From the NCBI RefSeq assembly GCF_035918015.1, contig NZ_CP109132.1, forward strand, positions 6,262,001-6,326,000: 64,000 bases of DNA, given 5' to 3'. Positions within the stretch are counted from its first letter, which is position 1, and every line of letters starts with the position of its first letter. A model generated the notes under the pieces. The model did no database searches. It saw nothing but the letters and a program-made list of their open reading frames with translations, and was not told the origin of the DNA. Made by a program: the position numbers and the translations under genes. Positions 1 to 64,000 of this stretch are shown piece by piece. The stretch is from Streptomyces sp. NBC_01754. Its GTDB lineage: Bacteria > Actinomycetota > Actinomycetes > Streptomycetales > Streptomycetaceae.

Positions 1-1002
1 CGCCGCGCCCGGAGCGTCTCCCTCAGCGGGGACGCGGGCATCGTCATCGGGGTGGACTTCGGTCACACGCACCTGAGGGTGGCGATCGGCAACCTGGCCC
101 ACCAGGTCCTCGCCGAGGAGTCCGAGCCGCTGGACGTGGACGCCTCCTCGGCCCAGGGCTTCGGCCGGGCGGAGCAGCTGGTCAACCGGCTGATCGAGAC
201 CACCGGCATCGCCCCCGGGAAGGTGATCGGTGTCGGGCTCGGCGTGCCGGGCCCGATCGACGTCGAGTCCGGCACGCTGGGCTCCACCTCGATCCTGCCG
301 GGCTGGACGGGCATCAACCCGGGCCAGGAGCTCGCGGGCCGCCTCGGTGTCCCCGTGTACGTGGACAACGACGCCAACCTGGGGGCCCTGGGCGAGCTCG
401 TCTGGGGCGCCGGCAGGGGGGTCAAGGACCTCGCGTACATCAAGGTCGCCAGCGGTGTCGGCGCCGGCCTGGTCATCGACGGGAACATCTACCGCGGGCC
501 GGGCGGCACGGCCGGCGAGATCGGGCACATCACCCTCGACGAGTCGGGCCCCGTCTGCCGCTGCGGCAACCGCGGCTGCCTGGAGACCTTCACCGCCGCC
601 CGGTACGTCCTGCCCCTGCTCCGGCCCAGCCACGGGCCGGACCTCACCATGGAACGGGTCGTCCAGCTGGCCCGCGAGGGCGATCCGGGCTGCCGGCGGG
701 TGATCGGCGACGTCGGCCGCCACATCGGCAGCGGCGTGGCCAACCTGTGCAACCTCCTCAACCCCAGCCGGGTGGTGCTCGGCGGCTCCCTCGCCGAGGC
801 GGGCGAACTGGTGCTGAACCCGATCCGGGACTCCGTCTCGCGGTACGCCATCCCCAGCGCCGCCCGGCAGCTCTCGGTTCTCCCCGGGGCGCTCGGCGGA
901 CGGGCGGAGGTGCTGGGGGCCCTGGCCCTGGTACTCAGCGAGATGGGGGATTCGACCCTTTTGGAAAGCAAGCTCCCCACAGCGTCCCCTGCCTTCACTT
1001 AG
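1..1002 (+). CDS. rok7B7: ROK-family regulator, Rok7B7-like (5' end outside window)
   Basis: The frame is open from the first base, so the N-terminal winged helix lies upstream and 333 residues are visible. What is seen is the ROK sugar-kinase-like domain: the DFGHTHLRVAI nucleotide loop, VDNDAN, EIGHITLDESG and the zinc-binding stretch CRCGNRGCLE. ROK repressors use this domain to sense sugars or sugar phosphates. The gene lies 119 bases upstream of xylF in the same orientation, the arrangement known for rok7B7-xylFGH in Streptomyces coelicolor, where the regulator controls xylose uptake and affects carbon repression and antibiotic production. The symbol rests on this context plus family. 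A glucokinase is unlikely because the frame continues upstream of the kinase-like fold. Confidence 0.85.
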   Translation, partial: RRARSVSLSGDAGIVIGVDFGHTHLRVAIGNLAHQVLAEESEPLDVDASSAQGFGRAEQLVNRLIETTGIAPGKVIGVGLGVPGPIDVESGTLGSTSILPGWTGINPGQELAGRLGVPVYVDNDANLGALGELVWGAGRGVKDLAYIKVASGVGAGLVIDGNIYRGPGGTAGEIGHITLDESGPVCRCGNRGCLETFTAARYVLPLLRPSHGPDLTMERVVQLAREGDPGCRRVIGDVGRHIGSGVANLCNLLNPSRVVLGGSLAEAGELVLNPIRDSVSRYAIPSAARQLSVLPGALGGRAEVLGALALVLSEMGDSTLLESKLPTASPAFT

Positions 1003-1031
1003 AAAAGGGATGGCACCGTTGTCATCTCGTT

Positions 1032-1046
1032 AAGGATTTACTCCTT
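1032..1046. promoter_or_regulatory. Candidate ROK operator upstream of xylF
   Basis: Inverted repeat AAGGA-TTTAC-TCCTT in the 119-base gap between the ROK gene and xylF, within a locally AT-richer stretch. The position suits an operator for the adjacent regulator. No binding-site consensus was checked; this is inference from symmetry and place. Confidence 0.4.
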
Positions 1047-1085
1047 GACGACGGCTCTGAGGCCGAGTTGACTTCCAGCCACCTC

Positions 1086-1103
1086 GGCCGCGACGTCGCG
1101 GCC
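1086..1103. promoter_or_regulatory. 18-bp perfect palindrome before xylF
   Basis: GGCCGCGACGTCGCGGCC reads the same on both strands and ends 6 bases before the xylF ribosome site (GGGAGG, 1110-1115). It could be a second operator or a leader hairpin that affects xylF translation. Confidence 0.4.
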
Positions 1104-1121
1104 TCGTCAGGGAGGTTCGAA

Positions 1122-2231
1122 ATGAACACGCGCATACGTCGTGCCGCCGTTGCCGTTGCCGCCACCACGATGGCCGTCTCGCTCGCCGCTTGCGGGAGCG
1201 CCAAGGAGTCGGGCGACAAAGCCGAATCGAAGCCGGGCAAGAAGGGCGACGACCTCAAGATCGGTCTGCTGCTTCCCGAGAACGGGACGGCCCGGTACGA
1301 GAAGTTCGACAAGCCGATCATCGAGAAGAAGGTCGGCGAGCTGACCGGCGGCAAGGGGGAGGTCGTCTACGCCAACGCCAAGCAGGACGCCACCACTCAG
1401 GCGCAGCAGGTCGAGACGATGATCACCAACAAGGTGGACGCGCTGATCATCGACGCCGTCGACTCCAAGGCGATCGAGAACAGCGTCAAGAAGGCCAAGG
1501 ACGCCGGTATCCCCGTCGTCGCCTTCGACCGCCTCGCCGAGGGCCCGATCGACGCCTACACCTCCTTCGACAACGAGGAGGTCGGCCGCGCCCAGGGCAC
1601 CGCCCTCCTGGAGGCCCTGGAGGGCAAGGACAAGCCCACCGTGGTGATGATGCACGGCTCGATCACCGACCCGAACGCCGCGCTCTTCAAGAAGGGCGCC
1701 AAGTCGGTGCTCGACGGCAAGGTGACCTACGGCAAGGAGTACGACACCAAGGAGTGGAAGGCGGAGAACGCCAACGCCAACATGGAGGGCGCGATCACCG
1801 CCCTCGGCAAGGACAAGATCGACGGCGTCTACTCCGCCAACGACGGCCTGGCGGGCGGCATCATCCAGGCCCTCAAGTCCGCCGGTGTCTCCAAGCTCCC
1901 GCCGATCACCGGCCAGGACGCCGAACTCGCCGGTGTGCAGCACATCGTCGCCGGTGAGCAGTTCATGAGCGTCTACAAGTCCTACCCGCAGGAAGGCATC
2001 GTCGCCGCGGAGATGGCCGTCGCGCTCGCCAAGGGCGAGAAGCTCGACTCCATCGCCACGTCCGAGGTCGACAACGCGAGCCAGAAGGGCGTGCCCACCG
2101 TGCTCGTCCCGGTCGTCTCGCTGACCAAGGACAACATCAACGAGACCATCATCAAGGACGGCATCTGGAAGGTCGAGGAGATCTGCACGGCCAAGTACAA
2201 GGCCGCCTGCGACGCCATCGGCCTGAAGTAG
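1122..2231 (+). CDS. xylF: Sugar ABC transporter substrate-binding lipoprotein (xylose type)
   Basis: 369 residues; ATG at 1122 with GGGAGG seven bases before. The N-terminus is a lipoprotein signal: basic MNTRIRR, hydrophobic core, lipobox LAAC. The rest is a type-1 periplasmic binding protein of the ribose/xylose class, starting DLKIGLLLPENG, with the two-lobe pattern typical of the family (VDALIIDAVDS, GIPVVAFDR, DGVYSANDGLAGG). It is expected to be anchored outside the membrane and to deliver a pentose to the XylGH transporter. It is the first gene of xylFGH and is separated from xylG by a hairpin-containing gap, common where the binding protein is made in excess. Exact sugar specificity is inferred from context. 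Confidence 0.9.
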   Translation: MNTRIRRAAVAVAATTMAVSLAACGSAKESGDKAESKPGKKGDDLKIGLLLPENGTARYEKFDKPIIEKKVGELTGGKGEVVYANAKQDATTQAQQVETMITNKVDALIIDAVDSKAIENSVKKAKDAGIPVVAFDRLAEGPIDAYTSFDNEEVGRAQGTALLEALEGKDKPTVVMMHGSITDPNAALFKKGAKSVLDGKVTYGKEYDTKEWKAENANANMEGAITALGKDKIDGVYSANDGLAGGIIQALKSAGVSKLPPITGQDAELAGVQHIVAGEQFMSVYKSYPQEGIVAAEMAVALAKGEKLDSIATSEVDNASQKGVPTVLVPVVSLTKDNINETIIKDGIWKVEEICTAKYKAACDAIGLK

Positions 2232-2242
2232 TCCGTGCCGCC

Positions 2243-2265
2243 CACCGGCCGCCGCACGGCCGGTG
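2243..2265 (+). promoter_or_regulatory. Intercistronic hairpin xylF-xylG
   Basis: Arms CACCGGCCG (2243-2251) and CGGCCGGTG (2257-2265) with a 5-base loop, 11 bases after the xylF stop. In sugar ABC operons such hairpins attenuate or protect mRNA so that the binding protein exceeds the membrane parts. The remaining gap to xylG (to 2428) shows no gene. Confidence 0.5.
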
Positions 2266-2428
2266 CGCGGGTCCGAAGCCTGTCCGGTGCCCCGCCCACC
2301 CACCGTCCCGCTACCGGGCGGGGCATCGGACGGAACGCTTCCCCCGTTCCCGTTTTTTCTGCTCGACCACCGTGCCTCCCCCAGGCACGGCATCCCCGCC
2401 GGGTCAGGCGGCGAAGGAGATGGTTCAC

Positions 2429-3208
2429 GTGTCCGCTACGCCCGTGTTGGCGTTGCGAGGGGTCTCCAAGCGATTCGGTGCCGTCCAGGCGCTCACCGAT
2501 GTCGAGCTTGAGGTCCACTCCGGCGAAGTGGTCGCCCTGGTGGGCGACAACGGCGCCGGTAAATCGACGCTGGTCAAGACGATCGCCGGCGTCCACCCCA
2601 TCGATGAGGGAGTCATCGAGTGGGAGGGCCGGCCGGTCCAGGTCAACAAGCCGAACGACGCCCAGAGTCTGGGCATCGCGACCGTCTACCAGGACCTCGC
2701 GCTGTGCGACAACATCGACGTCGTCGGCAACCTCTACCTCGGCCGCGAACTCCGCCGGTTCGGTGTCCTCGACGAGATCGAGATGGAGCGGCGCTCCCGT
2801 GAGCTGCTGAGCACGCTGTCGATCCGCATCCCGAGCGTCCGCATCCCGATCGCCTCGCTCTCCGGCGGCCAGCGCCAGACCGTGGCCATCGCGCGTTCGA
2901 TGCTCGGCGAGCCCAAGCTCGTCATCCTCGACGAGCCCACCGCGGCCCTCGGTGTCGAGCAGACCGCGCAGGTCCTCGACCTCGTGGAGCGGCTGCGCGA
3001 GCGCGGCCACGCGGTCATCCTCATCAGCCACAACATGGCTGACGTGAAGGCCGTCGCCGACAAGGTCGCCGTGCTCCGGCTGGGCCGGAACAACGGGATC
3101 TTCGACGTCAAGAGCACCTCGCAGGAAGAGATCATCTCCGCCATCACGGGCGCCACGGAAAACGCCGTGACCCGTCGTGCGGCGCGCAACGCGGAGGCCC
3201 AGAAGTGA
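2429..3208 (+). CDS. xylG: Sugar ABC transporter ATP-binding protein, single domain
   Basis: 259 residues from GTG 2429, chosen because GAAGGAG (2413-2419) is nine bases before it; the in-frame ATG at 2420 touches that site and is too close. Walker A GDNGAGKST, Q-loop in VYQDLALCDN, signature LSGGQRQ, Walker B LVILDEP and the switch His in ILISHN are all present. The protein has one ATPase domain, about half the length of the two-domain E. coli XylG/RbsA type, so it would act as a homodimer. It energises XylH. Its stop overlaps the xylH start (GTGA), which implies translational coupling. Confidence 0.9.
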   Translation: MSATPVLALRGVSKRFGAVQALTDVELEVHSGEVVALVGDNGAGKSTLVKTIAGVHPIDEGVIEWEGRPVQVNKPNDAQSLGIATVYQDLALCDNIDVVGNLYLGRELRRFGVLDEIEMERRSRELLSTLSIRIPSVRIPIASLSGGQRQTVAIARSMLGEPKLVILDEPTAALGVEQTAQVLDLVERLRERGHAVILISHNMADVKAVADKVAVLRLGRNNGIFDVKSTSQEEIISAITGATENAVTRRAARNAEAQK

Positions 3209-4482
3209 CGACCGACAAGACCCCGACACCCGTGGCCAACCCGGAGGCCGCCGAGGGCGCGGCCACCGTGGTCGACCCCCGCCTGCTCGTACGCGAGCAG
3301 GGCCTCGGCGGATACCTCACCGAGTTCAAGCGCAAGATGCGCGGCGGCGACCTCGGCTCGATCCCCGTGATCATCGGCCTGATCATCATCTGTGTGGTCT
3401 TCCAGAGCCTGAACTCCGAGTTCCTCTCCGCGAAGAACATCAGCGACATCGCCGTGGCCATGGTGGCCACCGGCATGATGGCCGTCGGCATCATCTTCGT
3501 GCTGCTGCTCGGCGAGATCGACCTCTCGGTCGGCTCGGTCAGCGGTGTCTCCGGCGCGGTCGTCGCCGTCCTCAGCGTGTCGCAGGGCATGAACGAGTGG
3601 CTCGCCGTCCTCGTCGCGATCCTCAGCGGCGCCGCCATGGGCGCGATCCACGGCTTCTTCTTCGCCCGGATCGGCGCCCCCGCGTTCGCCGTCACCCTGG
3701 CCGGCCTGCTGTTCTGGCTGGGCTTCATGCTCCAGCTCCTCGGCGACACCGGCACGATCAACCTGGACAGCGACGGCGTCGTCGGCCAGCTGACCACGTA
3801 CTACTTCACGGACGTCGCGGCCTCCTACGGCCTCGCGGTCGTCGCGGTCGTCGCGTTCTTCCTGTCCGCCTTCCTGGACAGCCGCCGCCGCGAGGCCGCG
3901 GGCATCCCCGCCCGGCCGGTGACCGACATCGCGGTGCGCACCGTCGTGCTCGCGGTGTTCGCCTTCGCCGCCGCCTTCATGTTCAACCAGCACCGGGGCC
4001 TCCCGCTGGCACTGGTCCTCTTCCTCGTCGTCCTGGTCGGCACGGACTTCCTCCTGCGCCGCACCGCGTACGGACGGAAGGTCTTCGCGCTCGGCGGCAG
4101 CGTCGAGGCGTCCCGCCGCGCCGGTATCAACGTCACCGCGATCCGGATCTCGGTGTTCGCCATCGCCGGTACCTTCGCGGCCGTCGGCGGCCTGTTCTGG
4201 GCCTCCAAGATCGCAGCGGTCAACCAGGGCTCCGGCACCGGCGACCTGCTGATGAACGTCATCGCCGCGGCCGTCATCGGCGGCACCAGCCTCTTCGGAG
4301 GCCGCGGCCGCACCTGGAACGCCCTGCTCGGCGTCATGGTGATCGTCTCGATCCAGTACGGCCTCGCCCTGGAGGGCATCGCCACGCCGGTCCAGTACAT
4401 GGTGACCGGCGCCGTGCTGCTCGCCACGGTCGTCATCGACTCCGTCAGCCGCAAGACCCAGAAGACCGCGGGCCGCGCGTAG
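3205..4482 (+). CDS. xylH: Sugar ABC transporter permease
   Basis: 425 residues; GTG start inside the xylG stop (4-base overlap). After a hydrophilic N-terminus of about 50 residues there are some ten hydrophobic segments, with the permease-family stretches GEIDLSVGS and FALGGSVEASRRAGIN (the cytoplasmic EAA-like loop) and AAAVIGGTSLFGGRG. It forms the membrane channel for the sugar delivered by XylF. An extra cytoplasmic loop around residues 225-245 (SRRREAAGIPARPV) is typical of the xylose-type permeases. The operon ends after this gene in a strong hairpin. Confidence 0.9.
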   Translation: MTTDKTPTPVANPEAAEGAATVVDPRLLVREQGLGGYLTEFKRKMRGGDLGSIPVIIGLIIICVVFQSLNSEFLSAKNISDIAVAMVATGMMAVGIIFVLLLGEIDLSVGSVSGVSGAVVAVLSVSQGMNEWLAVLVAILSGAAMGAIHGFFFARIGAPAFAVTLAGLLFWLGFMLQLLGDTGTINLDSDGVVGQLTTYYFTDVAASYGLAVVAVVAFFLSAFLDSRRREAAGIPARPVTDIAVRTVVLAVFAFAAAFMFNQHRGLPLALVLFLVVLVGTDFLLRRTAYGRKVFALGGSVEASRRAGINVTAIRISVFAIAGTFAAVGGLFWASKIAAVNQGSGTGDLLMNVIAAAVIGGTSLFGGRGRTWNALLGVMVIVSIQYGLALEGIATPVQYMVTGAVLLATVVIDSVSRKTQKTAGRA

Positions 4483-4494
4483 CACCCCGTACGG

Positions 4495-4539
4495 CACACC
4501 GGTGCCCGGCGCCTCCTGCGGGCGCCGGGCACCGGTGTG
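4495..4539 (+). terminator. Terminator after xylFGH
   Basis: Perfect 19-bp inverted repeat (4495-4513 with 4521-4539) and a 7-base loop, 12 bases after the xylH stop. There is no T tract, as is usual in Streptomyces. It separates xylFGH from dxs, so dxs is probably transcribed from its own promoter in 4540-4744. Confidence 0.8.
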
Positions 4540-4744
4540 TGTACGTCCCCCGGCGACACCCCGGCCGGGCCGGAACCGGGCCGCCGGACGGGGCCACCGG
4601 CGCGACCTGGCACGAGACGCGCGGCGTCGCCCGCGGCGGGGCCCCGGGCGACGCACATACCCCGCCCGATGCCCGCGGCCGCCCGGGGAACATTAGACTC
4701 ATCGGATCGGCATGCTCGACGAGCTCAAACGCAAGGAGGCACGG

Positions 4745-6661
4745 GTGGACCTGCTGACCCGCATCGGGGGACCGCGCGACCTGGACCGGCTCAGCCTCGA
4801 GCAGCTGGAGCGGCTCGCCGAGGAGATCCGTACCTTCCTCGTCGACGCGGTGTCCAAGACCGGTGGCCATCTCGGCCCCAACCTGGGAGTGGTCGAGCTG
4901 ACCATCGCCCTGCACCGGGTGTTCGAGTCACCGAAGGACAAGGTGCTCCTCGACACCGGCCACCAGAGCTATGTGCACAAGCTGCTCACCGGCCGGCAGG
5001 ACTTCTCGAAGCTCAAGAGCAAGGGCGGGCTCTCCGGATACCCCTCCCGGGCCGAGTCCGAGCACGACGTCATCGAGAACTCGCACGCCTCGACCGTGCT
5101 CGGCTGGGCGGACGGACTCGCCAAGGCCAACGAGGTACTGAAGAAGGACGACCACGTCGTCGCCGTCATCGGTGACGGCGCGCTCACCGGAGGCATGGCC
5201 TGGGAGGCGCTGAACAACATCGCCGCCGCGAAGGACCGCCCCCTGGTCATCGTCGTCAACGACAACGAGCGCTCCTACGCCCCGACCATCGGCGGCCTCG
5301 CCAACCACCTGGCCACCCTGCGCACCACGGACGGGTACGAACGCTTCCTGGCCCGCGGAAAGGACATCCTGGAGCGCACGCCCGTCGTCGGCAGGCCGCT
5401 CTACGAGACCCTGCACGGCGCCAAGAAGGGCCTCAAGGACTTCATCGCCCCGCAGGGCATGTTCGAGGACCTCGGCCTGAAGTACGTCGGCCCGATCGAC
5501 GGCCACGACATCGAGGCCCTGGAGTCCGCGCTCCAGCGGGCCAAGCGCTTCGGCGGACCGGTCATCGTGCACTGCATCACCGAGAAGGGCCGCGGTTACA
5601 CCCCGGCCCTCCAGGACGAGGCGGACCGCTTCCACGCGGTCGGCAAGATCCACCCGGACACCGGACTGCCCATCTCCACCTCCGGCCTCGACTGGACGTC
5701 CGTCTTCGGCGAGGAGATGGTCAAGCTCGGCCGGGAACGCGAGGACGTCGTCGCCATCACGGCGGCCATGCTCCAGCCCGTCGGCCTCGGAAAGTTCGAG
5801 GAGGCCTTCCCGGACCGCATCTACGACGTGGGCATCGCCGAGCAGCACGGCGCGGTCTCCGCCGCGGGCCTGGCCACCGGCGGACTGCACCCCGTCTTCG
5901 CGGTCTACGCGACCTTCCTCAACCGCGCCTTCGACCAGGTCCTGATGGACGTCGCGCTGCACAGGTGCGGGGTGACCTTCGTCCTGGACCGGGCAGGGGT
6001 CACCGGCACGGACGGCGCCTCCCACAACGGCATGTGGGACATGTCGATCCTCCAGTGCGTGCCCGGCCTCCGCATCGCCGCCCCGCGCGACGCCGACCAG
6101 GTCCGCGCCCAGCTGCGCGAGGCCGTCGACGTCGACGACGCCCCGACCGTGGTCCGCTTCTCCAAGGGCGCGGTGGGCCCGGCGGTCAAGGCCGTCGGCA
6201 CGGTCGGTGGCATGGACGTCCTGCGTACGGCGGGCACGGACGCCCCGGACGTCCTGCTGGTCTCCGTCGGGGCGCTCGCCCCCATGTGCCTGGAGATCGC
6301 CGGACTGCTCGACGCCCAGGGCATCTCCACCACCGTGGTCGACCCGCGCTGGGTCAAGCCCGTCGACGAGGCACTCGCCCCGCTCGCCGCGCAGCACCGG
6401 GTCGTCGTCACCGTCGAGGACAACAGCAGGGCCGGCGGTGTCGGCTCCGCCGTCGCCCAGGCCCTGCGCGACGCCGGCGTCGACGTACCGCTGCGTGACT
6501 TCGGCATCCCGCCGGTCTTCCTGGACCACGCCTCCCGCAAGGAGGTCATGGCGGAGATCGGGCTGACGGCGCCGGACATCGCCCGCCAGGTGACCGGACT
6601 GGTCGCCAAGCTCGACGGCCGGTACGAGAGCCGCGCTGCCGTCGCCCCGGTCCGCGACTGA
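4745..6661 (+). CDS. dxs: 1-deoxy-D-xylulose-5-phosphate synthase
   Basis: Thiamine-diphosphate enzyme condensing pyruvate and glyceraldehyde-3-phosphate, the first step of the MEP isoprenoid pathway; its product also feeds thiamine and pyridoxal synthesis. 638 residues from GTG 4745, preferred over the in-frame ATG 4712 because AAGGAGG lies at 4733-4739 and [16 protein letters not shown] matches the usual N-terminus. Seen: [17 protein letters not shown], the ThDP site GDGALTGG to [32 protein letters not shown] and the C-terminal transketolase domain. Full length, no lesions. It is next to the xylose importer but behind its terminator. Streptomycetes often carry a second dxs elsewhere, so it may not be the only copy. 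Confidence 0.95.
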
Positions 6662-6689
6662 CGGACGCACGCTGCACGTCCGCGCCCCC

Positions 6690-6718
6690 CGCGCCCCCTT
6701 TCGGGCACAGGGGGCGCG
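6690..6718 (+). terminator. Terminator after dxs
   Basis: CGCGCCCCC (6690-6698) pairs with GGGGGCGCG (6710-6718) across an 11-base loop, 28 bases after the dxs stop. The rest of the gap to 6916 shows no gene and presumably holds the promoter of the permease. Confidence 0.65.
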
Positions 6719-6916
6719 GCACGTCCGGGGCGGCCCCGCCACCGCCTCCCTGTCATCCGCCTCCCCGTACGCCGTTCGGCGGAGCGGGTTTCCCTCTCCC
6801 GGGGCCCATCGGGTGAATCGCCCGGCCCCGCCGCCCGTCGGCCGCGCGCCCTCTCGATCATGACCGTGATTCGGGTAGCGCGAGGACGCGCGGACGGACA
6901 CCACGGAGGCTGACCG

Positions 6917-8395
6917 ATGAGCACACTGTTCCGGACGAAATCGGTCGAACAGTCGATCAGGGACACGGAGGAACCCGAGCGTGCCCTGAAGAAGTCCCTC
7001 TCCGCGCTCGACCTCACGGTGTTCGGGGTCGGGGTGATCATCGGCACCGGCATCTTCGTCCTCACGGGCAAGGTCGCCAAGGAGACGGCCGGGCCCGCCA
7101 CCGCCCTCGCCTTCGTCGTGGCCGGCGTCGTCTGCGCCCTGGCGGCGCTGTGCTACGCGGAGTTCGCCTCGACGGTGCCGGTGGCCGGGTCCGCGTACAC
7201 GTTCTCGTACGCCTCGCTCGGTGAACTCGTCGCGTGGATCATCGGCTGGGACCTCGTCCTGGAGTTCGCCCTGGGCACGGCGGTCGTGGCGGTCGGCTGG
7301 TCCGGATACGTGCGCTCCCTCCTGGACAACATCGGCTGGACGATGCCCGGGGCCCTCTCCGGACCGGACGCCGCCAAGGGCTTCGGCTTCGACATCCTGG
7401 CGTTCGCGCTGGTCCTCGTCCTGACGGTCATCCTGGTGCTCGGCATGAAGCTCTCCGCCCGGGTCACCGCGGTGGTGGTCGCCGTCAAACTGGCCGTCGT
7501 CGGGATCGTGATCGTCGCGGGACTCTTCTTCGTCAAGTCGGCCAACTACGAGCCGTTCGTCCCCCCTGCCGAATCCCAGCCCTCCGGTTCCGACTGGAGC
7601 GCGCCCCTGGTCCAGCTGGTGTTCGGCTACACCCCGACCAACTTCGGCCTCCTGGGCGTCTTCACCGCGGCCTCCATCGTCTTCTTCGCCTTCATCGGCT
7701 TCGACGTCGTGGCCACCGCGGCCGAGGAGACGAAGGTCCCGCAGCGCGACATGCCGCGCGGCATCCTCGCCTCGCTCTTCATCTGCACGGTGCTCTACGT
7801 CGCGGTGTCCCTCGTGGTCACCGGTATGCAGCACTACACCGAACTTTCCGTCAGCGCACCGCTCGCCGACGCGTTCAAGGCCCTCGGCCACCCCTTCTAC
7901 GCGGGTGTCATCAGCTTCGGCGCCGCGGTCGGGCTCACCACGGTCTGCCTGATCCTGCTCCTCGGCCAGACCCGGGTGTTCTTCGCGATGAGCCGCGACG
8001 GGCTGCTCCCGCGGTTCTTCTCCAAGACCCACCCGCGCTTCGGCACGCCGTACCGCCCGACGATCCTGCTCGGCGTGATCATCGCGGTCGTCGCGGGCTT
8101 CACGAGCATCAACGAACTGGCGACCCTGGTGAACATCGGCACGCTCTTCGCGTTCGTCGTCGTCGCCCTCGGAGTCATCGTCCTGCGCCGCACCCGGCCC
8201 GACCTGCCCCGGGCCTTCCGCACCCCCTGGGTGCCACTGCTGCCGGTCGTCTCGGTGGCCGCCTCGGTCTGGCTCATGCTGAACCTGCCGGCGGAGACCT
8301 GGCTGCGGTTCGGCGTCTGGATGGTGCTCGGGGTGATCATCTACGCCGCGTACGGCCGCCGGAACAGCGGTCTGGCGAAGACGGGCACCCGGTGA
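6917..8395 (+). CDS. APC-family amino-acid permease
   Basis: 492 residues, ATG with GGAGGC at 6904-6909. About twelve membrane segments. The first contains the APC signature GVIIGTGIFVLTG, where the unwound helix binds the substrate backbone; later FFAFIGFDVVATAAEE and DMPRGI are typical of the cationic amino-acid transporter (CAT/YfnA-like) branch. It probably imports an amino acid by proton or exchange coupling; the substrate cannot be read from sequence. It stands alone, after the dxs terminator and 63 bases before the stop of the convergent NYN-like gene. Confidence 0.85.
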   Translation: MSTLFRTKSVEQSIRDTEEPERALKKSLSALDLTVFGVGVIIGTGIFVLTGKVAKETAGPATALAFVVAGVVCALAALCYAEFASTVPVAGSAYTFSYASLGELVAWIIGWDLVLEFALGTAVVAVGWSGYVRSLLDNIGWTMPGALSGPDAAKGFGFDILAFALVLVLTVILVLGMKLSARVTAVVVAVKLAVVGIVIVAGLFFVKSANYEPFVPPAESQPSGSDWSAPLVQLVFGYTPTNFGLLGVFTAASIVFFAFIGFDVVATAAEETKVPQRDMPRGILASLFICTVLYVAVSLVVTGMQHYTELSVSAPLADAFKALGHPFYAGVISFGAAVGLTTVCLILLLGQTRVFFAMSRDGLLPRFFSKTHPRFGTPYRPTILLGVIIAVVAGFTSINELATLVNIGTLFAFVVVALGVIVLRRTRPDLPRAFRTPWVPLLPVVSVAASVWLMLNLPAETWLRFGVWMVLGVIIYAAYGRRNSGLAKTGTR

Positions 8396-8458
8396 GCACG
8401 CCGGAGGCCCCCGCACATGTCGACGGCCACCGCGGCTCGCCAGGGGCCGCGTCGCCGC

Positions 8459-8863
8459 TCAGTCCCGGGGCCGTACCGTACGCGGGCCGGCGCACCGGGC
8501 CCCGTACGCCTCGACCCGCCGCCGCAGTGCCCGGTCGGCCGTGACCACCACGCACGCCCGGCCGGCGTCCGGGGCCGCCTCGAAGGCCCAGCCGGCGACC
8601 AGTTCGACGATCCGGTCGTCGCCCTCGCCCGGGGCGCTCTCCACGCGCACGCCCGCCACGGAGTCCACCCCTCGGGCGGCCCCCTCGACGACCAGCACCA
8701 CCTCGAGCGGCCCGGCGAACCCCGGGAGCCCGTCCGCGGCGTACGGGACCAGCGAGTCCCGCAGCCGCTCGGCCGCCCCTCGCCGGTCCCGCCACCAGCC
8801 GTCGGGCACCGACCCGACCACGTTGGCCGCGTCGACCACGACCAGGGTGTGTTCGTCCGTCAC
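8459..8863 (-). CDS. NYN/PIN-like domain protein
   Basis: About 134 residues from GTG 8863 (VTDEHTLVVVDAANVV); a longer GTG start at 8887 adds eight residues and neither has a strong ribosome site. The pattern VVVDAANVVGS, DDRIVELV and VVVTADRALRRRVEAYGA matches NYN/PIN-type nucleases: an acidic residue in the first strand, a second acidic pair in the middle and VTADRxLxxR near the end. Streptomyces homologues are often mislabelled NTP pyrophosphohydrolase. A role in RNA cleavage is a family-level guess. Convergent with the permease; divergent from galE across 86 bases. Confidence 0.6.
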   Translation of the reverse strand: MTDEHTLVVVDAANVVGSVPDGWWRDRRGAAERLRDSLVPYAADGLPGFAGPLEVVLVVEGAARGVDSVAGVRVESAPGEGDDRIVELVAGWAFEAAPDAGRACVVVTADRALRRRVEAYGARCAGPRTVRPRD

Positions 8864-8949
8864 CCCTGAAGGGTGACACAAGGTCACCGGGGGAAAGGAG
8901 ACCGCCGTCGCGCAACCACTCCTGACATGGGCGCGGATAACATGACATC

Positions 8950-9936
8950 ATGACTTGGTTGATCACGGGTGGGGCAGGTTTCATCGGGGCGCATGTCGTC
9001 AGGGCGATGCTCGACGCAGGCGAACGGGTAGTGGTGTACGACGACTTGTCGACGGGCGATCCGAGCCGCGTGCCCGAAGGCGTGACCCTCGTCAAGGGTT
9101 CGACGCTCGACCGCCGGACGCTCGACCGGGCCCTCGCGGAGTTCGGTGTCGACGGGATCGTCCACCTCGCGGCCAAGAAGCAGGTGGCCGAGTCGGTCGC
9201 GTATCCCCTCCACTACTACAAAGAGAACGTGCAGGGCCTCCAGACACTTCTGGAGGCCGTCACGACAGCGGGAGCACGACGCTTCCTCTTCTCCTCCTCC
9301 GCCGCGGTGTACGGCCTGCCTGACGTGGAACTCGTGACGGAGCGGACTCCCTGCGAGCCGATCAACCCGTACGGGGAGACCAAGCTCGCCGGTGAGTGGA
9401 TGGTGCGGGCAGCGGGTGCCGCGCACGGCATGGCCACCGCGTCGCTGCGCTACTTCAACGTCGCGGGTGCGGCGGAACCGCGGCTGGCCGACACGGGTGT
9501 CTTCAACCTGATCCCGATGGTGTTCGAGAAGCTTACGGCCGGCCGGGCACCGGCGATCTTCGGTGACGACTACGACACGCACGACGGTACCTGCGTCCGG
9601 GACTTCATCCATGTCCAGGACCTCGCCTCCGCGCACGTCACGGTGGCGGGCGCCCTGGCCGGACGAGGAGACGGTACCGACCTCACGGTGAACATCGGCC
9701 GGGGCGAGGGAGTCTCGGTGCGCGAGATGATCAGCCTGATCGGGGAGGTCACGGGGTACGGGCCCGAGGCCGAGCCCGAGGTGGCCCCCCGTCGCCCCGG
9801 TGATCCCGCCCGAGTGGTGGCCTCCGCCGACCGTATGCGGACCGAGTTGGACTGGACGGCCCGGCAGGACGTGCGTGCGATGGTGGCCTCCGCCTGGGAG
9901 GGCTGGTGCCTGTATCACCCCGAGGCGCGCCGCTGA
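8950..9936 (+). CDS. galE: UDP-glucose 4-epimerase
   Basis: 328 residues. Short-chain dehydrogenase fold: NAD loop TGGAGFIG at the N-terminus, DDLSTGD after the second strand, HLAAKKQVAES, the serine in SSSAAVYG and the catalytic YGETK. C-terminal features (RYFNVAGA, CVRDFIHVQDLA) are those of GalE. It interconverts UDP-glucose and UDP-galactose. A second hexose or N-acetyl substrate is possible. It runs toward the glycopolymer locus, ending in a shared terminator with the LCP gene, and may supply UDP-galactose for that polymer; that link is inference from position. Confidence 0.88.
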   Translation: MTWLITGGAGFIGAHVVRAMLDAGERVVVYDDLSTGDPSRVPEGVTLVKGSTLDRRTLDRALAEFGVDGIVHLAAKKQVAESVAYPLHYYKENVQGLQTLLEAVTTAGARRFLFSSSAAVYGLPDVELVTERTPCEPINPYGETKLAGEWMVRAAGAAHGMATASLRYFNVAGAAEPRLADTGVFNLIPMVFEKLTAGRAPAIFGDDYDTHDGTCVRDFIHVQDLASAHVTVAGALAGRGDGTDLTVNIGRGEGVSVREMISLIGEVTGYGPEAEPEVAPRRPGDPARVVASADRMRTELDWTARQDVRAMVASAWEGWCLYHPEARR

Positions 9937-9946
9937 GACTGCTACG

Positions 9947-9989
9947 GGAAGCCGTCGGCACTCGCTGGGGGGCCCGCTGACGGCTTTCC
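9947..9989 (+). terminator. First hairpin after galE
   Basis: GGAAGCCGTC (from 9947) pairs with GACGGCTTTCC (to 9989), with one unpaired T in the 3' arm and a G-rich loop, ten bases after the galE stop. Confidence 0.5.
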
Positions 9990-10010
9990 GCCCGTCGGTG
10001 CGATCGGCCG

Positions 10011-10060
10011 GGCGCGGGAGAGGCTCCCGGATACGGATACCAGGGAGCCTCTCCCGCGCC
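10011..10060. terminator. Bidirectional terminator between galE and LCP gene
   Basis: Perfect 18-bp inverted repeat (10011-10028 with 10043-10060) around a 14-base loop, between two convergent genes and 21 bases from the LCP stop. It can stop transcripts from both sides. Confidence 0.8.
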
Positions 10061-10081
10061 CGGGAAGCGGGTGCAGAGGGG

Positions 10082-11170
10082 TCAGCCCCCGGTCGCCGGC
10101 GACTTCTTGGCCGATTCCGGAATCGTGGCGTCCTCCCGGAGCGCCTTCCAGAGGTCGTCGGCCTGCGGCTGCGCGGCCACCACGCGGTTCGGGTCGGCCT
10201 TGTCGTAAGCCACCGGGAGCATGATCGTTTCCATGGTGGACGGGTCCACGCCGTTCATGGACCTGGCGAACTCGGTGAGCGAGGTCAGTGACGCGAGCCC
10301 CTCGTCGGTCGTGAGCGACTTGGTGGCGGAGTTGGCGATCTTGTACGTCGTCGTCGGACTGCCCAGCAGGTCCTGCGACTTGATCTCGGTCAGCAGCGCC
10401 ATGAGGAACTGCTGTTGCAGACCGATCCGGCCGAGGTCGCTGCCGTCCCCGATGCCGTGCCGGGTCCGGACGTAGGCGAGCGACTCGGTGCCGTCCAGTT
10501 TGTGGGTGCCGGCGGTCAGGTCGAGCCCGGAGGCCTTGTCATGGATCGGCTCCTCGACATCGACGGTGACCCCGCCGATGGCGTCCACGAGGTCCTTGAA
10601 GCCGGCGAAGTTGATCTCCATGTAGTGGTCGATGCGGACGCCGGACATCTTCTCGACGGTCTTGACCACACAGGCCGGACCGACCTGCGCGTACACGGAG
10701 TTGAACATGACCCGCTCGGCGGGCGGCGTCTTCGAACCGTCGGCCTTCGTGCACTCCGGCCGCGTCACCAGCGTGTCGCGCGGGATGGAGACCGCGACGG
10801 CTTCCTGACGGCCCTCGGGGATGTGCACCACCAGCGCGGTGTCCGACCGTGCGCCGCTGACGTCGCCGCCGCCGCCCAGTTCCTTGTTCTCCGCCCCGGC
10901 GCGCGAGTCGGAGCCGAGGACGAGCAGGTTCTGGCCGGTTGTGGGCAGCTTCTCGGGACGGTCCTCGCCGAGCGCCTTGTCGATGTCGACGCTCTTGATG
11001 TTGCCGTCCAACTGGCTGTACAGCCAGTAGGCGGTGCCACCCCCGATGACCACGAGAGCGAGCAGGGTGACGAGCAGACCGCGCCGGACACGCTGTCCGC
11101 GGGTGCGCGTCTTCCGGGATCTCCGGCTCTTCGGCTTGCGGCGGGACTGCAGATCGGAGTCGTCAGACAT
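10082..11170 (-). CDS. LytR-CpsA-Psr (LCP) family glycopolymer ligase
   Basis: 362 residues, ATG 11170. A basic cytoplasmic tail rich in Arg/Lys (residues 1-30), one membrane helix (about 31-52) and an outside LCP domain: LLVLGSDSRAG, ARSDTALVVHI, AVSIPRDTLV, INFAGFKDLVDAIGGV and SLAYVRTRHGIGDGSDLGRIGLQQQFL. The Asp/Arg residues that bind the polyprenyl pyrophosphate are present (SDSR, RSDT, PRDT, RxRH, DxGR). LCP proteins move teichoic-acid-like or other glycopolymers from lipid carrier to peptidoglycan. It faces the polymer-synthesis operon on the other strand, so it is the likely ligase for that polymer. Confidence 0.88.
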   Translation of the reverse strand: MSDDSDLQSRRKPKSRRSRKTRTRGQRVRRGLLVTLLALVVIGGGTAYWLYSQLDGNIKSVDIDKALGEDRPEKLPTTGQNLLVLGSDSRAGAENKELGGGGDVSGARSDTALVVHIPEGRQEAVAVSIPRDTLVTRPECTKADGSKTPPAERVMFNSVYAQVGPACVVKTVEKMSGVRIDHYMEINFAGFKDLVDAIGGVTVDVEEPIHDKASGLDLTAGTHKLDGTESLAYVRTRHGIGDGSDLGRIGLQQQFLMALLTEIKSQDLLGSPTTTYKIANSATKSLTTDEGLASLTSLTEFARSMNGVDPSTMETIMLPVAYDKADPNRVVAAQPQADDLWKALREDATIPESAKKSPATGG

Positions 11171-11472
11171 ACACAGCTCGTCATCGTCTGGGCCCCTGGG
11201 TCAGTGGGGGACCACCGAGGCGTATCGGGTCTCCCACGTTGCCGGTCGCCAGGCCGCGGGAGGGGGGTTTACGAAGATCCGTTCGTCGTCACGCCGGGCC
11301 CCGGATCGCAAATGATCGCAAGCGAGCACCAGATGACCGCACATGTACAGATCGATCGGATGCTGGAGCACTATAGACAGATTTCCCGACCTGAAGGGAG
11401 AGTGCATATCTTCTTCGGATGCCGGGACGTATCTGAACTCCCGGTTTCGCTTCAGAAGGGATTGCCGGGCGC
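11171..11472. other. Divergent promoter region, no gene
   Basis: 302 bases between the divergent LCP gene and the PIG-L-like gene. Locally AT-richer around 11310-11440, as expected for two promoters. I see no reading frame with a credible start and no clear repeat. Confidence 0.5.
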
Positions 11473-13044
11473 ATGGCACGCAGAACGGGGCGCGGAAGGG
11501 TGATGTCCGAGGCGGAGCCGCGCTCGGCATCCGGTGCCGGATCCGTGGCGATCGTGGTGGCCACACCGGGAGACGCCCTGGCACTGCTGGCGGCCGAGCG
11601 TCCTGGTGCGGTTGTGGACATCGTGTGCGCGCAGCCGGGCACGGTGGATGAACACGCCGCGCTCGACCGGGCCGTGGCCGACTGCGGCCGGCTCGGCGTG
11701 CGTGTCGGAGGAGAGCCGTGGATCCTGGATGCCGAAGTGGGGAAGATCACAGCTCGAGTCCTCGACGTCTTGCGGGAGTTGCGTCCACTCCGCGTGCGCA
11801 CGCTCGATCCTGATCCGGCCCGTGTCTCGTTCGACGAGCAGACCAAGCTTCCGGTGATCGCGGAGCCCCCGCTGAGGGGCAGTGTGGCGCGCGCCACGAT
11901 CGAAGCCGCCCGCACCCTCCAGAGGGAAAGCGGGATTCCCGTCTTCGTGCTCTGTCACCGGGCGGGCGTGGACCCGCGCCTGGGGGCTCATGCGTGCATG
12001 CGGTATCCGCAGTCGGCTCGCTGGCTCACCAAGGGGTCCGACGGCCTGCTGTCGGCCTACCTGCCCTCCGCCGCGGGCGTACTGCGCTGGACCGAACGGC
12101 CCGAGGCGGATCGCTGGAGCGGGCCCGAACTGCTCGAAGTCCCCGGTCTGCTTCCCGGTGTCACGGTGGTCCAGGACGCGTCCGGGTACGTGCACCTGAT
12201 CGGTCTGCGGCGCGTCAAGCGCGGCGACGGGCACGAGCGCGTCGAGGTCGTTCACTCCACGCAGTACCAGACCGGACGGCCTCTCGGCCCCTGGCACTCG
12301 GCCGGCAACCCCAACGCCAACGACCGGCACCGGGCGCGCGAGGTCGGCTTCCCGTCGGTGGCTTTCGACGCGCAGGGCAACATGCATGTCTTCGTGCGCA
12401 ATTTCGGTCACGGTGTGAGCACCCGGAAGCAGTCCCCGGACGGCAAGTGGGGTGCCTGGCAGCACCTTCGGGGAATCAGGGTCGCCGACGAACTGGCCGC
12501 GTTGCCCGGCAGGCTCGGTGGTGTGGAGCTGTGGGCCAGGACCCGCGACTCCGCGGCGGCCGTGCGCTGGCACCAGGAGGCACCGGGGGGTGAGTGGGCG
12601 GAAGAGGCCGTTCTGGCCGTGAGCCCCTACCCCGGCAGCCTCTCGGCGGCGCCGGAGGCCGGAACGGTCCGGTACAGGTACTCAGGGACCAACGAGGTGT
12701 GCGTCTGGGTGCCGGGCGCCTCCCCGGTGAGCTTGGGCGGGGCGGACGGCGAGGGCCCGGTCGGGGCCGCCCAGGGGGTGGGCGTCCAGGGCTGGGAGTG
12801 CACGGTGGTCGTCAGGTCGGGGCGGGACGGGGCCTGCGCGGTCGGGGCGCACGCGGACGGTCGGCCTCACGGCGGCGTCTGGTGGTTCGACGCCGGTGAG
12901 GCCTCCCTGGTGCCTCCCGCCGTGGCCACCGACCGGCGCGGACGGGCGATCATCGCCGTGATGGACGTGAACGGCCGACTGAAGGTGGCCCGTCAGGAAC
13001 CTGATGCGAACGGCCTGGCATTCGGTGCGTGGAGTGACGCCTGA
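11473..13044 (+). CDS. PIG-L-like domain with degenerate metal site, plus beta-propeller-like C-terminus
   Basis: Up to 523 residues. ATG 11473 has AGAAGGG ten bases before; ATG 11503 is also possible and closer to the conserved start. The N-terminal half follows the PIG-L/LmbE deacetylase pattern (VAIVVATPGDA, VVDIVCAQPG, DRAVADCGRLGV, LRVRTLDPDP), but the metal-binding AHPDD is ATPGDA and the later HxxH is not recognisable. About residues 170-520 carry repeated W-x-x-W and aromatic-Gly motifs (GPWHSAGNPNAN, FPSVAFDAQGNMHVFVRN, GAWQHL) like sialidase- or lectin-type propellers attached to Streptomyces PIG-L proteins. No signal peptide or membrane helix seen. It starts the plus-strand side of the glycopolymer locus; a sugar-binding or scaffold role is inference. 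Confidence 0.55.
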   Translation: MARRTGRGRVMSEAEPRSASGAGSVAIVVATPGDALALLAAERPGAVVDIVCAQPGTVDEHAALDRAVADCGRLGVRVGGEPWILDAEVGKITARVLDVLRELRPLRVRTLDPDPARVSFDEQTKLPVIAEPPLRGSVARATIEAARTLQRESGIPVFVLCHRAGVDPRLGAHACMRYPQSARWLTKGSDGLLSAYLPSAAGVLRWTERPEADRWSGPELLEVPGLLPGVTVVQDASGYVHLIGLRRVKRGDGHERVEVVHSTQYQTGRPLGPWHSAGNPNANDRHRAREVGFPSVAFDAQGNMHVFVRNFGHGVSTRKQSPDGKWGAWQHLRGIRVADELAALPGRLGGVELWARTRDSAAAVRWHQEAPGGEWAEEAVLAVSPYPGSLSAAPEAGTVRYRYSGTNEVCVWVPGASPVSLGGADGEGPVGAAQGVGVQGWECTVVVRSGRDGACAVGAHADGRPHGGVWWFDAGEASLVPPAVATDRRGRAIIAVMDVNGRLKVARQEPDANGLAFGAWSDA

Positions 13045-13287
13045 TCCGGACGAGAGGCCCTCGCCGTCCGCCCCGATCCGGACATACGATCACTTTTGTC
13101 ACCAATTGGTCTAGTCCAAGGTTTGGCGGTTTCCGATTGTCTTTGACCTTGCTAAGGTCTCGCTCTGTCTTTATGTGAACCACGGATGAACGATCTGTGT
13201 GCGTGAAGTGAATGCCCCCTTGACCGCGCTCGTGCTCACAAGCCGTTGGGGCCGTGTCGCTCACTGGTACGCCAGGGCTGAGGGGTT
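13045..13287 (+). promoter_or_regulatory. Promoter region of the glycopolymer operon
   Basis: 243 bases without a gene and clearly AT-richer than the surroundings. Holds ACCAATTGGT at 13100-13109 and the inverted repeat GACCTT-GCT-AAGGTC at 13145-13159; TTGACC inside it could also be a -35 box. Probably the main promoter for 13288-20448. Operator identity unknown. Confidence 0.5.
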
Positions 13288-14451
13288 ATGGGGAAGCTGT
13301 CACTGCGGGCTGTTCAAAAACTGACGTGCAAGAAGCGCGACGCCTGGTGGACAGTCATGCTCGTCGACCCCGTGGCGACGCGCATGCTCATCGGCATGGC
13401 CAAGTTCAAGTTCATCACTCCGAACCGGGTCACCTGGGCGGCACTCTTCGTGGGCCTCGGGTCCGCCTACTTCTTCCTTCAGGGTGATCCGGTGTCGCTC
13501 GCCATCGGGGCGGGGCTCTACCACCTGAGCTTCATCTTCGACTGCATCGACGGCAAGCTGGCCCGTCTCAAGGGCAACGGCACGGTCTTCGGCGGCTGGC
13601 TCGACTACGTCTTCGACCGCATCAGGGTGCTGTTCTGCGCCCTCGCCCTGATGGGCGGTCAGTACCTGCGTACGCACAGCGAGTACTACCTGCTCGCCGC
13701 GCTGGCCGTTGTCTTCCTGGACATGCTCAGGTACGTCGACGCCCTGCAGATCTACAAGATGCGCATGTCCATGCGCATGAAGATCGAGAAGGTCACCCTG
13801 GAGCGCAAGGCAGCCGAAGAGGCGCAGGAGGAAGCGGTCGCCCCGGCCGGGGTGGAACACGAGCCCAAGGTCGTCTTCATCGAGGACCTGCTGAGGGAGA
13901 ACCCCGGGGTCGAGGCCGACGTGCTCAAGCAGCAGAGCGGCGCCGTGATCGACCTGCACGCCCAGTTCCGGCACCGCTTCCCCTGGTACACCCGTTTCCG
14001 CCAGGCGCTGCTGCGGAGCCGGATCAGACCACACCTCATCAGCGGCATCGAGTTCCAGATGTTCATCTTCATCGTGGGCCCCCTGATCGGCCAGATCCTG
14101 TGGACCACCGCGGTGTCCGCGGTGGCTCTGGGACTCTTCGAACTCGTGATCATGTACAAGTTCTGGCTCTCCACGCGCGACTTCACCCGCCTCATGGAGA
14201 AGCTCGCTCCTGAACCGTCCACGGCCGGGACCATCGCCGATCACCTCCACCGCGGACGCCACCGCCGTGCGGGCGAGCCGGTCGAGGAGCGGGGCACCGG
14301 CCTGACGCAGCAGTTCCCGGTCCCCGAGCAGGACGACGACCTGGGCTTCCAGCCCTACCCCCAGCCTTATCCGCACCATGTCCAGGACACCGAGACCCAG
14401 CAGCTCAGGACCTTGCCCTACTGGGTCGAAACCGAAGGGTCGGTGCGATGA
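13288..14451 (+). CDS. CDP-alcohol phosphatidyltransferase-family membrane protein
   Basis: 387 residues, ATG with GAGGGG just before it. The full family motif DG(x)2AR(x)8G(x)3D(x)3D is present from DGKLAR (about residue 91) to DYVFD, so the metal site and catalytic base look intact. Six or so membrane helices are spread over residues 45-150 and 245-290, interrupted by a long charged cytoplasmic part (about 155-235). The C-terminal 80 residues are hydrophilic and Pro/Gln-rich. The family moves a phospho-alcohol from a CDP-alcohol to a lipid or sugar alcohol. Here, beside a glycerophosphotransferase, it may make a lipid primer or a CDP-activated alcohol acceptor. The stop overlaps the next start (ATGA). 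Confidence 0.8.
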   Translation: MGKLSLRAVQKLTCKKRDAWWTVMLVDPVATRMLIGMAKFKFITPNRVTWAALFVGLGSAYFFLQGDPVSLAIGAGLYHLSFIFDCIDGKLARLKGNGTVFGGWLDYVFDRIRVLFCALALMGGQYLRTHSEYYLLAALAVVFLDMLRYVDALQIYKMRMSMRMKIEKVTLERKAAEEAQEEAVAPAGVEHEPKVVFIEDLLRENPGVEADVLKQQSGAVIDLHAQFRHRFPWYTRFRQALLRSRIRPHLISGIEFQMFIFIVGPLIGQILWTTAVSAVALGLFELVIMYKFWLSTRDFTRLMEKLAPEPSTAGTIADHLHRGRHRRAGEPVEERGTGLTQQFPVPEQDDDLGFQPYPQPYPHHVQDTETQQLRTLPYWVETEGSVR

Positions 14452-17400
14452 GTTCGGCAGTCGACCCGGCGGACTTCAGGATCTCCGTCGTCGTTCCCGC
14501 GTACAACGCCGGCGCGACTCTGGGCCGCGCCCTGAAGTCCGCGCTCGCCCAGACGCACCGAAACGTCGAGGTGCTCGTCGTCGACGACGCGTCGGCCGAC
14601 GGAACGCTGGGCGTGGCACAGGAGTTCGCGGCAGCCGACCCGCGCGTTCGGATCATCGGGCGCCCGCAGAACAGTGGCGGCGTCGGAGCCCCGCGCAACA
14701 ACGGCATCATGGCCGCGACGGGCCAGTACGTGATGTTCCTGGACGCGGACGACGAGCTCCCGCTCAAGGCCTGCGAGGAACTGCTCGCCTCGGCTGTGGC
14801 CACGGGTTCCGACATCACCGCGGGGAGGGCCCTGCGAGTCAACCTCAACACGGAGGAGACCACGGTCTGGCAGCCGCAGCTCTACGCCGCACCGCGTACG
14901 GTGGCCGGGCTGCGGGCACTGCCCCAGCTCTTCGACGACCCGATCGCGGCAGGCAAGCTGTACCGGCTCGACTTCCTGCACAACAACGGAGTCCGGTTCC
15001 CCGAGGGCGTCTACTACGAGGACACGTACTTCTCGACACTGGCCAACTACCGGGCCGGCTCGATCACCTTCCTCACCACCCCCGTGTACCGCTGGATGTG
15101 GGAACGCGAATCCGCCGCGCCCTCCATCACGAACCGTCGCGGCGAGCTGCGCAGCATTCAGGACAGGGTCGCCGTCCACCAGTACACGGACTCCTTTCTG
15201 CGTCAGGTGGGGGAGTACGAACTCCTCGCGCACAAAGCCGTGAAGTTCCTCTCCCACGACCTGCATCTGTACGCGCGCGAACTGCGCTCCGGCGACGAGC
15301 GGTACCGGCAGGGCTTCGCTGCGGTCGTGGCACCGTATCTGCGTTCTCTGGAGCCCTCGGTCTACGACCTGTGCGGTGTGCTGGAGCGGGTCCGCGCCTT
15401 CTGCCTCATGCACGAGCGGGTCGATCTGGCCCTGTCCGTCTCGGACTACTCGCAACGCCGGAGCGTGCTCAGCTCGGACCTCGTCGAGCGTGACGGACGC
15501 GTCCACTGGTCGGAGTCGCTGCTCCACCTCCCCCAGGCGGAACGCTTCCTCGACGTCACGGACCTCGACCTCACGGACAAGCCGCTGGCCGACGCACGGC
15601 TGTTCAACCAGGCGACGGAGGTGGAGATCCGGGGCGGCGAACTGCACCTGTCCGGACACCTGCTCAATCAGTTCGGCAGGTTCTCCACCGGTGGCAAGCC
15701 CGAGCTCAAGGCCGTGCTGCGGCTGCGCAGCACCAAGAGCGATCACGTCTTCCCCGTCAACGCGGTCGAGACGGACGACCACCGTGTTCACTACCAGTCG
15801 GTCCTCGACCTCGCGGGCAGCCTGGGGGCGGCCACCGGCGAAGGCGTCTGGAACCTGTTCGTCCAGGTACGTCACGCCGGCGAGCGCGCCACCACGACCG
15901 TGGCGGTCCACGGAGTCGACATCACCCGTGAGCGCTACCAGGGCCCGGCCGGGACGTACGAGATGTACGAGACGGTCAGTGGAAACATCGCCCTGCGGCC
16001 GGAGACCGGAGAGCGCACCGCCCTGGAAACCCGCAGGGGGACCCCCTGGAACTGGTGGCACGGCACCGAGGACCCACCGCCGATCGGCCAGGCCGGTGCC
16101 TACCGCGTGGCGGTCGTCGTTCACTGCCGTAATGACGAACACCATCTGAACGACTCGCTGCGTTCGCTGGCGGCCCAGAGTGTGTTCGCGCAGACGCAGA
16201 TCGTGTTCGCCGACGACGGCTCCACCGACCGGACGGCCGAACTTCTGGACAACTTCGCCGCCTACTATCGCAACGCCGTCGTGGTGCGGCTTTCCGGGCA
16301 GGGCGCCGCAGCCGCCTACGAGCGCGGGCTCGCCGAAGTCGTCGCCCCCTATGTGCTGTTCGCCAGGGGACGCGACGTCCTCGGTGCCGAAAGCCTGCGA
16401 CAGCTCACCGAATCGGCCGCCAAGCACAAGGTGGACGTGGTCATCGGCAACTACGACACGTTCCCGGGCCCGCGCCGCAACGCCGATGAGCCGTGGAAGC
16501 GGTACTTCGGCGACGGCGCCAAGGGCCGGACCGATCTGGTGACCAGAGCACCGCACATGGTCTTCTCGATCGACCTGGGGAACAAGCTCTTCCGCGTCTC
16601 GCTGCTGCGTGACCACGGGATACGGCCGGCGGACGGAGGCCCGTTCGCCGAGACATGGGTCAGCCTGCTCGCCATGCTGACCGCCCGGACCTTCGGCACG
16701 GTCGACCGGTACGTCTACTTCGAACGCGATCCCGCTCAGAACGACTCGCTCTTCGACCTCGACTGGAACGACCCGGCCAAGGTCCGCCAGCGGCTCCGGC
16801 TCAACCGGTACCTGCTGGACTACGCCGACCGGCTGGATGAGCCGGCGGCTCTCCTGGTCCAGCGCTTCGTGGTGCGCTCGTACCAGCCGTACCTGCGCAA
16901 CTACCACCGCATCATGAACCGGACGGAGATCGCGGACGCCTTCGAGGACCTCTGCGCCGTCTACGCCCGGATTCCGGAGAAGATACTCCTCCAGTACGTG
17001 ACGCACCCCGTTTCCCGGATTCAGCACCACGCGGTCCGCACCGGAAACTTCTCCCTGTTCTGCGATCCGTTCGCCACGGCCGAGTACGAGCCGTTCCTCC
17101 GGCTGGACGACCGGGGGGTGTACCGCCGGCTCGCCGCCGACGGCGTGGAGTCCAGCCTGCTTCGGGTGGAGCGCCAGAAAGCCGTACTCGAAAGCGTGCG
17201 CTACCGGGACGACGAGCTCCAGTTCGAGGGTGTGATGACCCTCTCGGGCGTGGACATCTCCCAGTTGTTCACGAACCGCATCGAGCTGGTGTGCACCGAC
17301 GGGGCCGGCAGCGTGGCGATCCCCGTCGAGCAGGTGTACCGGCGCGACCGATGGCGCGTCCGGAAGGAACGGGACTGGTACGGGGGGTGGCGCGCTGCGG

Positions 17401-18950
17401 CGACACCCGCGGTGCTCACCAGGCTCTCCGGCCGCGAACTCACGGTGACGCTGCGCTTCCACGACGGCGACCGCCACGTCGACGCCCCGGTCAGCGCACG
17501 ACTGATGCTGCACCGCTTCAAGGGGATGCGCAGGATCGGCGGTGACTGGCTGTGGCTCGGCGTCCGCAACGACGACTCCGTGGTCTTCCGCTACTTCACC
17601 GGTGCCGGCCGGAAGCTGCGGGGCCGTCTGTGGCATCTGCGGCGCCAGGCGCGAGCCGCGCTCCCCGGCCGGCCGGGCTGGCGTACCCGTCTGGCCTATG
17701 TTCTGAGCTATCCGCGGCTCCACCGGAAGGACATCTGGATCATCGGCGAGCGGGCCGACACGGCGCAGGACAACGCCTACCACCTGTTTCGGTGGATCAG
17801 GGAGAACCAGCCGCGCCGGAAGGTCTATTACGCCATCAACGGTGATGCCGGGGACCGGGCCAAGGTGGCTCCCTACGGCCGTGTCCTGGACCGTACCTCG
17901 CGTAAGTACCGGATGTACCTGCTGCACGCCAAGCGGCTCATCAACCCGTACGACCTGGAGGCGTACCTCGGATTCCCCGAACTCAGCAAGAGTTCCTTCC
18001 TGCGTGGCTACGGAGATCTGCTGGACTACCGCAGGGTCTTCCTCCAGCACGGCGTCACCTACAACGACGTGGCGCCGTCGGTACACCAGCAGGTCACCGA
18101 CGTGGACCTGCTGCTCACCGTCGGCGAGGCGGAGCGTTCGTACTTCGCCGAGCACTGCGGGTACGGCTTCGCGCGGGTCGCGGCAGCGGGCTTCCCCCGG
18201 TTCGACGCTCTGCGGCCCGTGCGGACCGGCCGGCCGAGGGTCCTTCTGATGCCCACGTGGCGGAGGGACATCGTCGCCCCTTCGTACGACCGGGCGGCCA
18301 AGGCGAAGATCCCGTTCGCCGCGTCGGAGTACTTCCGGTTCTTCTCGACCCTGCTACGCGACGAGCGCCTGCTCGGTGTGCTCGAACAGTGCGGGGTGGA
18401 ACTGGAGTTCATGCCGCACTACGAGATCCGCCCCTACCTGCACCACTTCCGCATCGACCACCCGTCGGTGACCGTGACCGGCGACGGGAGGGATGTGCAG
18501 CTGGCCATGCGCGAGTGCTCGCTCCTCGTCACCGACTACTCATCGGTCTTCTTCGACGTCGCCTACATGGGCACACCCATCGTGTACACGCCGTTCGACG
18601 AGGAGGACTTCTACGGCAACCACTACAAGCGCGGCTACTACGAGTTCGAGCGGGACGGCTTCGGCCCGGTCTGCCGTGACGTCGATGCGACGGTGCGGGA
18701 GATCATCGGGACCATCGAGCGGAACTTCGCCATGGAGCCGCAGTACCGGGCACGGGTCGACGCCTTCTTCGGCCGCCGGGACACGGGCAACTCGGAACGG
18801 GTGTTCCACGCCATCGACGGACTCGAGTCGGCGGTCGGGAGCAGCTGGGTACCGGATGCGCCGTCGAGCACGCGGGGCGCGCTCGACGCCGACCGGGGCT
18901 TCGGTGACGAAGGCCGTCACGGCCGGGATCCCAGCAAGGAGTGGGCGTAG
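14448..18950 (+). CDS. Multidomain GT2 glycosyltransferase / CDP-glycerol glycerophosphotransferase fusion
   Basis: 1500 residues. Order: GT-A family 2 domain (about 11-250; VVVPAYNAG, VVDDASADG, metal motif DADD at 99-102); beta-rich region (about 390-540); second GT-A-like domain (about 550-780; VVVHCRNDEHHL, FADDGSTDRTAEL) where the aligned metal motif reads ARGRD at 639-643; second beta-rich region (about 860-1040); and a TagF/TarF-like transferase (about 1090-1470; IWIIGERADTAQDN, LQHGVTYND, LLMPTWR, FMPHYEIRP, TDYSSVFFD). No membrane segment seen. It could both glycosylate and extend a poly(glycerol/polyol phosphate) chain at the inner membrane face. Overlaps the upstream gene by 4 bases and the downstream start by 1. 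Such fusions replace several Tag/Tar enzymes; substrates are unknown. Confidence 0.85.
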   Translation: MSSAVDPADFRISVVVPAYNAGATLGRALKSALAQTHRNVEVLVVDDASADGTLGVAQEFAAADPRVRIIGRPQNSGGVGAPRNNGIMAATGQYVMFLDADDELPLKACEELLASAVATGSDITAGRALRVNLNTEETTVWQPQLYAAPRTVAGLRALPQLFDDPIAAGKLYRLDFLHNNGVRFPEGVYYEDTYFSTLANYRAGSITFLTTPVYRWMWERESAAPSITNRRGELRSIQDRVAVHQYTDSFLRQVGEYELLAHKAVKFLSHDLHLYARELRSGDERYRQGFAAVVAPYLRSLEPSVYDLCGVLERVRAFCLMHERVDLALSVSDYSQRRSVLSSDLVERDGRVHWSESLLHLPQAERFLDVTDLDLTDKPLADARLFNQATEVEIRGGELHLSGHLLNQFGRFSTGGKPELKAVLRLRSTKSDHVFPVNAVETDDHRVHYQSVLDLAGSLGAATGEGVWNLFVQVRHAGERATTTVAVHGVDITRERYQGPAGTYEMYETVSGNIALRPETGERTALETRRGTPWNWWHGTEDPPPIGQAGAYRVAVVVHCRNDEHHLNDSLRSLAAQSVFAQTQIVFADDGSTDRTAELLDNFAAYYRNAVVVRLSGQGAAAAYERGLAEVVAPYVLFARGRDVLGAESLRQLTESAAKHKVDVVIGNYDTFPGPRRNADEPWKRYFGDGAKGRTDLVTRAPHMVFSIDLGNKLFRVSLLRDHGIRPADGGPFAETWVSLLAMLTARTFGTVDRYVYFERDPAQNDSLFDLDWNDPAKVRQRLRLNRYLLDYADRLDEPAALLVQRFVVRSYQPYLRNYHRIMNRTEIADAFEDLCAVYARIPEKILLQYVTHPVSRIQHHAVRTGNFSLFCDPFATAEYEPFLRLDDRGVYRRLAADGVESSLLRVERQKAVLESVRYRDDELQFEGVMTLSGVDISQLFTNRIELVCTDGAGSVAIPVEQVYRRDRWRVRKERDWYGGWRAAATPAVLTRLSGRELTVTLRFHDGDRHVDAPVSARLMLHRFKGMRRIGGDWLWLGVRNDDSVVFRYFTGAGRKLRGRLWHLRRQARAALPGRPGWRTRLAYVLSYPRLHRKDIWIIGERADTAQDNAYHLFRWIRENQPRRKVYYAINGDAGDRAKVAPYGRVLDRTSRKYRMYLLHAKRLINPYDLEAYLGFPELSKSSFLRGYGDLLDYRRVFLQHGVTYNDVAPSVHQQVTDVDLLLTVGEAERSYFAEHCGYGFARVAAAGFPRFDALRPVRTGRPRVLLMPTWRRDIVAPSYDRAAKAKIPFAASEYFRFFSTLLRDERLLGVLEQCGVELEFMPHYEIRPYLHHFRIDHPSVTVTGDGRDVQLAMRECSLLVTDYSSVFFDVAYMGTPIVYTPFDEEDFYGNHYKRGYYEFERDGFGPVCRDVDATVREIIGTIERNFAMEPQYRARVDAFFGRRDTGNSERVFHAIDGLESAVGSSWVPDAPSSTRGALDADRGFGDEGRHGRDPSKEWA

Positions 18951-19726
18951 TGCGGCGGCTGCGCAGAGTCTTCCTGGCGGGTGACTCGAGTGTGACCAGC
19001 AGACAGCGCAGCTTCGCGCCCATGGCGGGCTGGGGTCAGGCTCTGCCCCTCTTCATCCCCTCTGCCGAGGTCATCAACTGCGCTCGTGCGGGCGCCAGTT
19101 CACGTAGCTTCATGGAACGCGGCAGGATGGCCTGGATCCTGCGTGAGGCCCAGCCGGGTGACCTGGTCCTGTTGTCGTTCGGGTTGATCGACATGAAGCC
19201 GGACGAGGGCCGCCACACCGAACCCTTCAAGGAGTACCAGCGCCGGCTTCGCGGCTGTGTGGACGGTGTGCGTGGACGCGGCGCCCACCCGGTCCTCGTG
19301 ACCAGTCATGAGCGCAGGGTCTTCGACGCGCAGGGCAACCTGCGGCGGCTGCTCGGTGTGTATCCGCTGGCGATGAGGGAGGTCGCGGTGGAGAAGTCCG
19401 TACCGCTGATCGACCTGAACGAGTGGAGCGTGCGCCGGTGGCGCGAGGCCGGCCCGGAAGGCACACGGCGCATCTTCCTCTACCTCGCCCCTGGGGAACA
19501 TCCCAACTATCCCGAGGGCGTGGCCGACAACACGCACCTCAAGGTCGACGGAGCGATCGAGTGCGCGCGCTTCATCGCCCGTGAACTCCGGGACCGCTCG
19601 ATGCTGGAACCGGGTTGCTTCGCCGACCTGGAGCGCCTCGACCACTCGGAGGACGGCGTCGAGTGGCTGGAGGAAGACGTCTTCGACGAACTGGTGCGGA
19701 CCCGGACCCTGGAGACCGTCGAATGA
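18950..19726 (+). CDS. SGNH/GDSL hydrolase, rhamnogalacturonan-acetylesterase-like
   Basis: 258 residues from GTG 18950, with CAAGGAG about eight bases before it; the G is shared with the previous stop. Block I is AGDSS (Ser13), block II GASSRSF, and the C-terminal DxxH dyad is DNTH (193-196), so nucleophile, Asp and His are kept. In block III the usual G-x-N-D reads FGLID (77-81): the oxyanion-hole Asn is Ile. The remaining sequence (PFKEYQRRL, HPVLVTSHERRVFD, GEHPNYPEGVADNTH) follows the CE12 acetylesterase pattern. No signal peptide, so it is probably cytoplasmic and acts on a precursor or as an acyl transferase. Part of the overlapping operon (ATGA with the next gene). Confidence 0.75.
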   Translation: MRRLRRVFLAGDSSVTSRQRSFAPMAGWGQALPLFIPSAEVINCARAGASSRSFMERGRMAWILREAQPGDLVLLSFGLIDMKPDEGRHTEPFKEYQRRLRGCVDGVRGRGAHPVLVTSHERRVFDAQGNLRRLLGVYPLAMREVAVEKSVPLIDLNEWSVRRWREAGPEGTRRIFLYLAPGEHPNYPEGVADNTHLKVDGAIECARFIARELRDRSMLEPGCFADLERLDHSEDGVEWLEEDVFDELVRTRTLETVE

Positions 19727-20448
19727 GTGACTGGCATCTGTTGGCCCACATCCAGGTCGCGCACCCGGAGCGCACAGCGGTGTCCGCGGTCCTCGACCTC
19801 CATGCCGACACCGACCCCGCGGCCCCGGTGGTACCAGGCCAGGAAATCGCCCTGCATCTACAGGTGCTGCCCTCGGGCGACCCCTATCGGGCGTACGGCT
19901 ACATCTTTGACGACGTCGTGGCCGAGCACGCCACGATGGCCCAGTCGCACGGACTCGGACACCTTCCCAACGGCCGGTTCGCGACCTACGCGAGCGGGAA
20001 CGAGCCGAGGGCGGTGACCGCCGTGCTCAAGGTGAACGACGATGCCCCCGAGGGTGCGGTCCTCCTCCCCAAGGTGTGCGTGGGCGTGATGTCGTACGCG
20101 GGAGAGAAGCTGGTGTCGTCCGCCCAGATCACCGACGCGGGCTTCCGGGTGCGCCGTGTCTGGGTCCCCGGCCGCAGCCTGTCCGTTCCGCCCGGTGGAT
20201 ACGCGGTCATCGGCCCCGACCGGGACGCCACCGAAGCGGGTCTGAGAGTGGTCGGGGTGGGGCTCCCGCAGGCGGGCACGGTGAGCGCCGCGCCGGACGG
20301 CAGCATCACGTACACGGGAGTGCCGGGGGCGGTCGGCTACGACCGCTTCTCCGTCTGCTACGAGAACGCGGCGGGTCACCGCAACTGGTCCGAGGTGACC
20401 GTGTACGCGGGGGACATCGGTACGAACCCCGGAGTCCTCGCGGGATGA
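19723..20448 (+). CDS. Unknown beta-rich protein of glycopolymer operon
   Basis: 241 residues; ATG inside the stop of the SGNH gene (4-base overlap). I do not recognise a family. There is no signal peptide and no hydrophobic helix. Residues 1-140 form alternating strands with several His/Asp (DVVAEHATMAQSHGLGHL). Residues 150-235 resemble an Ig- or cadherin-like sandwich (PPGGYAVIGPD, ITYTGVPGAVGYDRFSVCYE, SEVTVYAGD), like repeats usually found on secreted proteins. Tight coupling to the SGNH hydrolase suggests that the two work together. It ends the operon. Confidence 0.6.
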   Translation: MSDWHLLAHIQVAHPERTAVSAVLDLHADTDPAAPVVPGQEIALHLQVLPSGDPYRAYGYIFDDVVAEHATMAQSHGLGHLPNGRFATYASGNEPRAVTAVLKVNDDAPEGAVLLPKVCVGVMSYAGEKLVSSAQITDAGFRVRRVWVPGRSLSVPPGGYAVIGPDRDATEAGLRVVGVGLPQAGTVSAAPDGSITYTGVPGAVGYDRFSVCYENAAGHRNWSEVTVYAGDIGTNPGVLAG

Positions 20449-20556
20449 GGCGTCGCCCGGCCGTGGGTTCCACCCCCGCACCGCTCGCGCGTGCACGGGA
20501 TTCCGTCGCCCCCGCGCCCGTGTGCGGTGGCGCAGCGCACGGCACCGACGCCGAAC

Positions 20557-20625
20557 CGCCTGATCAGGCGTTCGCGCCGGCCGACAAGGGTGGCGTAACA
20601 CTGGCGTAACGCGGTTCTGGTTAAC
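20557..20625 (+). promoter_or_regulatory. Candidate operator cluster before the GntR gene
   Basis: Three elements in the gap before the regulator: palindrome CGCCTGATCAGGCG (20557-20570); a tandem repeat of TGGCGTAAC at 20591-20599 and 20602-20610 (11-base period, one helical turn); and GGTTAAC at 20619-20625, directly against the start codon. GntR/HutC-type proteins often bind such sites in their own promoters, so autoregulation is plausible. Confidence 0.45.
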
Positions 20626-21429
20626 GTGGACGGCATGAACCACGGGGTGGAGCGGGTGGGGGACGGCAGCGGTCCAGCCGGCGGATGGGTGTCGTCGCGG
20701 CCCCGGGCCGAGCGGGCGCGCCGGGTCGCCGATGTGCTGCGGCAGCAGATCGGCGAGGGCGGGTTCGGCGGCGGTAGGCTGCCGGACGAACGAGCCCTCG
20801 GCCGGCAGTTGGGGGCTTCCCGTAACGCGGTCCGTGAAGCACTGGGCCTCCTGCGGAGGGAGGGTCTGATCACGCGGCGGCGCGGGGTGGGCACCACGGT
20901 GGTGATGCCCAAGTACGGGCAGGGACTGGACCGGCTGGCGGGGCTGGCCGAGGCACTGGCCGGTCACGGGACGGTGACCAACCAGGTGCGGGTGGCCGAG
21001 GAGGTAGCCGTCCTGCCGGACGCCGTCGCCGCCCGTCTGGAGGTGCCCGCCGAGGCGGGCGGGGTGCGTCTGGAGCGCGTCAGGTGGTTGAACGGCCTGC
21101 CCTTGTCGCTGGACACCAGCTATCTCCCCGCCGATGTCGGAGCTGCGGTGCTCGCCGGTGACCTGGTGGGCCGGGACGTGTTCGGCCTGATCGAAGAGGC
21201 CACCGGCTGCCGGCTCGGACGCGCCGACGTCGTCGTGCACGCCGTGTGTGCCGACCCCGACACCGCCGCGCTGCTGGGCATTCCGGCCGGAGCCGCGGTG
21301 TTCGCCCTGGAACGGCTGACCCGCCTGACGGACGGCCGCGCCGTCGACACGGAATCGATCCATGTCCGCGCGGACCGCATGACCTTGCGGGCCACGCTGC
21401 AACGCGGCCTGCCGCCCGCCGCGACCTGA
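20626..21429 (+). CDS. GntR-family (HutC/UTRA) transcriptional regulator
   Basis: 267 residues from GTG 20626, or 264 from ATG 20635; neither has a ribosome site, so the mRNA may be leaderless. The N-terminal winged helix (about 25-95) shows the GntR pattern: VADVLRQQI, LPDERALGRQLGASRNAVREALGLLRREGLI. The C-terminal UTRA-type effector domain (about 105-260) contains VRLERVRWLNGLPLSLDTSYLP and AVFALERLTRLTDG. It probably senses a small metabolite. The transporter gene 50 bases downstream on the same strand is the likely target, so this may be a regulator-exporter pair. Ligand unknown. Confidence 0.82.
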   Translation: MDGMNHGVERVGDGSGPAGGWVSSRPRAERARRVADVLRQQIGEGGFGGGRLPDERALGRQLGASRNAVREALGLLRREGLITRRRGVGTTVVMPKYGQGLDRLAGLAEALAGHGTVTNQVRVAEEVAVLPDAVAARLEVPAEAGGVRLERVRWLNGLPLSLDTSYLPADVGAAVLAGDLVGRDVFGLIEEATGCRLGRADVVVHAVCADPDTAALLGIPAGAAVFALERLTRLTDGRAVDTESIHVRADRMTLRATLQRGLPPAAT

Positions 21430-21478
21430 CCGCGCCCGCCCGGCCGTCCGCTCCTCACCTTCCTCGCAGGAGATCGTC

Positions 21479-21538
21479 ATGTCTGTGCTGTGCCCTTCGC
21501 CGTCCCCACACCGTGGCCACGCGCGGGGGGACCGGTGA
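21479..21538 (+). CDS. Possible 19-residue leader ORF coupled to the TauE-like gene
   Basis: ATG 21479 follows GCAGGAG by six or seven bases, the best ribosome site in the gap, and reads MSVLCPSPSPHRGHARGDR before TGA at 21536-21538. That stop overlaps a GTG (21535) in the frame of the transporter. It is basic, with Pro, His and one Cys. A short upstream ORF that delivers ribosomes to the exporter is the simplest reading; a frameshifted true N-terminus is the alternative. Confidence 0.4.
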   Translation: MSVLCPSPSPHRGHARGDR

Positions 21539-22305
21539 CGGCCGGGCTGAGCGTGCCGGTGCTGATCGCGCTCGGCCTGTTCGGGCTGATCGGCGGTGTG
21601 GGGATCACCGCTGTGGGCCCCGGAGGCGTGCTGCCGACCATCGCCCTGTTCGCCCTGACCGATCTGACGCCGGCCCAGGTGGCCGGCACGGCCATCGTCA
21701 CCCATGTGGCGACCGGGGTGGTGGCCACCGCCGCCTACACCCGGTCCGGGCAACTGCGTCAACCCCGGCCCCGGCGTACGGCGCTGATCCTGTCCGCGGC
21801 CGCGGTACTCGGCACCCCGCTCGGTGTGATGATCAATACGCTGGTGTCCGAGCGGGTCTTCGGGCTGGTGCTGGCGGTGTTCGTGGCGGGCGTGGCCGCC
21901 CTGGTGTGGTACCGCGAGCGCCACCCTCCGGCCGCCGCCCCGTGGACGCATCCGCCCGCCGCCCTGGTGGCCGTGCTGGGACTGGCCGTGGCCGTCGCGG
22001 CGGGCATCGTCGGCATCGGTGGTCCGATGCTCACCGTTCCCCTGCTGGTCGCCCTGGGCGTGCCCGTGCTGGAATCCCTCGCCTCCGCCCAGGCCCAGTC
22101 GGTCGTCATCGCCGCGGTGGGCACCGTGGGCTACCTCGCCCATGACGCCATCAACTGGCCCCTGGCCGCCCTGGTCGGCATCCCCGAACTCGCCGGGGTG
22201 CTGCTGGGCTGGAAGATCGCCCACGCACTGCCCACGCGCACCCTCAAGTACGCCCTGATCACCACCCTGTTCGCACTCGCCCCCTACCTCGCCCTGCACG
22301 GCTGA
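21535..22305 (+). CDS. TauE/SafE-family membrane transporter
   Basis: 256 residues from GTG 21535; a longer in-frame GTG at 21490 would give 271 but lies 17 bases from the ribosome site and adds only a Pro-rich tail. Seven to eight membrane helices. The two family repeats are visible: GLIGGVGITAVGPGGVLPTIAL near the start and AGIVGIGGPMLTVPLLVALGVP around residue 150. The family exports sulfite, sulfoacetate and related organosulfur anions. Here the substrate is unknown; the upstream GntR regulator suggests induction by a metabolite. Ends toward fadB, with a shared hairpin between. Confidence 0.8.
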   Translation: MTAGLSVPVLIALGLFGLIGGVGITAVGPGGVLPTIALFALTDLTPAQVAGTAIVTHVATGVVATAAYTRSGQLRQPRPRRTALILSAAAVLGTPLGVMINTLVSERVFGLVLAVFVAGVAALVWYRERHPPAAAPWTHPPAALVAVLGLAVAVAAGIVGIGGPMLTVPLLVALGVPVLESLASAQAQSVVIAAVGTVGYLAHDAINWPLAALVGIPELAGVLLGWKIAHALPTRTLKYALITTLFALAPYLALHG

Positions 22306-22448
22306 CCACGGGACCGCCGGAGGGGAACGGGGTCAGCCGAACCCGGCTCCGGCGATCATCGCTGTACGGCTGGTGACCGACCGGCTCCGGAACCAGCCCC
22401 GACCTGCGACGACAGGCGTGGACCAGGCCCGTTCGCACGTCGCGAACA

Positions 22449-22478
22449 GGGCCGTACAGGCAGATGCCCGTACGGCCC
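22449..22478. terminator. Terminator between TauE-like gene and fadB
   Basis: GGGCCGTAC (22449-22457) pairs with GTACGGCCC (22470-22478), with three more inner pairs (GGC/GCC), between two convergent genes and 21 bases from the fadB stop. Confidence 0.65.
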
Positions 22479-22499
22479 CGTCCGTTCACGAATCCACGG

Positions 22500-24638
22500 T
22501 CAGGCCGGAACGCTCGCCACGCCCCGCGCCAGGAACCGCTTCCCGTTGACCCGCTCCGAGACGCCCTCGCGGTCCAGGTACGGCGTGATGCCGCCCAGGT
22601 GGAAGGGCCAGCCCGCGCCGGTGATCAGGCACAGGTCGATGTCCTGGGCCTCGGCGACGACGCCCTCGTCCAGCATCAGGCCGATCTCCTGCGCCACCGC
22701 GTCCAGGACGCGGTCGCGGACCTGGTCCTGCGTCAGGACGGTGTCGCCCTGCTTCAGGAGGGCCGCGACCTCGGGGTCCAGCACCGGCTCGGCCGGATTC
22801 CCGGCGGAGGGCAGGTAGAAGCCGCGCTTGCCGGCCTTGACCACCGCGGCCAGGTTCTCCGAGACCGTGAAGCGGTCCGGGAACGCGCGGTTCAAAGTCT
22901 CGGAGACGTGCAGGCCGATGGCCGGCCCGACCAGCTCCAGCAGCACCAGCGGGGACATCGGCAGGCCGAGCGGCTCGATGGCCTTCTCCGCCGTCTCGAC
23001 CGGGGTGCCCTCGTCGATGATGTTCTGGATCTCGCCCATGAAGCGGGTGAGGATGCGGTTGACGACGAACGCCGGGGCGTCCTTCACCAGGACCGCGGTC
23101 TTCTTGAGCTTGCGGGCGACACCGAATGCCGTGGCCAGCGAGGCGTCGTCGGTCTGCTCGCCGCGCACGATCTCCAGGAGCGGGAGGACCGCGACCGGGT
23201 TGAAGAAGTGGAAGCCGACGACCCGCTCGGGGTTCTTCAGCTTCGACGCCATCTCGGTGACCGAGAGGGACGAGGTGTTCGTGGCGAGGATCGCGTGCGC
23301 CGGGGCGACCGCCTCGACCTCCGCGAACACCTGCTGCTTGACACCCATCTCCTCGAAGACGGCCTCGATGACGAAGTCGGCGTCGGAGAAGCCCTCCGCC
23401 TTGTCCAGCACGCCGGTCACCAGGGCCTTGAGGCGGTTGGCCTTGTCCTGGTTGATGCGGCCCTTGCCGAGCAGCTTGTCGATCTCGGCGTGGACGTAGC
23501 CCACACCCTTGTCGATGCGCTCCTGGTCGATGTCCGTGAGGACGACCGGGACCTCCAGACGGCGCAGGAAGAGCAGCGCGAGCTGGCTGGCCATCAGGCC
23601 CGCGCCCACCACGCCGACCTTGCCGACCGGGCGCGCCAGGGACTTGTCCGGGGCACCGGCGGGGCGCTTGGCGCGCTTCTGGACCAGGTTGAACGAGTAG
23701 ATCCCCGACCGCAGTTCGCCGCCCATGATCAGGTCCGCGAGGGCCTGGTCCTCGGCGTCGAAGCCGGCAGCGAGGTCGCCGCTCTTGGCGGCGGCGATGA
23801 TCTCCAGCGCGCGGTACGCGGCCGGGGCCGCACCGTGCACCTTGGAGTCGGCGACGGCCCGGCCCCGCTCGACGGCCTGGTCCCAGGCCTGGCCGCGGTC
23901 GACCTCGGGACGCTCGACGGCGATATCGCCCTTGAGGACGGACGCGGTCCACAGCAGCGACTGCTCCAGGAAGTCCGCGCCCTCGAAGATCGCGTCGGCG
24001 ATCCCGAGCTCGAAGACCTGCTTGCCCTTGAGCTGGCGGTTCTGGTTCAGCGCGTTCTCGATGATCACCGACACGGCGCGGTCGGCACCGATCAGGTTGG
24101 GGAGCAGGGCGCAGCCGCCCCAGCCCGGGACCAGGCCGAGGAAGACCTCGGGCAGTGAGAACGCGGGGATCGCGCCGGAGACCGTGCGGTACGAACAGTG
24201 CAGACCGATCTCCACACCGCCGCCCATGGCCGCGCCGTTGTAGTACGCGAACGTGGGGACCGCGAGGCCGGACAGTCGGCGGAAGACGTCGTGGCCGCCC
24301 TTGCCGATCGCCAGCGCGTCCGAGTGGTTCTTGAGCAGCTCGACGCCCTTGAGGTCGGCACCGACCGCGAAGACGAACGGTTTGCCGGTGACGCCCACGC
24401 CGCTGACGGAGCCCTCGGCGGCCTCCTTCTCGACCTGGTCGAGAGCGGCGTTCAGGTTGGCCAGCGACTGCGGGCCGATGGTGGTGGGCTTGGTGTGGTC
24501 CAGGCCGTTGTCCAGCGTGATGAGGGCGAACCTGCCCGCGCCGCCCGGAAGGTCGAGGTGGCGTACGTGCGCCTGCGTGACGACCTCGCCGGGGAACAGC
24601 TCGGCCGCGCCCTTCAGAAGCTCGGTGGTGGAGCTCAC
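22500..24638 (-). CDS. fadB: Fatty-acid oxidation complex alpha subunit: enoyl-CoA hydratase / 3-hydroxyacyl-CoA dehydrogenase
   Basis: 712 residues from GTG 24638, which overlaps the thiolase stop (GTGA) and has GGAGG seven bases before. The N-terminal crotonase domain (about 1-190) includes FVFAVGADLKGVE, YYNGAAMGGGVEIGLHCSYR and PEVFLGLVPGWGG. After a linker the NAD-binding dehydrogenase domain starts at VGVVGAGLMASQLA (about 310), with FVIEAVFE, ATNTSSLSV, VGFHFFNPV (catalytic His) and FVVNRILTR; two C-terminal 3HCDH domains follow. It performs the second and third beta-oxidation steps and passes the product to the thiolase encoded just upstream. The start was set by the overlap. Confidence 0.93.
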   Translation of the reverse strand: MSSTTELLKGAAELFPGEVVTQAHVRHLDLPGGAGRFALITLDNGLDHTKPTTIGPQSLANLNAALDQVEKEAAEGSVSGVGVTGKPFVFAVGADLKGVELLKNHSDALAIGKGGHDVFRRLSGLAVPTFAYYNGAAMGGGVEIGLHCSYRTVSGAIPAFSLPEVFLGLVPGWGGCALLPNLIGADRAVSVIIENALNQNRQLKGKQVFELGIADAIFEGADFLEQSLLWTASVLKGDIAVERPEVDRGQAWDQAVERGRAVADSKVHGAAPAAYRALEIIAAAKSGDLAAGFDAEDQALADLIMGGELRSGIYSFNLVQKRAKRPAGAPDKSLARPVGKVGVVGAGLMASQLALLFLRRLEVPVVLTDIDQERIDKGVGYVHAEIDKLLGKGRINQDKANRLKALVTGVLDKAEGFSDADFVIEAVFEEMGVKQQVFAEVEAVAPAHAILATNTSSLSVTEMASKLKNPERVVGFHFFNPVAVLPLLEIVRGEQTDDASLATAFGVARKLKKTAVLVKDAPAFVVNRILTRFMGEIQNIIDEGTPVETAEKAIEPLGLPMSPLVLLELVGPAIGLHVSETLNRAFPDRFTVSENLAAVVKAGKRGFYLPSAGNPAEPVLDPEVAALLKQGDTVLTQDQVRDRVLDAVAQEIGLMLDEGVVAEAQDIDLCLITGAGWPFHLGGITPYLDREGVSERVNGKRFLARGVASVPA

Positions 24639-25855
24639 TTGGTGCCTCCGTTGAAGTTCGGGTTCTCCCAGACGACCGTCGCGCCCATGCCGAAGCCGAC
24701 GCACATGGTCGTCAGTCCGTACCGCACCTCGGGGTGCTCCTCGAACTGGCGGGCCAGCTGCGTCATCAGCCGGACGCCGGAGGAGGCCAGCGGGTGGCCG
24801 TAGGCGATGGCGCCGCCGTACTGGTTGACGCGCGTGTCGTCGTCGGCGATGCCGTAGTGCTCCAGGAAGGCGAGCACCTGGACGGCGAACGCCTCGTTGA
24901 TCTCGAAGAGGCCGATGTCCTCGATGGAGAGGCCGGCCTTGGCCAGCGCCTTCTCCGTGGCCGGGATCGGGCCGTAGCCCATGACCTCGGGCTCGACGCC
25001 CGCGAAGGCGTAGGAGACGAGACGCATCCTGACCGGGAGGCCCATCTCACGGGCGACGTCCTCGGCGGCGAGCAGTGAGGCGGTGGCGCCGTCGTTGAGT
25101 CCCGCGGCGTTCCCGGCGGTGACCCGGCCGTGGGCGCGGAACGGGGTCTTCAGGCCGGCCAGGTTCTCCAGCGTGGTGCCCGGGCGCATCGGCTCGTCGG
25201 CGGTGACCAGGCCCCAGCCGGTCTCGCCGGCCTCCTCGTTGGTGCGGCGCACGGCGACCGGCACCAGGTCCTGCTGGATCTTGCCGTCGGCGTACGCCTT
25301 GGCGGCCTTCTCCTGGGAGCGGACCGCGTACTCGTCGGCGCGCTGCCTGGTGATCGAGGGATAACGGTCGTGCAGGTTCTCCGCGGTCATGCCCATGAAA
25401 AGGGCGGATTCGTCGACCAGCTTCTCCGAGACGAAACGCGGGTTCGGGTCCACGCCCTCGCCCATGGGGTGGCGGCCCATGTGCTCGACACCACCGGCGA
25501 CGACCACGTCGTACGCGCCGAAGGCGATGGAGCCGGCCGTCGACGTGACGGCGGTCAGGGCGCCGGCGCACATGCGGTCGATGGAGTAGCCCGGTACCGA
25601 CTGCGGCAGACCGGCCAGGATCCCGGCGGTCCGGCCCAGCGTCAGGCCCTGGTCGCCGATCTGGGTGGTCGCGGCGACGGCGACCTCGTCGATCTTCGCG
25701 GGGTCCAGGTCCGGGTTGCGGCGCAGCAGCTCCCGGATGGCCTTCACGACGAGATCGTCGGCGCGGGTCTCGTGGTAGATGCCCTTCGGGCCCGCTTTGC
25801 CGAACGGGGTGCGGACGCCGTCGACGAAGACGACGTCCCTGATGGTACGAGGCAC
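24635..25855 (-). CDS. fadA: Acetyl-CoA acyltransferase (thiolase)
   Basis: 406 residues from GTG 25855, with GGAGGAG eight bases before. Thiolase motifs: nucleophilic Cys in DRMCAGALTAV (about 90), NEAFAVQVLAF, the His in NQYGGAIAYGHPLASSG and the second Cys in TTMCVGFGMGATVVW. It cleaves 3-ketoacyl-CoA in fatty-acid degradation. First gene of the fadA-fadB pair and translationally coupled to fadB, so the two likely form one complex. Full length. The 202-base gap upstream, to the RNase D stop, holds its promoter; no operator was recognised. Confidence 0.93.
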   Translation of the reverse strand: MPRTIRDVVFVDGVRTPFGKAGPKGIYHETRADDLVVKAIRELLRRNPDLDPAKIDEVAVAATTQIGDQGLTLGRTAGILAGLPQSVPGYSIDRMCAGALTAVTSTAGSIAFGAYDVVVAGGVEHMGRHPMGEGVDPNPRFVSEKLVDESALFMGMTAENLHDRYPSITRQRADEYAVRSQEKAAKAYADGKIQQDLVPVAVRRTNEEAGETGWGLVTADEPMRPGTTLENLAGLKTPFRAHGRVTAGNAAGLNDGATASLLAAEDVAREMGLPVRMRLVSYAFAGVEPEVMGYGPIPATEKALAKAGLSIEDIGLFEINEAFAVQVLAFLEHYGIADDDTRVNQYGGAIAYGHPLASSGVRLMTQLARQFEEHPEVRYGLTTMCVGFGMGATVVWENPNFNGGTK

Positions 25856-26057
25856 GGTGGCTCTCCTCCAGGGTGCGGGATGGCACTGCTGCGGGGCGCG
25901 CCGATGAGCGCGCCACACCCTTCATGCTACTTGCGGGTAACCAGGCTGCCCACCCCCCATGCCCGGAGCGTCGAAGGTCACATGCCGACGGGTGCCCGCA
26001 CAGGGCCGCCGCGTCCCCTGCCGGGGCGGGTGGACGAGGGGGCCCGCGGAACGCGGT

Positions 26058-27332
26058 TCAGGCGCCGGTGGCCAGCGCGCTCAGCAGCAGCGGGCCGACC
26101 TGCTCGATCTGCCAGCGGCGGGCGCCGTACCCGGCGAGGGCGGTCTCCACCGCCCCCGGTGTCAGCTCCCGCGGGGGCTCCCAGCAGACCCGGCGCACGG
26201 TGTCCGGGGTGATGAGGTTCTCCTGGGGCATGTTCAGCCGCTCGGCGAGTGCCGAGACCGCGGTGCGGGCCGCCGACAGACGGGCCGCGGCGGCCGGGTC
26301 CTTGTCGGCCCAGGCGCGCGGGGGCGGCGGGCCGGCCGGCTGCTGGCCCGGCTGCGGCAGCTCCGGCTCGGGCACTGCCCTGGCCCGGTCGACGGCCGCC
26401 TGCCACTGTTCCAGCTGACGGCGTCCCATGCGGTGGCCGAAGCCGGGCAGCGCGGTCAGGGCGTGCACGTTGACCGGCATGGCCAGGGCCGCCTCGATGA
26501 TCGCGGCGTCGCCCAGCACCTTGCCGGGCGAGACGTCACGGCGCTGCGCGATCTGGTCCCGAGCCGTCCACAGCTCCCGTACGACGGCGATCTGGCGGCG
26601 GCGGCGCACCTTGTGCATGCCGGAGGTGCGGCGCCAGGGGTCCTTGCGCGGGGGAGCGGGCGGCGCCGAGGCGATCGCCTCGAACTCCTCCAGGGCCCAC
26701 TCGAGTTTGCCCTGCCGCTCCAGCTCCGCCTCCAGGGCGTCGCGCAGGTCCACCAGCAGCTCCACGTCGAGCGCGGCGTAGCGCAGCCACGGTTCGGGGA
26801 GCGGGCGGGTGGACCAGTCGACCGCGGAGTGGCCCTTCTCCAGGGCGTACCCCAGGAGGTTCTCCACGATGGCGCCGAGGCCGACGCGCGGGAACCCGGC
26901 CAGCCGTCCGGCGAGCTCCGTGTCGAAGAGCGAGGTGGGGGCCATGCCTATGTCGCGCAGACACGGCAGGTCCTGGGTGGCGGCGTGCAGGATCCATTCG
27001 GTACCGGTCAGGGCCTCGCCCAGGGAGGACAGGTCGGGGCAGCCCATCGGGTCGATCAGCGCGCTCCCGGCGCCTTCGCGGCGCAGCTGTACGAGGTAGG
27101 CGCGCTGTCCGTAGCGGTAGCCGGAGGCCCGCTCGGCGTCGACGGCGACGGGGCCGGTCCCGGCGGCGAACGCCGCGACGGCGTCGGACAGGGCGTCGTC
27201 GGTCGCCACCACCGGGGGAACGCCCTCGCGAGGTTCGAGCAAGGGGATCGGCGCCGGGGCGACGTCGTCCGGGGGAGCGCCCCCGGTGGTTCGCAGTGAC
27301 GTGTCGGCTGCGGTCTCTTGGGCGTCGGTCAC
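26058..27332 (-). CDS. rnd: Ribonuclease D (3'-5' exonuclease with HRDC domain)
   Basis: 424 residues from GTG 27332 (VTDAQETAAD); upstream in-frame codons do not look coding. The DEDDy exonuclease domain (about 45-215) shows AVDAERASGYRYGQRAYLVQL, then WILHAATQDLPCL, SLFDTELAGRL and YAALDVELLVDL. An HRDC domain follows (about 245-315: RRRQIAVVRELWTARDQIAQ, SPGKVLGDAAIIEA) and a C-terminal tail (330-420) with a Pro/Gln-rich linker. It trims the 3' ends of structured RNAs such as tRNA precursors. Single gene; the upstream regulator gene is separated by a perfect palindrome. Confidence 0.9.
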   Translation of the reverse strand: MTDAQETAADTSLRTTGGAPPDDVAPAPIPLLEPREGVPPVVATDDALSDAVAAFAAGTGPVAVDAERASGYRYGQRAYLVQLRREGAGSALIDPMGCPDLSSLGEALTGTEWILHAATQDLPCLRDIGMAPTSLFDTELAGRLAGFPRVGLGAIVENLLGYALEKGHSAVDWSTRPLPEPWLRYAALDVELLVDLRDALEAELERQGKLEWALEEFEAIASAPPAPPRKDPWRRTSGMHKVRRRRQIAVVRELWTARDQIAQRRDVSPGKVLGDAAIIEAALAMPVNVHALTALPGFGHRMGRRQLEQWQAAVDRARAVPEPELPQPGQQPAGPPPPRAWADKDPAAAARLSAARTAVSALAERLNMPQENLITPDTVRRVCWEPPRELTPGAVETALAGYGARRWQIEQVGPLLLSALATGA

Positions 27333-27352
27333 ATGCCAAGGGTATCTGTGTA

Positions 27353-27398
27353 TGCACGGCGCACGCCGACGGAACGTTCCGTCGGCGTGCGCCGTGCA
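27353..27398. terminator. 46-bp perfect palindrome between regulator gene and rnd
   Basis: Both arms (23 bases each) are fully complementary with no loop; centre at 27375/27376 in GGAACGTTCC. It lies 52 bases past the stop of the minus-strand response regulator and about 20 bases upstream of the rnd start. A terminator for the regulator transcript is most likely; an operator cannot be excluded. Confidence 0.7.
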
Positions 27399-27450
27399 CA
27401 GGAACCGGCCGGGCGCGTGTCCGCGCCGGTGCCGGGTGGGGCCGGCGGGG

Positions 27451-28113
27451 TCAGTGGATGATGCCCGTGCGCAGGGCGACGGCGACCATTCCGGCGCGGT
27501 CTCCGGTGCCGAGCTTGCGGGCGATGCGGGCGAGGTGGCTCTTGACGGTGAGTGCGGAGAGGCCCATCGAGACGCCGATGGCCTTGTTGGACTGGCCTTC
27601 GGCGACCAGGCGGAGCACCTCCACCTCACGGCCGGACAGTTCGCGGTAGCCGCCCGGGTGGCTCGGGGACCCGGGCGGCCTGCGGTGCATACGGGCGGCG
27701 TTGGCGCCGATCGGCGCCATGCCGGGACGGCCGGGGTGGCCGATGTTGGTGCGGGTGCCGGTGACGACGTAGCCCTTCACGCCGCCCGCGAGGGCGTTGC
27801 GTACGGCGCCGATGTCATCGGCGGCGGACAGGGCCAGGCCGTTCGGCCAGCCGGCGGCTCGGGTCTCGGACAGCAGGGTCAGCCCGGAACCGTCGGGCAG
27901 GTGGACGTCGGCCACGCAGATGTCGCGCGGGTTGCCGACGCGGGGGCGGGCCTCCGCGATGGACGATGCCTCGATGACGTCACGTACTCCGAGAGCCCAC
28001 AGGTGGCGGGTGACGGTGGAACGGACACGCGGATCGGCCACGACGACCATGGCCGTCGGCTTGTTCGGGCGGTAGGCGACCAGGCTTGCGGGCTGCTCGA
28101 GGAGAACGGACAC
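27451..28113 (-). CDS. Orphan NarL/LuxR-type response regulator
   Basis: 220 residues, GTG 28113 with AGGAGG five to six bases before. N-terminal receiver-like domain (about 20-125): VVVADPRVRSTVTRHL, the phospho-acceptor Asp in CVADVHLPDGSG and the Lys in GGVKGYVVTG. C-terminal LuxR helix-turn-helix (about 155-215): LSGREVEVLRLVAEGQSNKAIGVS and LTVKSHLARIARKLG. The linker is Gly/Pro/His-rich. No histidine kinase gene is beside it, so its partner, if any, is elsewhere. The 218-base upstream gap contains GGTCATTGACC, a possible self-operator; no gene is visible there. Confidence 0.85.
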   Translation of the reverse strand: MSVLLEQPASLVAYRPNKPTAMVVVADPRVRSTVTRHLWALGVRDVIEASSIAEARPRVGNPRDICVADVHLPDGSGLTLLSETRAAGWPNGLALSAADDIGAVRNALAGGVKGYVVTGTRTNIGHPGRPGMAPIGANAARMHRRPPGSPSHPGGYRELSGREVEVLRLVAEGQSNKAIGVSMGLSALTVKSHLARIARKLGTGDRAGMVAVALRTGIIH

Positions 28114-28331
28114 CAGGCCTCCTGGGGAGTGGCGGGACGGGCCGGCTCGGGGATGAAGCCGGGGCGAACCGTGCTTGAAGGGTCATTGACCTCTTCGGCA
28201 GCAGGGCCGTGCTCCTTTAGGGGAAGATCACGATTTGGTGAGTAACAATTCGGGCAAATAGGACGCGCGATCGATTGTACGAAAAGAGAGCCGGTGCCTG
28301 TGCGACCGGCTCCCCCGAAAATGACGCTCCG

Positions 28332-28991
28332 TTACGGGACCTGGGGCCCCCTGCGCTGGGGCAGTGTCACCACCGCCGCGTCGGTCGCCTCCGACGGCGG
28401 CAGACCGGCCAGCTGGCAGAGCAGGTCCCCCCAGGCGGCCAGGTGCGCCGCCACGTCCGGCACGCCGTCCCGGCCCTCGCGCGGAGTCCAGGAGGCGCGG
28501 ATCTCGATCTGGGTCGCGGGACGGCGCGCGGAGAGCGCGCCGAAGTAGTGCGACCCGGCGCGCGTCACCGTGCCCCCGGCCTCCCCGTACGCCAGCTCCC
28601 GGGCGTCCAGCGCCCCCGTCAGCCAGGTCCAGCAGACCTCGGGCAGCAGCGGGTCGGCCGCCATCTCCGGTTCCAGCTCCGCGCGGACGAGGGTCACCAG
28701 CCGGAACGTGCCCTGCCAGGCGTCGTGACCCGACGGATCGTGCAGGAGGACCAGCCGGCCGTCGGCGAGATCCTCGTCACCGTCCACGACCGCGGCCTCC
28801 AGGGCGTACGCGTGGGGCGCGAGCCGCTTGGGCGGCCGTGTCGCCTCGACCTCCAGTTCGGGGCGCGGACGAGCGGAGCGCAGCGCTTCGACCGCCGACC
28901 GGAACGCGGGCGGAACCCACTCGCCCTCCCCGCTCCCCTCGGTGTCGGCGCCTTCGGAATGATCGGAAAATTGTCCCTGAGCCGGAGCCAT
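28332..28991 (-). CDS. DUF3000-family protein
   Basis: 219 residues from ATG 28991. Matches the actinobacterial DUF3000 pattern: [16 protein letters not shown] near the start, [49 protein letters not shown] and [17 protein letters not shown]. No signal or membrane segment. Function unknown. Divergent from hemE across 90 bases, an arrangement that seems conserved in streptomycetes, so the two may share control. The stop is TAA, which is uncommon in this window. Confidence 0.8.
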
Positions 28992-29081
28992 GCGGGGAAG
29001 AGTAGGCGGAACCGGGGCGTCGCGCAGGGAAGGACACCCGGCCGGGGCGGCTCCTTGCCCGTCCATGCGAAGATTCCCCAT

Positions 29082-30152
29082 GTGAGTGCCAACGACAGCC
29101 CCTCGGGCCTGCAGACGACATCCGCCACCCATGAGTCGGCCTTCCTGAAGGCGTGCAGGCGCGAGCCGGTGCCGCACACCCCGGTGTGGTTCATGCGCCA
29201 GGCGGGGCGCTCTCTGCCCGAGTACCTGAAGGTCCGCGAGGGCATCGCGATGCTCGACTCCTGCATGATGCCGGAGCTGGTCACCGAGATCACGTTGCAG
29301 CCCGTGCGCCGCCACAAGGTCGACGCCGCGATCTACTTCAGCGACATCGTCGTGCCGCTCAAGGCGATCGGCATCGACCTCGACATCAAGCCCGGCATCG
29401 GCCCGGTGATCGCCGAGCCCGTCCGCACCCGTGCCGACCTGGCCCGGCTGCGCGACCTGACACCCGAGGACGTCTCCTACGTCACCGAGGCCATCGGCAT
29501 GCTCACCGGCGAGCTGGGTGCCACACCCCTGATCGGCTTCGCCGGGGCACCCTTCACCCTCGCGAGCTACCTGGTGGAGGGCGGCCCGTCCCGCAACCAC
29601 GAGCGCACCAAGGCCATGATGTACGGCGACCCGGAGCTCTGGGCCGATCTGCTCGACCGCCTCGCCGACATCACCTCGGCGTTCCTCAGGATCCAGATCG
29701 AGGCGGGTGCCTCGGCCGTCCAGCTCTTCGACTCCTGGGTGGGTGCCCTGGCCCCCTGCGACTACCGGCGCTCCGTGCTGCCGGCCTCCGTCAAGGTGTT
29801 CGACGCGGTCGCCGGGTACGGCGTCCCGCGCATCCACTTCGGTGTGGGCACCGGCGAGCTGCTGGGGCTGATGGGCGAGGCCGGGGCGGACGTCGTCGGA
29901 GTGGACTGGCGCGTCCCGATGGACGAGGGCGCACGCCGCGTCGGTCCCGGCAAGGCGCTCCAGGGCAACCTCGACCCCGCGGTGCTGTTCGCGCCGACCG
30001 CGACGGTCGAGGCGAAGACCCAGGAGGTGCTCGACGCCGCGGCCGGTCTGGAGGGCCACATCTTCAACCTCGGGCACGGCGTCATGCCGACGACCGACGC
30101 GGACGCGCTGACGCGCCTGGTGGAGTACGTCCACGAGCGGACCGCGCGCTGA
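29082..30152 (+). CDS. hemE: Uroporphyrinogen decarboxylase
   Basis: 356 residues from GTG 29082 (VSANDSPSG). Removes four carboxyl groups from uroporphyrinogen III to give coproporphyrinogen III. Family signatures: [15 protein letters not shown], with the substrate-binding Arg residues, [13 protein letters not shown] (catalytic Asp), [38 protein letters not shown] and FNLGHGVMP. Length is normal. Divergent from the DUF3000 gene; convergent with the FAD-disulfide reductase across a strong terminator. It belongs with cgoX and hemQ 2.6 kb downstream. Confidence 0.95.
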
Positions 30153-30160
30153 GCACACCA

Positions 30161-30192
30161 GGACCCGGGCCCGTCCCCACGGGCCCGGGTCC
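30161..30192. terminator. Terminator between hemE and reductase gene
   Basis: Perfect 14-bp inverted repeat (30161-30174 with 30179-30192) with a CCCC loop, nine bases after the hemE stop and 31 from the stop of the convergent gene. Confidence 0.8.
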
Positions 30193-30222
30193 CCCGGAAT
30201 TCGGCCGGAAATCGCCGTTCGG

Positions 30223-31605
30223 TCAGGCGCTGCCGGCCTTCCGTACCGCCGCCACCGCCCGGCGCGCCGCCACCAGCACCGGATCCCAGACCGGGGAGAA
30301 CGGCGGGGCGTAGCCGAGGTCGAGCGCCGTCATCGCCTCCACCGTCATTCCGGCGGTCAGCGCCACGGCCGCCACGTCGACCCGCTTGGCCGCCCCTTCG
30401 CGGCCCACGATCTGCACGCCCAGGAGCCGCCCGCTGCGGTACTCGGCGATCATCTTCACCGTCATCGGCCGGGCTCCCGGGTAGTAGCCGGCCTGTCCCG
30501 TCGACTCGATCGTCGCCGTGACGTACCGGAGGCCCACGGCCACCGCGTCCTTCTCGCGCAGCCCGGTCCGGCCGATCTCCAGGTCGCAGACCTTGCTCAC
30601 CGCCGTCCCCACGACACCCGGGAACGTGCCGTAGCCGCCGCCGACGTTCGATCCGATGATCTGGCCGTGCTTGTTGGCGTGGGTGCCCAGCGCGATGTGC
30701 CGGGTGTGGCCCGCCACCAGGTCCAGGACCTCGACGCAGTCGCCGCCCGCCCAGATGTCGTGATGGCCACGCACCCGCATCGACAGGTCCGTCAGCAGCC
30801 CTCCGTGCGGTCCGGTCGGCAGGCCCGCGGCGCGGGCCAGGCCGGCCTCCGGCTCGACGCCGATGCCGAGCACCACGACGTCCGCGGGATAGGTGGTGTC
30901 CCCGGTGGCGACCGCGGAGACCCGGCCGTCGTCGCCGGTGAGGATCCGGGTGACGGACGCGCCGTTCACCGTGGTGATGCCCAGGCCGTCCATCGCCTCG
31001 TGGACCAGGCGTCCCATGTCGGGGTCGAGCGTGGCCATGGGCTGCGCGCCGCGGTTGAGGACCGTCACCTCGTAACCTCGCTTGAGCATCGCCTCGGCCA
31101 TCTCGACACCGATGTAGCCCGCGCCGACCACGACGGCCCGCCGCCCCGTGGTCCGTTCCAGCGTCTCCAGGAGCGCCTGGCCGTCGTCCAGGGTCTGCAC
31201 CCCGTGCACCCCGGGGGCGTCCATCCCCGGCAGTGCCGGGCGGACCGGCCGGGCCCCGGTCGCGATCACCAGTTTGTCGAAGCCCGTCCAGTACGTCGCA
31301 CCGCTGTCACGGTCCAGGGCACGCACCCGCTGCCCGGCGACGTCGATCTCCGTCACCTCGGTGCGCGTACGCAGATCGATGGAGCGGGCCCGGTGCTCCT
31401 CGGGCGTCCGGGCGACGAGGGCGTCGGGTCCCTCGACATCCCCGCCGACCCAGTACGGGATACCGCAGGCGGAGTACGAGGTGAAGTGTCCGCGTTCGAA
31501 GGCGACGATGCTCATCTCGTCGGGCCCCCTGAGCCGGCGGGCCTGCGACGCGGCGGACATCCCCGCCGCGTCGCCCCCGATGACCACCAGTCGCTCCGTC
31601 GCCAT
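30223..31605 (-). CDS. FAD-dependent disulfide reductase, CoA-disulfide-reductase-like
   Basis: 460 residues. FAD loop GGDAAGMSAASQARR at the N-terminus, the single redox Cys in YSACGIPYWVGGD (about 45), NAD loop VVVGAGYIGVEMAEAM (about 160), FAD motif DIWAGGDCVEV (about 305) and a dimerisation domain from about 345. The lone-Cys SxxCGIPY pattern marks the CoA-disulfide reductase / NADH oxidase / persulfide reductase class. Actinobacteria use mycothiol and CoA thiols, so reduction of a low-molecular disulfide is plausible; the true substrate is not readable. It ends toward hemE; its start is 42-45 bases from the stop of the DUF4349 gene, so the two may form an operon. Confidence 0.8.
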   Translation of the reverse strand: MATERLVVIGGDAAGMSAASQARRLRGPDEMSIVAFERGHFTSYSACGIPYWVGGDVEGPDALVARTPEEHRARSIDLRTRTEVTEIDVAGQRVRALDRDSGATYWTGFDKLVIATGARPVRPALPGMDAPGVHGVQTLDDGQALLETLERTTGRRAVVVGAGYIGVEMAEAMLKRGYEVTVLNRGAQPMATLDPDMGRLVHEAMDGLGITTVNGASVTRILTGDDGRVSAVATGDTTYPADVVVLGIGVEPEAGLARAAGLPTGPHGGLLTDLSMRVRGHHDIWAGGDCVEVLDLVAGHTRHIALGTHANKHGQIIGSNVGGGYGTFPGVVGTAVSKVCDLEIGRTGLREKDAVAVGLRYVTATIESTGQAGYYPGARPMTVKMIAEYRSGRLLGVQIVGREGAAKRVDVAAVALTAGMTVEAMTALDLGYAPPFSPVWDPVLVAARRAVAAVRKAGSA

Positions 31606-31650
31606 GCGGGTTCCCTTCGTCGTGGTGTCAGGGGACCCACGCTACGGCGC

Positions 31651-32634
31651 TCACGGGGACGGCGGTTCCTGAGCCCCCGGTGCCGCGGACCGCTCCGGGT
31701 CCGGCGGGGTCTCCGTACGGCGGCGCGGCGGCAGGCGGCGCGACAACCGCCACAGCACCAGCAGGACGGCCGCGGCGGCCAGGAACGGCGCGCCCGCGCC
31801 GATCGCCACCGTGATCCAGCGCAGCACCGTCACGAACGCGTCCCAGCCGCCGGCCAGCGCGTCCAGGAACCCGGTGTCCTCCTCGGCCGGGCCCACGCCG
31901 GTCCGGTCCGGCTCGCTCAGCCGCAGGGTGATCGTCGCGAGCGAGGCGCGGTCCTCCAGGGACGCCCGCTGGGCCAGCAGCGACTCCAGATCGGCCTGGC
32001 GGCTGCTCAGTTCGCCTTCCAGGGCCACCACGTCGGACAGCTTCCGCGCCTCGTCCATCAGCTCCCGGACCCGGGCCACACTCGCGCGCTGGGTGGCGAT
32101 CCGGCTCTCGACGTCGACGACCTGACCCGTCACGTCCTCGGCGTCCGACGAACGCGACAGCAGCGTGCCCGCCCCCGTGAGTTCGTCCAGCACGCTTTCG
32201 TACCGCTCCTGCGGAACGCGCAGCACCAGGCGGGACGTGTCGTGGGTGTCGTCCCGCCGACGGGTGGCCTCCTCGGCGACCAGCCCGCCGGCCCCCTCCG
32301 CGGCACGGCGGGCGGCGGCGACCGCCTCGGGCACGCTCGGGACCTCCACCTCCAGCGTGGCCGTACGGATGACGTGGACCGCGGCCGCGGGGCCCGGGTC
32401 CGGCTTCGAGGAGGCGGTCTGACCGGCGGACCGTTCCCCGGCCCCCTCCGCGCCGGGCGCGGCCGCCTTCCCGACGGCGGTGACCCCCCTGTCCTGGCTC
32501 GCGGAGTCGCCCGAGGCTCCGCACGCGCCGGTGCCGAGCAGCGCCACGAGCAGTCCGGCGGCCAGCACCGCGCGCTTCGGGCGCGGTTCCGGCCGCCTGG
32601 GCCGATGGCTGTCCGTGTGGTGTGCGTCCCGCAT
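31651..32634 (-). CDS. DUF4349 membrane-anchored lipoprotein
   Basis: 327 residues from ATG 32634, with GGGGGGA eight to ten bases before. Lipoprotein signal with lipobox GTGAC (Cys about 37), then a disordered Ala/Gly/Ser part. The DUF4349 domain follows: VIRTATLEVEVPSVPEAVAAAR, RLVLRVPQERYESVLDEL, GTLLSRSSDAEDVTGQVVDVE, then a heptad-rich helix (about 165-225). A C-terminal membrane helix (about 275-300) precedes a basic, Pro-rich tail. Homologues are thought to sit in the envelope; function unknown. Divergent from cgoX over 127 bases. Confidence 0.8.
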   Translation of the reverse strand: MRDAHHTDSHRPRRPEPRPKRAVLAAGLLVALLGTGACGASGDSASQDRGVTAVGKAAAPGAEGAGERSAGQTASSKPDPGPAAAVHVIRTATLEVEVPSVPEAVAAARRAAEGAGGLVAEEATRRRDDTHDTSRLVLRVPQERYESVLDELTGAGTLLSRSSDAEDVTGQVVDVESRIATQRASVARVRELMDEARKLSDVVALEGELSSRQADLESLLAQRASLEDRASLATITLRLSEPDRTGVGPAEEDTGFLDALAGGWDAFVTVLRWITVAIGAGAPFLAAAAVLLVLWRLSRRLPPRRRTETPPDPERSAAPGAQEPPSP

Positions 32635-32761
32635 GTCGCGTCCCCCCAGGGCTGTCGGGTGATGATGCCGGTTCGACGTCCGTACCTGTGTGCGGGTTGC
32701 GGTCGGCGATGACGAAGCGGTCACGTTCGGGACTCGTTCGGGGGTTTGAGAGAGTGGACCC

Positions 32762-34225
32762 ATGCAGCGTTCTCTTCAGCACGACACCGCGCGTACGGGC
32801 CATGTCGTCGTCGTCGGCGGCGGTATCGCCGGACTCGCCGCCGCCCACCGGCTGCTCGCCACCGGCCTGCGGGTCACCGTTCTGGAGGCGACCGAGCGGC
32901 TCGGCGGCAAGCTGATGACCGGCGAGGTCGCGGGCGCGCGGGTGGACCTGGGGGCCGAGTCGATGCTCGCGCGGCGGCCCGAGGCGGTCGGGCTGGCCAC
33001 CGCCGCCGGTCTCGGCGACCGGCTCCAGCCGCCCGCCACCGCCACCGCCTCGGTATGGACCAGGGACGCCCTGCGTCCCATGCCCAAGGGCCACATCATG
33101 GGCGTCCCCGGCGACCCCGACTCGCTCGGCGGGGTGATCTCCCCCGAGGGACTGGCCAGGATCGCCGAGGAACGCGGCCTCGCCCCCACCGCCGTCGGTG
33201 ACGACGTCGCGGTCGGTGCCTACGTCGCCGACCGGCTCGGCCGCGAGGTCGTCGACCGGCTCGTGGAGCCGCTGCTCGGCGGGGTGTACGCGGGCGACGC
33301 CTACCGGATCTCGATGCGGGCCGCCGTACCGCAGCTCTTCGAAGCCGCCAGGGCGGGCGGCTCGCTCCTCGACGGCGTCCTGCGCATCCAGGAGGAGACC
33401 GCCGCCCGGCAGCGGACCGGACCCGTCTTCCAGGGCATCGCCGGGGGCGTCGGTACGCTGCCCGAGGCCGTGGCCGGCGCCGTACGGGCGGGCGGGGCCG
33501 ACATCCGTACCGCCACCCCCGTCCTCGGACTGACCCGGTCCGGGCAGGGCTGGGAGGTGCGCACCGACGGCGGGGCGATCGCCGCCGACGGCGTCGTGAT
33601 GGCCGCGCCGGCCTGGTCGGCGTCCGCGCTGCTCGCCGCCGAGTGCCCGGCGGCCTCCGTCGAACTGGCCGCCGTGGAGTACGCCTCGATGGCCCTGGTC
33701 ACCCTCGCCTTCCGGCGTACGGACGTGGAGGGCACCGAGGCGCTGGCGGGCCGCTCCGGCTTCCTCGTACCGCCCGTCGACGGGCGCACGATCAAGGCCT
33801 CCACCTTCTCCAGCAACAAGTGGCGCTGGGTCGCCGAAGCGGCGCCCGACCTGTTCGTGCTGCGCACCTCGGTCGGCCGCCACGGCGAGGAGGAGCACCT
33901 GCACCGCGAGGACCGCGAACTCGTCGACGTGTCGCTGAAGGACCTCGACGACGCGACCGGGCTGACGGCCCGGCCCGTGGACACCGTCGTCACCCGGTGG
34001 ACCGGCGGGCTGCCGCAGTACCCGGTCGGCCATCTGGGCCGGGTCGCCCGGATCCGCGAGGAGGTGGCGAAGCTGCCGGGGCTGCGGGTGTGCGGGGCGG
34101 TCTACGACGGGGTGGGCATCCCCGCCTGCGTGGCCAGCGCCCACCGGGCGGCGGACGAGATCGCGGACGAGATCGCCGCCACGCCGACCCGGGTTCAGGG
34201 CACGCGGAGCGAGGCGGGACAATAG
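32762..34225 (+). CDS. cgoX: Coproporphyrinogen III oxidase (HemY/CgoX type)
   Basis: 487 residues, ATG 32762. FAD-binding [17 protein letters not shown] at the N-terminus, [12 protein letters not shown], substrate-domain [33 protein letters not shown] and C-terminal YPVGHLGRV and [17 protein letters not shown]. In actinobacteria HemY-family enzymes oxidise coproporphyrinogen III to coproporphyrin III; the coupled hemQ gene four bases downstream supports this assignment over classical protoporphyrinogen oxidase (hemG). Flavin- and oxygen-dependent, soluble or peripheral. Confidence 0.92.
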
Positions 34226-34229
34226 CCGT

Positions 34230-34943
34230 ATGAGTGCGCCAGAAAAGCTTCCGAACGCAGGCAAGAAGGCCAAGGACCTCAACGAGGTCATCCGCTACAC
34301 GCTGTGGTCCGTCTTCAAGCTGCGAGATGTGCTTCCCGTCGACCGCGCCGGTTACGCCGACGAGGTCCAGGAGCTGTTCGACCAGCTCGCGGCCAAGGAC
34401 GTCACCGTCCGCGGCACCTACGACGTCTCCGGTCTGCGGGCCGACGCCGATCTGATGATCTGGTGGCACGCCGAGACCTCCGACGCGCTCCAGGAGGCCT
34501 ACAACCTCTTCCGGCGCACCGCGCTCGGCCGCGCGCTGGAACCGGTCTGGTCGAACATGGCCCTGCACCGGCCCGCCGAGTTCAACAAGTCGCACATCCC
34601 GGCCTTCCTCGCCGACGAGGAGCCGCGCGCCTACGTCAGCGTGTACCCCTTCGTGCGCAGCTACGACTGGTACCTGCTGCCGGACGAGGACCGCCGCCGT
34701 ATGCTCGCGGACCACGGCAAGATGGCCCGCGGCTTCCCGGACGTGCGCGCCAACACCGTCCCCGCCTTCTCGCTCGGCGACTACGAGTGGATGCTGGCCT
34801 TCGAGGCGGACGAGCTGTACCGCATCGTCGACCTCATGCGTCACCTGCGGGCCTCCGAGGCGCGGATGCACGTGCGCGAGGAGGTCCCGTTCTACACGGG
34901 CCGCAGGAAGGCGATCGCAGACCTGGTGGCCGGGCTCGCATAG
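34230..34943 (+). CDS. hemQ: Coproheme decarboxylase (chlorite-dismutase family)
   Basis: 237 residues, four bases after cgoX. Also called chdC. Typical sequence: [55 protein letters not shown] (including the Tyr that is radicalised during decarboxylation), [12 protein letters not shown] (proximal haem-ligand His region), [20 protein letters not shown] and EVPFYTGRR. It converts coproheme to haem b, the last step of the coproporphyrin-dependent pathway. With hemE and cgoX here, only ferrochelatase is missing from the late steps in this window. Confidence 0.93.
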
Positions 34944-35189
34944 CCAGCGTTTCCCGGCCACCCGACCCGGAAGATCAGTTGGCGGGCAACGGCGTGTGAG
35001 ACGCCGCCCGTCGTTCCAGCGACACCGGGTCCGGTTCCGGGAGCACATCGGTTCCGACCGGCGGAGTCCGGTGGCCCGCGGGGGAGTGCGCCATTCCTCC
35101 CCGCGGGCCACCGCCTCCTGCCGGGCGCGGCCGATGTGTCCCGGGCCGCACACCTTCCCGGCACGCCCCCCGGGAGTGCTTCTCAGGTC
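34944..35189. other. Non-coding stretch after hemQ
   Basis: No credible start with a ribosome site on either strand and no clear hairpin. If the small ORF at 35190-35399 is not real, the empty stretch extends to 35395 (452 bases in all). Confidence 0.4.
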
Positions 35190-35399
35190 TCAGGCCAGGC
35201 CGCCGAGCCGGGCGACCTGCCGAGCGGCCGCGCGGCACGGCCTCCGAGCAGCGCCGCCCGCAGAGCGGCCACAGATGGTCACGCGTGGCCGAATCTCGCG
35301 GTTCAGGAGCCCCGCCGCAGCCCCGTCCCGCAGCTCCGCCTCGCCGCCACGGGCGTCGCCGGGCGTCGCCGGGCGGCCGGGGAGCACGAGGAGCCTCAC
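35190..35399 (-). CDS. Possible 69-residue ORF overlapping the DUF692 stop
   Basis: GTG 35399 overlaps the stop of the DUF692 gene (GTGA), the overlap that marks coupled genes elsewhere in this window. The product ([14 protein letters not shown] and on) is Arg/Ala/Gly-rich with no recognised domain, and such composition also arises by chance at this GC content. I treat it as a weak candidate. Confidence 0.2.
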
Positions 35400-36733
35400 C
35401 GGGCCGACCTCTTCGCGCGGGCGCCGGACAGGACGGTACGTGCCGCCTGTGCCGCCCGGGTGGCGCGCGCCGCCCGGACCAGGCGGGTGGCGCGGCGCGG
35501 CGGCCTGGGTGCCGCCCGTTCCCGCCACCAACGGGTCAGTCCGCGCCGGGCGGCGTCGTCGGCCGGACGCCCCGCGAGGAGCAGGTGCTCCGCGAAGTCC
35601 AGGGCGTCGCGGCGGTAACCGCCCGACAGGGGGCGGGTCCTGGCGTACGCGAGGAACGCCGCACGGTAGCCGTCGCCGAGCGTGCGCGGGAGTTCCGGGG
35701 CGACCTTGGCGACGACGTCGGCCCGCTTGGCCGCCAGGGCGCGTCTCTGCACCGCCAGCCGCCGGTGGTCGAAGCCCTCCGGGGCGGGGGTGCCCGCGAC
35801 CAGGGACGAGAGCAGCGCGGTCTGCGCCACCGCGACCCGCTGCCGGGCACCCGGCACGGCCGCCGGGCGGGGGGAGTACGAGGCGCGCGTCCCGGTGCGG
35901 GCCCCGGTGGCAGCCGCGGCGGCCAGGGTGGCGCGGATCGAGGCGAGTTCACCCGCAAGCTCCTCCGCCGGCGGGAAGGCGTCGTCGCGTTCCAGCAGGA
36001 CGCCCGGCGGGTCCACCCGCGTGCGGAGCTCCGCCAGCACGTCCAGGACGGGGCGCGTCACCGGGTGCGCGTGGGTGTCGTGCCAGACGCCGTCCTTCTC
36101 GACGCCGCCCGCCACATGGACGTACGCGATGGCCTCCACCGGCAGTTCGTCGAGCGCGGCCACGGGATCCTCACCCCGGTTGACGTGGTTGGTGTGCAGG
36201 TTGGCCACGTCGATCAGCAGGCGTACGCCGGTGCGTGCGACCAGCTCCGCCAGGAACTGCCCCTCGGTCAGTTCCTCGTCGGGCCACGCGATCAGCGCGG
36301 CGATGTTCTCCAGGGCGAGCGGTACGGGCAGCGAGTCCTGAGCGATGCGCACGTTCTCGCACAGCACGTCCAGCGCGTCCCAGGTGCGCGGCACCGGCAG
36401 CAGATGGCCCGCCTCCAGCCCCGAGGACGCGGTGAGCGGGCCCCCGGCCCGTACGAAGGCGATGTGCTCCGTCACCAGCGGCGCGCCCAGCAGGGTGGCC
36501 CGCGCGGCCAGCGCGGCGAGGCGGTCCCCGCCTGGCCGGTCCGCCCCGCCCAGGCCCAGGGAGACCCCGTGCGGCACGACGGTGACCCCCCGCTCCCGGA
36601 GCCGTGCCAGTGGACCGGGGAGATGGTCCTCGCAGATGTTCTCCGCCACGGCCTCGACCCAGTCGACGTCCGGCAGCGCCTCGACCGCGTCAGCGATCTC
36701 CGGCCGCCAGCCGATGCCGATTCCCAGCTTCAT
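35396..36733 (-). CDS. DUF692 (MbnB/TglH-like) protein with SCO6045-type C-terminal domain
   Basis: 445 residues, ATG 36733 with GGGGAGGGG before it. The N-terminal TIM-barrel domain (about 1-275) has the DUF692 iron-ligand pattern: [18 protein letters not shown] (His), VTEHIAFV (Glu-His), LALENIAAL (Glu), [11 protein letters not shown] (Asp, His), IAYVHVAGG (His), HDTHAHP and LLERDD. Relatives are mixed-valent iron enzymes that modify Cys in RiPP peptides (MbnB, TglH). Residues 290-405 form a helical domain found with DUF692 in Streptomyces, and the last 45 residues are an Arg/Ala-rich tail. No precursor peptide or partner oxidase is visible nearby, so the substrate is unknown. Confidence 0.82.
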
Positions 36734-36894
36734 GGTGTCCCCTCCCCGCTCGTGCCGGGGTCATGGCCCCGCGGGGCCACGCCGAATCCGAAAGCGGGGA
36801 CGTTCAGAGCTGGATTTGAGGTTCCCGGGGCGGACGTCCCGCCGGACACGGCCCCGCCCGCTCCCCCGGCACCGCTGAACCCGGCCACGGGCCC

Positions 36895-37653
36895 TCAGGA
36901 GCGCCGTCCGCGCGGGAGCGGACACCAGCGGCCGCCGCCCTGGACCACGACGGTCGGTCCGGGCGCGATCTCGGTGAACCCCGCGTCGCGCACCACCGGC
37001 AGCCCGCTGCCGGTCAGTTCGCGCCAGTACCCGGCCTCCGCCACCGTGACCGAGAGCGGGAATCCGGCCTCGCGCCACGCCTCGCGCTCCGTGTCCGACA
37101 GCTCCCACCACGCGAGCTGCGCGCCGTGCCCGGCCTGTGCCATCGTCTTGCCCGCCGACATGTCCAGCTCGGGATTGAGCCAGAGCACCGGCCCGGTCCC
37201 GTCGGGCTCCGGAAGGGGCTCCGGGTCCTCCAGCTCCGTGCCGGACACCTGGAGCTTGGCCAGCTCCCTGGGCCAGCCGTCCAGGGGGACCGGCGGGAAC
37301 ACCCGTACCTCGGCGTGTGCTCCCGTGACCGTGATCCCGGGCAGCGCCGACGCCTTGCGCCACTCGGCGCCGCGCGCCCGGCGCACCACCTTGCGGATCC
37401 GGGCGTCCTCCCAGTCCCGCATCGCCCGCGCCCACTCCCCGTCGTCCAGCGAACGCTCGTCCGAGAGCATCGTGAGCACCGCACGGGCGGCGGTCCGCAC
37501 GGCGTCGGTGCGCGCCGGGGGATCGGTCTTCTCCAGGCGCACCACCAGCGGCAGTACGAACTGAGGTGCCGCGTCGGGGTCGGCCGGTTCCCCGCGGAAG
37601 GGGCTTTCCGCGGTCGTCGCGGGAAGGGGCTCGGGAACGTCGTCGCTGCTCAC
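36895..37653 (-). CDS. Pth2-type peptidyl-tRNA hydrolase-like protein
   Basis: 252 residues from GTG 37653. The N-terminal half (about 30-130) starts PQFVLPLVVRLEKTDPP and is helical with many Arg. The C-terminal part (about 140-250) carries the Pth2-like motif MSAGKTMAQAGHGAQLAWW, followed by FPLSVTVAEAGYW and TVVVQGGGRWCPLP. The Lys and Gln/His positions of Pth2 are kept, but the protein is about twice the length of archaeal Pth2 and the fold order may differ. Peptidyl-tRNA recycling is a family inference; the housekeeping Pth should be elsewhere. Divergent from the AIM24 gene. Confidence 0.65.
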   Translation of the reverse strand: MSSDDVPEPLPATTAESPFRGEPADPDAAPQFVLPLVVRLEKTDPPARTDAVRTAARAVLTMLSDERSLDDGEWARAMRDWEDARIRKVVRRARGAEWRKASALPGITVTGAHAEVRVFPPVPLDGWPRELAKLQVSGTELEDPEPLPEPDGTGPVLWLNPELDMSAGKTMAQAGHGAQLAWWELSDTEREAWREAGFPLSVTVAEAGYWRELTGSGLPVVRDAGFTEIAPGPTVVVQGGGRWCPLPRGRRS

Positions 37654-37725
37654 GGATTCCAGTCTGCCAGGCCGCCGCGCGGCGTCCCTTGGCGGAACGC
37701 GAGTCTCCGGGTGAGGATGCCCGCC

Positions 37726-38403
37726 ATGAAGAGCGACCTGTTTTCCAGCGAGCACATGGCCCAGCAGGCCACCACCCCCGGTATGACCCTGCAGAACGCC
37801 AAGTCCATCAAGTACGCCGTGCACGGCGAGATGCACGCGCGCCAGGGAGCGATGATCGCCTTCCGCGGCGATCTCCGGTTCGAGCGCAAGGGCCAGGGTG
37901 TCGGCGGCATGCTCAAGCGCGCCTTCACCGGTGAGGGCCTGCCGCTCATGGCCGTAAGCGGTCAGGGAGAGGCGTGGTTCGCCCATGAGGCGGCCAACTG
38001 CTTCATCGTGGAGATGGAGCAGGGGGACGTGCTGACCATCAACGGCCGCAACGTCCTGTGCTTCGATCCCACCCTCGCCTACGAGATCAAGACCGTGAAG
38101 GGCGCCGGAATGGCCGGCGGCGGCCTCTTCAACAGCGTCTTCAGCGGCTACGGGAAGCTCGGCCTGATGTGCGACGGCCACCCCATCGTGATCCCGGTGA
38201 CCGCGCGGCAGCCGGTGTACGTCGACACGGACGCGGTCGTCGGCTGGAGCGCCCAGCTGACCACTTCGCTGCACCGGTCCCAGAGCTTCGGTTCGATGGT
38301 GCGTGGCGGGTCGGGCGAGGCGGTCCAGCTGATGCTCCAGGGCGAGGGGTTCGTGATCGTCCGACCCAGCGAGGTCAAGCAGGAGAAAGCGTCGGCGAAT
38401 TGA
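37726..38403 (+). CDS. AIM24-family protein
   Basis: 225 residues from ATG 37726, with GAGG nine bases before (a second ATG lies at 37717). Beta-rich AIM24 fold: SIKYAVHGEMHARQGAMIAFRG, MLKRAFTGEGLPLMAVSGQGEAWFA, GDVLTINGRNVLCFDPTL, LFNSVFSGYGKLGLMCDG and QSFGSMVRGGSGEAVQLMLQGEGFVIV. No signal peptide. The yeast founder is mitochondrial, and bacterial copies are of unknown role, sometimes near stress or TerD-like genes. Here it is immediately coupled to an ABC ATPase-permease. Confidence 0.82.
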   Translation: MKSDLFSSEHMAQQATTPGMTLQNAKSIKYAVHGEMHARQGAMIAFRGDLRFERKGQGVGGMLKRAFTGEGLPLMAVSGQGEAWFAHEAANCFIVEMEQGDVLTINGRNVLCFDPTLAYEIKTVKGAGMAGGGLFNSVFSGYGKLGLMCDGHPIVIPVTARQPVYVDTDAVVGWSAQLTTSLHRSQSFGSMVRGGSGEAVQLMLQGEGFVIVRPSEVKQEKASAN

Positions 38404-40124
38404 TCCTCCACGGGGTGAGCCGCCGTCACGGCCTTCGCGGGGCGTGGGTGCTGCGCGGGGTCGACCTTGTGCTGCCCGCACACACCCTGGTCCGCGTCGA
38501 GGGCGCCAACGGTTCGGGGAAGTCGACGCTGCTGCGGCTGCTCGCGGGCATCGACGCACCGGCCGAGGGACGCGTCACGGAGCGGCCGCGTACGGCTTAC
38601 GTCCCCGAACGCTTCCCCGTCGCACTGCCGTTCACCGCGTCGGGCTACCTCCTGCACATGGGCCGGGTGCATGGATTGGACACGGCTGAGGCGGTCCGGC
38701 GGGCCGATCGGTGGCTGACCCGGTTCGGCGTGGCGGGGCACGCCCGTACGCCGATGGCGGAGCTGTCCAAGGGCACCAGCCAGAAGGTCGCCGTCGCCCA
38801 GGCGCTCCTGGCCGAACCGGAACTCCTGGTCCTCGACGAGGCGTGGACCGGCCTGGACACCGCCGCGCGTGAGGAACTGGACCACGCGGTGACCGAGCGG
38901 GTCGCGGCGGGGACCACCGTCGTCTTCGTCGACCACGATCCGCACCGGCTGGCGGGTTCGGTCGATGTCGCCTACCGGCTCAGTGGGCGGACCCTCATCC
39001 CTGCGCAGGCCGCGCCGCCCGGGCCCCGGCCGGTTCGCCGGGTCCGGATCGAGGCGGTGGGCCCCGCCACCCTGCCGCCGGAGCTGCCCGGTTCCCCGGC
39101 GGTGGAGCGGGACGCGGAGGCGCCGGGGCGGATCCGCCTCACGGTCGCCGCGACCCACTCCGACGATCTCCTCCAGGTTCTTCTCACCGCCCGCTCGCCG
39201 TGGCACATCACGGCGCTCGCCCCCGCGGGGGCGCCGCCGGCCACGGAGACGCCCCCTGGGGACGCCTCCGGACGCGGACAACCCGGGGCTGCGGACACGG
39301 TCCCGGAGCCGGAGGTGCTCCGGGAAGCGCTCGCGGGGCCGGAGGTGGTCACCGGCGGACGCCGCTCCACGTCCGGCGGGACGGAGGCGGGGCACGCCCC
39401 GGGTGCCGCCGCACCTCCGGGAGAGCCCGCGGTCCCCGACGCCCTGGGACACCCGGTACGTGCGCTGATGCGCTGTCAGGCGGCCCTGCTGGCACGATCA
39501 CAGCGCTGGCTAGCGCCTGTCCTCCTGTACGCGGCCTTCCTGGGCGTCGGTGTCCAGGCCGGGCAGCCACTGCTGGACTCGCTCGGCTACGCGGCCGCCG
39601 CTTTGCTGCCCGTCGCAGCCTGGCTGACCCGGCTCTGCGTCAACCAGGAGCCGCCCGCCGCACGGGCCGTCACCACGGCCGCGGCCGGCCCGGTTCGTGT
39701 CCACCTCGCCGCACTGCTCACCGCCCTCGGCTGCACGCTGCTCCTGGGCGGCGCGGCGACCGGTTTCGTGGTGCTGACCGGCGCACCGGTCGCCGACGAC
39801 CGCGTCACCACCGTCCCCGTCCCACCCGCGGCGCTCGCGGGACTGCTCGCCACCGCCTGTTGCGCCTTGCTGGGCACCGCCGTCGGGGCCCTCTGCGCCC
39901 GGCCCGTCCTGCACCGCCGGGGATGGTCGCTCGCGGCCACCGTGCTCGGTGTCCTGCTCGCCCTCGTGGCCGACGGCTCGCCCGTGAAGCACGCCGTGAC
40001 GGACCTGGTGGCCGGGTCGGGTGAGGGCACGGTGCGGATGCCGCTGATGGCGACGGCCGGGGCCCTGCTCGTCGCCGCCGCGGTGGCCGGCGGCACCGCC
40101 CGGCTCGCCGCGCGGCGGGAGTGA
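38400..40124 (+). CDS. ABC transporter: ATPase fused to membrane domain
   Basis: About 574 residues if started at TTG 38400, which overlaps the AIM24 stop and is needed to keep the first strand (LILHGVSRRHG); GTG 38415 is the next choice. ATPase domain (about 1-205): Walker A GANGSGKST, signature LSKGTSQK (Lys for the usual second Gly), Walker B LLVLDEAWTGLD, switch FVDHD. A Gly/Pro/Thr-rich linker (about 215-350) follows, then about six membrane helices (355-570). The ATPase-first order and short membrane part suggest a half-transporter or exporter of unknown substrate. Coupled upstream to AIM24 and downstream to a zinc-ribbon miniprotein. Confidence 0.75.
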   Translation: MILHGVSRRHGLRGAWVLRGVDLVLPAHTLVRVEGANGSGKSTLLRLLAGIDAPAEGRVTERPRTAYVPERFPVALPFTASGYLLHMGRVHGLDTAEAVRRADRWLTRFGVAGHARTPMAELSKGTSQKVAVAQALLAEPELLVLDEAWTGLDTAAREELDHAVTERVAAGTTVVFVDHDPHRLAGSVDVAYRLSGRTLIPAQAAPPGPRPVRRVRIEAVGPATLPPELPGSPAVERDAEAPGRIRLTVAATHSDDLLQVLLTARSPWHITALAPAGAPPATETPPGDASGRGQPGAADTVPEPEVLREALAGPEVVTGGRRSTSGGTEAGHAPGAAAPPGEPAVPDALGHPVRALMRCQAALLARSQRWLAPVLLYAAFLGVGVQAGQPLLDSLGYAAAALLPVAAWLTRLCVNQEPPAARAVTTAAAGPVRVHLAALLTALGCTLLLGGAATGFVVLTGAPVADDRVTTVPVPPAALAGLLATACCALLGTAVGALCARPVLHRRGWSLAATVLGVLLALVADGSPVKHAVTDLVAGSGEGTVRMPLMATAGALLVAAAVAGGTARLAARRE

Positions 40125-40318
40125 GTACGCTCGTACGCATGGACGACGCATACCGCGGGACGCCCGCCCGGCCGCCCGTGACCGGGGACACGGGCGGCCC
40201 GTACGCCGCGTGTGTGCTGTGCCAGGAGCCGACCGGGTACCCGGAGTCGACGAAGGGCGCCACCCTGTGCCCGGTCTGCGCCTGGCAGGAGGCGGGCCGC
40301 ACGGTCTGCTCCGGATGA
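40121..40318 (+). CDS. Zinc-ribbon miniprotein
   Basis: 65 residues from GTG 40121, which overlaps the ABC gene stop (GTGA); ATG 40139 is an alternative start. Two Cys pairs, CVLC and CPVC, about 19 residues apart, are typical of a small zinc ribbon. The rest is Gly/Pro-rich and polar. Coupling to the ABC gene suggests a regulatory or assembly role; no homologue of known function is recognised. Confidence 0.6.
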   Translation: MSTLVRMDDAYRGTPARPPVTGDTGGPYAACVLCQEPTGYPESTKGATLCPVCAWQEAGRTVCSG

Positions 40319-40333
40319 GCGGCGGCGGGGACC

Positions 40334-41218
40334 TCAGCCGCGCATCAGTTCGGAGACCTTCACGAAGCGGTATCCGCGCTCGCGCAGTGCCGGGACGACC
40401 TGGCGTACGGCCTCGTCGGTGACGGGTGCCGCGCTGCGCGTGCAGTGCATGACGACCAGCGAGCCCGGCTCCACCCCGTCCAGCACCTGCTCGGCCACCG
40501 CGTCCGCGTCCGTGGCGAAGGCGTCGCCGCTGACGACGTCCCACTGCACCGCCGTCACACCCGTCGGTGCCAGGGCCTTGCGCGAGGCGTCGTCGTAGCA
40601 GCCGCCGGGGAAGCGGAAGTACGGCACCACCTGACGCGCCCCCGTCTTCCGGATCGCTTCGAAGGCCCGCTCCACCTCGCCGCGCATGGCGCCCTCCTCG
40701 ACGGCCGGCAGCCCGTAGCAGGGGGAGGAGAAGGCGTAGTGGCTGTACGAGTGGTTGGCGATCTCGAAGAGCGGATCGGTGCCGATCGAGCGCGCCTGGG
40801 ACGGGTACTCCTCGGCCCACCGGCCGGTCATGAAGACCGTCGCGGGCACCTTCAGCCGGCGCAGCAGCGCGATCAGCTCCGGATTGTCGAAGTGCTCGCC
40901 GGCGTCGGCACGCGGCCCCTGATCCGCCGTCATGTCCGCGTCGAAGGTGAGCGCCACGACCTTGCCGTCCCGCCCCGGGGAGCCGGAACCGGAACCGGCC
41001 GGTGCCCGGCGTTCGAACACCGGGGTCAGGCCGGCCGGCCCGGGGGCCGGCGTGGGCGGCTTCTCCACCCGCTCCGGAGCGGCCTTCGCAGCCGGGCCCG
41101 GGCTCGCCCGGGGCGGCGCCGGGGTCTCGGTACGGGTGGCCTCCGGGCCGCCGCAGCCCGTGAGGGCCAACCCGCCCAGAATGGCCAGTGCTGTCATCGT
41201 ACGAACCGATTTGATCAC
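40334..41218 (-). CDS. Polysaccharide deacetylase-family lipoprotein (NodB domain)
   Basis: 294 residues from GTG 41218; no clear ribosome site. Lipoprotein signal with lipobox LTGC (Cys 22), then a Pro/Ala-rich spacer to about 75. NodB homology domain (about 85-290): ALTFDADMT, HSYSHYAF (metal-binding HxxxH), RFPGGCYDD, VQWDVVSGDAF and GSLVVMHCT. The first motif reads FDAD rather than the usual FDDG, so the catalytic-base Asp is altered while one metal Asp remains. It would act on a cell-surface glycan. Ends 15 bases from the convergent zinc-ribbon stop. Confidence 0.82.
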   Translation of the reverse strand: MIKSVRTMTALAILGGLALTGCGGPEATRTETPAPPRASPGPAAKAAPERVEKPPTPAPGPAGLTPVFERRAPAGSGSGSPGRDGKVVALTFDADMTADQGPRADAGEHFDNPELIALLRRLKVPATVFMTGRWAEEYPSQARSIGTDPLFEIANHSYSHYAFSSPCYGLPAVEEGAMRGEVERAFEAIRKTGARQVVPYFRFPGGCYDDASRKALAPTGVTAVQWDVVSGDAFATDADAVAEQVLDGVEPGSLVVMHCTRSAAPVTDEAVRQVVPALRERGYRFVKVSELMRG

Positions 41219-41294
41219 TGAAGGACGTTAGCTGACGGCCCGTCGTTCTACGGTCGCGGCGCTCCGGCGGACCCCGGGGGCCGCGATCCGTCGT

Positions 41295-42689
41295 TCAGCG
41301 CCAGGGCCCCGTCACCGCGAAGGTGGTCCCCGGGGTGTAGCAGTTCACGTACATCGTGGCGCCGTCCGGCGAGAACGTGACCCCGGCGAACTCACCCCAC
41401 TCGGGCTCCTCGGCGGTCCCGATGTTCTGCCGGCCCCGGGCCATCGGGTAGACCTCGCCGTGCCGTGTCACCCCGAACACGTGCTGCGCGCCGCCGCCGT
41501 CCTCGCACACCATCAGACCGCCGCCGGTGGCCAGGCAGATGTTGTCCGGGGACTCGCCGGGCAGGTCGATGTCCGTGTCCGGACCGAAGACGACCACCAG
41601 GGTCAGCCGGCGCCGACCGGGTTCGTACCGCCACACCTGTCCGAAGTGGTCGGCCGCCGAACCCTCGGCGCTGCGCGCGAAGCTGGAGACGAAGTAGACC
41701 GACGAGCCGCCCCAGTAGCACCCCTCCAGCTTCTGGGCGTGCGTGATCCCCCGGTGGCCGAAGTCCTGGAACCGGATCGGTGTGCCGGAGGCCTGTGGAT
41801 CCGGTACCGGCACCCACTCGATCCGGTCGAAGCCCGTGCCGGGCTCCTGGACGGTCGAGAGGTCCGGCACCCCGGGGACGCGCATGGCCTCCAGCGTGCC
41901 GCCGGCCCGCAGCGAGCCCGTCCCGCCCAGCGGCTTCTCGGGGAGGAAGCGGTAGAACAGGCCGAACGGGTGCTCGAAGGCGTCCTCGGTCTCGTACACG
42001 ATGCCGTTCCCCGGATCGACCGCGACCGCTTCGTGCTGGAAGCGGCCCATCGCGGTCAGCGGCACCGCACCGGTGCGGTGCGGGTCGGCACCGTCCACCT
42101 CGAAGACGAACCCGTGGTCCTTGGTGTACCCGCTGGTGCCGGCCCTGTCCTCGGTCTCCTCGCAGGTGAGCCAGGTGTTCCACGGAGTACGACCGCCCGC
42201 GCAGTTGACCGCCGTACCCGCGATCGCGACACGCTCACCCAGGACGTGGCCCCGGCCGTCGAGTTCCAGGGCCGTACAGCCGCCCTTGCCGGCCGGGTCG
42301 TAGGTGAGGCCCTCGACCACGGGGACGCCGATCTCGGCGTAGTCCCGGTTCTCGTGGTTGCGCACCAGATGGGTCCGGCCGCGGCGGCCGGCGAAGGCGG
42401 CCATGCCGTCGTGGTTGCCGGGCACCCGGCCCTCGCCGGAACGCAGCGGGTCCCCCTCCCGTGAGAGGACCCGGTAGCGGAAGCCCCTCGGCAGGTCGAG
42501 CAGGCCGTCGGGGTCGGGCACGAGTGGCCCGTAGCCGCTGTGGCCACGGGCGGCGGAGGTACCGGCGAAGAGCTCGGTGAAGGCCCCGGTGAAGGCGATC
42601 GACGCGGCGGCGGCGCCACTTGTGGCCAGGAGCCGCCGCCGTGTGGCGAGGGGCTGGGGCACGGGCGACGCGTGGGGTGCGGAGGACAT
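41295..42689 (-). CDS. PhoX/DUF839-family phosphatase, Tat-exported
   Basis: 464 residues from ATG 42689, with GGGAG eight bases before. Tat signal TRRRLLATSGAAAASIAF (about 16-33). The body is a PhoX-type propeller: GFRYRVLSREGDPL, VRNHENRD, GGCTALELD, CAGGRTPWNTWLTCEET, KDHGFVFEVD, GRFQHEAVAVDP, YETEDAFEHPFGLFYRF, EGCYWGGSSVYFVSS, PDNICLATGGGLMVCEDG and WGEFAGVTFSPDGATMYVN. These include the calcium/iron ligand residues of alkaline phosphatase PhoX. It likely releases phosphate from organic esters outside the cell. No PHO box was identified in the 373-base upstream gap. Confidence 0.88.
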   Translation of the reverse strand: MSSAPHASPVPQPLATRRRLLATSGAAAASIAFTGAFTELFAGTSAARGHSGYGPLVPDPDGLLDLPRGFRYRVLSREGDPLRSGEGRVPGNHDGMAAFAGRRGRTHLVRNHENRDYAEIGVPVVEGLTYDPAGKGGCTALELDGRGHVLGERVAIAGTAVNCAGGRTPWNTWLTCEETEDRAGTSGYTKDHGFVFEVDGADPHRTGAVPLTAMGRFQHEAVAVDPGNGIVYETEDAFEHPFGLFYRFLPEKPLGGTGSLRAGGTLEAMRVPGVPDLSTVQEPGTGFDRIEWVPVPDPQASGTPIRFQDFGHRGITHAQKLEGCYWGGSSVYFVSSFARSAEGSAADHFGQVWRYEPGRRRLTLVVVFGPDTDIDLPGESPDNICLATGGGLMVCEDGGGAQHVFGVTRHGEVYPMARGRQNIGTAEEPEWGEFAGVTFSPDGATMYVNCYTPGTTFAVTGPWR

Positions 42690-43062
42690 GAGGCGACTCC
42701 CTGTGGGGGGACATGATGACGTGACATCGCCAGCAGCCCTGCCCGGTCGGGACTCCGGGGGAACGTCCTCACGGTCACGGTCCGTCTTCCGGCCCGGCGA
42801 CACGCGGGAGCGGCAACGGTTCGTGCCGGGTCGCGACACCCGCGTCTCCTCCGTCGCCCGTGCCCGACCGGCCGGCCCGTGAGACGCAAGCGACGACGCA
42901 GCGGGGAGCGACGAGGAATCCGGGTGGGTCGCGGGAGCATCCGCGAGGGCCGAAGACGGGCACGGTACCCGGCCGCGCCCGCGCCACGCGCCCCCGAACG
43001 GGCCCGGACGCACGTGTCCCCCGGGACGGCACCCGCCGTCCCGGGGGACACGTACGGAAGGA
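42690..43062. other. Intergenic stretch upstream of the PhoX gene
   Basis: 373 bases between two minus-strand genes. It contains the PhoX ribosome site and presumably its promoter, plus the OsmC terminator at the far end. GC-rich open frames are present but none has a good start; I see no further feature. Confidence 0.5.
43012..43053 (-). terminator. Terminator after OsmC gene
   Basis: Perfect 19-bp inverted repeat (43012-43030 with 43035-43053) and a four-base loop, ten bases past the OsmC stop on the minus strand. Confidence 0.8.
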
Positions 43063-43491
43063 TCAGGCGATCAGCGACGCGGTGAGCGTGATCGTCGTGC
43101 CCGACAGCGCCTGGCTGACCGGGCAGTTCGCCTTGGCGTCCTCGGCGGCCTTCACGAAGCCCGCCTCGTCCAGGCCCGGAACCTCACCCTTCACGGTGAG
43201 GTGGACACCGGTGATGCCGGTACCGGGCTGGAAGGTGACCTCCGCCTTCGTGTCCAGCCGGGCCGGCGGGTTGCCCGCCGAGGCCAGGCCGTTGGAGAGC
43301 GCCATCGAGAAGCAGCTGGAGTGCGCCGCCGCGATGAGCTCCTCCGGGCTGGTCCTGCCGTTCGCCTGCTCCGCGCGGGACGGCCAGGAGACCGGGTACT
43401 CCCCGATCCCGGAGGAGTCGAGGCTGACGACACCGGAGCCCTCCAGCAGGTTGCCTTCCCAGACCGTGTGCGCCTGACGCGTGGTAGCCAT
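43063..43491 (-). CDS. OsmC-family peroxiredoxin
   Basis: 142 residues, ATG 43491 with AAGGGA about eight bases before. OsmC/Ohr fold with both redox cysteines: AAAHSSCFSMALS (about 60) and KANCPVSQALSG (about 124); the Arg and Glu that activate the first Cys are in PSRAEQANGRTSPEELI. It reduces organic hydroperoxides or peroxynitrite with a thiol donor. OsmC, rather than Ohr, is suggested by WEGNLLEGSG and EVPGLDEAGF. Monocistronic with a strong terminator. Confidence 0.9.
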   Translation of the reverse strand: MATTRQAHTVWEGNLLEGSGVVSLDSSGIGEYPVSWPSRAEQANGRTSPEELIAAAHSSCFSMALSNGLASAGNPPARLDTKAEVTFQPGTGITGVHLTVKGEVPGLDEAGFVKAAEDAKANCPVSQALSGTTITLTASLIA

Positions 43492-43577
43492 TACGGGGTC
43501 CCTTCGAACGGTGTACGCGGGTGTACGGACCGGGTACGCGGCACGGGAGTGCCACGGACGCGATACGCCCCACGAAC

Positions 43578-44669
43578 CTACTGCCCCACCAGACCCTTCG
43601 CGTCACGCGCCAGTGCCGTCAGCCGCGAGATCGCCCGGAAATACTTCTTCCGGTACCCGCCGTCGAGCATCTCCTCACTGAACAGCCGGTCGAACGGGAG
43701 GCCGGAGGCGAGCACCGGCACCTCGCGGTCGTACAGCCGGTCCGCGAGCACCACGAGCCGCAGCGCCGTCGACTGGTCGGGCACCGGCTCGACGTCCGTG
43801 AGGCAGACCGCCGTGATCCCCTCACTCAGCGCGCCGTACCGGCTCGGGTGGACCCGCGCGAGATGGCCGAGCAGTGCGGGGAAGTCGTCCAGGGAGGCGC
43901 CGGGGGTGGCGTACGCGGCCCTGGTGACCTGGTCGGGGGAGTACGGCGGCGGGGCCTCGGGCAGTCCGCGGTGACGGTAGTCCTCGCCGTCGATCCGCAG
44001 GGGACGGAAGTGCGCGGAGAGGCCCTGGATCTCGCGGAGGAAGTCCGCGGCGGCGAACCGGCCCTCGCCGAGCTTCCCGGGCAGCGTGTTCGAGGTGGCG
44101 GCCAGCGCCACACCCGCCTCCACCAGCCTGCTGAGCAGGGAGGACACCAGGACGGTGTCACCCGGGTCGTCGAGTTCGAATTCGTCGATGCAGAGCAGCC
44201 GGTGCCCGCCCAGGGTCCGCACGGTCTGCTGGAAGCCGAGCGCACCGACCAGGTTCGTCAGCTCGACGAACGTGCCGAACGCCTTGAGCGACGGATCCGC
44301 CGGGGTGGCGTGCCACAGGGAGGCCAGCAGGTGTGTCTTGCCGACCCCGTACCCGCCGTCGAGGTAGACCCCGCGCGGTCCGGCGGGGGCCGCGGGCTTC
44401 CTCCCGAACCACTTGCGCCTGCCCGAACCACTGGCGTGGGCACCGCCCAGCCCCGCCGCGAACGAGCTGAGCACCTCGACCGCCTCGCGCTGGCTCGGCC
44501 GGCCGGGGTCGGGTTCGTACGTCTCGAAGCGCACGGAGTCGAAGCGCGGCGGCGGCACCATCTCCGCGACCAGACGATCGGCGGGGACGCGCGGTTCGAG
44601 GGCGCACAGGGACTGCGGGGCCGTTTCGGCTATGGGGCTCTGCCCCGGCACGGCGGTGGAGGACGACAC
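43578..44669 (-). CDS. zapE: Cell division protein ZapE (AFG1-like ATPase)
   Basis: 363 residues, GTG 44669 with GGGGAG before it. Walker A DGGYGVGKTHLLASLWH (about 105), Walker B LLCIDEFELDDP, sensor ATSNTLP and Arg-finger region FLREIQGL; C-terminal GLPFDRLFSEEMLDGGYRKKYFRAISRL is typical of AFG1/ZapE. In E. coli ZapE destabilises FtsZ rings during constriction and stress; the eukaryotic AFG1 is mitochondrial. The first 35 residues are a variable extension. Divergent from the RibD-like gene over 37 bases, so the promoters must overlap. Confidence 0.88.
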   Translation of the reverse strand: MSSSTAVPGQSPIAETAPQSLCALEPRVPADRLVAEMVPPPRFDSVRFETYEPDPGRPSQREAVEVLSSFAAGLGGAHASGSGRRKWFGRKPAAPAGPRGVYLDGGYGVGKTHLLASLWHATPADPSLKAFGTFVELTNLVGALGFQQTVRTLGGHRLLCIDEFELDDPGDTVLVSSLLSRLVEAGVALAATSNTLPGKLGEGRFAAADFLREIQGLSAHFRPLRIDGEDYRHRGLPEAPPPYSPDQVTRAAYATPGASLDDFPALLGHLARVHPSRYGALSEGITAVCLTDVEPVPDQSTALRLVVLADRLYDREVPVLASGLPFDRLFSEEMLDGGYRKKYFRAISRLTALARDAKGLVGQ

Positions 44670-44706
44670 AACTCCCCAGCTTACGGGCCGTGCCAGACTG
44701 CCTCAT

Positions 44707-45489
44707 ATGCGACGCCTGCTCCCTGTGACGGAACTGACAGACACCGCCGCCCTCCCGGAGGCGGCCACCGATCGCGAGTGGACCCTCGACGAGCTGGCCG
44801 AGGCCTACGCCTACCCCGCCGGAGAGCGACCCCGGCTGCGCGCCAACATGGTGTCCACACTGGACGGCGCGGCCCAGCACGAAGGCCGCTCCCAGGGCAT
44901 CTCCTGCGCCGCGGACATGCGGGTCTTCGGCACGCTGCGCGGTCTGGCCGACGTCGTCCTCGTGGGTGCGGAGACGGTCCGGCTGGAGGGCTACCGGCCG
45001 GCCCGGGCGCGCGAGGCGTTCGCGGCCCGGCGGGCGGCGGCCGGGCAGGGGCCCGCGCCCGCGATCGCCGTCGTGAGCGCGAGTCTCGACCTGGACCTCT
45101 CGCTGCCGCTGTTCGCCTCGCCGCTGGTGCCGACGCTGGTGATCACGGGGGCCGGAGCGCCGTCCGACCGGGTCCACGCCGCCCGGGAGGCCGGCGCCGA
45201 GGTGCTGTTCGCCGGGGAGGGCGCGGTGGTCGAGCCGGCGCGCGCGGTGGCGGCGCTGGCCGCGCGGGGCCACACCCGGCTGCTCACGGAGGGCGGGCCG
45301 AGGCTCCTGGGGCAGTTCGTCGCGTCGGGCGTGCTGGACGAGTTGTGCCTGACCGTCTCCCCGATGCTCACCGCGGGCGGCGCGCAGCGTATCGCGACCG
45401 GGCCCGGCGTGAGGGTGCCGGAACGTTTCTCCCTCATATCTCTGCTGGAGGAGGCAGGATTTCTCTTCAGCCGGTACGGAAAGATCTGA
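44707..45489 (+). CDS. RibD-C-like pyrimidine reductase-family protein
   Basis: 260 residues from ATG 44707. Dihydrofolate-reductase-like fold of the RibD C-terminal domain: RLRANMVSTLDGAAQHEG, DMRVFGTLRGLADVVLVGAETVRLEGY, AIAVVSASLDLDL and RLLTEGGPRLLGQFVASGVLDELCLTVSPML. It binds NADPH and may reduce a ribosylated pyrimidine or related compound. It is not the main riboflavin RibD because the deaminase domain and rib neighbours are absent. Actinobacteria have several such proteins of unsettled function. Confidence 0.8.
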   Translation: MRRLLPVTELTDTAALPEAATDREWTLDELAEAYAYPAGERPRLRANMVSTLDGAAQHEGRSQGISCAADMRVFGTLRGLADVVLVGAETVRLEGYRPARAREAFAARRAAAGQGPAPAIAVVSASLDLDLSLPLFASPLVPTLVITGAGAPSDRVHAAREAGAEVLFAGEGAVVEPARAVAALAARGHTRLLTEGGPRLLGQFVASGVLDELCLTVSPMLTAGGAQRIATGPGVRVPERFSLISLLEEAGFLFSRYGKI

Positions 45490-45540
45490 CACATAGCGGA
45501 ATTTGCCGTTCCGGTTAGCTCCGGGTGGGCAGACTTGATC

Positions 45541-45578
45541 CTGAAACCCCGTGCAATTGCGGGGAAGGATGGTTTCAG
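45541..45578 (+). promoter_or_regulatory. Structured 5' leader hairpin
   Basis: CTGAAA (45541-45546) pairs with TTTCAG (45573-45578), enclosing CCCCG/CGGGG with loop TGCAATTG and a one-sided bulge AAGGATGG. It lies 51 bases before the preferred start of the next gene. It does not match a riboswitch class that I know. Confidence 0.35.
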
Positions 45579-45629
45579 CAGCAGCAGCGGCCGCCCACGG
45601 CCGAAGAGATGAAGCGGAAGGCGCCTGTC

Positions 45630-46100
45630 GTGTTCACAAGCGTTTTGATGATCGAGAAGCCACTCAGCCCCGTGGACGTGGAGTTCGTCACCACGCTCCA
45701 CGGCGAGGAGCGGATCTCGTTCGTCGTCCTGATGCAGCCCCGCGGTGACCAGGCCGACGTACTGCTGCGCGCGATCGACGACGTGGCGCTCGGCGAGCTG
45801 GAGGAGGCCGTCCGGGAGAAAGAGGAGCCCGAGGGCCGGGCCGCCCGGGAGCCCGCCGCCGTGGCGCTGGAGCACTCGCTCCAGGAGCTGCGCGGCGCCG
45901 GCGCCGAGGCCGTCGGACAGGTGATCGAGGACCATCCCCTGGACAAGCTGAGGACCGTGGTCGAGGAGTCCCGGGCCGACGAGGTCATCGTGCTGACCGC
46001 GCCGCACTACGTCGAGGAGTTCTTCCACCGCGACTGGGCCTCCCGGGCCCGTCACAAGGTGGGCGTACCGGTGCTCAAGCTCTTCGCGCACAACGAATAG
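45630..46100 (+). CDS. Conserved actinobacterial protein, USP-like
   Basis: 156 residues from GTG 45630 (VFTSVLMIEKPLSPVDVEFV), with GGAAGG about nine bases before; ATG 45609 is an alternative. Features: TTLHGEERISFVVLMQPRGD, DDVALGELEEA, a charged helix around 60-85 and C-terminal RADEVIVLTAPHYVEEFFHRDWASRARHKVGVPVLKLF. The pattern of a first strand with a small-molecule loop and a terminal VPVLKLF strand resembles universal-stress-protein folds. Streptomyces homologues are often called indole-3-glycerol phosphate synthase, which the sequence does not support. Function unknown. It precedes murC by 49 bases, so may share its transcript. Confidence 0.65.
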   Translation: MFTSVLMIEKPLSPVDVEFVTTLHGEERISFVVLMQPRGDQADVLLRAIDDVALGELEEAVREKEEPEGRAAREPAAVALEHSLQELRGAGAEAVGQVIEDHPLDKLRTVVEESRADEVIVLTAPHYVEEFFHRDWASRARHKVGVPVLKLFAHNE

Positions 46101-46149
46101 GCTGGGGGCGGTCCACCACCCACCCGTCGCACCCTCGGGAGACTCACGC

Positions 46150-47544
46150 ATGGCACCCGGTATTCCTGCCGCCCTGGAACGGCCGCACTTCATCGGCATC
46201 GGCGGCGCCGGAATGTCGGGCATCGCCAAGATCCTCGCCCAGCGGGGCGCCGAGGTGGCGGGCAGTGACGCGAAGGAGTCCGCCACCGCCGAGGCGCTGC
46301 GGGCGCTGGGCGCGACCGTCCACATCGGGCACGCGGCCGGCCACCTCGCGGACGACGCGTCCTGCGTGGTCGTCTCCAGCGCCATCCGCGCGGACAACCC
46401 CGAGCTGGTCCGCGCGGCGGAGCTGTCCCTCCCCGTCGTGCACCGCGCCGACGCGCTCGCCGCCCTGATGGACGGCGCGCGCGCCGTCGCCGTCGCCGGT
46501 ACGCACGGCAAGACCACCACCAGCTCGATGCTCGCCGTCGCCCTGTCCGGCCTGGGCACCGAGCCCTCCTACGCCATCGGCGGCGACCTGGACGGGCCCG
46601 GTACGAACGCGGCGCACGGCGGGGGCGACATCTTCGTCGCCGAGGCCGACGAGAGCGACCGCAGCTTCCAGAAGTACGCCCCGCAGGTCGCGATCGTCCT
46701 CAACGTCGAGCTCGACCACCACGCCAACTACGCCTCGATGGACGAGATCTACGAGTCCTTCGAGACGTTCGCCGGCAAGATCGTGCCCGGCGGCACGCTC
46801 GTCGTCTCCGCCGACCAGCAGGGCGCCGTCGAGCTGACCCGCCGGGTGCGCGGACGGGACGGCCTCCAGGTCGTCACCTACGGTGAGGCGGAGGGCGCCG
46901 ACGTACGGGTGCACAAGATCACCCCGCGCGGTCTGACCAGCGAGGTCACGGTCGTCCTGGGGGGCAAGTACCTCACCTTCGCCGTCTCCGTGCCCGGCCG
47001 GCACTACGCGCTCAACGCCGTCGCGGCTCTCGCCGCCGGGGTCGCCCTCGGTGTCCCGGCGCACAACCTGGCCTCCGCGATCGGGACCTACACCGGTGTC
47101 AAGCGCCGTCTCCAGCTCAAGGGCGAGGCGGCCGGTGTGCAGGTCATCGACTCCTACGCGCACCACCCGACCGAGATGGCCGCCGACCTGGAGGCCATGC
47201 GCGGCGCGGCCGCCGGGTCCCGGCTGCTGGTGGTCTTCCAGCCGCACCTCTACTCGCGCACCCAGGAGCTCGGCACCGAGATGGGCCAGGCCCTCGCCCT
47301 CGCCGACGCCTCCCTGGTCCTGGACGTCTACCCCGCCCGTGAGGACCCGATCCCGGGCATCACCAGCGAGCTGGTCATCGAGGCCGCGAAGGCGGCGGGC
47401 GCCGACGTCACGGCCGTCCACGACCCGGCCCGGGTCCCCGCCGCCGTCGCGGGAATGGCGAAGCCCGGCGATCTCGTTCTCACCATGGGAGCGGGCGATG
47501 TCACCGACCTCGGCCCGCGGATCCTGGACCACCTGCCGAACTGA
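46150..47544 (+). CDS. murC: UDP-N-acetylmuramate-L-alanine ligase
   Basis: 464 residues, ATG 46150. Joins L-alanine to UDP-MurNAc, the first peptide-stem step of peptidoglycan synthesis. Mur ligase order: HFIGIGGAGMSGIAKIL (UDP-binding), ATP loop VAGTHGKTTTSSM (about 115), EADESDRSF, LNVELDHHANY, IDSYAHHPTEMAADLEAMR, VVFQPHLYSRT and TMGAGDVT. Streptomyces murC lies outside the division cluster, as here. Its stop is ten bases before msrB, with which it is probably co-transcribed. Confidence 0.95.
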   Translation: MAPGIPAALERPHFIGIGGAGMSGIAKILAQRGAEVAGSDAKESATAEALRALGATVHIGHAAGHLADDASCVVVSSAIRADNPELVRAAELSLPVVHRADALAALMDGARAVAVAGTHGKTTTSSMLAVALSGLGTEPSYAIGGDLDGPGTNAAHGGGDIFVAEADESDRSFQKYAPQVAIVLNVELDHHANYASMDEIYESFETFAGKIVPGGTLVVSADQQGAVELTRRVRGRDGLQVVTYGEAEGADVRVHKITPRGLTSEVTVVLGGKYLTFAVSVPGRHYALNAVAALAAGVALGVPAHNLASAIGTYTGVKRRLQLKGEAAGVQVIDSYAHHPTEMAADLEAMRGAAAGSRLLVVFQPHLYSRTQELGTEMGQALALADASLVLDVYPAREDPIPGITSELVIEAAKAAGADVTAVHDPARVPAAVAGMAKPGDLVLTMGAGDVTDLGPRILDHLPN

Positions 47545-47554
47545 GGGAGCCACC

Positions 47555-47962
47555 GTGGCGTACGACGTCGAGAAGCCGGACGAGCAATGGCGGGCCGAGC
47601 TCACCCCCGCCGAGTACGCGGTGCTGCGCAAGGCCGGTACCGAGCCGGCGTTCGTGGGTGAGTACACCGACACCAGGACGGCGGGCGTGTACTCCTGCCG
47701 CGCCTGCGGGGCGGAACTCTTCCGCTCCGACACCAAGTTCGAGTCGCACTGCGGCTGGCCGTCCTTCTACGACCCGAAGGACAGCGACGCGGTCGAGCTG
47801 ATCGCGGACACCGGCCACGGCATGGTCCGCACCGAGGTGCGCTGCGCCCGGTGCGGCTCACACCTCGGTCATGTGTTCGAGGGTGAGGGGTATCCGACCC
47901 CCACCGACCAGCGGTACTGCATCAACTCGATCTCGCTGCGACTGGAGCCGGAAGGGGCCTGA
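47555..47962 (+). CDS. msrB: Peptide methionine-(R)-S-oxide reductase
   Basis: 135 residues from GTG 47555, with GAGGGAG (47543-47549) before it. Reduces Met-R-sulfoxide in damaged proteins. Structural zinc from two CxxC pairs: YSCRACGAEL and VRCARCGSHLGH. SGWPSF-type motif CGWPSFYD, and the catalytic Cys in QRYCINSISL. The usual GPT before this is YPTPTDQ, a minor change. Full length for the single-domain form. Convergent with the Cys-rich gene. Confidence 0.93.
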   Translation: MAYDVEKPDEQWRAELTPAEYAVLRKAGTEPAFVGEYTDTRTAGVYSCRACGAELFRSDTKFESHCGWPSFYDPKDSDAVELIADTGHGMVRTEVRCARCGSHLGHVFEGEGYPTPTDQRYCINSISLRLEPEGA

Positions 47963-47995
47963 GGGCCTCCCGGCGAGCGGGCCGGGCGGCCGCCG

Positions 47996-48466
47996 TCAGG
48001 CGTCTTCGGACTCCGCGGCCGCCGCGGCCCGCAGCAGCGGGTGCACGACCCCCGGGAAGACCGTGGCCTGGACGATCTCCTCGGCCGCCCCGCCCCGGAC
48101 GACCGTTTCGGCGACGCCCCAGGGCCGTCCGGCCAGCCGGATCGTCAGCGTGTACGAGGACGGGCAGCCGGCGCACTCGTAACGGTCCGCCCAGACCTCG
48201 ACGTCGGTGACGCTGCCCGGGTACCGCTTCACGTGCAGGTGCCGCGTGTGGCAGTGACCGCAGGACTCCCCGGGCTCGCAGGTGCTGCCGCACGGACAGG
48301 GCTCGCCGGACGACCCGGCGGGCGTCCACCGCTGGGTGAGCACGGCCGCGCGGGTCGCGGCGGTGTCCTTCATCGCCTTGAGATTGCGCGCGGCGACGTT
48401 GTACGACTCTCCGGTCCCCGCCATCCGGTCCCGGATCACGTCCTTGCGTCCGCGGTTCGTCGTCAT
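47996..48466 (-). CDS. Cys-rich zinc-binding protein, unknown
   Basis: 156 residues, ATG 48466 with AGGAGG about eight bases before. The first 30 residues contain KDVIRDRMAGTGESYNVAARNLKA, a short helical motif (RMxxTGESYxxAxR) that occurs at the termini of many unrelated actinobacterial proteins. Residues 57-75 hold a Cys cluster, CPCGSTCEPGESCGHCHTRH, and another pair is ECAGC near 95, enough for one or two zinc sites. The C-terminal third is mixed alpha/beta. No transmembrane part. It is 98 bases downstream of the GAP1-like gene on the same strand and could share its transcript. Confidence 0.6.
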   Translation of the reverse strand: MTTNRGRKDVIRDRMAGTGESYNVAARNLKAMKDTAATRAAVLTQRWTPAGSSGEPCPCGSTCEPGESCGHCHTRHLHVKRYPGSVTDVEVWADRYECAGCPSSYTLTIRLAGRPWGVAETVVRGGAAEEIVQATVFPGVVHPLLRAAAAAESEDA

Positions 48467-48564
48467 CGCTGTCCTCCTGGGTGTCACGCACCCCACCGGA
48501 GGCACACGAGATCGGAACACTCCACGGTACCCGCCCCGCACGGCCGTCCGTCCCCGGCCAGGGG

Positions 48565-50976
48565 TCATCCCCGGCGCACACGCCCCGCCAGGCGTCTGCC
48601 CAGGCGGCCCAGCGAGCGCGAGGGGCGGTTCCAGGCGCGGAAGGCGTCGAGCGTACGGCTGGTGCCCTCGCTCTCCGCACACGCCTCGACGGCCGTGAGA
48701 TCCTCGGGCGGCAACGCCCGGACCACGGGCCGCAGGACCTCGTCGAGCAGCGCCGTGCGGGTCCGCGTCCAGGCGGCTCCGGCGTGCGGGTGGGACGTCC
48801 AGACGGTGAAGCAGTCCGCCGTGTACCCGGGGTCGGTACGCAGCAGGTCCGCCACCTCTTCGCGCCGGGCCGCCCGGCCGTAGGCGGCGATCAGCTCCTC
48901 GTCCTCGCTGTGCACACACGCGAACAGCTCCGCCTCCGGCCGGCCCGGGGCGAGCAGCCGGCGGGCCACCGCGTCGTAGGCGTGGTCCCGCACCGACGGT
49001 TCCAGCGGCTGCGCCCGGTCGCGCAGGGCACGGACCCGCTCGGCCCAGCCGGGCTCGGCCGTGCCGGAGCGCACCTCGCGGGCGAAGTCCAGCAGGAGCA
49101 GGCAGGCACGCTCCCGGGCACCGGTCTCCTGCGGGAAGGCGCGCAGCACGTCGTGGGCGAGCGCCGGGCCGTCCTCGTCGTCCGCCGGGGCGGTGAGCGC
49201 CGCGTCCACCAGGTGCCGCCAGGTCCCGGCCGTCCGGTGGGCGTCGGAGGTCGTCTCGCCGAGCAGCGCGAGCCCCTCGGCGGCCGTCAGGGTCTCCCCG
49301 CCCCAGGCCAGGCCCACCGCCGTACGCAGCACCAGCGGTTCGGTGAACGGGGACATGCCGGCGGCCCGCAGCACCGTGTGCAGGACCGCCACCCGGTCCG
49401 CACCCCGGGCCTTCGCCCCGGGCGCCGCCGCGCACATCCGCAGGTGCGGCAGGGACTGCGTGCCCGTGAACGGCAGGGAGACCCGTGCCAGCAGCCGCTC
49501 CGCGCCGGCCGGGTCGTCGGGGGCGAGCCGGTCCAGCTCACCGAGCAGCGCCGTCCGCACGTCGAACTGCTCGTCCAGCAGATCCGGCAGCGCCGGGCAG
49601 GCCCCCGCCTCCGGGTCGTCGAGGAGCGCGGCCGCCAGGCGGCGTACGGCACCCGGGAGCACCTCCGTGCGGTCCAGGCCGAGCAGCCGGGCGATGCGCA
49701 GCAGTTGCACGGTCCGCGCGACGCCCCCGGTGGCCCCCGCGGTGAGTTCGGCCAGCAGGTCCTCGCCCAGCTCCGCGACCAGCGCCTCGACCGCGCGCTC
49801 CCCGGCGGCCCCGGCGAACGCCGAGCGCGCGGGCGGTTCCAGGGTGACGTCGCCGCCGTGCACCGCCTGGGTCACCAGCAGGGCGGCCAGCGGGGCGGTG
49901 ACCGAGGCGGGGGCCCGGCCGTCGAGCGCGGTGAGCAGCCGCAGCGCGGCGGCGCACTCGGCGGACGAACGGTTCTCGCCGGGCGCGGTGAGCGCGTCGG
50001 CGAGCTGCTGGGTCCGCTTCCCGTCCAGGGCGTACGGGCGTACGGCCGCCCAGTCCGCCGCGGCGGCGCGCTCCCGGGTCCCCAGCGCGATGCCCGCGCC
50101 CAGAGCCGTCACGGCGAGCGGCCCGGCCGCGAACGGCTCACCCGGCAGTTCCGCGGCCTCCCGGAAGAGCTCCGGGGCCCGGTGGCGCCAGATGCGGGCG
50201 GCGGTCCCCGCCCAGGCGTCGCCCACCTCACCGGCGGGGTGCGGTCCGCCGGCCGCGTACACGCGGAAGCGGGGGTCGGACACGTCCGGCGCGTCCTGCG
50301 GCAGCACACCGGCGATCCGGTGCGAGGGCGACCCGGGGCGCCGGGTGTAGGTGGTGAAGGTGAGCCGCTCGGCGTGCTCCCGGGGCAGTACGGCGACGGC
50401 GAGCGCGACCCACCGGGCCACGTCCGCGCTGTGCCGCTCCACGAGCACGACCTGCGGGGCGGACGGGTCCTCGGCCGCCCGGCGTATGTCGCGCAGGACG
50501 GCGGCGAGCCAAGGGCTGCGGGACACGGCGAAGTCGCCCAGCCCGTCGCGGGAGAGCCCGCCGGAAGGCCCGGACACGGCCAGCGAGGTCAGCGGATCGC
50601 TCTGGGTGCGCCCGGGCGCTCCGGAGAGCCACCCCGCGGCACCCCAGGCGTCGACCGGGAGCACCCGGCCCGGCAGCGGTGTGTCCGCCGGGAGATGGAC
50701 GGCGTGCGCGTGGAATCCGGCCGCGCCGGTGGCCACCGTACGGCTGAGGAGATGGCTGCCGTCGGACAGGGCGCTGAAGGCGAACGCGACGGGCAGCGCG
50801 CGGAGTCCGCCGTCGGTGAGCCGGTCCGGCGTGCCCGCCGGCGCCTCGTAGGCCAGCAGCGGCCGGGCGTCCGCGCGCACCGGCCCGGGTATCGCGGAGT
50901 CGGCGGCGGTGAACCGGCCTCCTGATTCCCCGTCACCTGGGGTGGGGGCGGTGTAGTGCAACTGCGCGAGGCTCAT
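48565..50976 (-). CDS. GTPase-associated protein 1 (GAP1)-like
   Basis: 803 residues from ATG 50976, with AAGGGA eight bases before. The N-terminal domain (about 1-140) matches GAP1-N2: MSLAQLHYTAP, GGRFTAADSAIP, LPVAFAFSALSDGSHLLSRT, GFHAHAVHLP and LPVDAWGAAGW. A middle domain (about 150-300: VVLVERHSADVARWVALAVAVLP, LTFTTYTRRP) and a long helical C-terminal part, rich in Ala, Leu and Asp, follow. GAP1 proteins were predicted by comparative genomics to belong to GTPase-centred conflict or signalling systems. Here neither a GTPase nor the other usual partners are adjacent. No signal or membrane helix. Confidence 0.7.
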   Translation of the reverse strand: MSLAQLHYTAPTPGDGESGGRFTAADSAIPGPVRADARPLLAYEAPAGTPDRLTDGGLRALPVAFAFSALSDGSHLLSRTVATGAAGFHAHAVHLPADTPLPGRVLPVDAWGAAGWLSGAPGRTQSDPLTSLAVSGPSGGLSRDGLGDFAVSRSPWLAAVLRDIRRAAEDPSAPQVVLVERHSADVARWVALAVAVLPREHAERLTFTTYTRRPGSPSHRIAGVLPQDAPDVSDPRFRVYAAGGPHPAGEVGDAWAGTAARIWRHRAPELFREAAELPGEPFAAGPLAVTALGAGIALGTRERAAAADWAAVRPYALDGKRTQQLADALTAPGENRSSAECAAALRLLTALDGRAPASVTAPLAALLVTQAVHGGDVTLEPPARSAFAGAAGERAVEALVAELGEDLLAELTAGATGGVARTVQLLRIARLLGLDRTEVLPGAVRRLAAALLDDPEAGACPALPDLLDEQFDVRTALLGELDRLAPDDPAGAERLLARVSLPFTGTQSLPHLRMCAAAPGAKARGADRVAVLHTVLRAAGMSPFTEPLVLRTAVGLAWGGETLTAAEGLALLGETTSDAHRTAGTWRHLVDAALTAPADDEDGPALAHDVLRAFPQETGARERACLLLLDFAREVRSGTAEPGWAERVRALRDRAQPLEPSVRDHAYDAVARRLLAPGRPEAELFACVHSEDEELIAAYGRAARREEVADLLRTDPGYTADCFTVWTSHPHAGAAWTRTRTALLDEVLRPVVRALPPEDLTAVEACAESEGTSRTLDAFRAWNRPSRSLGRLGRRLAGRVRRG

Positions 50977-51250
50977 GTGTCGGTCCCTTTTCCGTGCCAC
51001 GTCCATCCGGGCCCACCGCGGTCACAACTCCGCGAGGGGAGCGGTCCGTAGTCGCGGGGGCGACGCTATCAAGGCCCGGGCGGTCGGCCCGCGTCGTCAT
51101 GTCCTGGGGCCGGGCGGCCCGGGCGGCCGGGGACGGCCGCACACCGGCTGCGGAGGAGCGGGCGGAGCGGCCCTGAGGGGGCGTCAACTCGACCGGACCC
51201 CCATCCCTCCTGAGGGCTGACGTGGGGGCCGCCGGTACACCCGCGCGATG

Positions 51251-52009
51251 TCACACCGTGCGTACGTCCACCCCGGCGGCGGCCAGCGCTTCGCTCTCCC
51301 CGGCGGGGGCCGTCGCGTCGGTGACGACCGTGTGCAGGGCGCTCGCCGGAGCCACCAGGGCCAGGGCCGTCCGGGAGAACTTCGCCCCGTCGGCCACCGC
51401 GACCACCCGGCGGGCCGACGCGATCGCGGCGCGCTTGACGGCGGCGTCCTCCAGGTCGTACGCGGTCAGGCCGTCCGCCGTGCTCAGACCGCAGCAGCCG
51501 ATGACCGCCGTGTCGAAGCGCAGGGAGGCCAGGGAGGCCAGCGTCAGCGGGCCGGTCAGCGCGAGCTCCCCGGGACGGGGGCGGCCGCCGGGCAGCAGCA
51601 GGGCCGTCCCGGTCGTGCCGGTCAGGGCGTTGGCGGCGTGCAGGGACAGCGGCATCACGGTCAGCCGTCGGCCGGAGATCGCGTGGGCCACCTCCAGGCA
51701 GGTGGTCCCGCTGTCCAGGACGACCGATTCGCCGTCCGCGAGGAGCGAGGCCACCTCGGCCGCGATCCGCCGCTTGGTCTCCAGTCCCTCCCCGGCGCGC
51801 AGCGCGAACGGCGGCTCCTCGCCGCGCAGCACCAGACTCCTGGCCCCGCCCCGGAACCGCTCCAGCACGCCCTGGCCGGCCAGCGCCTCCAGATCACGCC
51901 GGATCGTCATCTCCGAGGCGCCGGTGAGCTCGGCCAGCTCCGCCACCCCCACCCGGCCGCTCTCCCGTACCGCGTCGGTGATCCGCCTCAGCCGGTCCAT
52001 GCTCGCCAT
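51251..52009 (-). CDS. DeoR/GlpR-family repressor
   Basis: 252 residues from ATG 52009; ATG 52000 and GTG 52024 are also in frame, and none has a strong ribosome site. DeoR helix-turn-helix at the N-terminus (about 5-60: RLRRITDAVRESGRVGVAELAELTGASEMTIRRDLEAL, LERFRGGA). The C-terminal sugar-phosphate sensor domain includes ETKRRIAAEVASLL, SVVLDSGTTCLEVA, FDTAVIGCCGLSTADGLTAYDLEDAAVKRA and AVADGAKFSRTALALV. It should respond to a phosphorylated sugar and repress the divergent MFS gene; the shared 59-73 base gap holds matching half-sites. Confidence 0.87.
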   Translation of the reverse strand: MASMDRLRRITDAVRESGRVGVAELAELTGASEMTIRRDLEALAGQGVLERFRGGARSLVLRGEEPPFALRAGEGLETKRRIAAEVASLLADGESVVLDSGTTCLEVAHAISGRRLTVMPLSLHAANALTGTTGTALLLPGGRPRPGELALTGPLTLASLASLRFDTAVIGCCGLSTADGLTAYDLEDAAVKRAAIASARRVVAVADGAKFSRTALALVAPASALHTVVTDATAPAGESEALAAAGVDVRTV

Positions 52010-52018
52010 GCGGGAATT

Positions 52019-52067
52019 GAACACAGGCCATGTTCGAAACGCAACTTTACGAACATGAACGATGTTC
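52019..52067. promoter_or_regulatory. DeoR operator cluster between repressor and MFS gene
   Basis: CATGTTCG (52029-52036) and CGAACATG (52050-52057) form an 8-bp inverted repeat with a 13-base spacer; another ATGTTC at 52062-52067 and GAACA at 52019-52023 add half-sites. DeoR regulators commonly bind TGTTCG/CGAACA-type repeats. The promoters of both genes must lie in this same stretch, so binding would block both. Confidence 0.6.
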
Positions 52068-52082
52068 TATAGGTTCTCGGTC

Positions 52083-53288
52083 ATGGAAAAGTCCCTGCGC
52101 GCGGCCCGGCTGGCCACCTTCGCGTACTTCGCACTCAACGGCTTCCTGCTGGGGATGTGGATCGTCCACATCCCCACGGTGGAGGAGCACACGGGCATCA
52201 GCCACGCGGTTCTGGGCTGGCTCCTGCTGCTGCTGGGCGGGGGCGCGTTCGCGGGGATGCAACTGGTCGGCAGGCTCGCCGACCGTTTCGGGGCCCGGAA
52301 GGTCGTCCCGCTGAGCGCGGCGCTGTGCAGCCTGGCCCTCGTCCTGCCGGGGGTGGCCGGCAACGCCTGGACGCTCGGTCCGGCCCTGCTGGTCTTCGGC
52401 TTCGGCAACGGCTGCCTGGACGTCAGCATGAACACCCATGCCGTCCAGGTCGAACGCGGCTACGGACGGCCCATCATGTCCGCCTTCCACGCGCTGTTCT
52501 CGATCGGCGGGGTGATCGCCGCGCTGGTGGGTGCCCTGACGCTGAGCCTCGGGCTGGGCGCGGCCGCCACCCTCGGCGGTATGGCCCTGCTGGGTCTGGC
52601 CGCCGCGGCTCTGGCGTCGCGCGCCCTGCTGCCGCCCGAGTCCGTCCCGGCCGAGGATGCCGCTGCCACGAAGTCCGGTGCCGGCGAGCGCGGGACGCCG
52701 TCCCGGATCTGGATCCTGGCCGCCCTGGCGTTCATGCTCATGCTCAGCGAGGGCGTCGCCAACGACTGGAGCGTGCTGCATCTGAAGGACGTGCTGGACG
52801 CCCCCGAGGCCACCGCCGCCTTCGCCTACGGTGCCTTCGCCACGGCCATGACCGTCGGCCGGCTGCTCACCGACCGGGTGGCCGCACGCATCGGCACCGT
52901 CGCGGTGGTGCGGTACGGATCGGCGGTGGCCGCGATCGGGCTGACCGTGGCGACGCTGGCCCCCGGGGTTCCGCTCGCCCTGGTCGGCTGGACCGTCTTC
53001 GGGATCGGCCTCTCCGGCTGCGTCCCGCAGCTCTTCAGCGCGGCCGGGCACGCCGACCCGGGTGCGGCGGGGGCCAACGTGTCCCGGGTGGCGGGTCTCG
53101 GGTACCTCGGCATGCTCGCCGGGCCCGCCGTCATCGGCCCGATGACCCATCTGATGCCGCTCAACCTGGCGTTCTTCCTGCCGGTGGCCTTCTGCGCCGT
53201 CGCCTGCTTCACCGCGCCGATCCTGCGGACCGGACAGCCGGCGAAGACGCCCGGCACGGGCCCGGAGCCCGCGCGGCAGGAGGCCTGA
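52083..53288 (+). CDS. MFS transporter (sugar or drug type)
   Basis: 401 residues from ATG 52083. Twelve membrane helices. MFS loop 2-3 motif GRLADRFGARKV, and FGFGNGCLDVSMNTHAVQVERGYGRPIMSAFHALFSIGG in the middle. The sequence GxLDVxMNxxAxxVE with SAFHALFSxGG is common in the FucP/YbjJ-like group; some members export, others import sugars. The divergent DeoR regulator suggests that the substrate or its phosphate is a carbohydrate. Substrate unknown. Confidence 0.8.
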   Translation: MEKSLRAARLATFAYFALNGFLLGMWIVHIPTVEEHTGISHAVLGWLLLLLGGGAFAGMQLVGRLADRFGARKVVPLSAALCSLALVLPGVAGNAWTLGPALLVFGFGNGCLDVSMNTHAVQVERGYGRPIMSAFHALFSIGGVIAALVGALTLSLGLGAAATLGGMALLGLAAAALASRALLPPESVPAEDAAATKSGAGERGTPSRIWILAALAFMLMLSEGVANDWSVLHLKDVLDAPEATAAFAYGAFATAMTVGRLLTDRVAARIGTVAVVRYGSAVAAIGLTVATLAPGVPLALVGWTVFGIGLSGCVPQLFSAAGHADPGAAGANVSRVAGLGYLGMLAGPAVIGPMTHLMPLNLAFFLPVAFCAVACFTAPILRTGQPAKTPGTGPEPARQEA

Positions 53289-53378
53289 CGGGTCCGCGGT
53301 GCCGGCCGGCCCGGGCCTTCGGCGTCCGGGCGGGGGACAGTACGTGTCGCTCCCGCCCCCGCCGGGCCCGTCCGGCAG

Positions 53379-54974
53379 TCAGGCCCCGGTGGCCGCCTCC
53401 TCCGTGTCGCGCCGCATCCCGAGTCCGGCCAGCAGCGCACCGGCGACGCACAGGACCGCGGTGACGAGCACGGCGGTGTGGACCCCGTTCATGAACGCGT
53501 TGCCGCTGCCCTCGACGACGGCGGCCCGCAGCTGGGCCGGCATGGCGTCGGAGACCGGGGAGACCCCCATGGCCACGGCGTCCTTGGCCTCCTCGAAGCC
53601 CGCGGCCGCCGACGCCGGTACACCGGCCGAGGTGAGTTCACCGGTGAGGGTGGAGCCGGCCTTGCCGCTGATCAGGGAGATCAGCACGGAGGTGCCCAGC
53701 GCGCCGCCGATCTGGAGCGCGGTGGCCTGGAGGCCGCCCGCCACGCCGCCGTCCTTCCTCGGCGCGTTGCCGACGATCGCGTCGGAGGAGGCGGACATCA
53801 CGATGCCCACACCGAGGCCGATGGCGAGGAGCGGCGGCCACAGGACGGTGTACGAGGAGTCGGCCTCCCACGAGAGCATCCACAGGGCGGCCGCGGCCTG
53901 GAGGCCCATACCGACCGGCATGGTGAAACGTGGGCCGTAGCGCTGGGTCAGGGCGGCGCCGAGCGGTGCGGCCACCACGGTGGCCAGACTGAACGGCAGG
54001 GTGCGGACACCGGCTTCGACCGGGGAGAAACCGCGTACGTTCTGCAGGTACAGCATCACGAAGAAGATCACGCCGAGCATCACGAAGAAGTTGACGGCGG
54101 TGACGACCGTGCCGATGGCCAGCGAGCGGTTACGGAAGAGGCGCATCGGCAGCAGCGGGTGCTCGAGGCGGGTCTCGTACCAGCAGAAGACGGCCAGCAG
54201 GACCAGGCCGGTGGCCGCCGACCCCAGCGTCCCGCCGGAGGTCCAGCCCCAGCTCTCCCCCTTGACCACGCCGAAGACGAGGGTGACCAGACCGGTGCCG
54301 AGCAGGACCACACCGGGTACGTCGAAGCGGTGGCGCCCCGTGGAGTCCTTGCTCCGGGGAAGCACGAACAGGCTGAAGACCAGCGCGAAGAGGCCGATGG
54401 GGGCGTTGATGTAGAAGACCGACTCCCAGTTGACGTGCTCGATGAGCAGGCCGCCGACGATCGGGCCGAGCGCGGTGGAGCACGAGGCCACCATGGCCCA
54501 CAGACCCACGGCCGTACCGAACTTCCGGGGCGGGAAGACCGCGCGCAGCAGGCCGAGGGTGTTGGGGATCAGCAGGGCGGCGAAGACGCCCTGCACCGCG
54601 CGGAAGGTGATGACGCCCCCGATCGAACCGGAGAGGGCGATCCCGACCGAGGCCAGGGTGAAGCCGACGGTGCCCACCAGGTAGACCGTGTGCCGCCCGA
54701 AACGGTCACCGAGCTTGCCGCCGAGGATCAGCAGGGCGGCCATGGCGATCAGATAGGCGTTGGTCACCCACTGGAGATCGGCGGTGGAGGCCTTGAGGTC
54801 CCGGCCGATCTCGGGGTTGGCGATCGCGACGACGGAGGAGTCGAGGTTGACCATGAACAGGCCGACGGCCACGGCGATCAGCGTCAGCCACGGGTTGCCG
54901 CGCCGGTTTCTCTTCGGGGTGTCCGGTGGGGAGGCGGCGGACGGAAAGGAGGTGTCCACGGTGGTGGAGGACAT
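53379..54974 (-). CDS. DHA2-family MFS drug exporter (EmrB/QacA type)
   Basis: 531 residues from ATG 54974, with AAGGCA about six bases before. Fourteen membrane helices. DHA2 motifs: NLDSSVVAIANPEIGRDL in helix 1, WVTNAYLIAMAALLILGGKLGDRFGRH, FRAVQGVFAALLIPNTLGLLR and motif C-like GPIVGGLLIEHVNWESVFYINAPIG in helix 5. It pumps hydrophobic or cationic compounds out using protons. It lies downstream of a MarR gene on the same strand, but a terminator hairpin sits between, so regulated read-through or a separate promoter is likely. The 5' leader contains a tandem repeat. Confidence 0.87.
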   Translation of the reverse strand: MSSTTVDTSFPSAASPPDTPKRNRRGNPWLTLIAVAVGLFMVNLDSSVVAIANPEIGRDLKASTADLQWVTNAYLIAMAALLILGGKLGDRFGRHTVYLVGTVGFTLASVGIALSGSIGGVITFRAVQGVFAALLIPNTLGLLRAVFPPRKFGTAVGLWAMVASCSTALGPIVGGLLIEHVNWESVFYINAPIGLFALVFSLFVLPRSKDSTGRHRFDVPGVVLLGTGLVTLVFGVVKGESWGWTSGGTLGSAATGLVLLAVFCWYETRLEHPLLPMRLFRNRSLAIGTVVTAVNFFVMLGVIFFVMLYLQNVRGFSPVEAGVRTLPFSLATVVAAPLGAALTQRYGPRFTMPVGMGLQAAAALWMLSWEADSSYTVLWPPLLAIGLGVGIVMSASSDAIVGNAPRKDGGVAGGLQATALQIGGALGTSVLISLISGKAGSTLTGELTSAGVPASAAAGFEEAKDAVAMGVSPVSDAMPAQLRAAVVEGSGNAFMNGVHTAVLVTAVLCVAGALLAGLGMRRDTEEAATGA

Positions 54975-54992
54975 GGAAGTGCCTTGTCTGTG

Positions 54993-55025
54993 TTCGTACT
55001 TCTGGAGGTCTTCGTACTTCTGGAG
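54993..55025 (-). repeat. Tandem 15-bp repeat in the leader of the DHA2 gene
   Basis: TTCGTACTTCTGGAG occurs at 54993-55007 and again at 55011-55025 (18-base period), ending 19 bases before the DHA2 start codon (plus-strand reading). It may be a direct-repeat operator close to the ribosome site. Read as protein on the minus strand it would give LQKYED/LQKYEH, but no start supports that. Confidence 0.6.
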
Positions 55026-55103
55026 TTCGGGGAGCGGAGCCGACGGGACGCGGCACGGCCGGGGCACACGGCGGCGGTCGGCCGCGGCCGGGGAACCCGA
55101 ACC

Positions 55104-55143
55104 GCCAGGGGCCCGGGACCGGTGACGGCCCCGGGCCCCTGGC
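55104..55143 (-). terminator. Terminator between marR and the DHA2 gene
   Basis: Perfect 14-bp inverted repeat (55104-55117 with 55130-55143) and a 12-base loop, 15 bases after the MarR stop on the minus strand. Confidence 0.75.
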
Positions 55144-55157
55144 CGGAACGGCGGAGG

Positions 55158-55631
55158 TCAGCCGGCGGGGGAGTGCGGAGGCCGGGAGAGCGACGTCAGC
55201 GCACCCAGGGCCGCCCCGAGGGCGTCGAGATCGCCGTCGGTGAGGGTGCGCAGCGCGCGCGCCATGTGCGCTTCCTTGAGCAGCCGTGCCTCGGCGAGCC
55301 GTTCCCGGGCGACGGCGGTCGGGTGCAGATGGGCGACCCGCTTGTCCGCCGCGTCCTGCCTGCGTTCGAGCAGCCCGAGCTCGGTGAGCTGGGAGACCAG
55401 GGCACTGACGTTGTTCGGCTTCATCAGCAGGGCCTCGGCCGTCTCCCGCACGGTGATGCCCTCGCGCTCCTCGACGAGGAAGAGCAGCGCGAGCTGGCCG
55501 TCGGGCAGCCGGGGGTGCGGGAACTCCTTCGCGACCTGCCGCTCCAGCCCCCGGTACATCGCGGGCAGGCATGCCACGAGCACGGAGGCCACGTGGTCGA
55601 TGTCCTGGCGGGGCGCGGGGGAGTCGGGCAT
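55158..55631 (-). CDS. MarR-family regulator, efflux-linked
   Basis: 157 residues, ATG 55631. MarR winged helix in the middle: GQLALLFLVEEREGITVRETAEALLMKPNNVSALVSQLTELGLLER, then the wing RRQDAADKRVAHLHPTA; flanking helices dimerise. It likely represses itself and the DHA2 pump gene and is released by the exported drug. Its promoter faces a second MarR gene across 124 bases that contain clear AT-rich palindromes. Confidence 0.85.
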   Translation of the reverse strand: MPDSPAPRQDIDHVASVLVACLPAMYRGLERQVAKEFPHPRLPDGQLALLFLVEEREGITVRETAEALLMKPNNVSALVSQLTELGLLERRQDAADKRVAHLHPTAVARERLAEARLLKEAHMARALRTLTDGDLDALGAALGALTSLSRPPHSPAG

Positions 55632-55639
55632 GCCGGAAG

Positions 55640-55677
55640 TTTAGGTACGCACATATAGCTATGTCAAGATACCTAAA
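55640..55677. promoter_or_regulatory. MarR operator/promoter region
   Basis: TTTAGGTA (55640-55647) and TACCTAAA (55670-55677) form an inverted repeat around a second one, ACATA-TAGC-TATGT (55651-55664). This is among the AT-richest stretches in the window and lies immediately upstream of the MarR start, where an autorepression operator is expected. Confidence 0.65.
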
Positions 55678-55755
55678 ATCTCGTCGAGCCGACCTGAGTG
55701 GTATATCTGCACGTGAGAGCCCCGGCGCACGGTGAAGGCGGTCGAGAGAAGAGCC

Positions 55756-56199
55756 ATGGACAAGCCCACACACCTGATCGAGTTCGAGACCATGCTGCTC
55801 GGGCGGCACGTCCAGGGGAGCACCCGCGGCGGTGCGCACCTGGACCGCAGCGCGTACACCCTGCTCAGCCGCATCCGGATGGAAGGGCCGATGTCCATCG
55901 GGCAGCTCAGCGACGCCTTCGGTCTGGACGCCTCCACCCTCAACCGGCAGACCGCCGCCATGATGCGCGCGGGTCTGGTGGAGCGTATCCCCGACCCCGA
56001 GGGCGGCATCGCGCGCAAGTTCAGGATCACCCGTGAGGGGGAGCGCGGCCTCGACGCGGAGCGGACCGGCAACATCCGTGGCCTGGAGAAGGTCATGGCC
56101 GCGTGGGACCCCGAGGAGGTCGCCGCCTTCGCCGCGTACCTCAAACGCTTCAATACCGACATCGAGGACCTCGACGGACGGCCCTGGCCCAGGCCCTGA
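55756..56199 (+). CDS. Second MarR-family regulator
   Basis: 147 residues from ATG 55756 (AGAAG before it); a GTG at 55732 adds eight unconserved residues. MarR/HTH pattern: AYTLLSRIRMEGPMSIGQLSDAFGLDASTLNRQTAAMMRAGLVERIPDPEGGIARKFRIT, C-terminal dimer helix. It differs clearly from the minus-strand MarR next to it, so the pair is not a recent duplicate. No target gene is obvious other than the shared intergenic region. Confidence 0.83.
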   Translation: MDKPTHLIEFETMLLGRHVQGSTRGGAHLDRSAYTLLSRIRMEGPMSIGQLSDAFGLDASTLNRQTAAMMRAGLVERIPDPEGGIARKFRITREGERGLDAERTGNIRGLEKVMAAWDPEEVAAFAAYLKRFNTDIEDLDGRPWPRP

Positions 56200-56356
56200 C
56201 GGCCGGCCGGCGCCGTCCCCTTCGTCACATCCGTGTGCCGCTTGTCGCACCGGCGCAACAGTTCGCCCGCTCCCCGGCCGGGGCGTCCGGGGGCCCCTAT
56301 GATCTGAGCGACCGGCCCGAGCGGAGCCGGCCGCAGGCGACGGGGGAAGCGAACGC

Positions 56357-57154
56357 ATGGGCCACGCAGGGGACTTACGGCGCAGACTCGGGCTCCCCGT
56401 CCTGGTGCCCCTGCTCCTGCTGACCGCCTGCTCCGCGGGCGGCGGCACCCCGGCCGACGGCAAGCCCGGCGCCTCCTCCCCGGCCGCGAGCGGCCCCGCG
56501 CCCACCCCCTCCGTGCTGGACGCCGACCCGGCCCGGCTCCCCACCGACCGGAAGTCCGCGTTCGCCCTCGTCCGGCAGGTCATCGCGAACCCCGAGAGCT
56601 TCGGGCCGGACGCGGTGAAGCGCACCCCCTACGAGAGCGGCCCGGACACCTGGCCGGTGCTCGGCGCCGACTGCGTCTGGCAGCAGGCGAAGACCCCGGA
56701 CAGCGTGCTCGCCACCCTCACCCGCTCCTTCGAACTGCCCGCCGCGGGCGGCAAGGCGCCGCTGCGGCTCGCCGCCGTCGTCACCGTCCACCGCACCCGC
56801 GAGGACGCCCGCTGGGAGATGGCCGAATCGCTGGAGGAGACCATGCGCTGCCCCGCCCAGCAGCTGCGGCGGGACGAGCGGATCAGCTCGATGATGTCCG
56901 GCGTGCTGCTGTCCGGCGAGGGCGCGCAGCACACCTCGGAGGACGCGCTCACCGAGGTGGGGGAGTTCCACAGCACCGAGCTGGGCGGCCCCCACCCCTA
57001 CGAATGGCAGCAGGCGCAGACCCTCCAGTTCACCGTGGCGGTGACCGGCAAGGGAGCCAGGGGCCGGACGGCCGATGAGCTCTCCGCACTGTCCTCCCAG
57101 GCGCTGGCCACCATGCTGGCGCGGCTGGAATCCGCCGTCGAGAAGCGGAGCTGA
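56357..57154 (+). CDS. Lipoprotein of unknown function
   Basis: 265 residues, ATG 56357 with GGGGAAG ten bases before. Lipoprotein signal with lipobox LTAC (Cys about 25), followed by a Gly/Ala/Ser/Pro linker to about 55. The mature part has two Cys ([16 protein letters not shown]) that could form a disulfide, and the pattern [24 protein letters not shown] do not recognise the family. Seven bases separate it from the first receptor kinase, so it is probably co-transcribed and may be its extracellular partner. Confidence 0.65.
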
Positions 57155-57161
57155 GGCCCTG

Positions 57162-59300
57162 ATGGACGCACTACGGCCCACCGACCCCTCCCGCATCGGC
57201 GGCCACCGGCTGCTCGGACGCCTCGGCGCGGGCGGCATGGGCGTGGTCTACCTCGGCCGTACGGAGGCGGGGGCGCCCCTGGCGATCAAGGTGATCCTCC
57301 CGGAGCACTCCGGGGACGAGGACTTCCGGACCCGTTTCCGGCGGGAGGCCGAGGCCGCCCGGAGCGTGCACAGCCCCTGGGCCGTCGAGGTGGCCGACGC
57401 CGACACCGAGGCCGAACGCCCCTGGATCGCCACCGCGTTCGTGCCGGGTCCGCCGCTCTCCGAGGCGGTCGCCCGCTGCGGCCCGCTGCCCGCCCGCGCC
57501 GTACGGGTACTGGGACGGCTGCTGGCCCGCGCCCTGGCCGCCGTGCACGAGGCCGGTCTCGTCCACCGCGACGTCAAACCCGGCAACGTCCTGCTCGGCG
57601 CGGACGGGCCCCGGCTGATCGACTTCGGCATCGCCCGGACCGGCGAGGCCACCGCGCTCACCGCCACCGGTCTCGTCGTCGGCACCCCCGGCTTCCTCTC
57701 CCCGGAACAGGCCACCGCCGACGGCACGGCGCCCGGGCCCGCCGGTGACGTCTTCTCGCTGGGGTGCCTCCTGGCGTACGCGGCGACCGGGCGGCCCCCC
57801 TTCGGCAGCGGCGCCGTGGACGCGCTGCTCTACCGCACCGTGCACGACGCCCCCGACCTCACCGGGATCGACGACCCCGCACTGCGCGCCCTGGTCACCG
57901 ACTGCCTCGCCAAGGACCCGGCCGACCGGCCCACCGCCCGTGCGCTGGACACCCGCATCGCCGAGGACGTGCCGGGCGGGTCCCTCGACTGGCTGCCCGA
58001 GGACGTCGTACGCCTGGTCGCCGAGCGGTCCGCCGCCGTGCTCGCCCTGCCCGGCATCGAACCCACCGCCGCCGAGCCGCCCGCCGCGCCCCCGACGACC
58101 CGGCGGCGGGTCCTCGCGCTGGCCGCCGGGGGCGCCGTGCCGGCCGTCGGAGGCGGCGCGTACGCGGCCTGGAAGATGCTGCGCGACGACGCCTCCGGCG
58201 GTGCGGCGAAGCCGGGTGAGCCCGTCTGGACGCTCGGGGTGCAGGCCGACCTCTCCGGGGCCCGCGGCGCGTGGGGACGGGCCCAGGAACGCGGCGTGCG
58301 GCTCGCGGTCGAGGAGTTCAACTCCCGTAAGGACAAAGCGTTCACCCTGCGGGTCAAGGTCCTGGACGACCGGGGTGAGGTGGCGCGGGCGGCCGAGGCG
58401 GCCGAGGAGTTCGCCCGGGACCGCGACGTCCTCGCCGTGGTCGGCCCGACCGGCGACGCGGAGGCCGACGCCGTACTGGGCCTGTACGACGAGGCGATGC
58501 TCCCGCTGATCACCGTGTCCTCGCTGGCCATCGGCTACGCGCCCCGGTCCCACGCCTCCTTCTTCCAGGCCGCGCCGTCCTACGCCGTCCTGGCGAAGCC
58601 CGTCGTCGGCAGGCTGGTGCTCCGGCCCGACGTGGAGCGGCTGGGGGTGCTCCTGGACCGGGCGGGCGGCCAGTCCGCCTACGCGGGCGGCTACACGACC
58701 AATTACCTCATCCCGGTCCTCACCACCGGCACCACCTGTCCGCGCGTGGTGCCCGGCGGCACCGAGGACCTCGGCCCGGTCGTCGCGGACATGCTGGCCC
58801 ACCACAGCGACGCCTTCTTCTACGCGGGTGACGCGGCCGGAGCCGCCCGCACCGCCCGGGCGCTCGCCGCGACCCCCTTCGCCGGGCCGCGCATGGCCAT
58901 GTACACCTCCATGGGGGCGCGCTTCCTGACGGAGGCGGGCACCGCCGCGACCGGCTGGGAGTTCATCGCCCCGTACACCGACGCCACCGCCCCGGCCGCG
59001 AAGGCGTTCACCGCCGCGCACCGCAAGCGGTACGGCTCCGCGCCCGCGCCCTGGGCCGCCGAGGCCCACGACGCGGCCGGGCTGGTCGCCGCCGCGCTCA
59101 CCACCGCCGCCGGACCGGCCGCGAAGCGGCCCACCCGGGCCGCCCTCGTCGCCCGCATCGCCGCGTCCACGTACCGGGGGATCTCACGGACGTACGCCTT
59201 CGACAAGGACGGGACGCTCGACGGGGACGACGCCCATCTGTACCGGGCGGAGGAGGGCCGCTACCGCTATCTGGGGCCCGCGCCCGAGCCGGGGAGCTGA
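57162..59300 (+). CDS. Ser/Thr protein kinase fused to a solute-binding sensor domain (1)
   Basis: 712 residues from ATG 57162. Hanks-type kinase (about 10-270): Gly loop [14 protein letters not shown], Lys in [33 protein letters not shown]. Then a Pro/Ala linker and one hydrophobic segment beginning [14 protein letters not shown] (Arg 314-316). Residues 360-700 are a type-1 binding protein of the branched-chain amino-acid class: [57 protein letters not shown] and [15 protein letters not shown]. The kinase would be inside and the sensor outside, so it can transmit binding of a small ligand. It follows the lipoprotein and is directly followed by a paralogue. Confidence 0.9.
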
Positions 59301-59301
59301 G

Positions 59302-61413
59302 GTGCGGCCGCTCACCTCCGAGGACCCCCGGGTGATCGGGACCTACCGGCCGCTGGCCCGGCTCGGGGCGGGCGGTATGGGCGTCGTCTATCTGGCGCGG
59401 GCGTCCGGCGGGGCGCTGGCCGCCGTGAAGGTGATCCACGCGGAGTATGCCGCCGACCCCGGATTCCGCGCCCGGTTCCGGCGGGAGGCGGCGGCGGCCC
59501 GGCGCGTCGGCGGCCCCTGGACGGTCCCGGTGACCGGCGCCGACACGGAGGCCGAAGCCCCCTGGCTGGCCACCGCGTTCGTGCCGGGCCCCACGCTCGC
59601 CGAGGCGGTCGCGGAGCGCGGTGCGCTGCCCGCGGCCACCGTCCGGGCGCTGGGCGTCCGGCTGGCCCGCGCGCTGGGCGCGGCGCACGCGGCGGGCCTC
59701 GTCCACCGGGATGTGAAACCCGGCAACATCCTGCTCGCCGCCGACGGGCCCCGGCTCATCGACTTCGGTATCTCCCGGCACGCGGGCGCCACCGAGCTCA
59801 CCGCCACCGGGGCGCTGCTGGGCACCCCCGGCTACCTCGCCCCGGAACAGGCGACCGCCGGGGAGACCGGGCCGCCCTGCGACCTCTTCGCGCTCGGCGG
59901 GGTGCTCGTGTTCGCCGCGACCGGGCACCGTCCCTTCGGCGACGGCGCCGCCCCGGGGGTGCTGTTCCGCACCGTCCACGAGGACCCGGACCTGAGCGGC
60001 CTGCCGGCCGGACTGCGCGCCCCGGTCACCGCGTGCCTGGCCAAGGACCCGGCGAAGCGGCCCACCGCCCGCGAGGCGGAGGCGCTGCTGTCCGCGACCG
60101 GGCCCGCCGACACCTGGGACGTACCCGGGCTGAACGCCCTGATCGCCGAGCGCTCCACCGCCGCACTCGCCCTGCCCGACCCCGAACCCCTCCCGCGCGG
60201 ACCGGAGTCCGCCGCCCCCGAGCCCGCACCGCGACCCGCCCGGCGCCGCTTCCTGACGGCGGGTGCCGCCGGGTCGGTCCTGCTGGCCGGAGGCGGCACC
60301 GCCTGGTTCGCCGCCCGCCGCGACCGCTCGGGCGGTACGCCACCGGGCTCCGGCAGCCGCCCGGTGTACACCCTCGGGCTGCACGCCGACCTGACCGGCC
60401 CCGGCGCGGCCGTCGGGCTCGCGCACCGGCGGGGTGCCCTGCTGGCGGTGGCCGACCACAACGCCCGTACCGGCGCCGCCTTCCGGCTCGCCCTGCGCAC
60501 CGAGGACGACCGGGGCACCGTCGCCGGGGCCGTCCGGGCCGCCGGACGGCTGGCCGACGACGACGCGGTGCTGGCCGTCGTCGGGCCCACCACTGACGCC
60601 GTACCGGAAGCGGTCGCCGCCCGGTACGCGGCGAGCCGACTGGCCGCGGTCCTCGTCGCGGCCGGCTCGGCGACGCCGGGATTCGACGAAACCCTGTGTG
60701 TGATCCGGCCGTTCGACCCGGACCTGGCCACCGCCCTGATCCACTATCTGGCCCGGGTCCGCCCCGCCCGGACGGTCCGGGTCATCGACGACCGGACCGG
60801 CGGCACGGGCCGCTGGGGCGTCACCCAGGAGTTCCAGGACCTGCGCCGGTCCTCGGTCACCGTGCACACCGTCCGGGACGGCGAGGGCTTCGGCGCCGCC
60901 GCCCGGGCCGCGAGGGCCGACCGGGTGGACGCGGTCGTCCACGCGGGCGGCTCGCCCGCCCGGGCCGCCCGGTGCGCCGTGGCACTGGCCGAGGCGGGGT
61001 ACACCGGGACCCGGGTGTCCAGCGGGCCCGCGCTCGGCCCGAACTTCCTCACGGGAGCCGGGGCCGCCGGGGACGGCTGGGTCTTCGCCGAGGCGTACAC
61101 CGACCCCGCCGCCGCCCCGGCCGCGAAGGCGTTCACCGCCGCCCACCGCGCCCGGTTCGGCGCACCGCCCGGCCGCTGGGCCGCCGAGGTGTACGACGCG
61201 GTCGGGCTGATCGCCCGGGCCGCCGAGAGAACCAGCGCCGCCGACGCCGAGCGCGGCGGGATCGCCCGGCGGCTGTTCCTGCTGAGCTACGACGGCATCA
61301 GCCGCCCCATCGCCTTCCGCACCACCCGGCGGGTCCGCAGCGAGACCGGCATGTTCCTGTACCGCGCCGAAGGCGGCCGGGCGCGCTGGCTGGGGCCGTA
61401 CGCCGACGTCTGA
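59302..61413 (+). CDS. Ser/Thr protein kinase fused to a solute-binding sensor domain (2)
   Basis: 703 residues from GTG 59302, one base after the first kinase gene. Same plan: [13 protein letters not shown] loop ([14 protein letters not shown]), Lys in [35 protein letters not shown]; hydrophobic segment starting ARRRFLTAGAAGS, with the Arg triplet again at 314-316; type-1 binding protein from about 350 (YTLGLHADLTGPGAAVG, AVVGPTTDAVPEAVAARY, VYDAVGLIARAAE). Kinase parts are close; sensor parts diverge more, suggesting duplication followed by new ligands. All catalytic kinase residues are kept. Possible heterodimerisation of the two is inference. Confidence 0.9.
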   Translation: MRPLTSEDPRVIGTYRPLARLGAGGMGVVYLARASGGALAAVKVIHAEYAADPGFRARFRREAAAARRVGGPWTVPVTGADTEAEAPWLATAFVPGPTLAEAVAERGALPAATVRALGVRLARALGAAHAAGLVHRDVKPGNILLAADGPRLIDFGISRHAGATELTATGALLGTPGYLAPEQATAGETGPPCDLFALGGVLVFAATGHRPFGDGAAPGVLFRTVHEDPDLSGLPAGLRAPVTACLAKDPAKRPTAREAEALLSATGPADTWDVPGLNALIAERSTAALALPDPEPLPRGPESAAPEPAPRPARRRFLTAGAAGSVLLAGGGTAWFAARRDRSGGTPPGSGSRPVYTLGLHADLTGPGAAVGLAHRRGALLAVADHNARTGAAFRLALRTEDDRGTVAGAVRAAGRLADDDAVLAVVGPTTDAVPEAVAARYAASRLAAVLVAAGSATPGFDETLCVIRPFDPDLATALIHYLARVRPARTVRVIDDRTGGTGRWGVTQEFQDLRRSSVTVHTVRDGEGFGAAARAARADRVDAVVHAGGSPARAARCAVALAEAGYTGTRVSSGPALGPNFLTGAGAAGDGWVFAEAYTDPAAAPAAKAFTAAHRARFGAPPGRWAAEVYDAVGLIARAAERTSAADAERGGIARRLFLLSYDGISRPIAFRTTRRVRSETGMFLYRAEGGRARWLGPYADV

Positions 61414-61586
61414 CACCCGGAGGTGTGAAGCACAGCTGCGGCGGTGCTTAAGAAATCCTCGATGGACCCGGCGGCCCGCCGTACGCAAGAGTGCTCCTGA
61501 CAGCAGTCGGCGCCCACGAGGCCGCCCCGGTCCCCAGCCGGACCCGTCCGTCGACCCCCGACCACCCCGCAGAGGGAGCCGCAGCC

Positions 61587-62615
61587 GTGAAGGCACTCGT
61601 GAAGCAGAAGGCCGAGCCGGGACTCTGGCTGACGGACGTTCCGGAGCCGGAGATCGGCCCCGGGGACGTCCTGATCAAGGTCCTGCGCACCGGGATCTGC
61701 GGTACCGACCTGCACATCCGCGCCTACGACGGCTGGGCGCGGCAGGCCGTGCGCACCCCGCTCGTGCTCGGCCACGAGTTCGTCGGCGAGGTCGCCGAAC
61801 TGGGCGCCGACGTCGTGGACATCGAGGTGGGGGACCGGGTCAGCGGCGAGGGCCACCTCGTCTGCGGGAAGTGCCGAAACTGCCTGGCCGGGCGCCGCCA
61901 CCTGTGCCGCGCCACCCTCGGGCTCGGCGTCGGCCGGGACGGTGCGTTCGCCGAGTACGTGTCCCTGCCCGCGTCCAACGTCTGGGTGCACCGTGCCGAG
62001 GTCGCCCTCGACGTCGCCGCGATCTTCGACCCGTTCGGCAACGCCGTGCACACCGCGCTCTCCTTCCCCCTGGTCGGGGAGGACGTCCTGATCACCGGGG
62101 CCGGCCCGATCGGCATCATGGCCGCCGCCGTCGCCCGGCACGCGGGCGCCCGCAACGTCGTCATCACCGACGTCAGCGAGGCCCGCCTCGAACTGGCCGG
62201 GAAGGTCGGTGTGGACCTCGCCCTGGACGTCGGCAGGGAGACCATCGGCGACGGCCAGCGCCGCCTCGGCCTGCGCGAGGGCTTCGACATCGGCCTGGAG
62301 ATGTCCGGCCGCCCCGAGGCGATGCGGGACATGATCGCGAACATGACGCACGGCGGGCGGATCGCGATGCTCGGCCTGCCCTCCGGCGAGTTCGCCGTCG
62401 ACTGGTCCCGGGTCGTCACCTCGATGCTCACCATCAAGGGCATCTACGGCCGCGAGATGTACGAGACCTGGTACGCCATGTCCGTGCTGCTGGAGGGCGG
62501 ACTCGACCTCGCCCCGGTCATCACCGGACGCTACGGCTACCGCGACTTCGACGCGGCCTTCGACGACGCCGCGAGCGGTCTGGGCGGCAAGGTCCTGCTG
62601 GACTGGACCGCCTGA
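61587..62615 (+). CDS. tdh: L-threonine 3-dehydrogenase
   Basis: 342 residues from GTG 61587, with GGGAG about ten bases before; the in-frame upstream part is not conserved. Zinc medium-chain dehydrogenase: [17 protein letters not shown] (catalytic Cys), [29 protein letters not shown] (structural zinc Cys), NAD loop [15 protein letters not shown] and [10 protein letters not shown]. Oxidises threonine to 2-amino-3-ketobutyrate with NAD. Coupled to kbl, 42 bases downstream, in the threonine-to-glycine route. The 173-base gap before it contains GCTTAAGAAAT near 61446, a possible promoter element. Confidence 0.92.
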
Positions 62616-62657
62616 GACCTCCGATCCGACCTGACACCTGACCGGGAGACAGCCCCC

Positions 62658-63890
62658 ATGTTCGACTCCGTACGCGACGACCTGCGCGCCACCCTCGACG
62701 AGATCCGGGACGCCGGCCTCCAGAAGCCGGAGCGGGTCATCGGCACCCCGCAGTCCGCGAACATCGCCGTCACCTCGATGGGGTCTCCCCCGCTCGAACG
62801 CAGCCGAGAGCCTGGGGAAGGCCGCGCCGGCGAGGTGCTCAACTTCTGCGCCAACAACTACCTGGGGCTCGCCGACCACCCCGAGGTCGTCGCCGCCGCC
62901 CACGAGGCGCTGGACCGCTGGGGCTACGGGCTGGCCTCCGTCCGCTTCATCTGCGGCACCCAGGAGGTCCACAAGGAACTGGAGCAGAGGCTGTCCGGGT
63001 TCCTCGGCCAGGAGGACACGATCCTCTACTCCTCCTGCTTCGACGCCAACGGCGGCGTCTTCGAGACCCTGCTCGGCCCCGAGGACGCGGTGCTCTCCGA
63101 CGCCCTCAACCACGCCTCGATCATCGACGGCATCCGGCTGTCCAAGGCCAAGCGGTACCGCTACGCCAACCGCGACATGACCGAGCTGGAGCAGCGGCTC
63201 AAGGAGGCCTCCGGGGCCCGGCGGCGCCTCGTCGTCACCGACGGCGTCTTCTCCATGGACGGGTACGTCGCCCCGCTCGCCGAGATCTGCGACCTGGCCG
63301 ACCGCTACGACGCCATGGTCATGGTCGACGACTCGCACGCCGTCGGCTTCGTCGGCCCCGGCGGACGCGGAACTCCCGAACTGCACGGCGTCATGGACCG
63401 CGTCGACATCATCACCGGCACCCTCGGCAAGGCGCTCGGCGGAGCCTCCGGCGGCTACGTAGCGGCGCGCGCCGAGATCGTCGCCCTGCTGCGCCAGCGC
63501 TCGCGCCCGTACCTCTTCTCCAACTCGCTCGCCCCGGTCATCGCCGCCGCCTCCCTCAAGGTCATCGACCTGCTGGAGTCCGCGGGCGACCTGCGCGCGC
63601 GGCTGGACGCCAACACCGCGCTCTTCCGCTCCCGGATGACCACCGAGGGCTTCGACGTCCTGCCCGGCGACCACGCCATCGCCCCGGTGATGATCGGGGA
63701 CGCGGCGAAGGCGGCCCGGATGGCCGAACTCCTCCTGGATCGCGGGGTGTACGTGATCGGGTTCTCCTACCCGGTCGTCCCCCAGGGCGCCGCGCGCATC
63801 CGGGTCCAGCTGTCCGCCGCGCACTCCACCGAGGACGTCGACCGCGCGGTGGACGCGTTCGTCGACGCACGGGCGGCCCTGGAGGCGTGA
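62658..63890 (+). CDS. kbl: Glycine C-acetyltransferase (2-amino-3-ketobutyrate CoA ligase)
   Basis: 410 residues, ATG with GGGAGA about ten bases before. PLP enzyme of the alpha-oxoamine synthase family that splits aminoketobutyrate with CoA into glycine and acetyl-CoA. Features: [57 protein letters not shown] and the PLP Lys in [16 protein letters not shown]. Between residues 39 and 55 it has about 15 extra residues ([15 protein letters not shown]), absent from the usual sequence NxxVTxGGRxGEVLNF and encoded by a hairpin repeat. The frame is kept and all active-site residues are intact, so the enzyme may still work. Confidence 0.93.
62775..62819 (+). repeat. Hairpin repeat inserted in frame in kbl
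   Basis: 45 bases with partial dyad symmetry: GGTCTCCCCCGCTCGAACG on the left and CCGAGAGCCTGGGGA on the right (CCCC/GGGG and GCTC/GAGAGC pair). The sequence type (GGTCTCCCCCGCTCGA...GAGAG.TGGGGA) is one I know as a frequent intergenic element in Streptomyces genomes. Here it lies inside kbl, length a multiple of three. Confidence 0.6.
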
Positions 63891-63903
63891 GCCGGCCGGC
63901 GGG

Positions 63904-63931
63904 GACCCGGTGACGCCGGCGTCACCGGGTC
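63904..63931 (+). terminator. Terminator after kbl
   Basis: 28-bp perfect palindrome centred at 63917/63918 (GCC|GGC), 14 bases after the kbl stop and 33 bases before the next start. Confidence 0.75.
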
Positions 63932-63964
63932 GGTGAGCCCGCCGCGGCCTGGGACAATGAGCAC

Positions 63965-64000
63965 ATGATCGATGCCCGGCGGCTGCGCATCCTCCGTGTG
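63965..64000 (+). CDS. LysR-type regulator, first 12 codons only
   Basis: ATG 63965 opens a frame reading MIDARRLRILRV to the window end. This N-terminus is typical of Streptomyces LysR-family regulators, which begin with the DNA-binding helices. The position after tdh-kbl suggests a regulator of that pair, but too little is visible to be sure. Confidence 0.5.
   Translation, partial: MIDARRLRILRV

Follow-up and report, generated by a model that had tools for sequence, protein, structure and literature searches.

The capsule (cps-type) loci of other bacteria carry alternative cassettes between fixed flanking genes. In Streptomyces, the genes behind the wall polymers are poorly mapped. The SCO2997 type of S. 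coelicolor represents the GT2-TagF proteins of wall teichoic acid clusters, and the S. coelicolor locus for poly(diglycosyl 1-phosphate) (PDP) presumably corresponds to the obg/proBA region. The work on PdtA and SCO2997 is cited here through the review PMC7831098 and the later paper PMC11481543. PMC3196553 describes a lipoteichoic acid (LTA) in Streptomyces that resembles its wall teichoic acid (WTA), proposes a shared pathway for both, and reports actinobacteria with no clear LtaS orthologue. A search of a limited body of literature found no paper on the locus described below, the slot between dxs and fadB, and passages of PMC10117723 and PMC13011467 contain nothing on it.

The window, that is, the whole stretch of DNA analysed, comprises 64,000 nt of Streptomyces sp. 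NBC_01754 (GCF_035918015.1, NZ_CP109132.1, positions 6,262,001-6,326,000, forward strand). Its relevant features are the following:

8396..22499, no strand: variable slot between an amino-acid permease gene (6917-8395) and fadB (22500-24704)
8950..9936, + strand: GalE (UDP-glucose 4-epimerase), TIGR01179 above cut-off
10082..11170, - strand: LCP glycopolymer ligase, PF03816
11473..13044, + strand: weakly PIG-L-like N-domain plus PLL-type lectin propeller, a slot resident
13288..14451, + strand: CDP-alcohol phosphotransferase (CDPOH), 387 aa, motif intact
14448..18950, + strand: GT2-GT2-TagF fusion gene, 1500 residues
14448..15437, + strand: fusion domain 1 (residues 1-330), GT2 with DxD (LDADD) and ED
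16068..17087, + strand: fusion domain 2 (residues 541-880), degenerate GT2
17628..18857, + strand: fusion domain 3 (residues 1061-1470), TagF-type, PF04464
18941..19726, + strand: SGNH-type protein
19723..20448, + strand: two-Ig-domain protein, from a structure model

The four overlapping genes of the preliminary description, assigned to a CDPOH, a GT2-GT2-TagF fusion, an SGNH hydrolase and a beta-rich protein, are real and tightly coupled, their overlapping starts are conserved, and the beta-rich product is modelled as Ig-like. A promoter scan of the operon gave no match, the type of scan being one that may not suit Streptomyces. An antisense ORF of 1245 aa (14418-18155, - strand) was discarded as a high-GC artefact, and third-position GC did not choose it. 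Of the 31 loci that have a fusion ORF, ten seemed to encode a CDPOH-fusion mega-protein of 1800-1963 aa. This was likewise rejected, as an out-of-frame extension, because match starts put the two genes one frame apart (distance mod 3 = 2) in eight named loci, as in the window; the arithmetic covered these eight, the other two being L124, from the same genome as L047, and L127.

The fusion is found in 11 of 150 same-genus genomes, its own included, and at least 81 GT2-GT2-TagF rows (P0121-P0201, with the window and one row truncated at 1165 aa) are among the 120 matches listed of 284. Domain 1 has its DxD as LDADD, LDSDD or VDADD in 80 of the 81 listed rows, the remaining one being gapped there. 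Domain 3 scores 104 bits against PF04464 (cut-off 22.1) and has the motifs HG, PTWR, PHYE and TDYSS in 81/81 listed rows; two histidines are catalytic in TagF-type enzymes. Domain 2 is the least conserved part of the fusion (mean identity 0.439 to 80 listed homologues), and it still falls within the GT2 fold, matching PF00535 in two stretches. In the window its DxD is replaced by ARGRD and its ED pair by AET. The DxD is gone from 60 of the 81 listed rows, the window among them (44 have neither Asp and 16 keep the first); the other 21 and the outgroup retain it, and parsimony counts two losses. The ED pair of GT2 enzymes has a role near the acceptor site, and among the listed rows it is kept in 34 of the 44 of the window's clade, where both Asp are gone, and in none of the 16 others. 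The fusion had been described as three transferases; its length and GT2-GT2-TagF architecture stand, and, because domain 2 lacks DxD, its motifs indicate probably two active enzymes, not three, although the ED pairs retained in the window's clade leave room for some activity of domain 2.

The CDPOH carries an intact PF01066 motif, DxxDGxxAR(x8-9)GxxxDxxxD, which is kept in 30/30 rows: the window and 29 of 30 related loci, three of which come from a genome already represented. Its nearest NCBIfam families are inositol-phosphate types, with scores far under their cut-offs, and its nearest structures include CDP-diacylglycerol-inositol phosphatidyltransferase and AF2299. The family occurs in 33 of the 150 same-genus genomes, and the fusion is absent from 22 of these 33, so the CDPOH need not serve the polymer of the fusion. 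The fusion-less relatives are 48-61% identical; the neighbourhoods of 19 of the 22 were clustered and the proteins of eight were read, and the gene sits mostly amid unrelated, largely housekeeping genes that give no clear functional hint. At locus L107, by cluster and by eye, the CDPOH gene adjoins obg, a NAGPA-family protein and an acyltransferase-like protein.

The SGNH-type protein keeps the Ser and the DxxH of its family, with block III changed from GxND to GLID. In 26 rows (L126 and L128 repeating L035 and L033) the Ser and His are always present, and in 12, the window included, Ile replaces the block III Asn. The Ser, Gly, Asn and His set (blocks I, II, III and V) that marks an SGNH hydrolase is therefore incomplete in the window. 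An alternative GTG start lies at 18947. In its structure model (pLDDT 87.6) the neighboring protein has two Ig-like beta-sandwich domains in tandem, and its matches are of a generic Ig type. By hydropathy the former has no hydrophobic leader and the latter is soluble, and both are apparently cytosolic. Their genes are missing from the named type-A loci L034, L047 and L051.

The comparison of gene order that the preliminary description had called for shows the operon to be one among a number of alternative cassettes that occupy a hypervariable slot, flanked by dxs and the amino-acid permease gene on one side and by fadB/fadA on the other. Slot length ranges from 533 to 17451 bp in 78 same-genus loci, and three neighboring intervals reach at most 918 bp. 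Inserts are of type A, PgsB/CapC, Stealth, TarIJ-type, GT2-TagF and NeuB/polysialyltransferase-type, so that, as in capsule loci, unrelated predicted polymer cassettes swap between fixed flanks in related strains. Envelope-polymer markers occur in 35 of 37 inserts above 6 kb, a count to be read with the facts that the markers derive partly from loci later typed with them and that the control is the three neighboring intervals; for the 60 loci added once the markers had been fixed, the figure is 18 of 19 large inserts. The type-A set consists of LCP, propeller, CDPOH, fusion, SGNH and Ig genes; in 20 named Streptomyces loci, both flanks being in view at 17, LCP is found in 20, CDPOH in 19, and SGNH and Ig in 17. 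On a tree built from fadB alone, with 36 of its 74 inner branches starred, the 7 rows of type A require 7 changes (6 when starred branches alone are counted). All cassette types together require 35, where shuffling gives a mean of 34.6, so they are scattered as if random. An independent-pairs test on this tree, preferred to a Fisher p because the latter ignores kinship, gave 8:0 with 5 ties (p 0.008).

Both an LCP ligase and a PIG-L-like protein had been said to flank the operon, and the first assignment is upheld, with 164.8 bits for PF03816 and 197 bits for TIGR00350, both above cut-off, and an N-terminal hydrophobic stretch at 30-51. LCP is present in 26/26 glycopolymer-type inserts, 1/9 pure PgsB/CapC inserts and 6/41 short slots; by this co-occurrence the gene belongs to the cassette, and the contrast of 26/26 with 1/9 supports ligation of the polymer to peptidoglycan. 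No LCP gene lies within the 20 kb fetched at the type-A loci L119, L220 and L221, which are outside the slot census, L220 sitting in the dxs-fadB slot itself. The second flanking product is mainly a PLL/PHL-type lectin propeller behind an N-domain weakly similar to a true PIG-L (12 bits), with no Pfam hit, PF02585 included, and ATPGDA where HPDD is expected; its gene is found in 35/37 large and 31/41 short slots.

The operon differs from a standard tag/tar wall teichoic acid operon, as had been noted: a scan of the genes between 52 and 25918 found none for TagO/TagA priming, CDP-polyol synthesis or a TagGH exporter. The pathway had also been called nearly complete, which does not hold, since other parts of the genome encode a TarIJ-type protein and a candidate exporter of the ABC-2 type. 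No CTP:glycerol-3-phosphate cytidylyltransferase in the genome scored above its cut-off.

We consider it rather likely that the operon is the core of the type-A cassette at a hypervariable Streptomyces envelope-polymer locus, and we infer its enzymatic steps, donor, product and export route as follows. GT2 domain 1 would add sugar to a membrane-bound acceptor, which the degenerate domain 2 may hold or position with little or no catalysis. The TagF-type domain would add or polymerise an alcohol-phosphate, its CDP-alcohol being supplied by genes elsewhere, and the membrane CDPOH would transfer an alcohol-phosphate group onto a lipid-side acceptor, as primer or cap. The SGNH-type and Ig-domain proteins could act as accessories, and the chain, once moved out by an exporter encoded elsewhere, would be joined to peptidoglycan by the LCP protein of the flank. 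The product had been proposed to be a polyol-phosphate surface polymer; a phosphate-containing surface glycopolymer is the best reading of the sequence, because the TagF-type and CDPOH motifs are intact and LCP tracks such cassettes at the slot, and 'polyol' and the polymer chemistry are conjectural.

It could also be argued that the cassette is a local variant of PDP synthesis and that the type-A set can occupy either chromosomal place, which we regard as unlikely. The type-A fusion and CDPOH do lie beside obg in two genomes, with galE adjacent; by gene names assigned by eye, proB/proA adjoin them as well at L221. GalE is found with 6 of the 33 type-A loci, which come from 29 distinct genomes, and with the window, versus 1 of 80 others, and PDP contains galactose (PMC7831098). 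GalE, an occasional cassette companion, is however absent from 27 of the 33 type-A loci. Because PDP is built of sugar-1-phosphate units, another phosphotransferase family would be expected to make it.

Less probable still is a lipid-anchored, lipoteichoic-type polymer, in which the fusion lengthens a phospholipid primer made by the CDPOH, while LCP serves another polymer. This is favoured by the Streptomyces LTA, the proposed pathway shared with WTA and the lack of a clear LtaS orthologue (PMC3196553), and it agrees with the phosphatidyltransferase and AF2299 among the structures near the CDPOH and with the three LCP-less type-A loci; on the other hand, LCP, a family of peptidoglycan ligases, goes with the glycopolymer cassettes and hardly with pure PgsB/CapC, and the fusion cannot be a general LTA route because so few same-genus genomes have it. 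The slot might instead be an insertion hotspot of a general kind, where envelope genes are found only because they are often mobile and the four genes share no common product. This would fit the shuffled cassette types, the partly circular markers judged against a control limited to neighboring intervals, and two inserts above 6 kb with no search marker (L138 and L191), but it is the least likely reading in view of the later-fetched inserts, the UDP-sugar dehydrogenase and GT2 encoded by L138, the conserved overlapping starts, and neighboring intervals with no insert above 0.92 kb.

The operon thus probably represents a single allele of a surface-polymer locus that is hypervariable and serotype-like. 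More broadly, with chances only slightly better than even, dxs-fadB may be a genus-wide Streptomyces switching locus at which chemically unrelated pathways replace each other (Stealth sugar-phosphate and NeuB/polysialyltransferase-type polymers, poly-gamma-glutamate, GT2 glycans, and TagF-type phosphoglycans, whose enzymes may or may not include a dead second GT2), LCP travels with the phosphoglycan types, and turnover fits selection by phages or neighbors on surface receptors. If true, one slot of alternative cassettes would account for some of the polymer variety seen from strain to strain. It would also allow the genus to be "serotyped" by sequence and bring questions of phage receptors and host range down to a single locus where they can be tested. 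The repeated loss of DxD in a fused GT2 is a natural case of an enzyme domain perhaps turned scaffold.

Among known systems, the PDP/PdtA locus of S. coelicolor (SCO2578-SCO2592) also has genes for a surface phosphoglycan close to an LCP ligase (PMC7831098), a likeness drawn by description; the type-A sets beside obg recall its region, whereas the cassette studied here occupies a different chromosomal slot. The wall teichoic GT2-TagF of the SCO2997 type likewise joins a GT2 and PF04464 in one protein, and the fusion of the operon differs by the extra degenerate GT2 between them. The genome itself has five PF04464 genes at 2.68-2.70 Mb (one of the five Pfam-checked), and the best fusion matches in 12 other same-genus genomes, 30-40% identical, cover GT2 domain 1 with or without the linker. 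The GT2-TagF proteins of Micromonospora, Actinoplanes and kin are 32-34% identical over fusion residues 480-1480 (18 listed rows); they are about 910 aa long, with no counterpart of the first GT2, and keep the DxD in 18/18 listed. With cps-type capsule loci the slot shares fixed flanks, alternative polymer cassettes and an LCP ligase, and it differs from them in lying in Streptomyces and in having cassettes that span unrelated chemistries, such as PgsB/CapC.

Four genes on the plus strand at 13288-20448 of the window (G000:C1:6262001-6326000, in a genome of 7.77 Mb) form a tightly coupled operon, with overlaps of 4, 4 (or 10) and 4 bases between successive genes.

Operon and upstream neighbours
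10082-11170, minus strand: LCP (glycopolymer ligase) gene, upstream of the operon
11473-13044, plus strand: gene for the 523-aa propeller protein, upstream of the operon
13288-20448, plus strand, gene 1: CDP-alcohol phosphotransferase, 387 aa
13288-20448, plus strand, gene 2: fusion protein, 1500 aa, with two PF00535 stretches and a PF04464 domain
13288-20448, plus strand, gene 3: SGNH-type protein, 261 aa
13288-20448, plus strand, gene 4 (likely start ATG 19723): Ig protein, 241 aa

Downstream lie GntR- and TauE-family genes, followed by fadB and the thiolase gene fadA. Antisense to the fusion gene, the 1245-aa open frame at 14418-18155 (minus strand) was taken as a high-GC artefact.

This arrangement, termed type A, was compared with 20 named Streptomyces loci (L033-L052) found with the fusion as query. 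All 20 carry LCP and a relative of the propeller protein, although five of them (L036, L042, L045, L047, L049) have the propeller gene on the opposite side of LCP. The phosphotransferase is present in 19 (missing in L046), SGNH and Ig genes together in 17 (missing in L034, L047, L051), and both flanks of the slot, amino-acid permease and fadB, are visible in 17 (exceptions L042, L044, L050). In 18 of the 20, the downstream gene clusters with a protein of the phosphodiester-glycosidase family (PF09992; scanned in one member), a position held in the window by the GntR/TauE-family genes instead. Operon coupling is largely kept in relatives: junction 1 is -4 in 13 of 19 loci computed, junction 2 lies between -10 and +13 in 17 loci, and junction 3 is -4 in 16 of 17. 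The fusion is rare, being found in 11 of 150 same-genus genomes and 6 of 101 genomes of the family, own genome included in both; a first look at 12 other same-genus genomes gave no full-length match. Throughout, the same genus means Streptomyces, as judged from the nearest full-length matches. In L034, L051 and the protein pair P0017/P0128, the phosphotransferase is 84-85% identical to that of the window and the fusion only 60-64%; the disparity suggests that recombination took place between these two genes.

A homologue search with fusion residues 480-1480 gave 284 matches, 120 of which were listed; 81 of these (P0121-P0201, the window's protein included, one row truncated to 1165 aa) span GT2-GT2-TagF. 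Among these listed rows, GT2 domain 1 keeps its DxD in 80, the remaining row being gapped, and the TagF-type domain has its HG, PTWR, PHYE and TDYSS motifs in all 81. In GT2 domain 2, DxD is retained in 21 rows and gone in 60, of which 44 (the window's clade) lack both Asp residues and 16 keep the first only. The ED pair of this domain persists in 34 of the 44, the window's protein not among them, and in none of the 16. Conservation, too, is lowest in domain 2, whose mean identity to the window protein is 0.439; domain 1 reaches 0.650 and the TagF domain 0.657. In Micromonospora and its kin, single GT2-TagF proteins match the second half of the fusion, with DxD in 18 of 18 listed rows. With six of them as outgroup, a FastTree phylogeny of residues 501-1460 gave two DxD losses by parsimony. 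The plainest reading of these alignments is that domain 2 is a catalytic domain that became structural or acceptor-binding at least twice; some activity may remain, since the ED pair in 34 of 44 rows counts against complete inactivity. Also among the matches listed is P0202, a 1200-aa relative without a listed PF04464 domain.

The permease-fadB slot was surveyed by searching fadB in 111 same-genus genomes, with 110 matched (41 of them in an initial round). From this draw, 88 neighbourhoods were fetched, comprising 80 not known to have the fusion and 8 known carriers; the other 22 genomes were the own genome, had short contigs or were not chosen. The slot was counted in the 78 loci with both flanks in the stretch. 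Among the ten left out, dxs without a permease match was seen in six, and a recognised cassette in two (L165, PgsB/CapC-type; L171, TarIJ-type with LCP). The slot is polymorphic: the interval ranges from 533 to 17451 bp (median 4736). In three nearby intervals that served as local control (67, 72 and 77 loci), no length above 918 bp occurs. Inserts above 6 kb occupy 37 of the 78 slots.

Cassette types in slot inserts above 6 kb
PgsB/CapC: 9
Stealth: 8
Type A: 8
GT2-TagF with Asp2-like gene: 3
TarIJ-type: 3
NeuB/polysialyltransferase-type: 2
TagF/TarS-linker type: 1
PgsB/CapC and GT2-TagF together: 1
No marker: 2 (L138, L191)

The first 20 loci, together with the named loci and the window, supplied the markers; among the 60 loci fetched afterwards, 18 of 19 large inserts carried one. 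Representatives were checked by Pfam and NCBIfam, the remaining members being typed by tblastn similarity only. The PgsB representative exceeds its NCBIfam cut-off (388.7 vs 222.7 bits), and the CapC, PGA_cap, NeuB, POLYST and Stealth regions of representatives all exceed those of Pfam. The term TarIJ-type refers to Pfam IspD and short-chain dehydrogenase within one protein, which falls slightly below the NCBIfam ribitol-phosphate cytidylyltransferase cut-off (163.6 vs 166). The marker-less insert of L138 has genes for a UDP-sugar dehydrogenase and a GT2, and that of L191 (9.4 kb) contains LCP. In L195 (G103 C12:557459-577458), PgsB/CapC and GT2-TagF/Asp2-like cassettes adjoin in one slot, perhaps a snapshot of ongoing replacement. 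The SGNH gene recurs in TarIJ-, TagF/TarS- and Stealth-type cassettes (L133, L140, L175, L179, L183, L184, L185), accompanied by the Ig-domain gene in L133, L140 and L175, and occurs in none of the 9 pure PgsB/CapC cassettes, a pattern that would fit an accessory module of phosphoglycan cassettes.

LCP is associated with the glycopolymer cassettes: all 26 glycopolymer-type inserts have it, compared with 1 of the 9 pure PgsB/CapC inserts (Fisher 3.8e-7, without correction for kinship) and 6 of the 41 short slots. In a fadB tree covering 77 loci, from which L122 was omitted because its piece of fadB was too short, the cassette types require 35 changes, the mean after shuffling being 34.6; type A requires 7 changes for its 7 rows. 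Among 13 independent pairs differing in glycopolymer cassette, LCP was concordant in 8, discordant in 0 and without difference in 5 (p 0.008). The ligase therefore seems to belong functionally with these cassettes, an association expected if the product is joined to peptidoglycan. Against this link, LCP was not found within the 20 kb fetched at L119, L220 and L221, type-A loci that were not part of the census; that of L220, which belongs to another genus of the family, is in the dxs-fadB slot. The propeller gene is found whatever the cassette (35 of 37 large and 31 of 41 short slots).

At a second site, in L119 and L221, divergent fusion and phosphotransferase genes adjoin obg with galE adjacent, and L221 also has proB and proA there (obg, proB and proA named by eye). 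GalE is a companion of type A in the window and in 6 of 33 type-A loci (from 29 distinct genomes), versus 1 of 80 others. The obg/proBA neighbourhood is presumably also where the PDP genes of S. coelicolor (SCO2578-SCO2592) are located. PdtA of the S. coelicolor PDP locus is among the subjects reviewed in PMC7831098. In the own genome, the region near 2.21-2.23 Mb holds genes resembling proA and proB, along with a TarIJ-type protein and a separate TagF-type gene.

In the proposed working, the CDP-alcohol phosphotransferase would put alcohol-phosphate onto a membrane acceptor, and GT2 domain 1 and the TagF-type domain would make the chain from sugar and CDP-alcohol donors, with domain 2 mostly non-catalytic. 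Exporter and nucleotide-polyol genes elsewhere in the genome would complete the pathway, the TarIJ-type protein being a candidate for the latter, and LCP would then ligate the chain. An ABC-2 exporter candidate adjoins the 2.69 Mb cluster of the own genome. Two further ABC-2 matches of equal score lie near opposite ends on opposite strands (G000:C1:87749-88387 and C1:7650415-7651053), as expected for terminal inverted repeats of a linear chromosome. No glycerol-3-phosphate cytidylyltransferase reached the cut-off in the own genome (best 66 vs 165 bits), hence a weak preference for CDP-ribitol or a similar compound as donor.

The literature search, which covered few subscription papers, returned nothing on the permease-fadB slot; PMC11481543, PMC3937824 and PMC3196553 provide general context for ligases and LTA of Streptomyces and for glycosyltransferases of wall teichoic acid. 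The parts of the cassette are known families, except for the Ig protein, which has a generic fold match only. The arrangement is what is new: a GT2-(degenerate GT2)-TagF fusion whose cassette and unrelated polymer pathways compete for one chromosomal slot.
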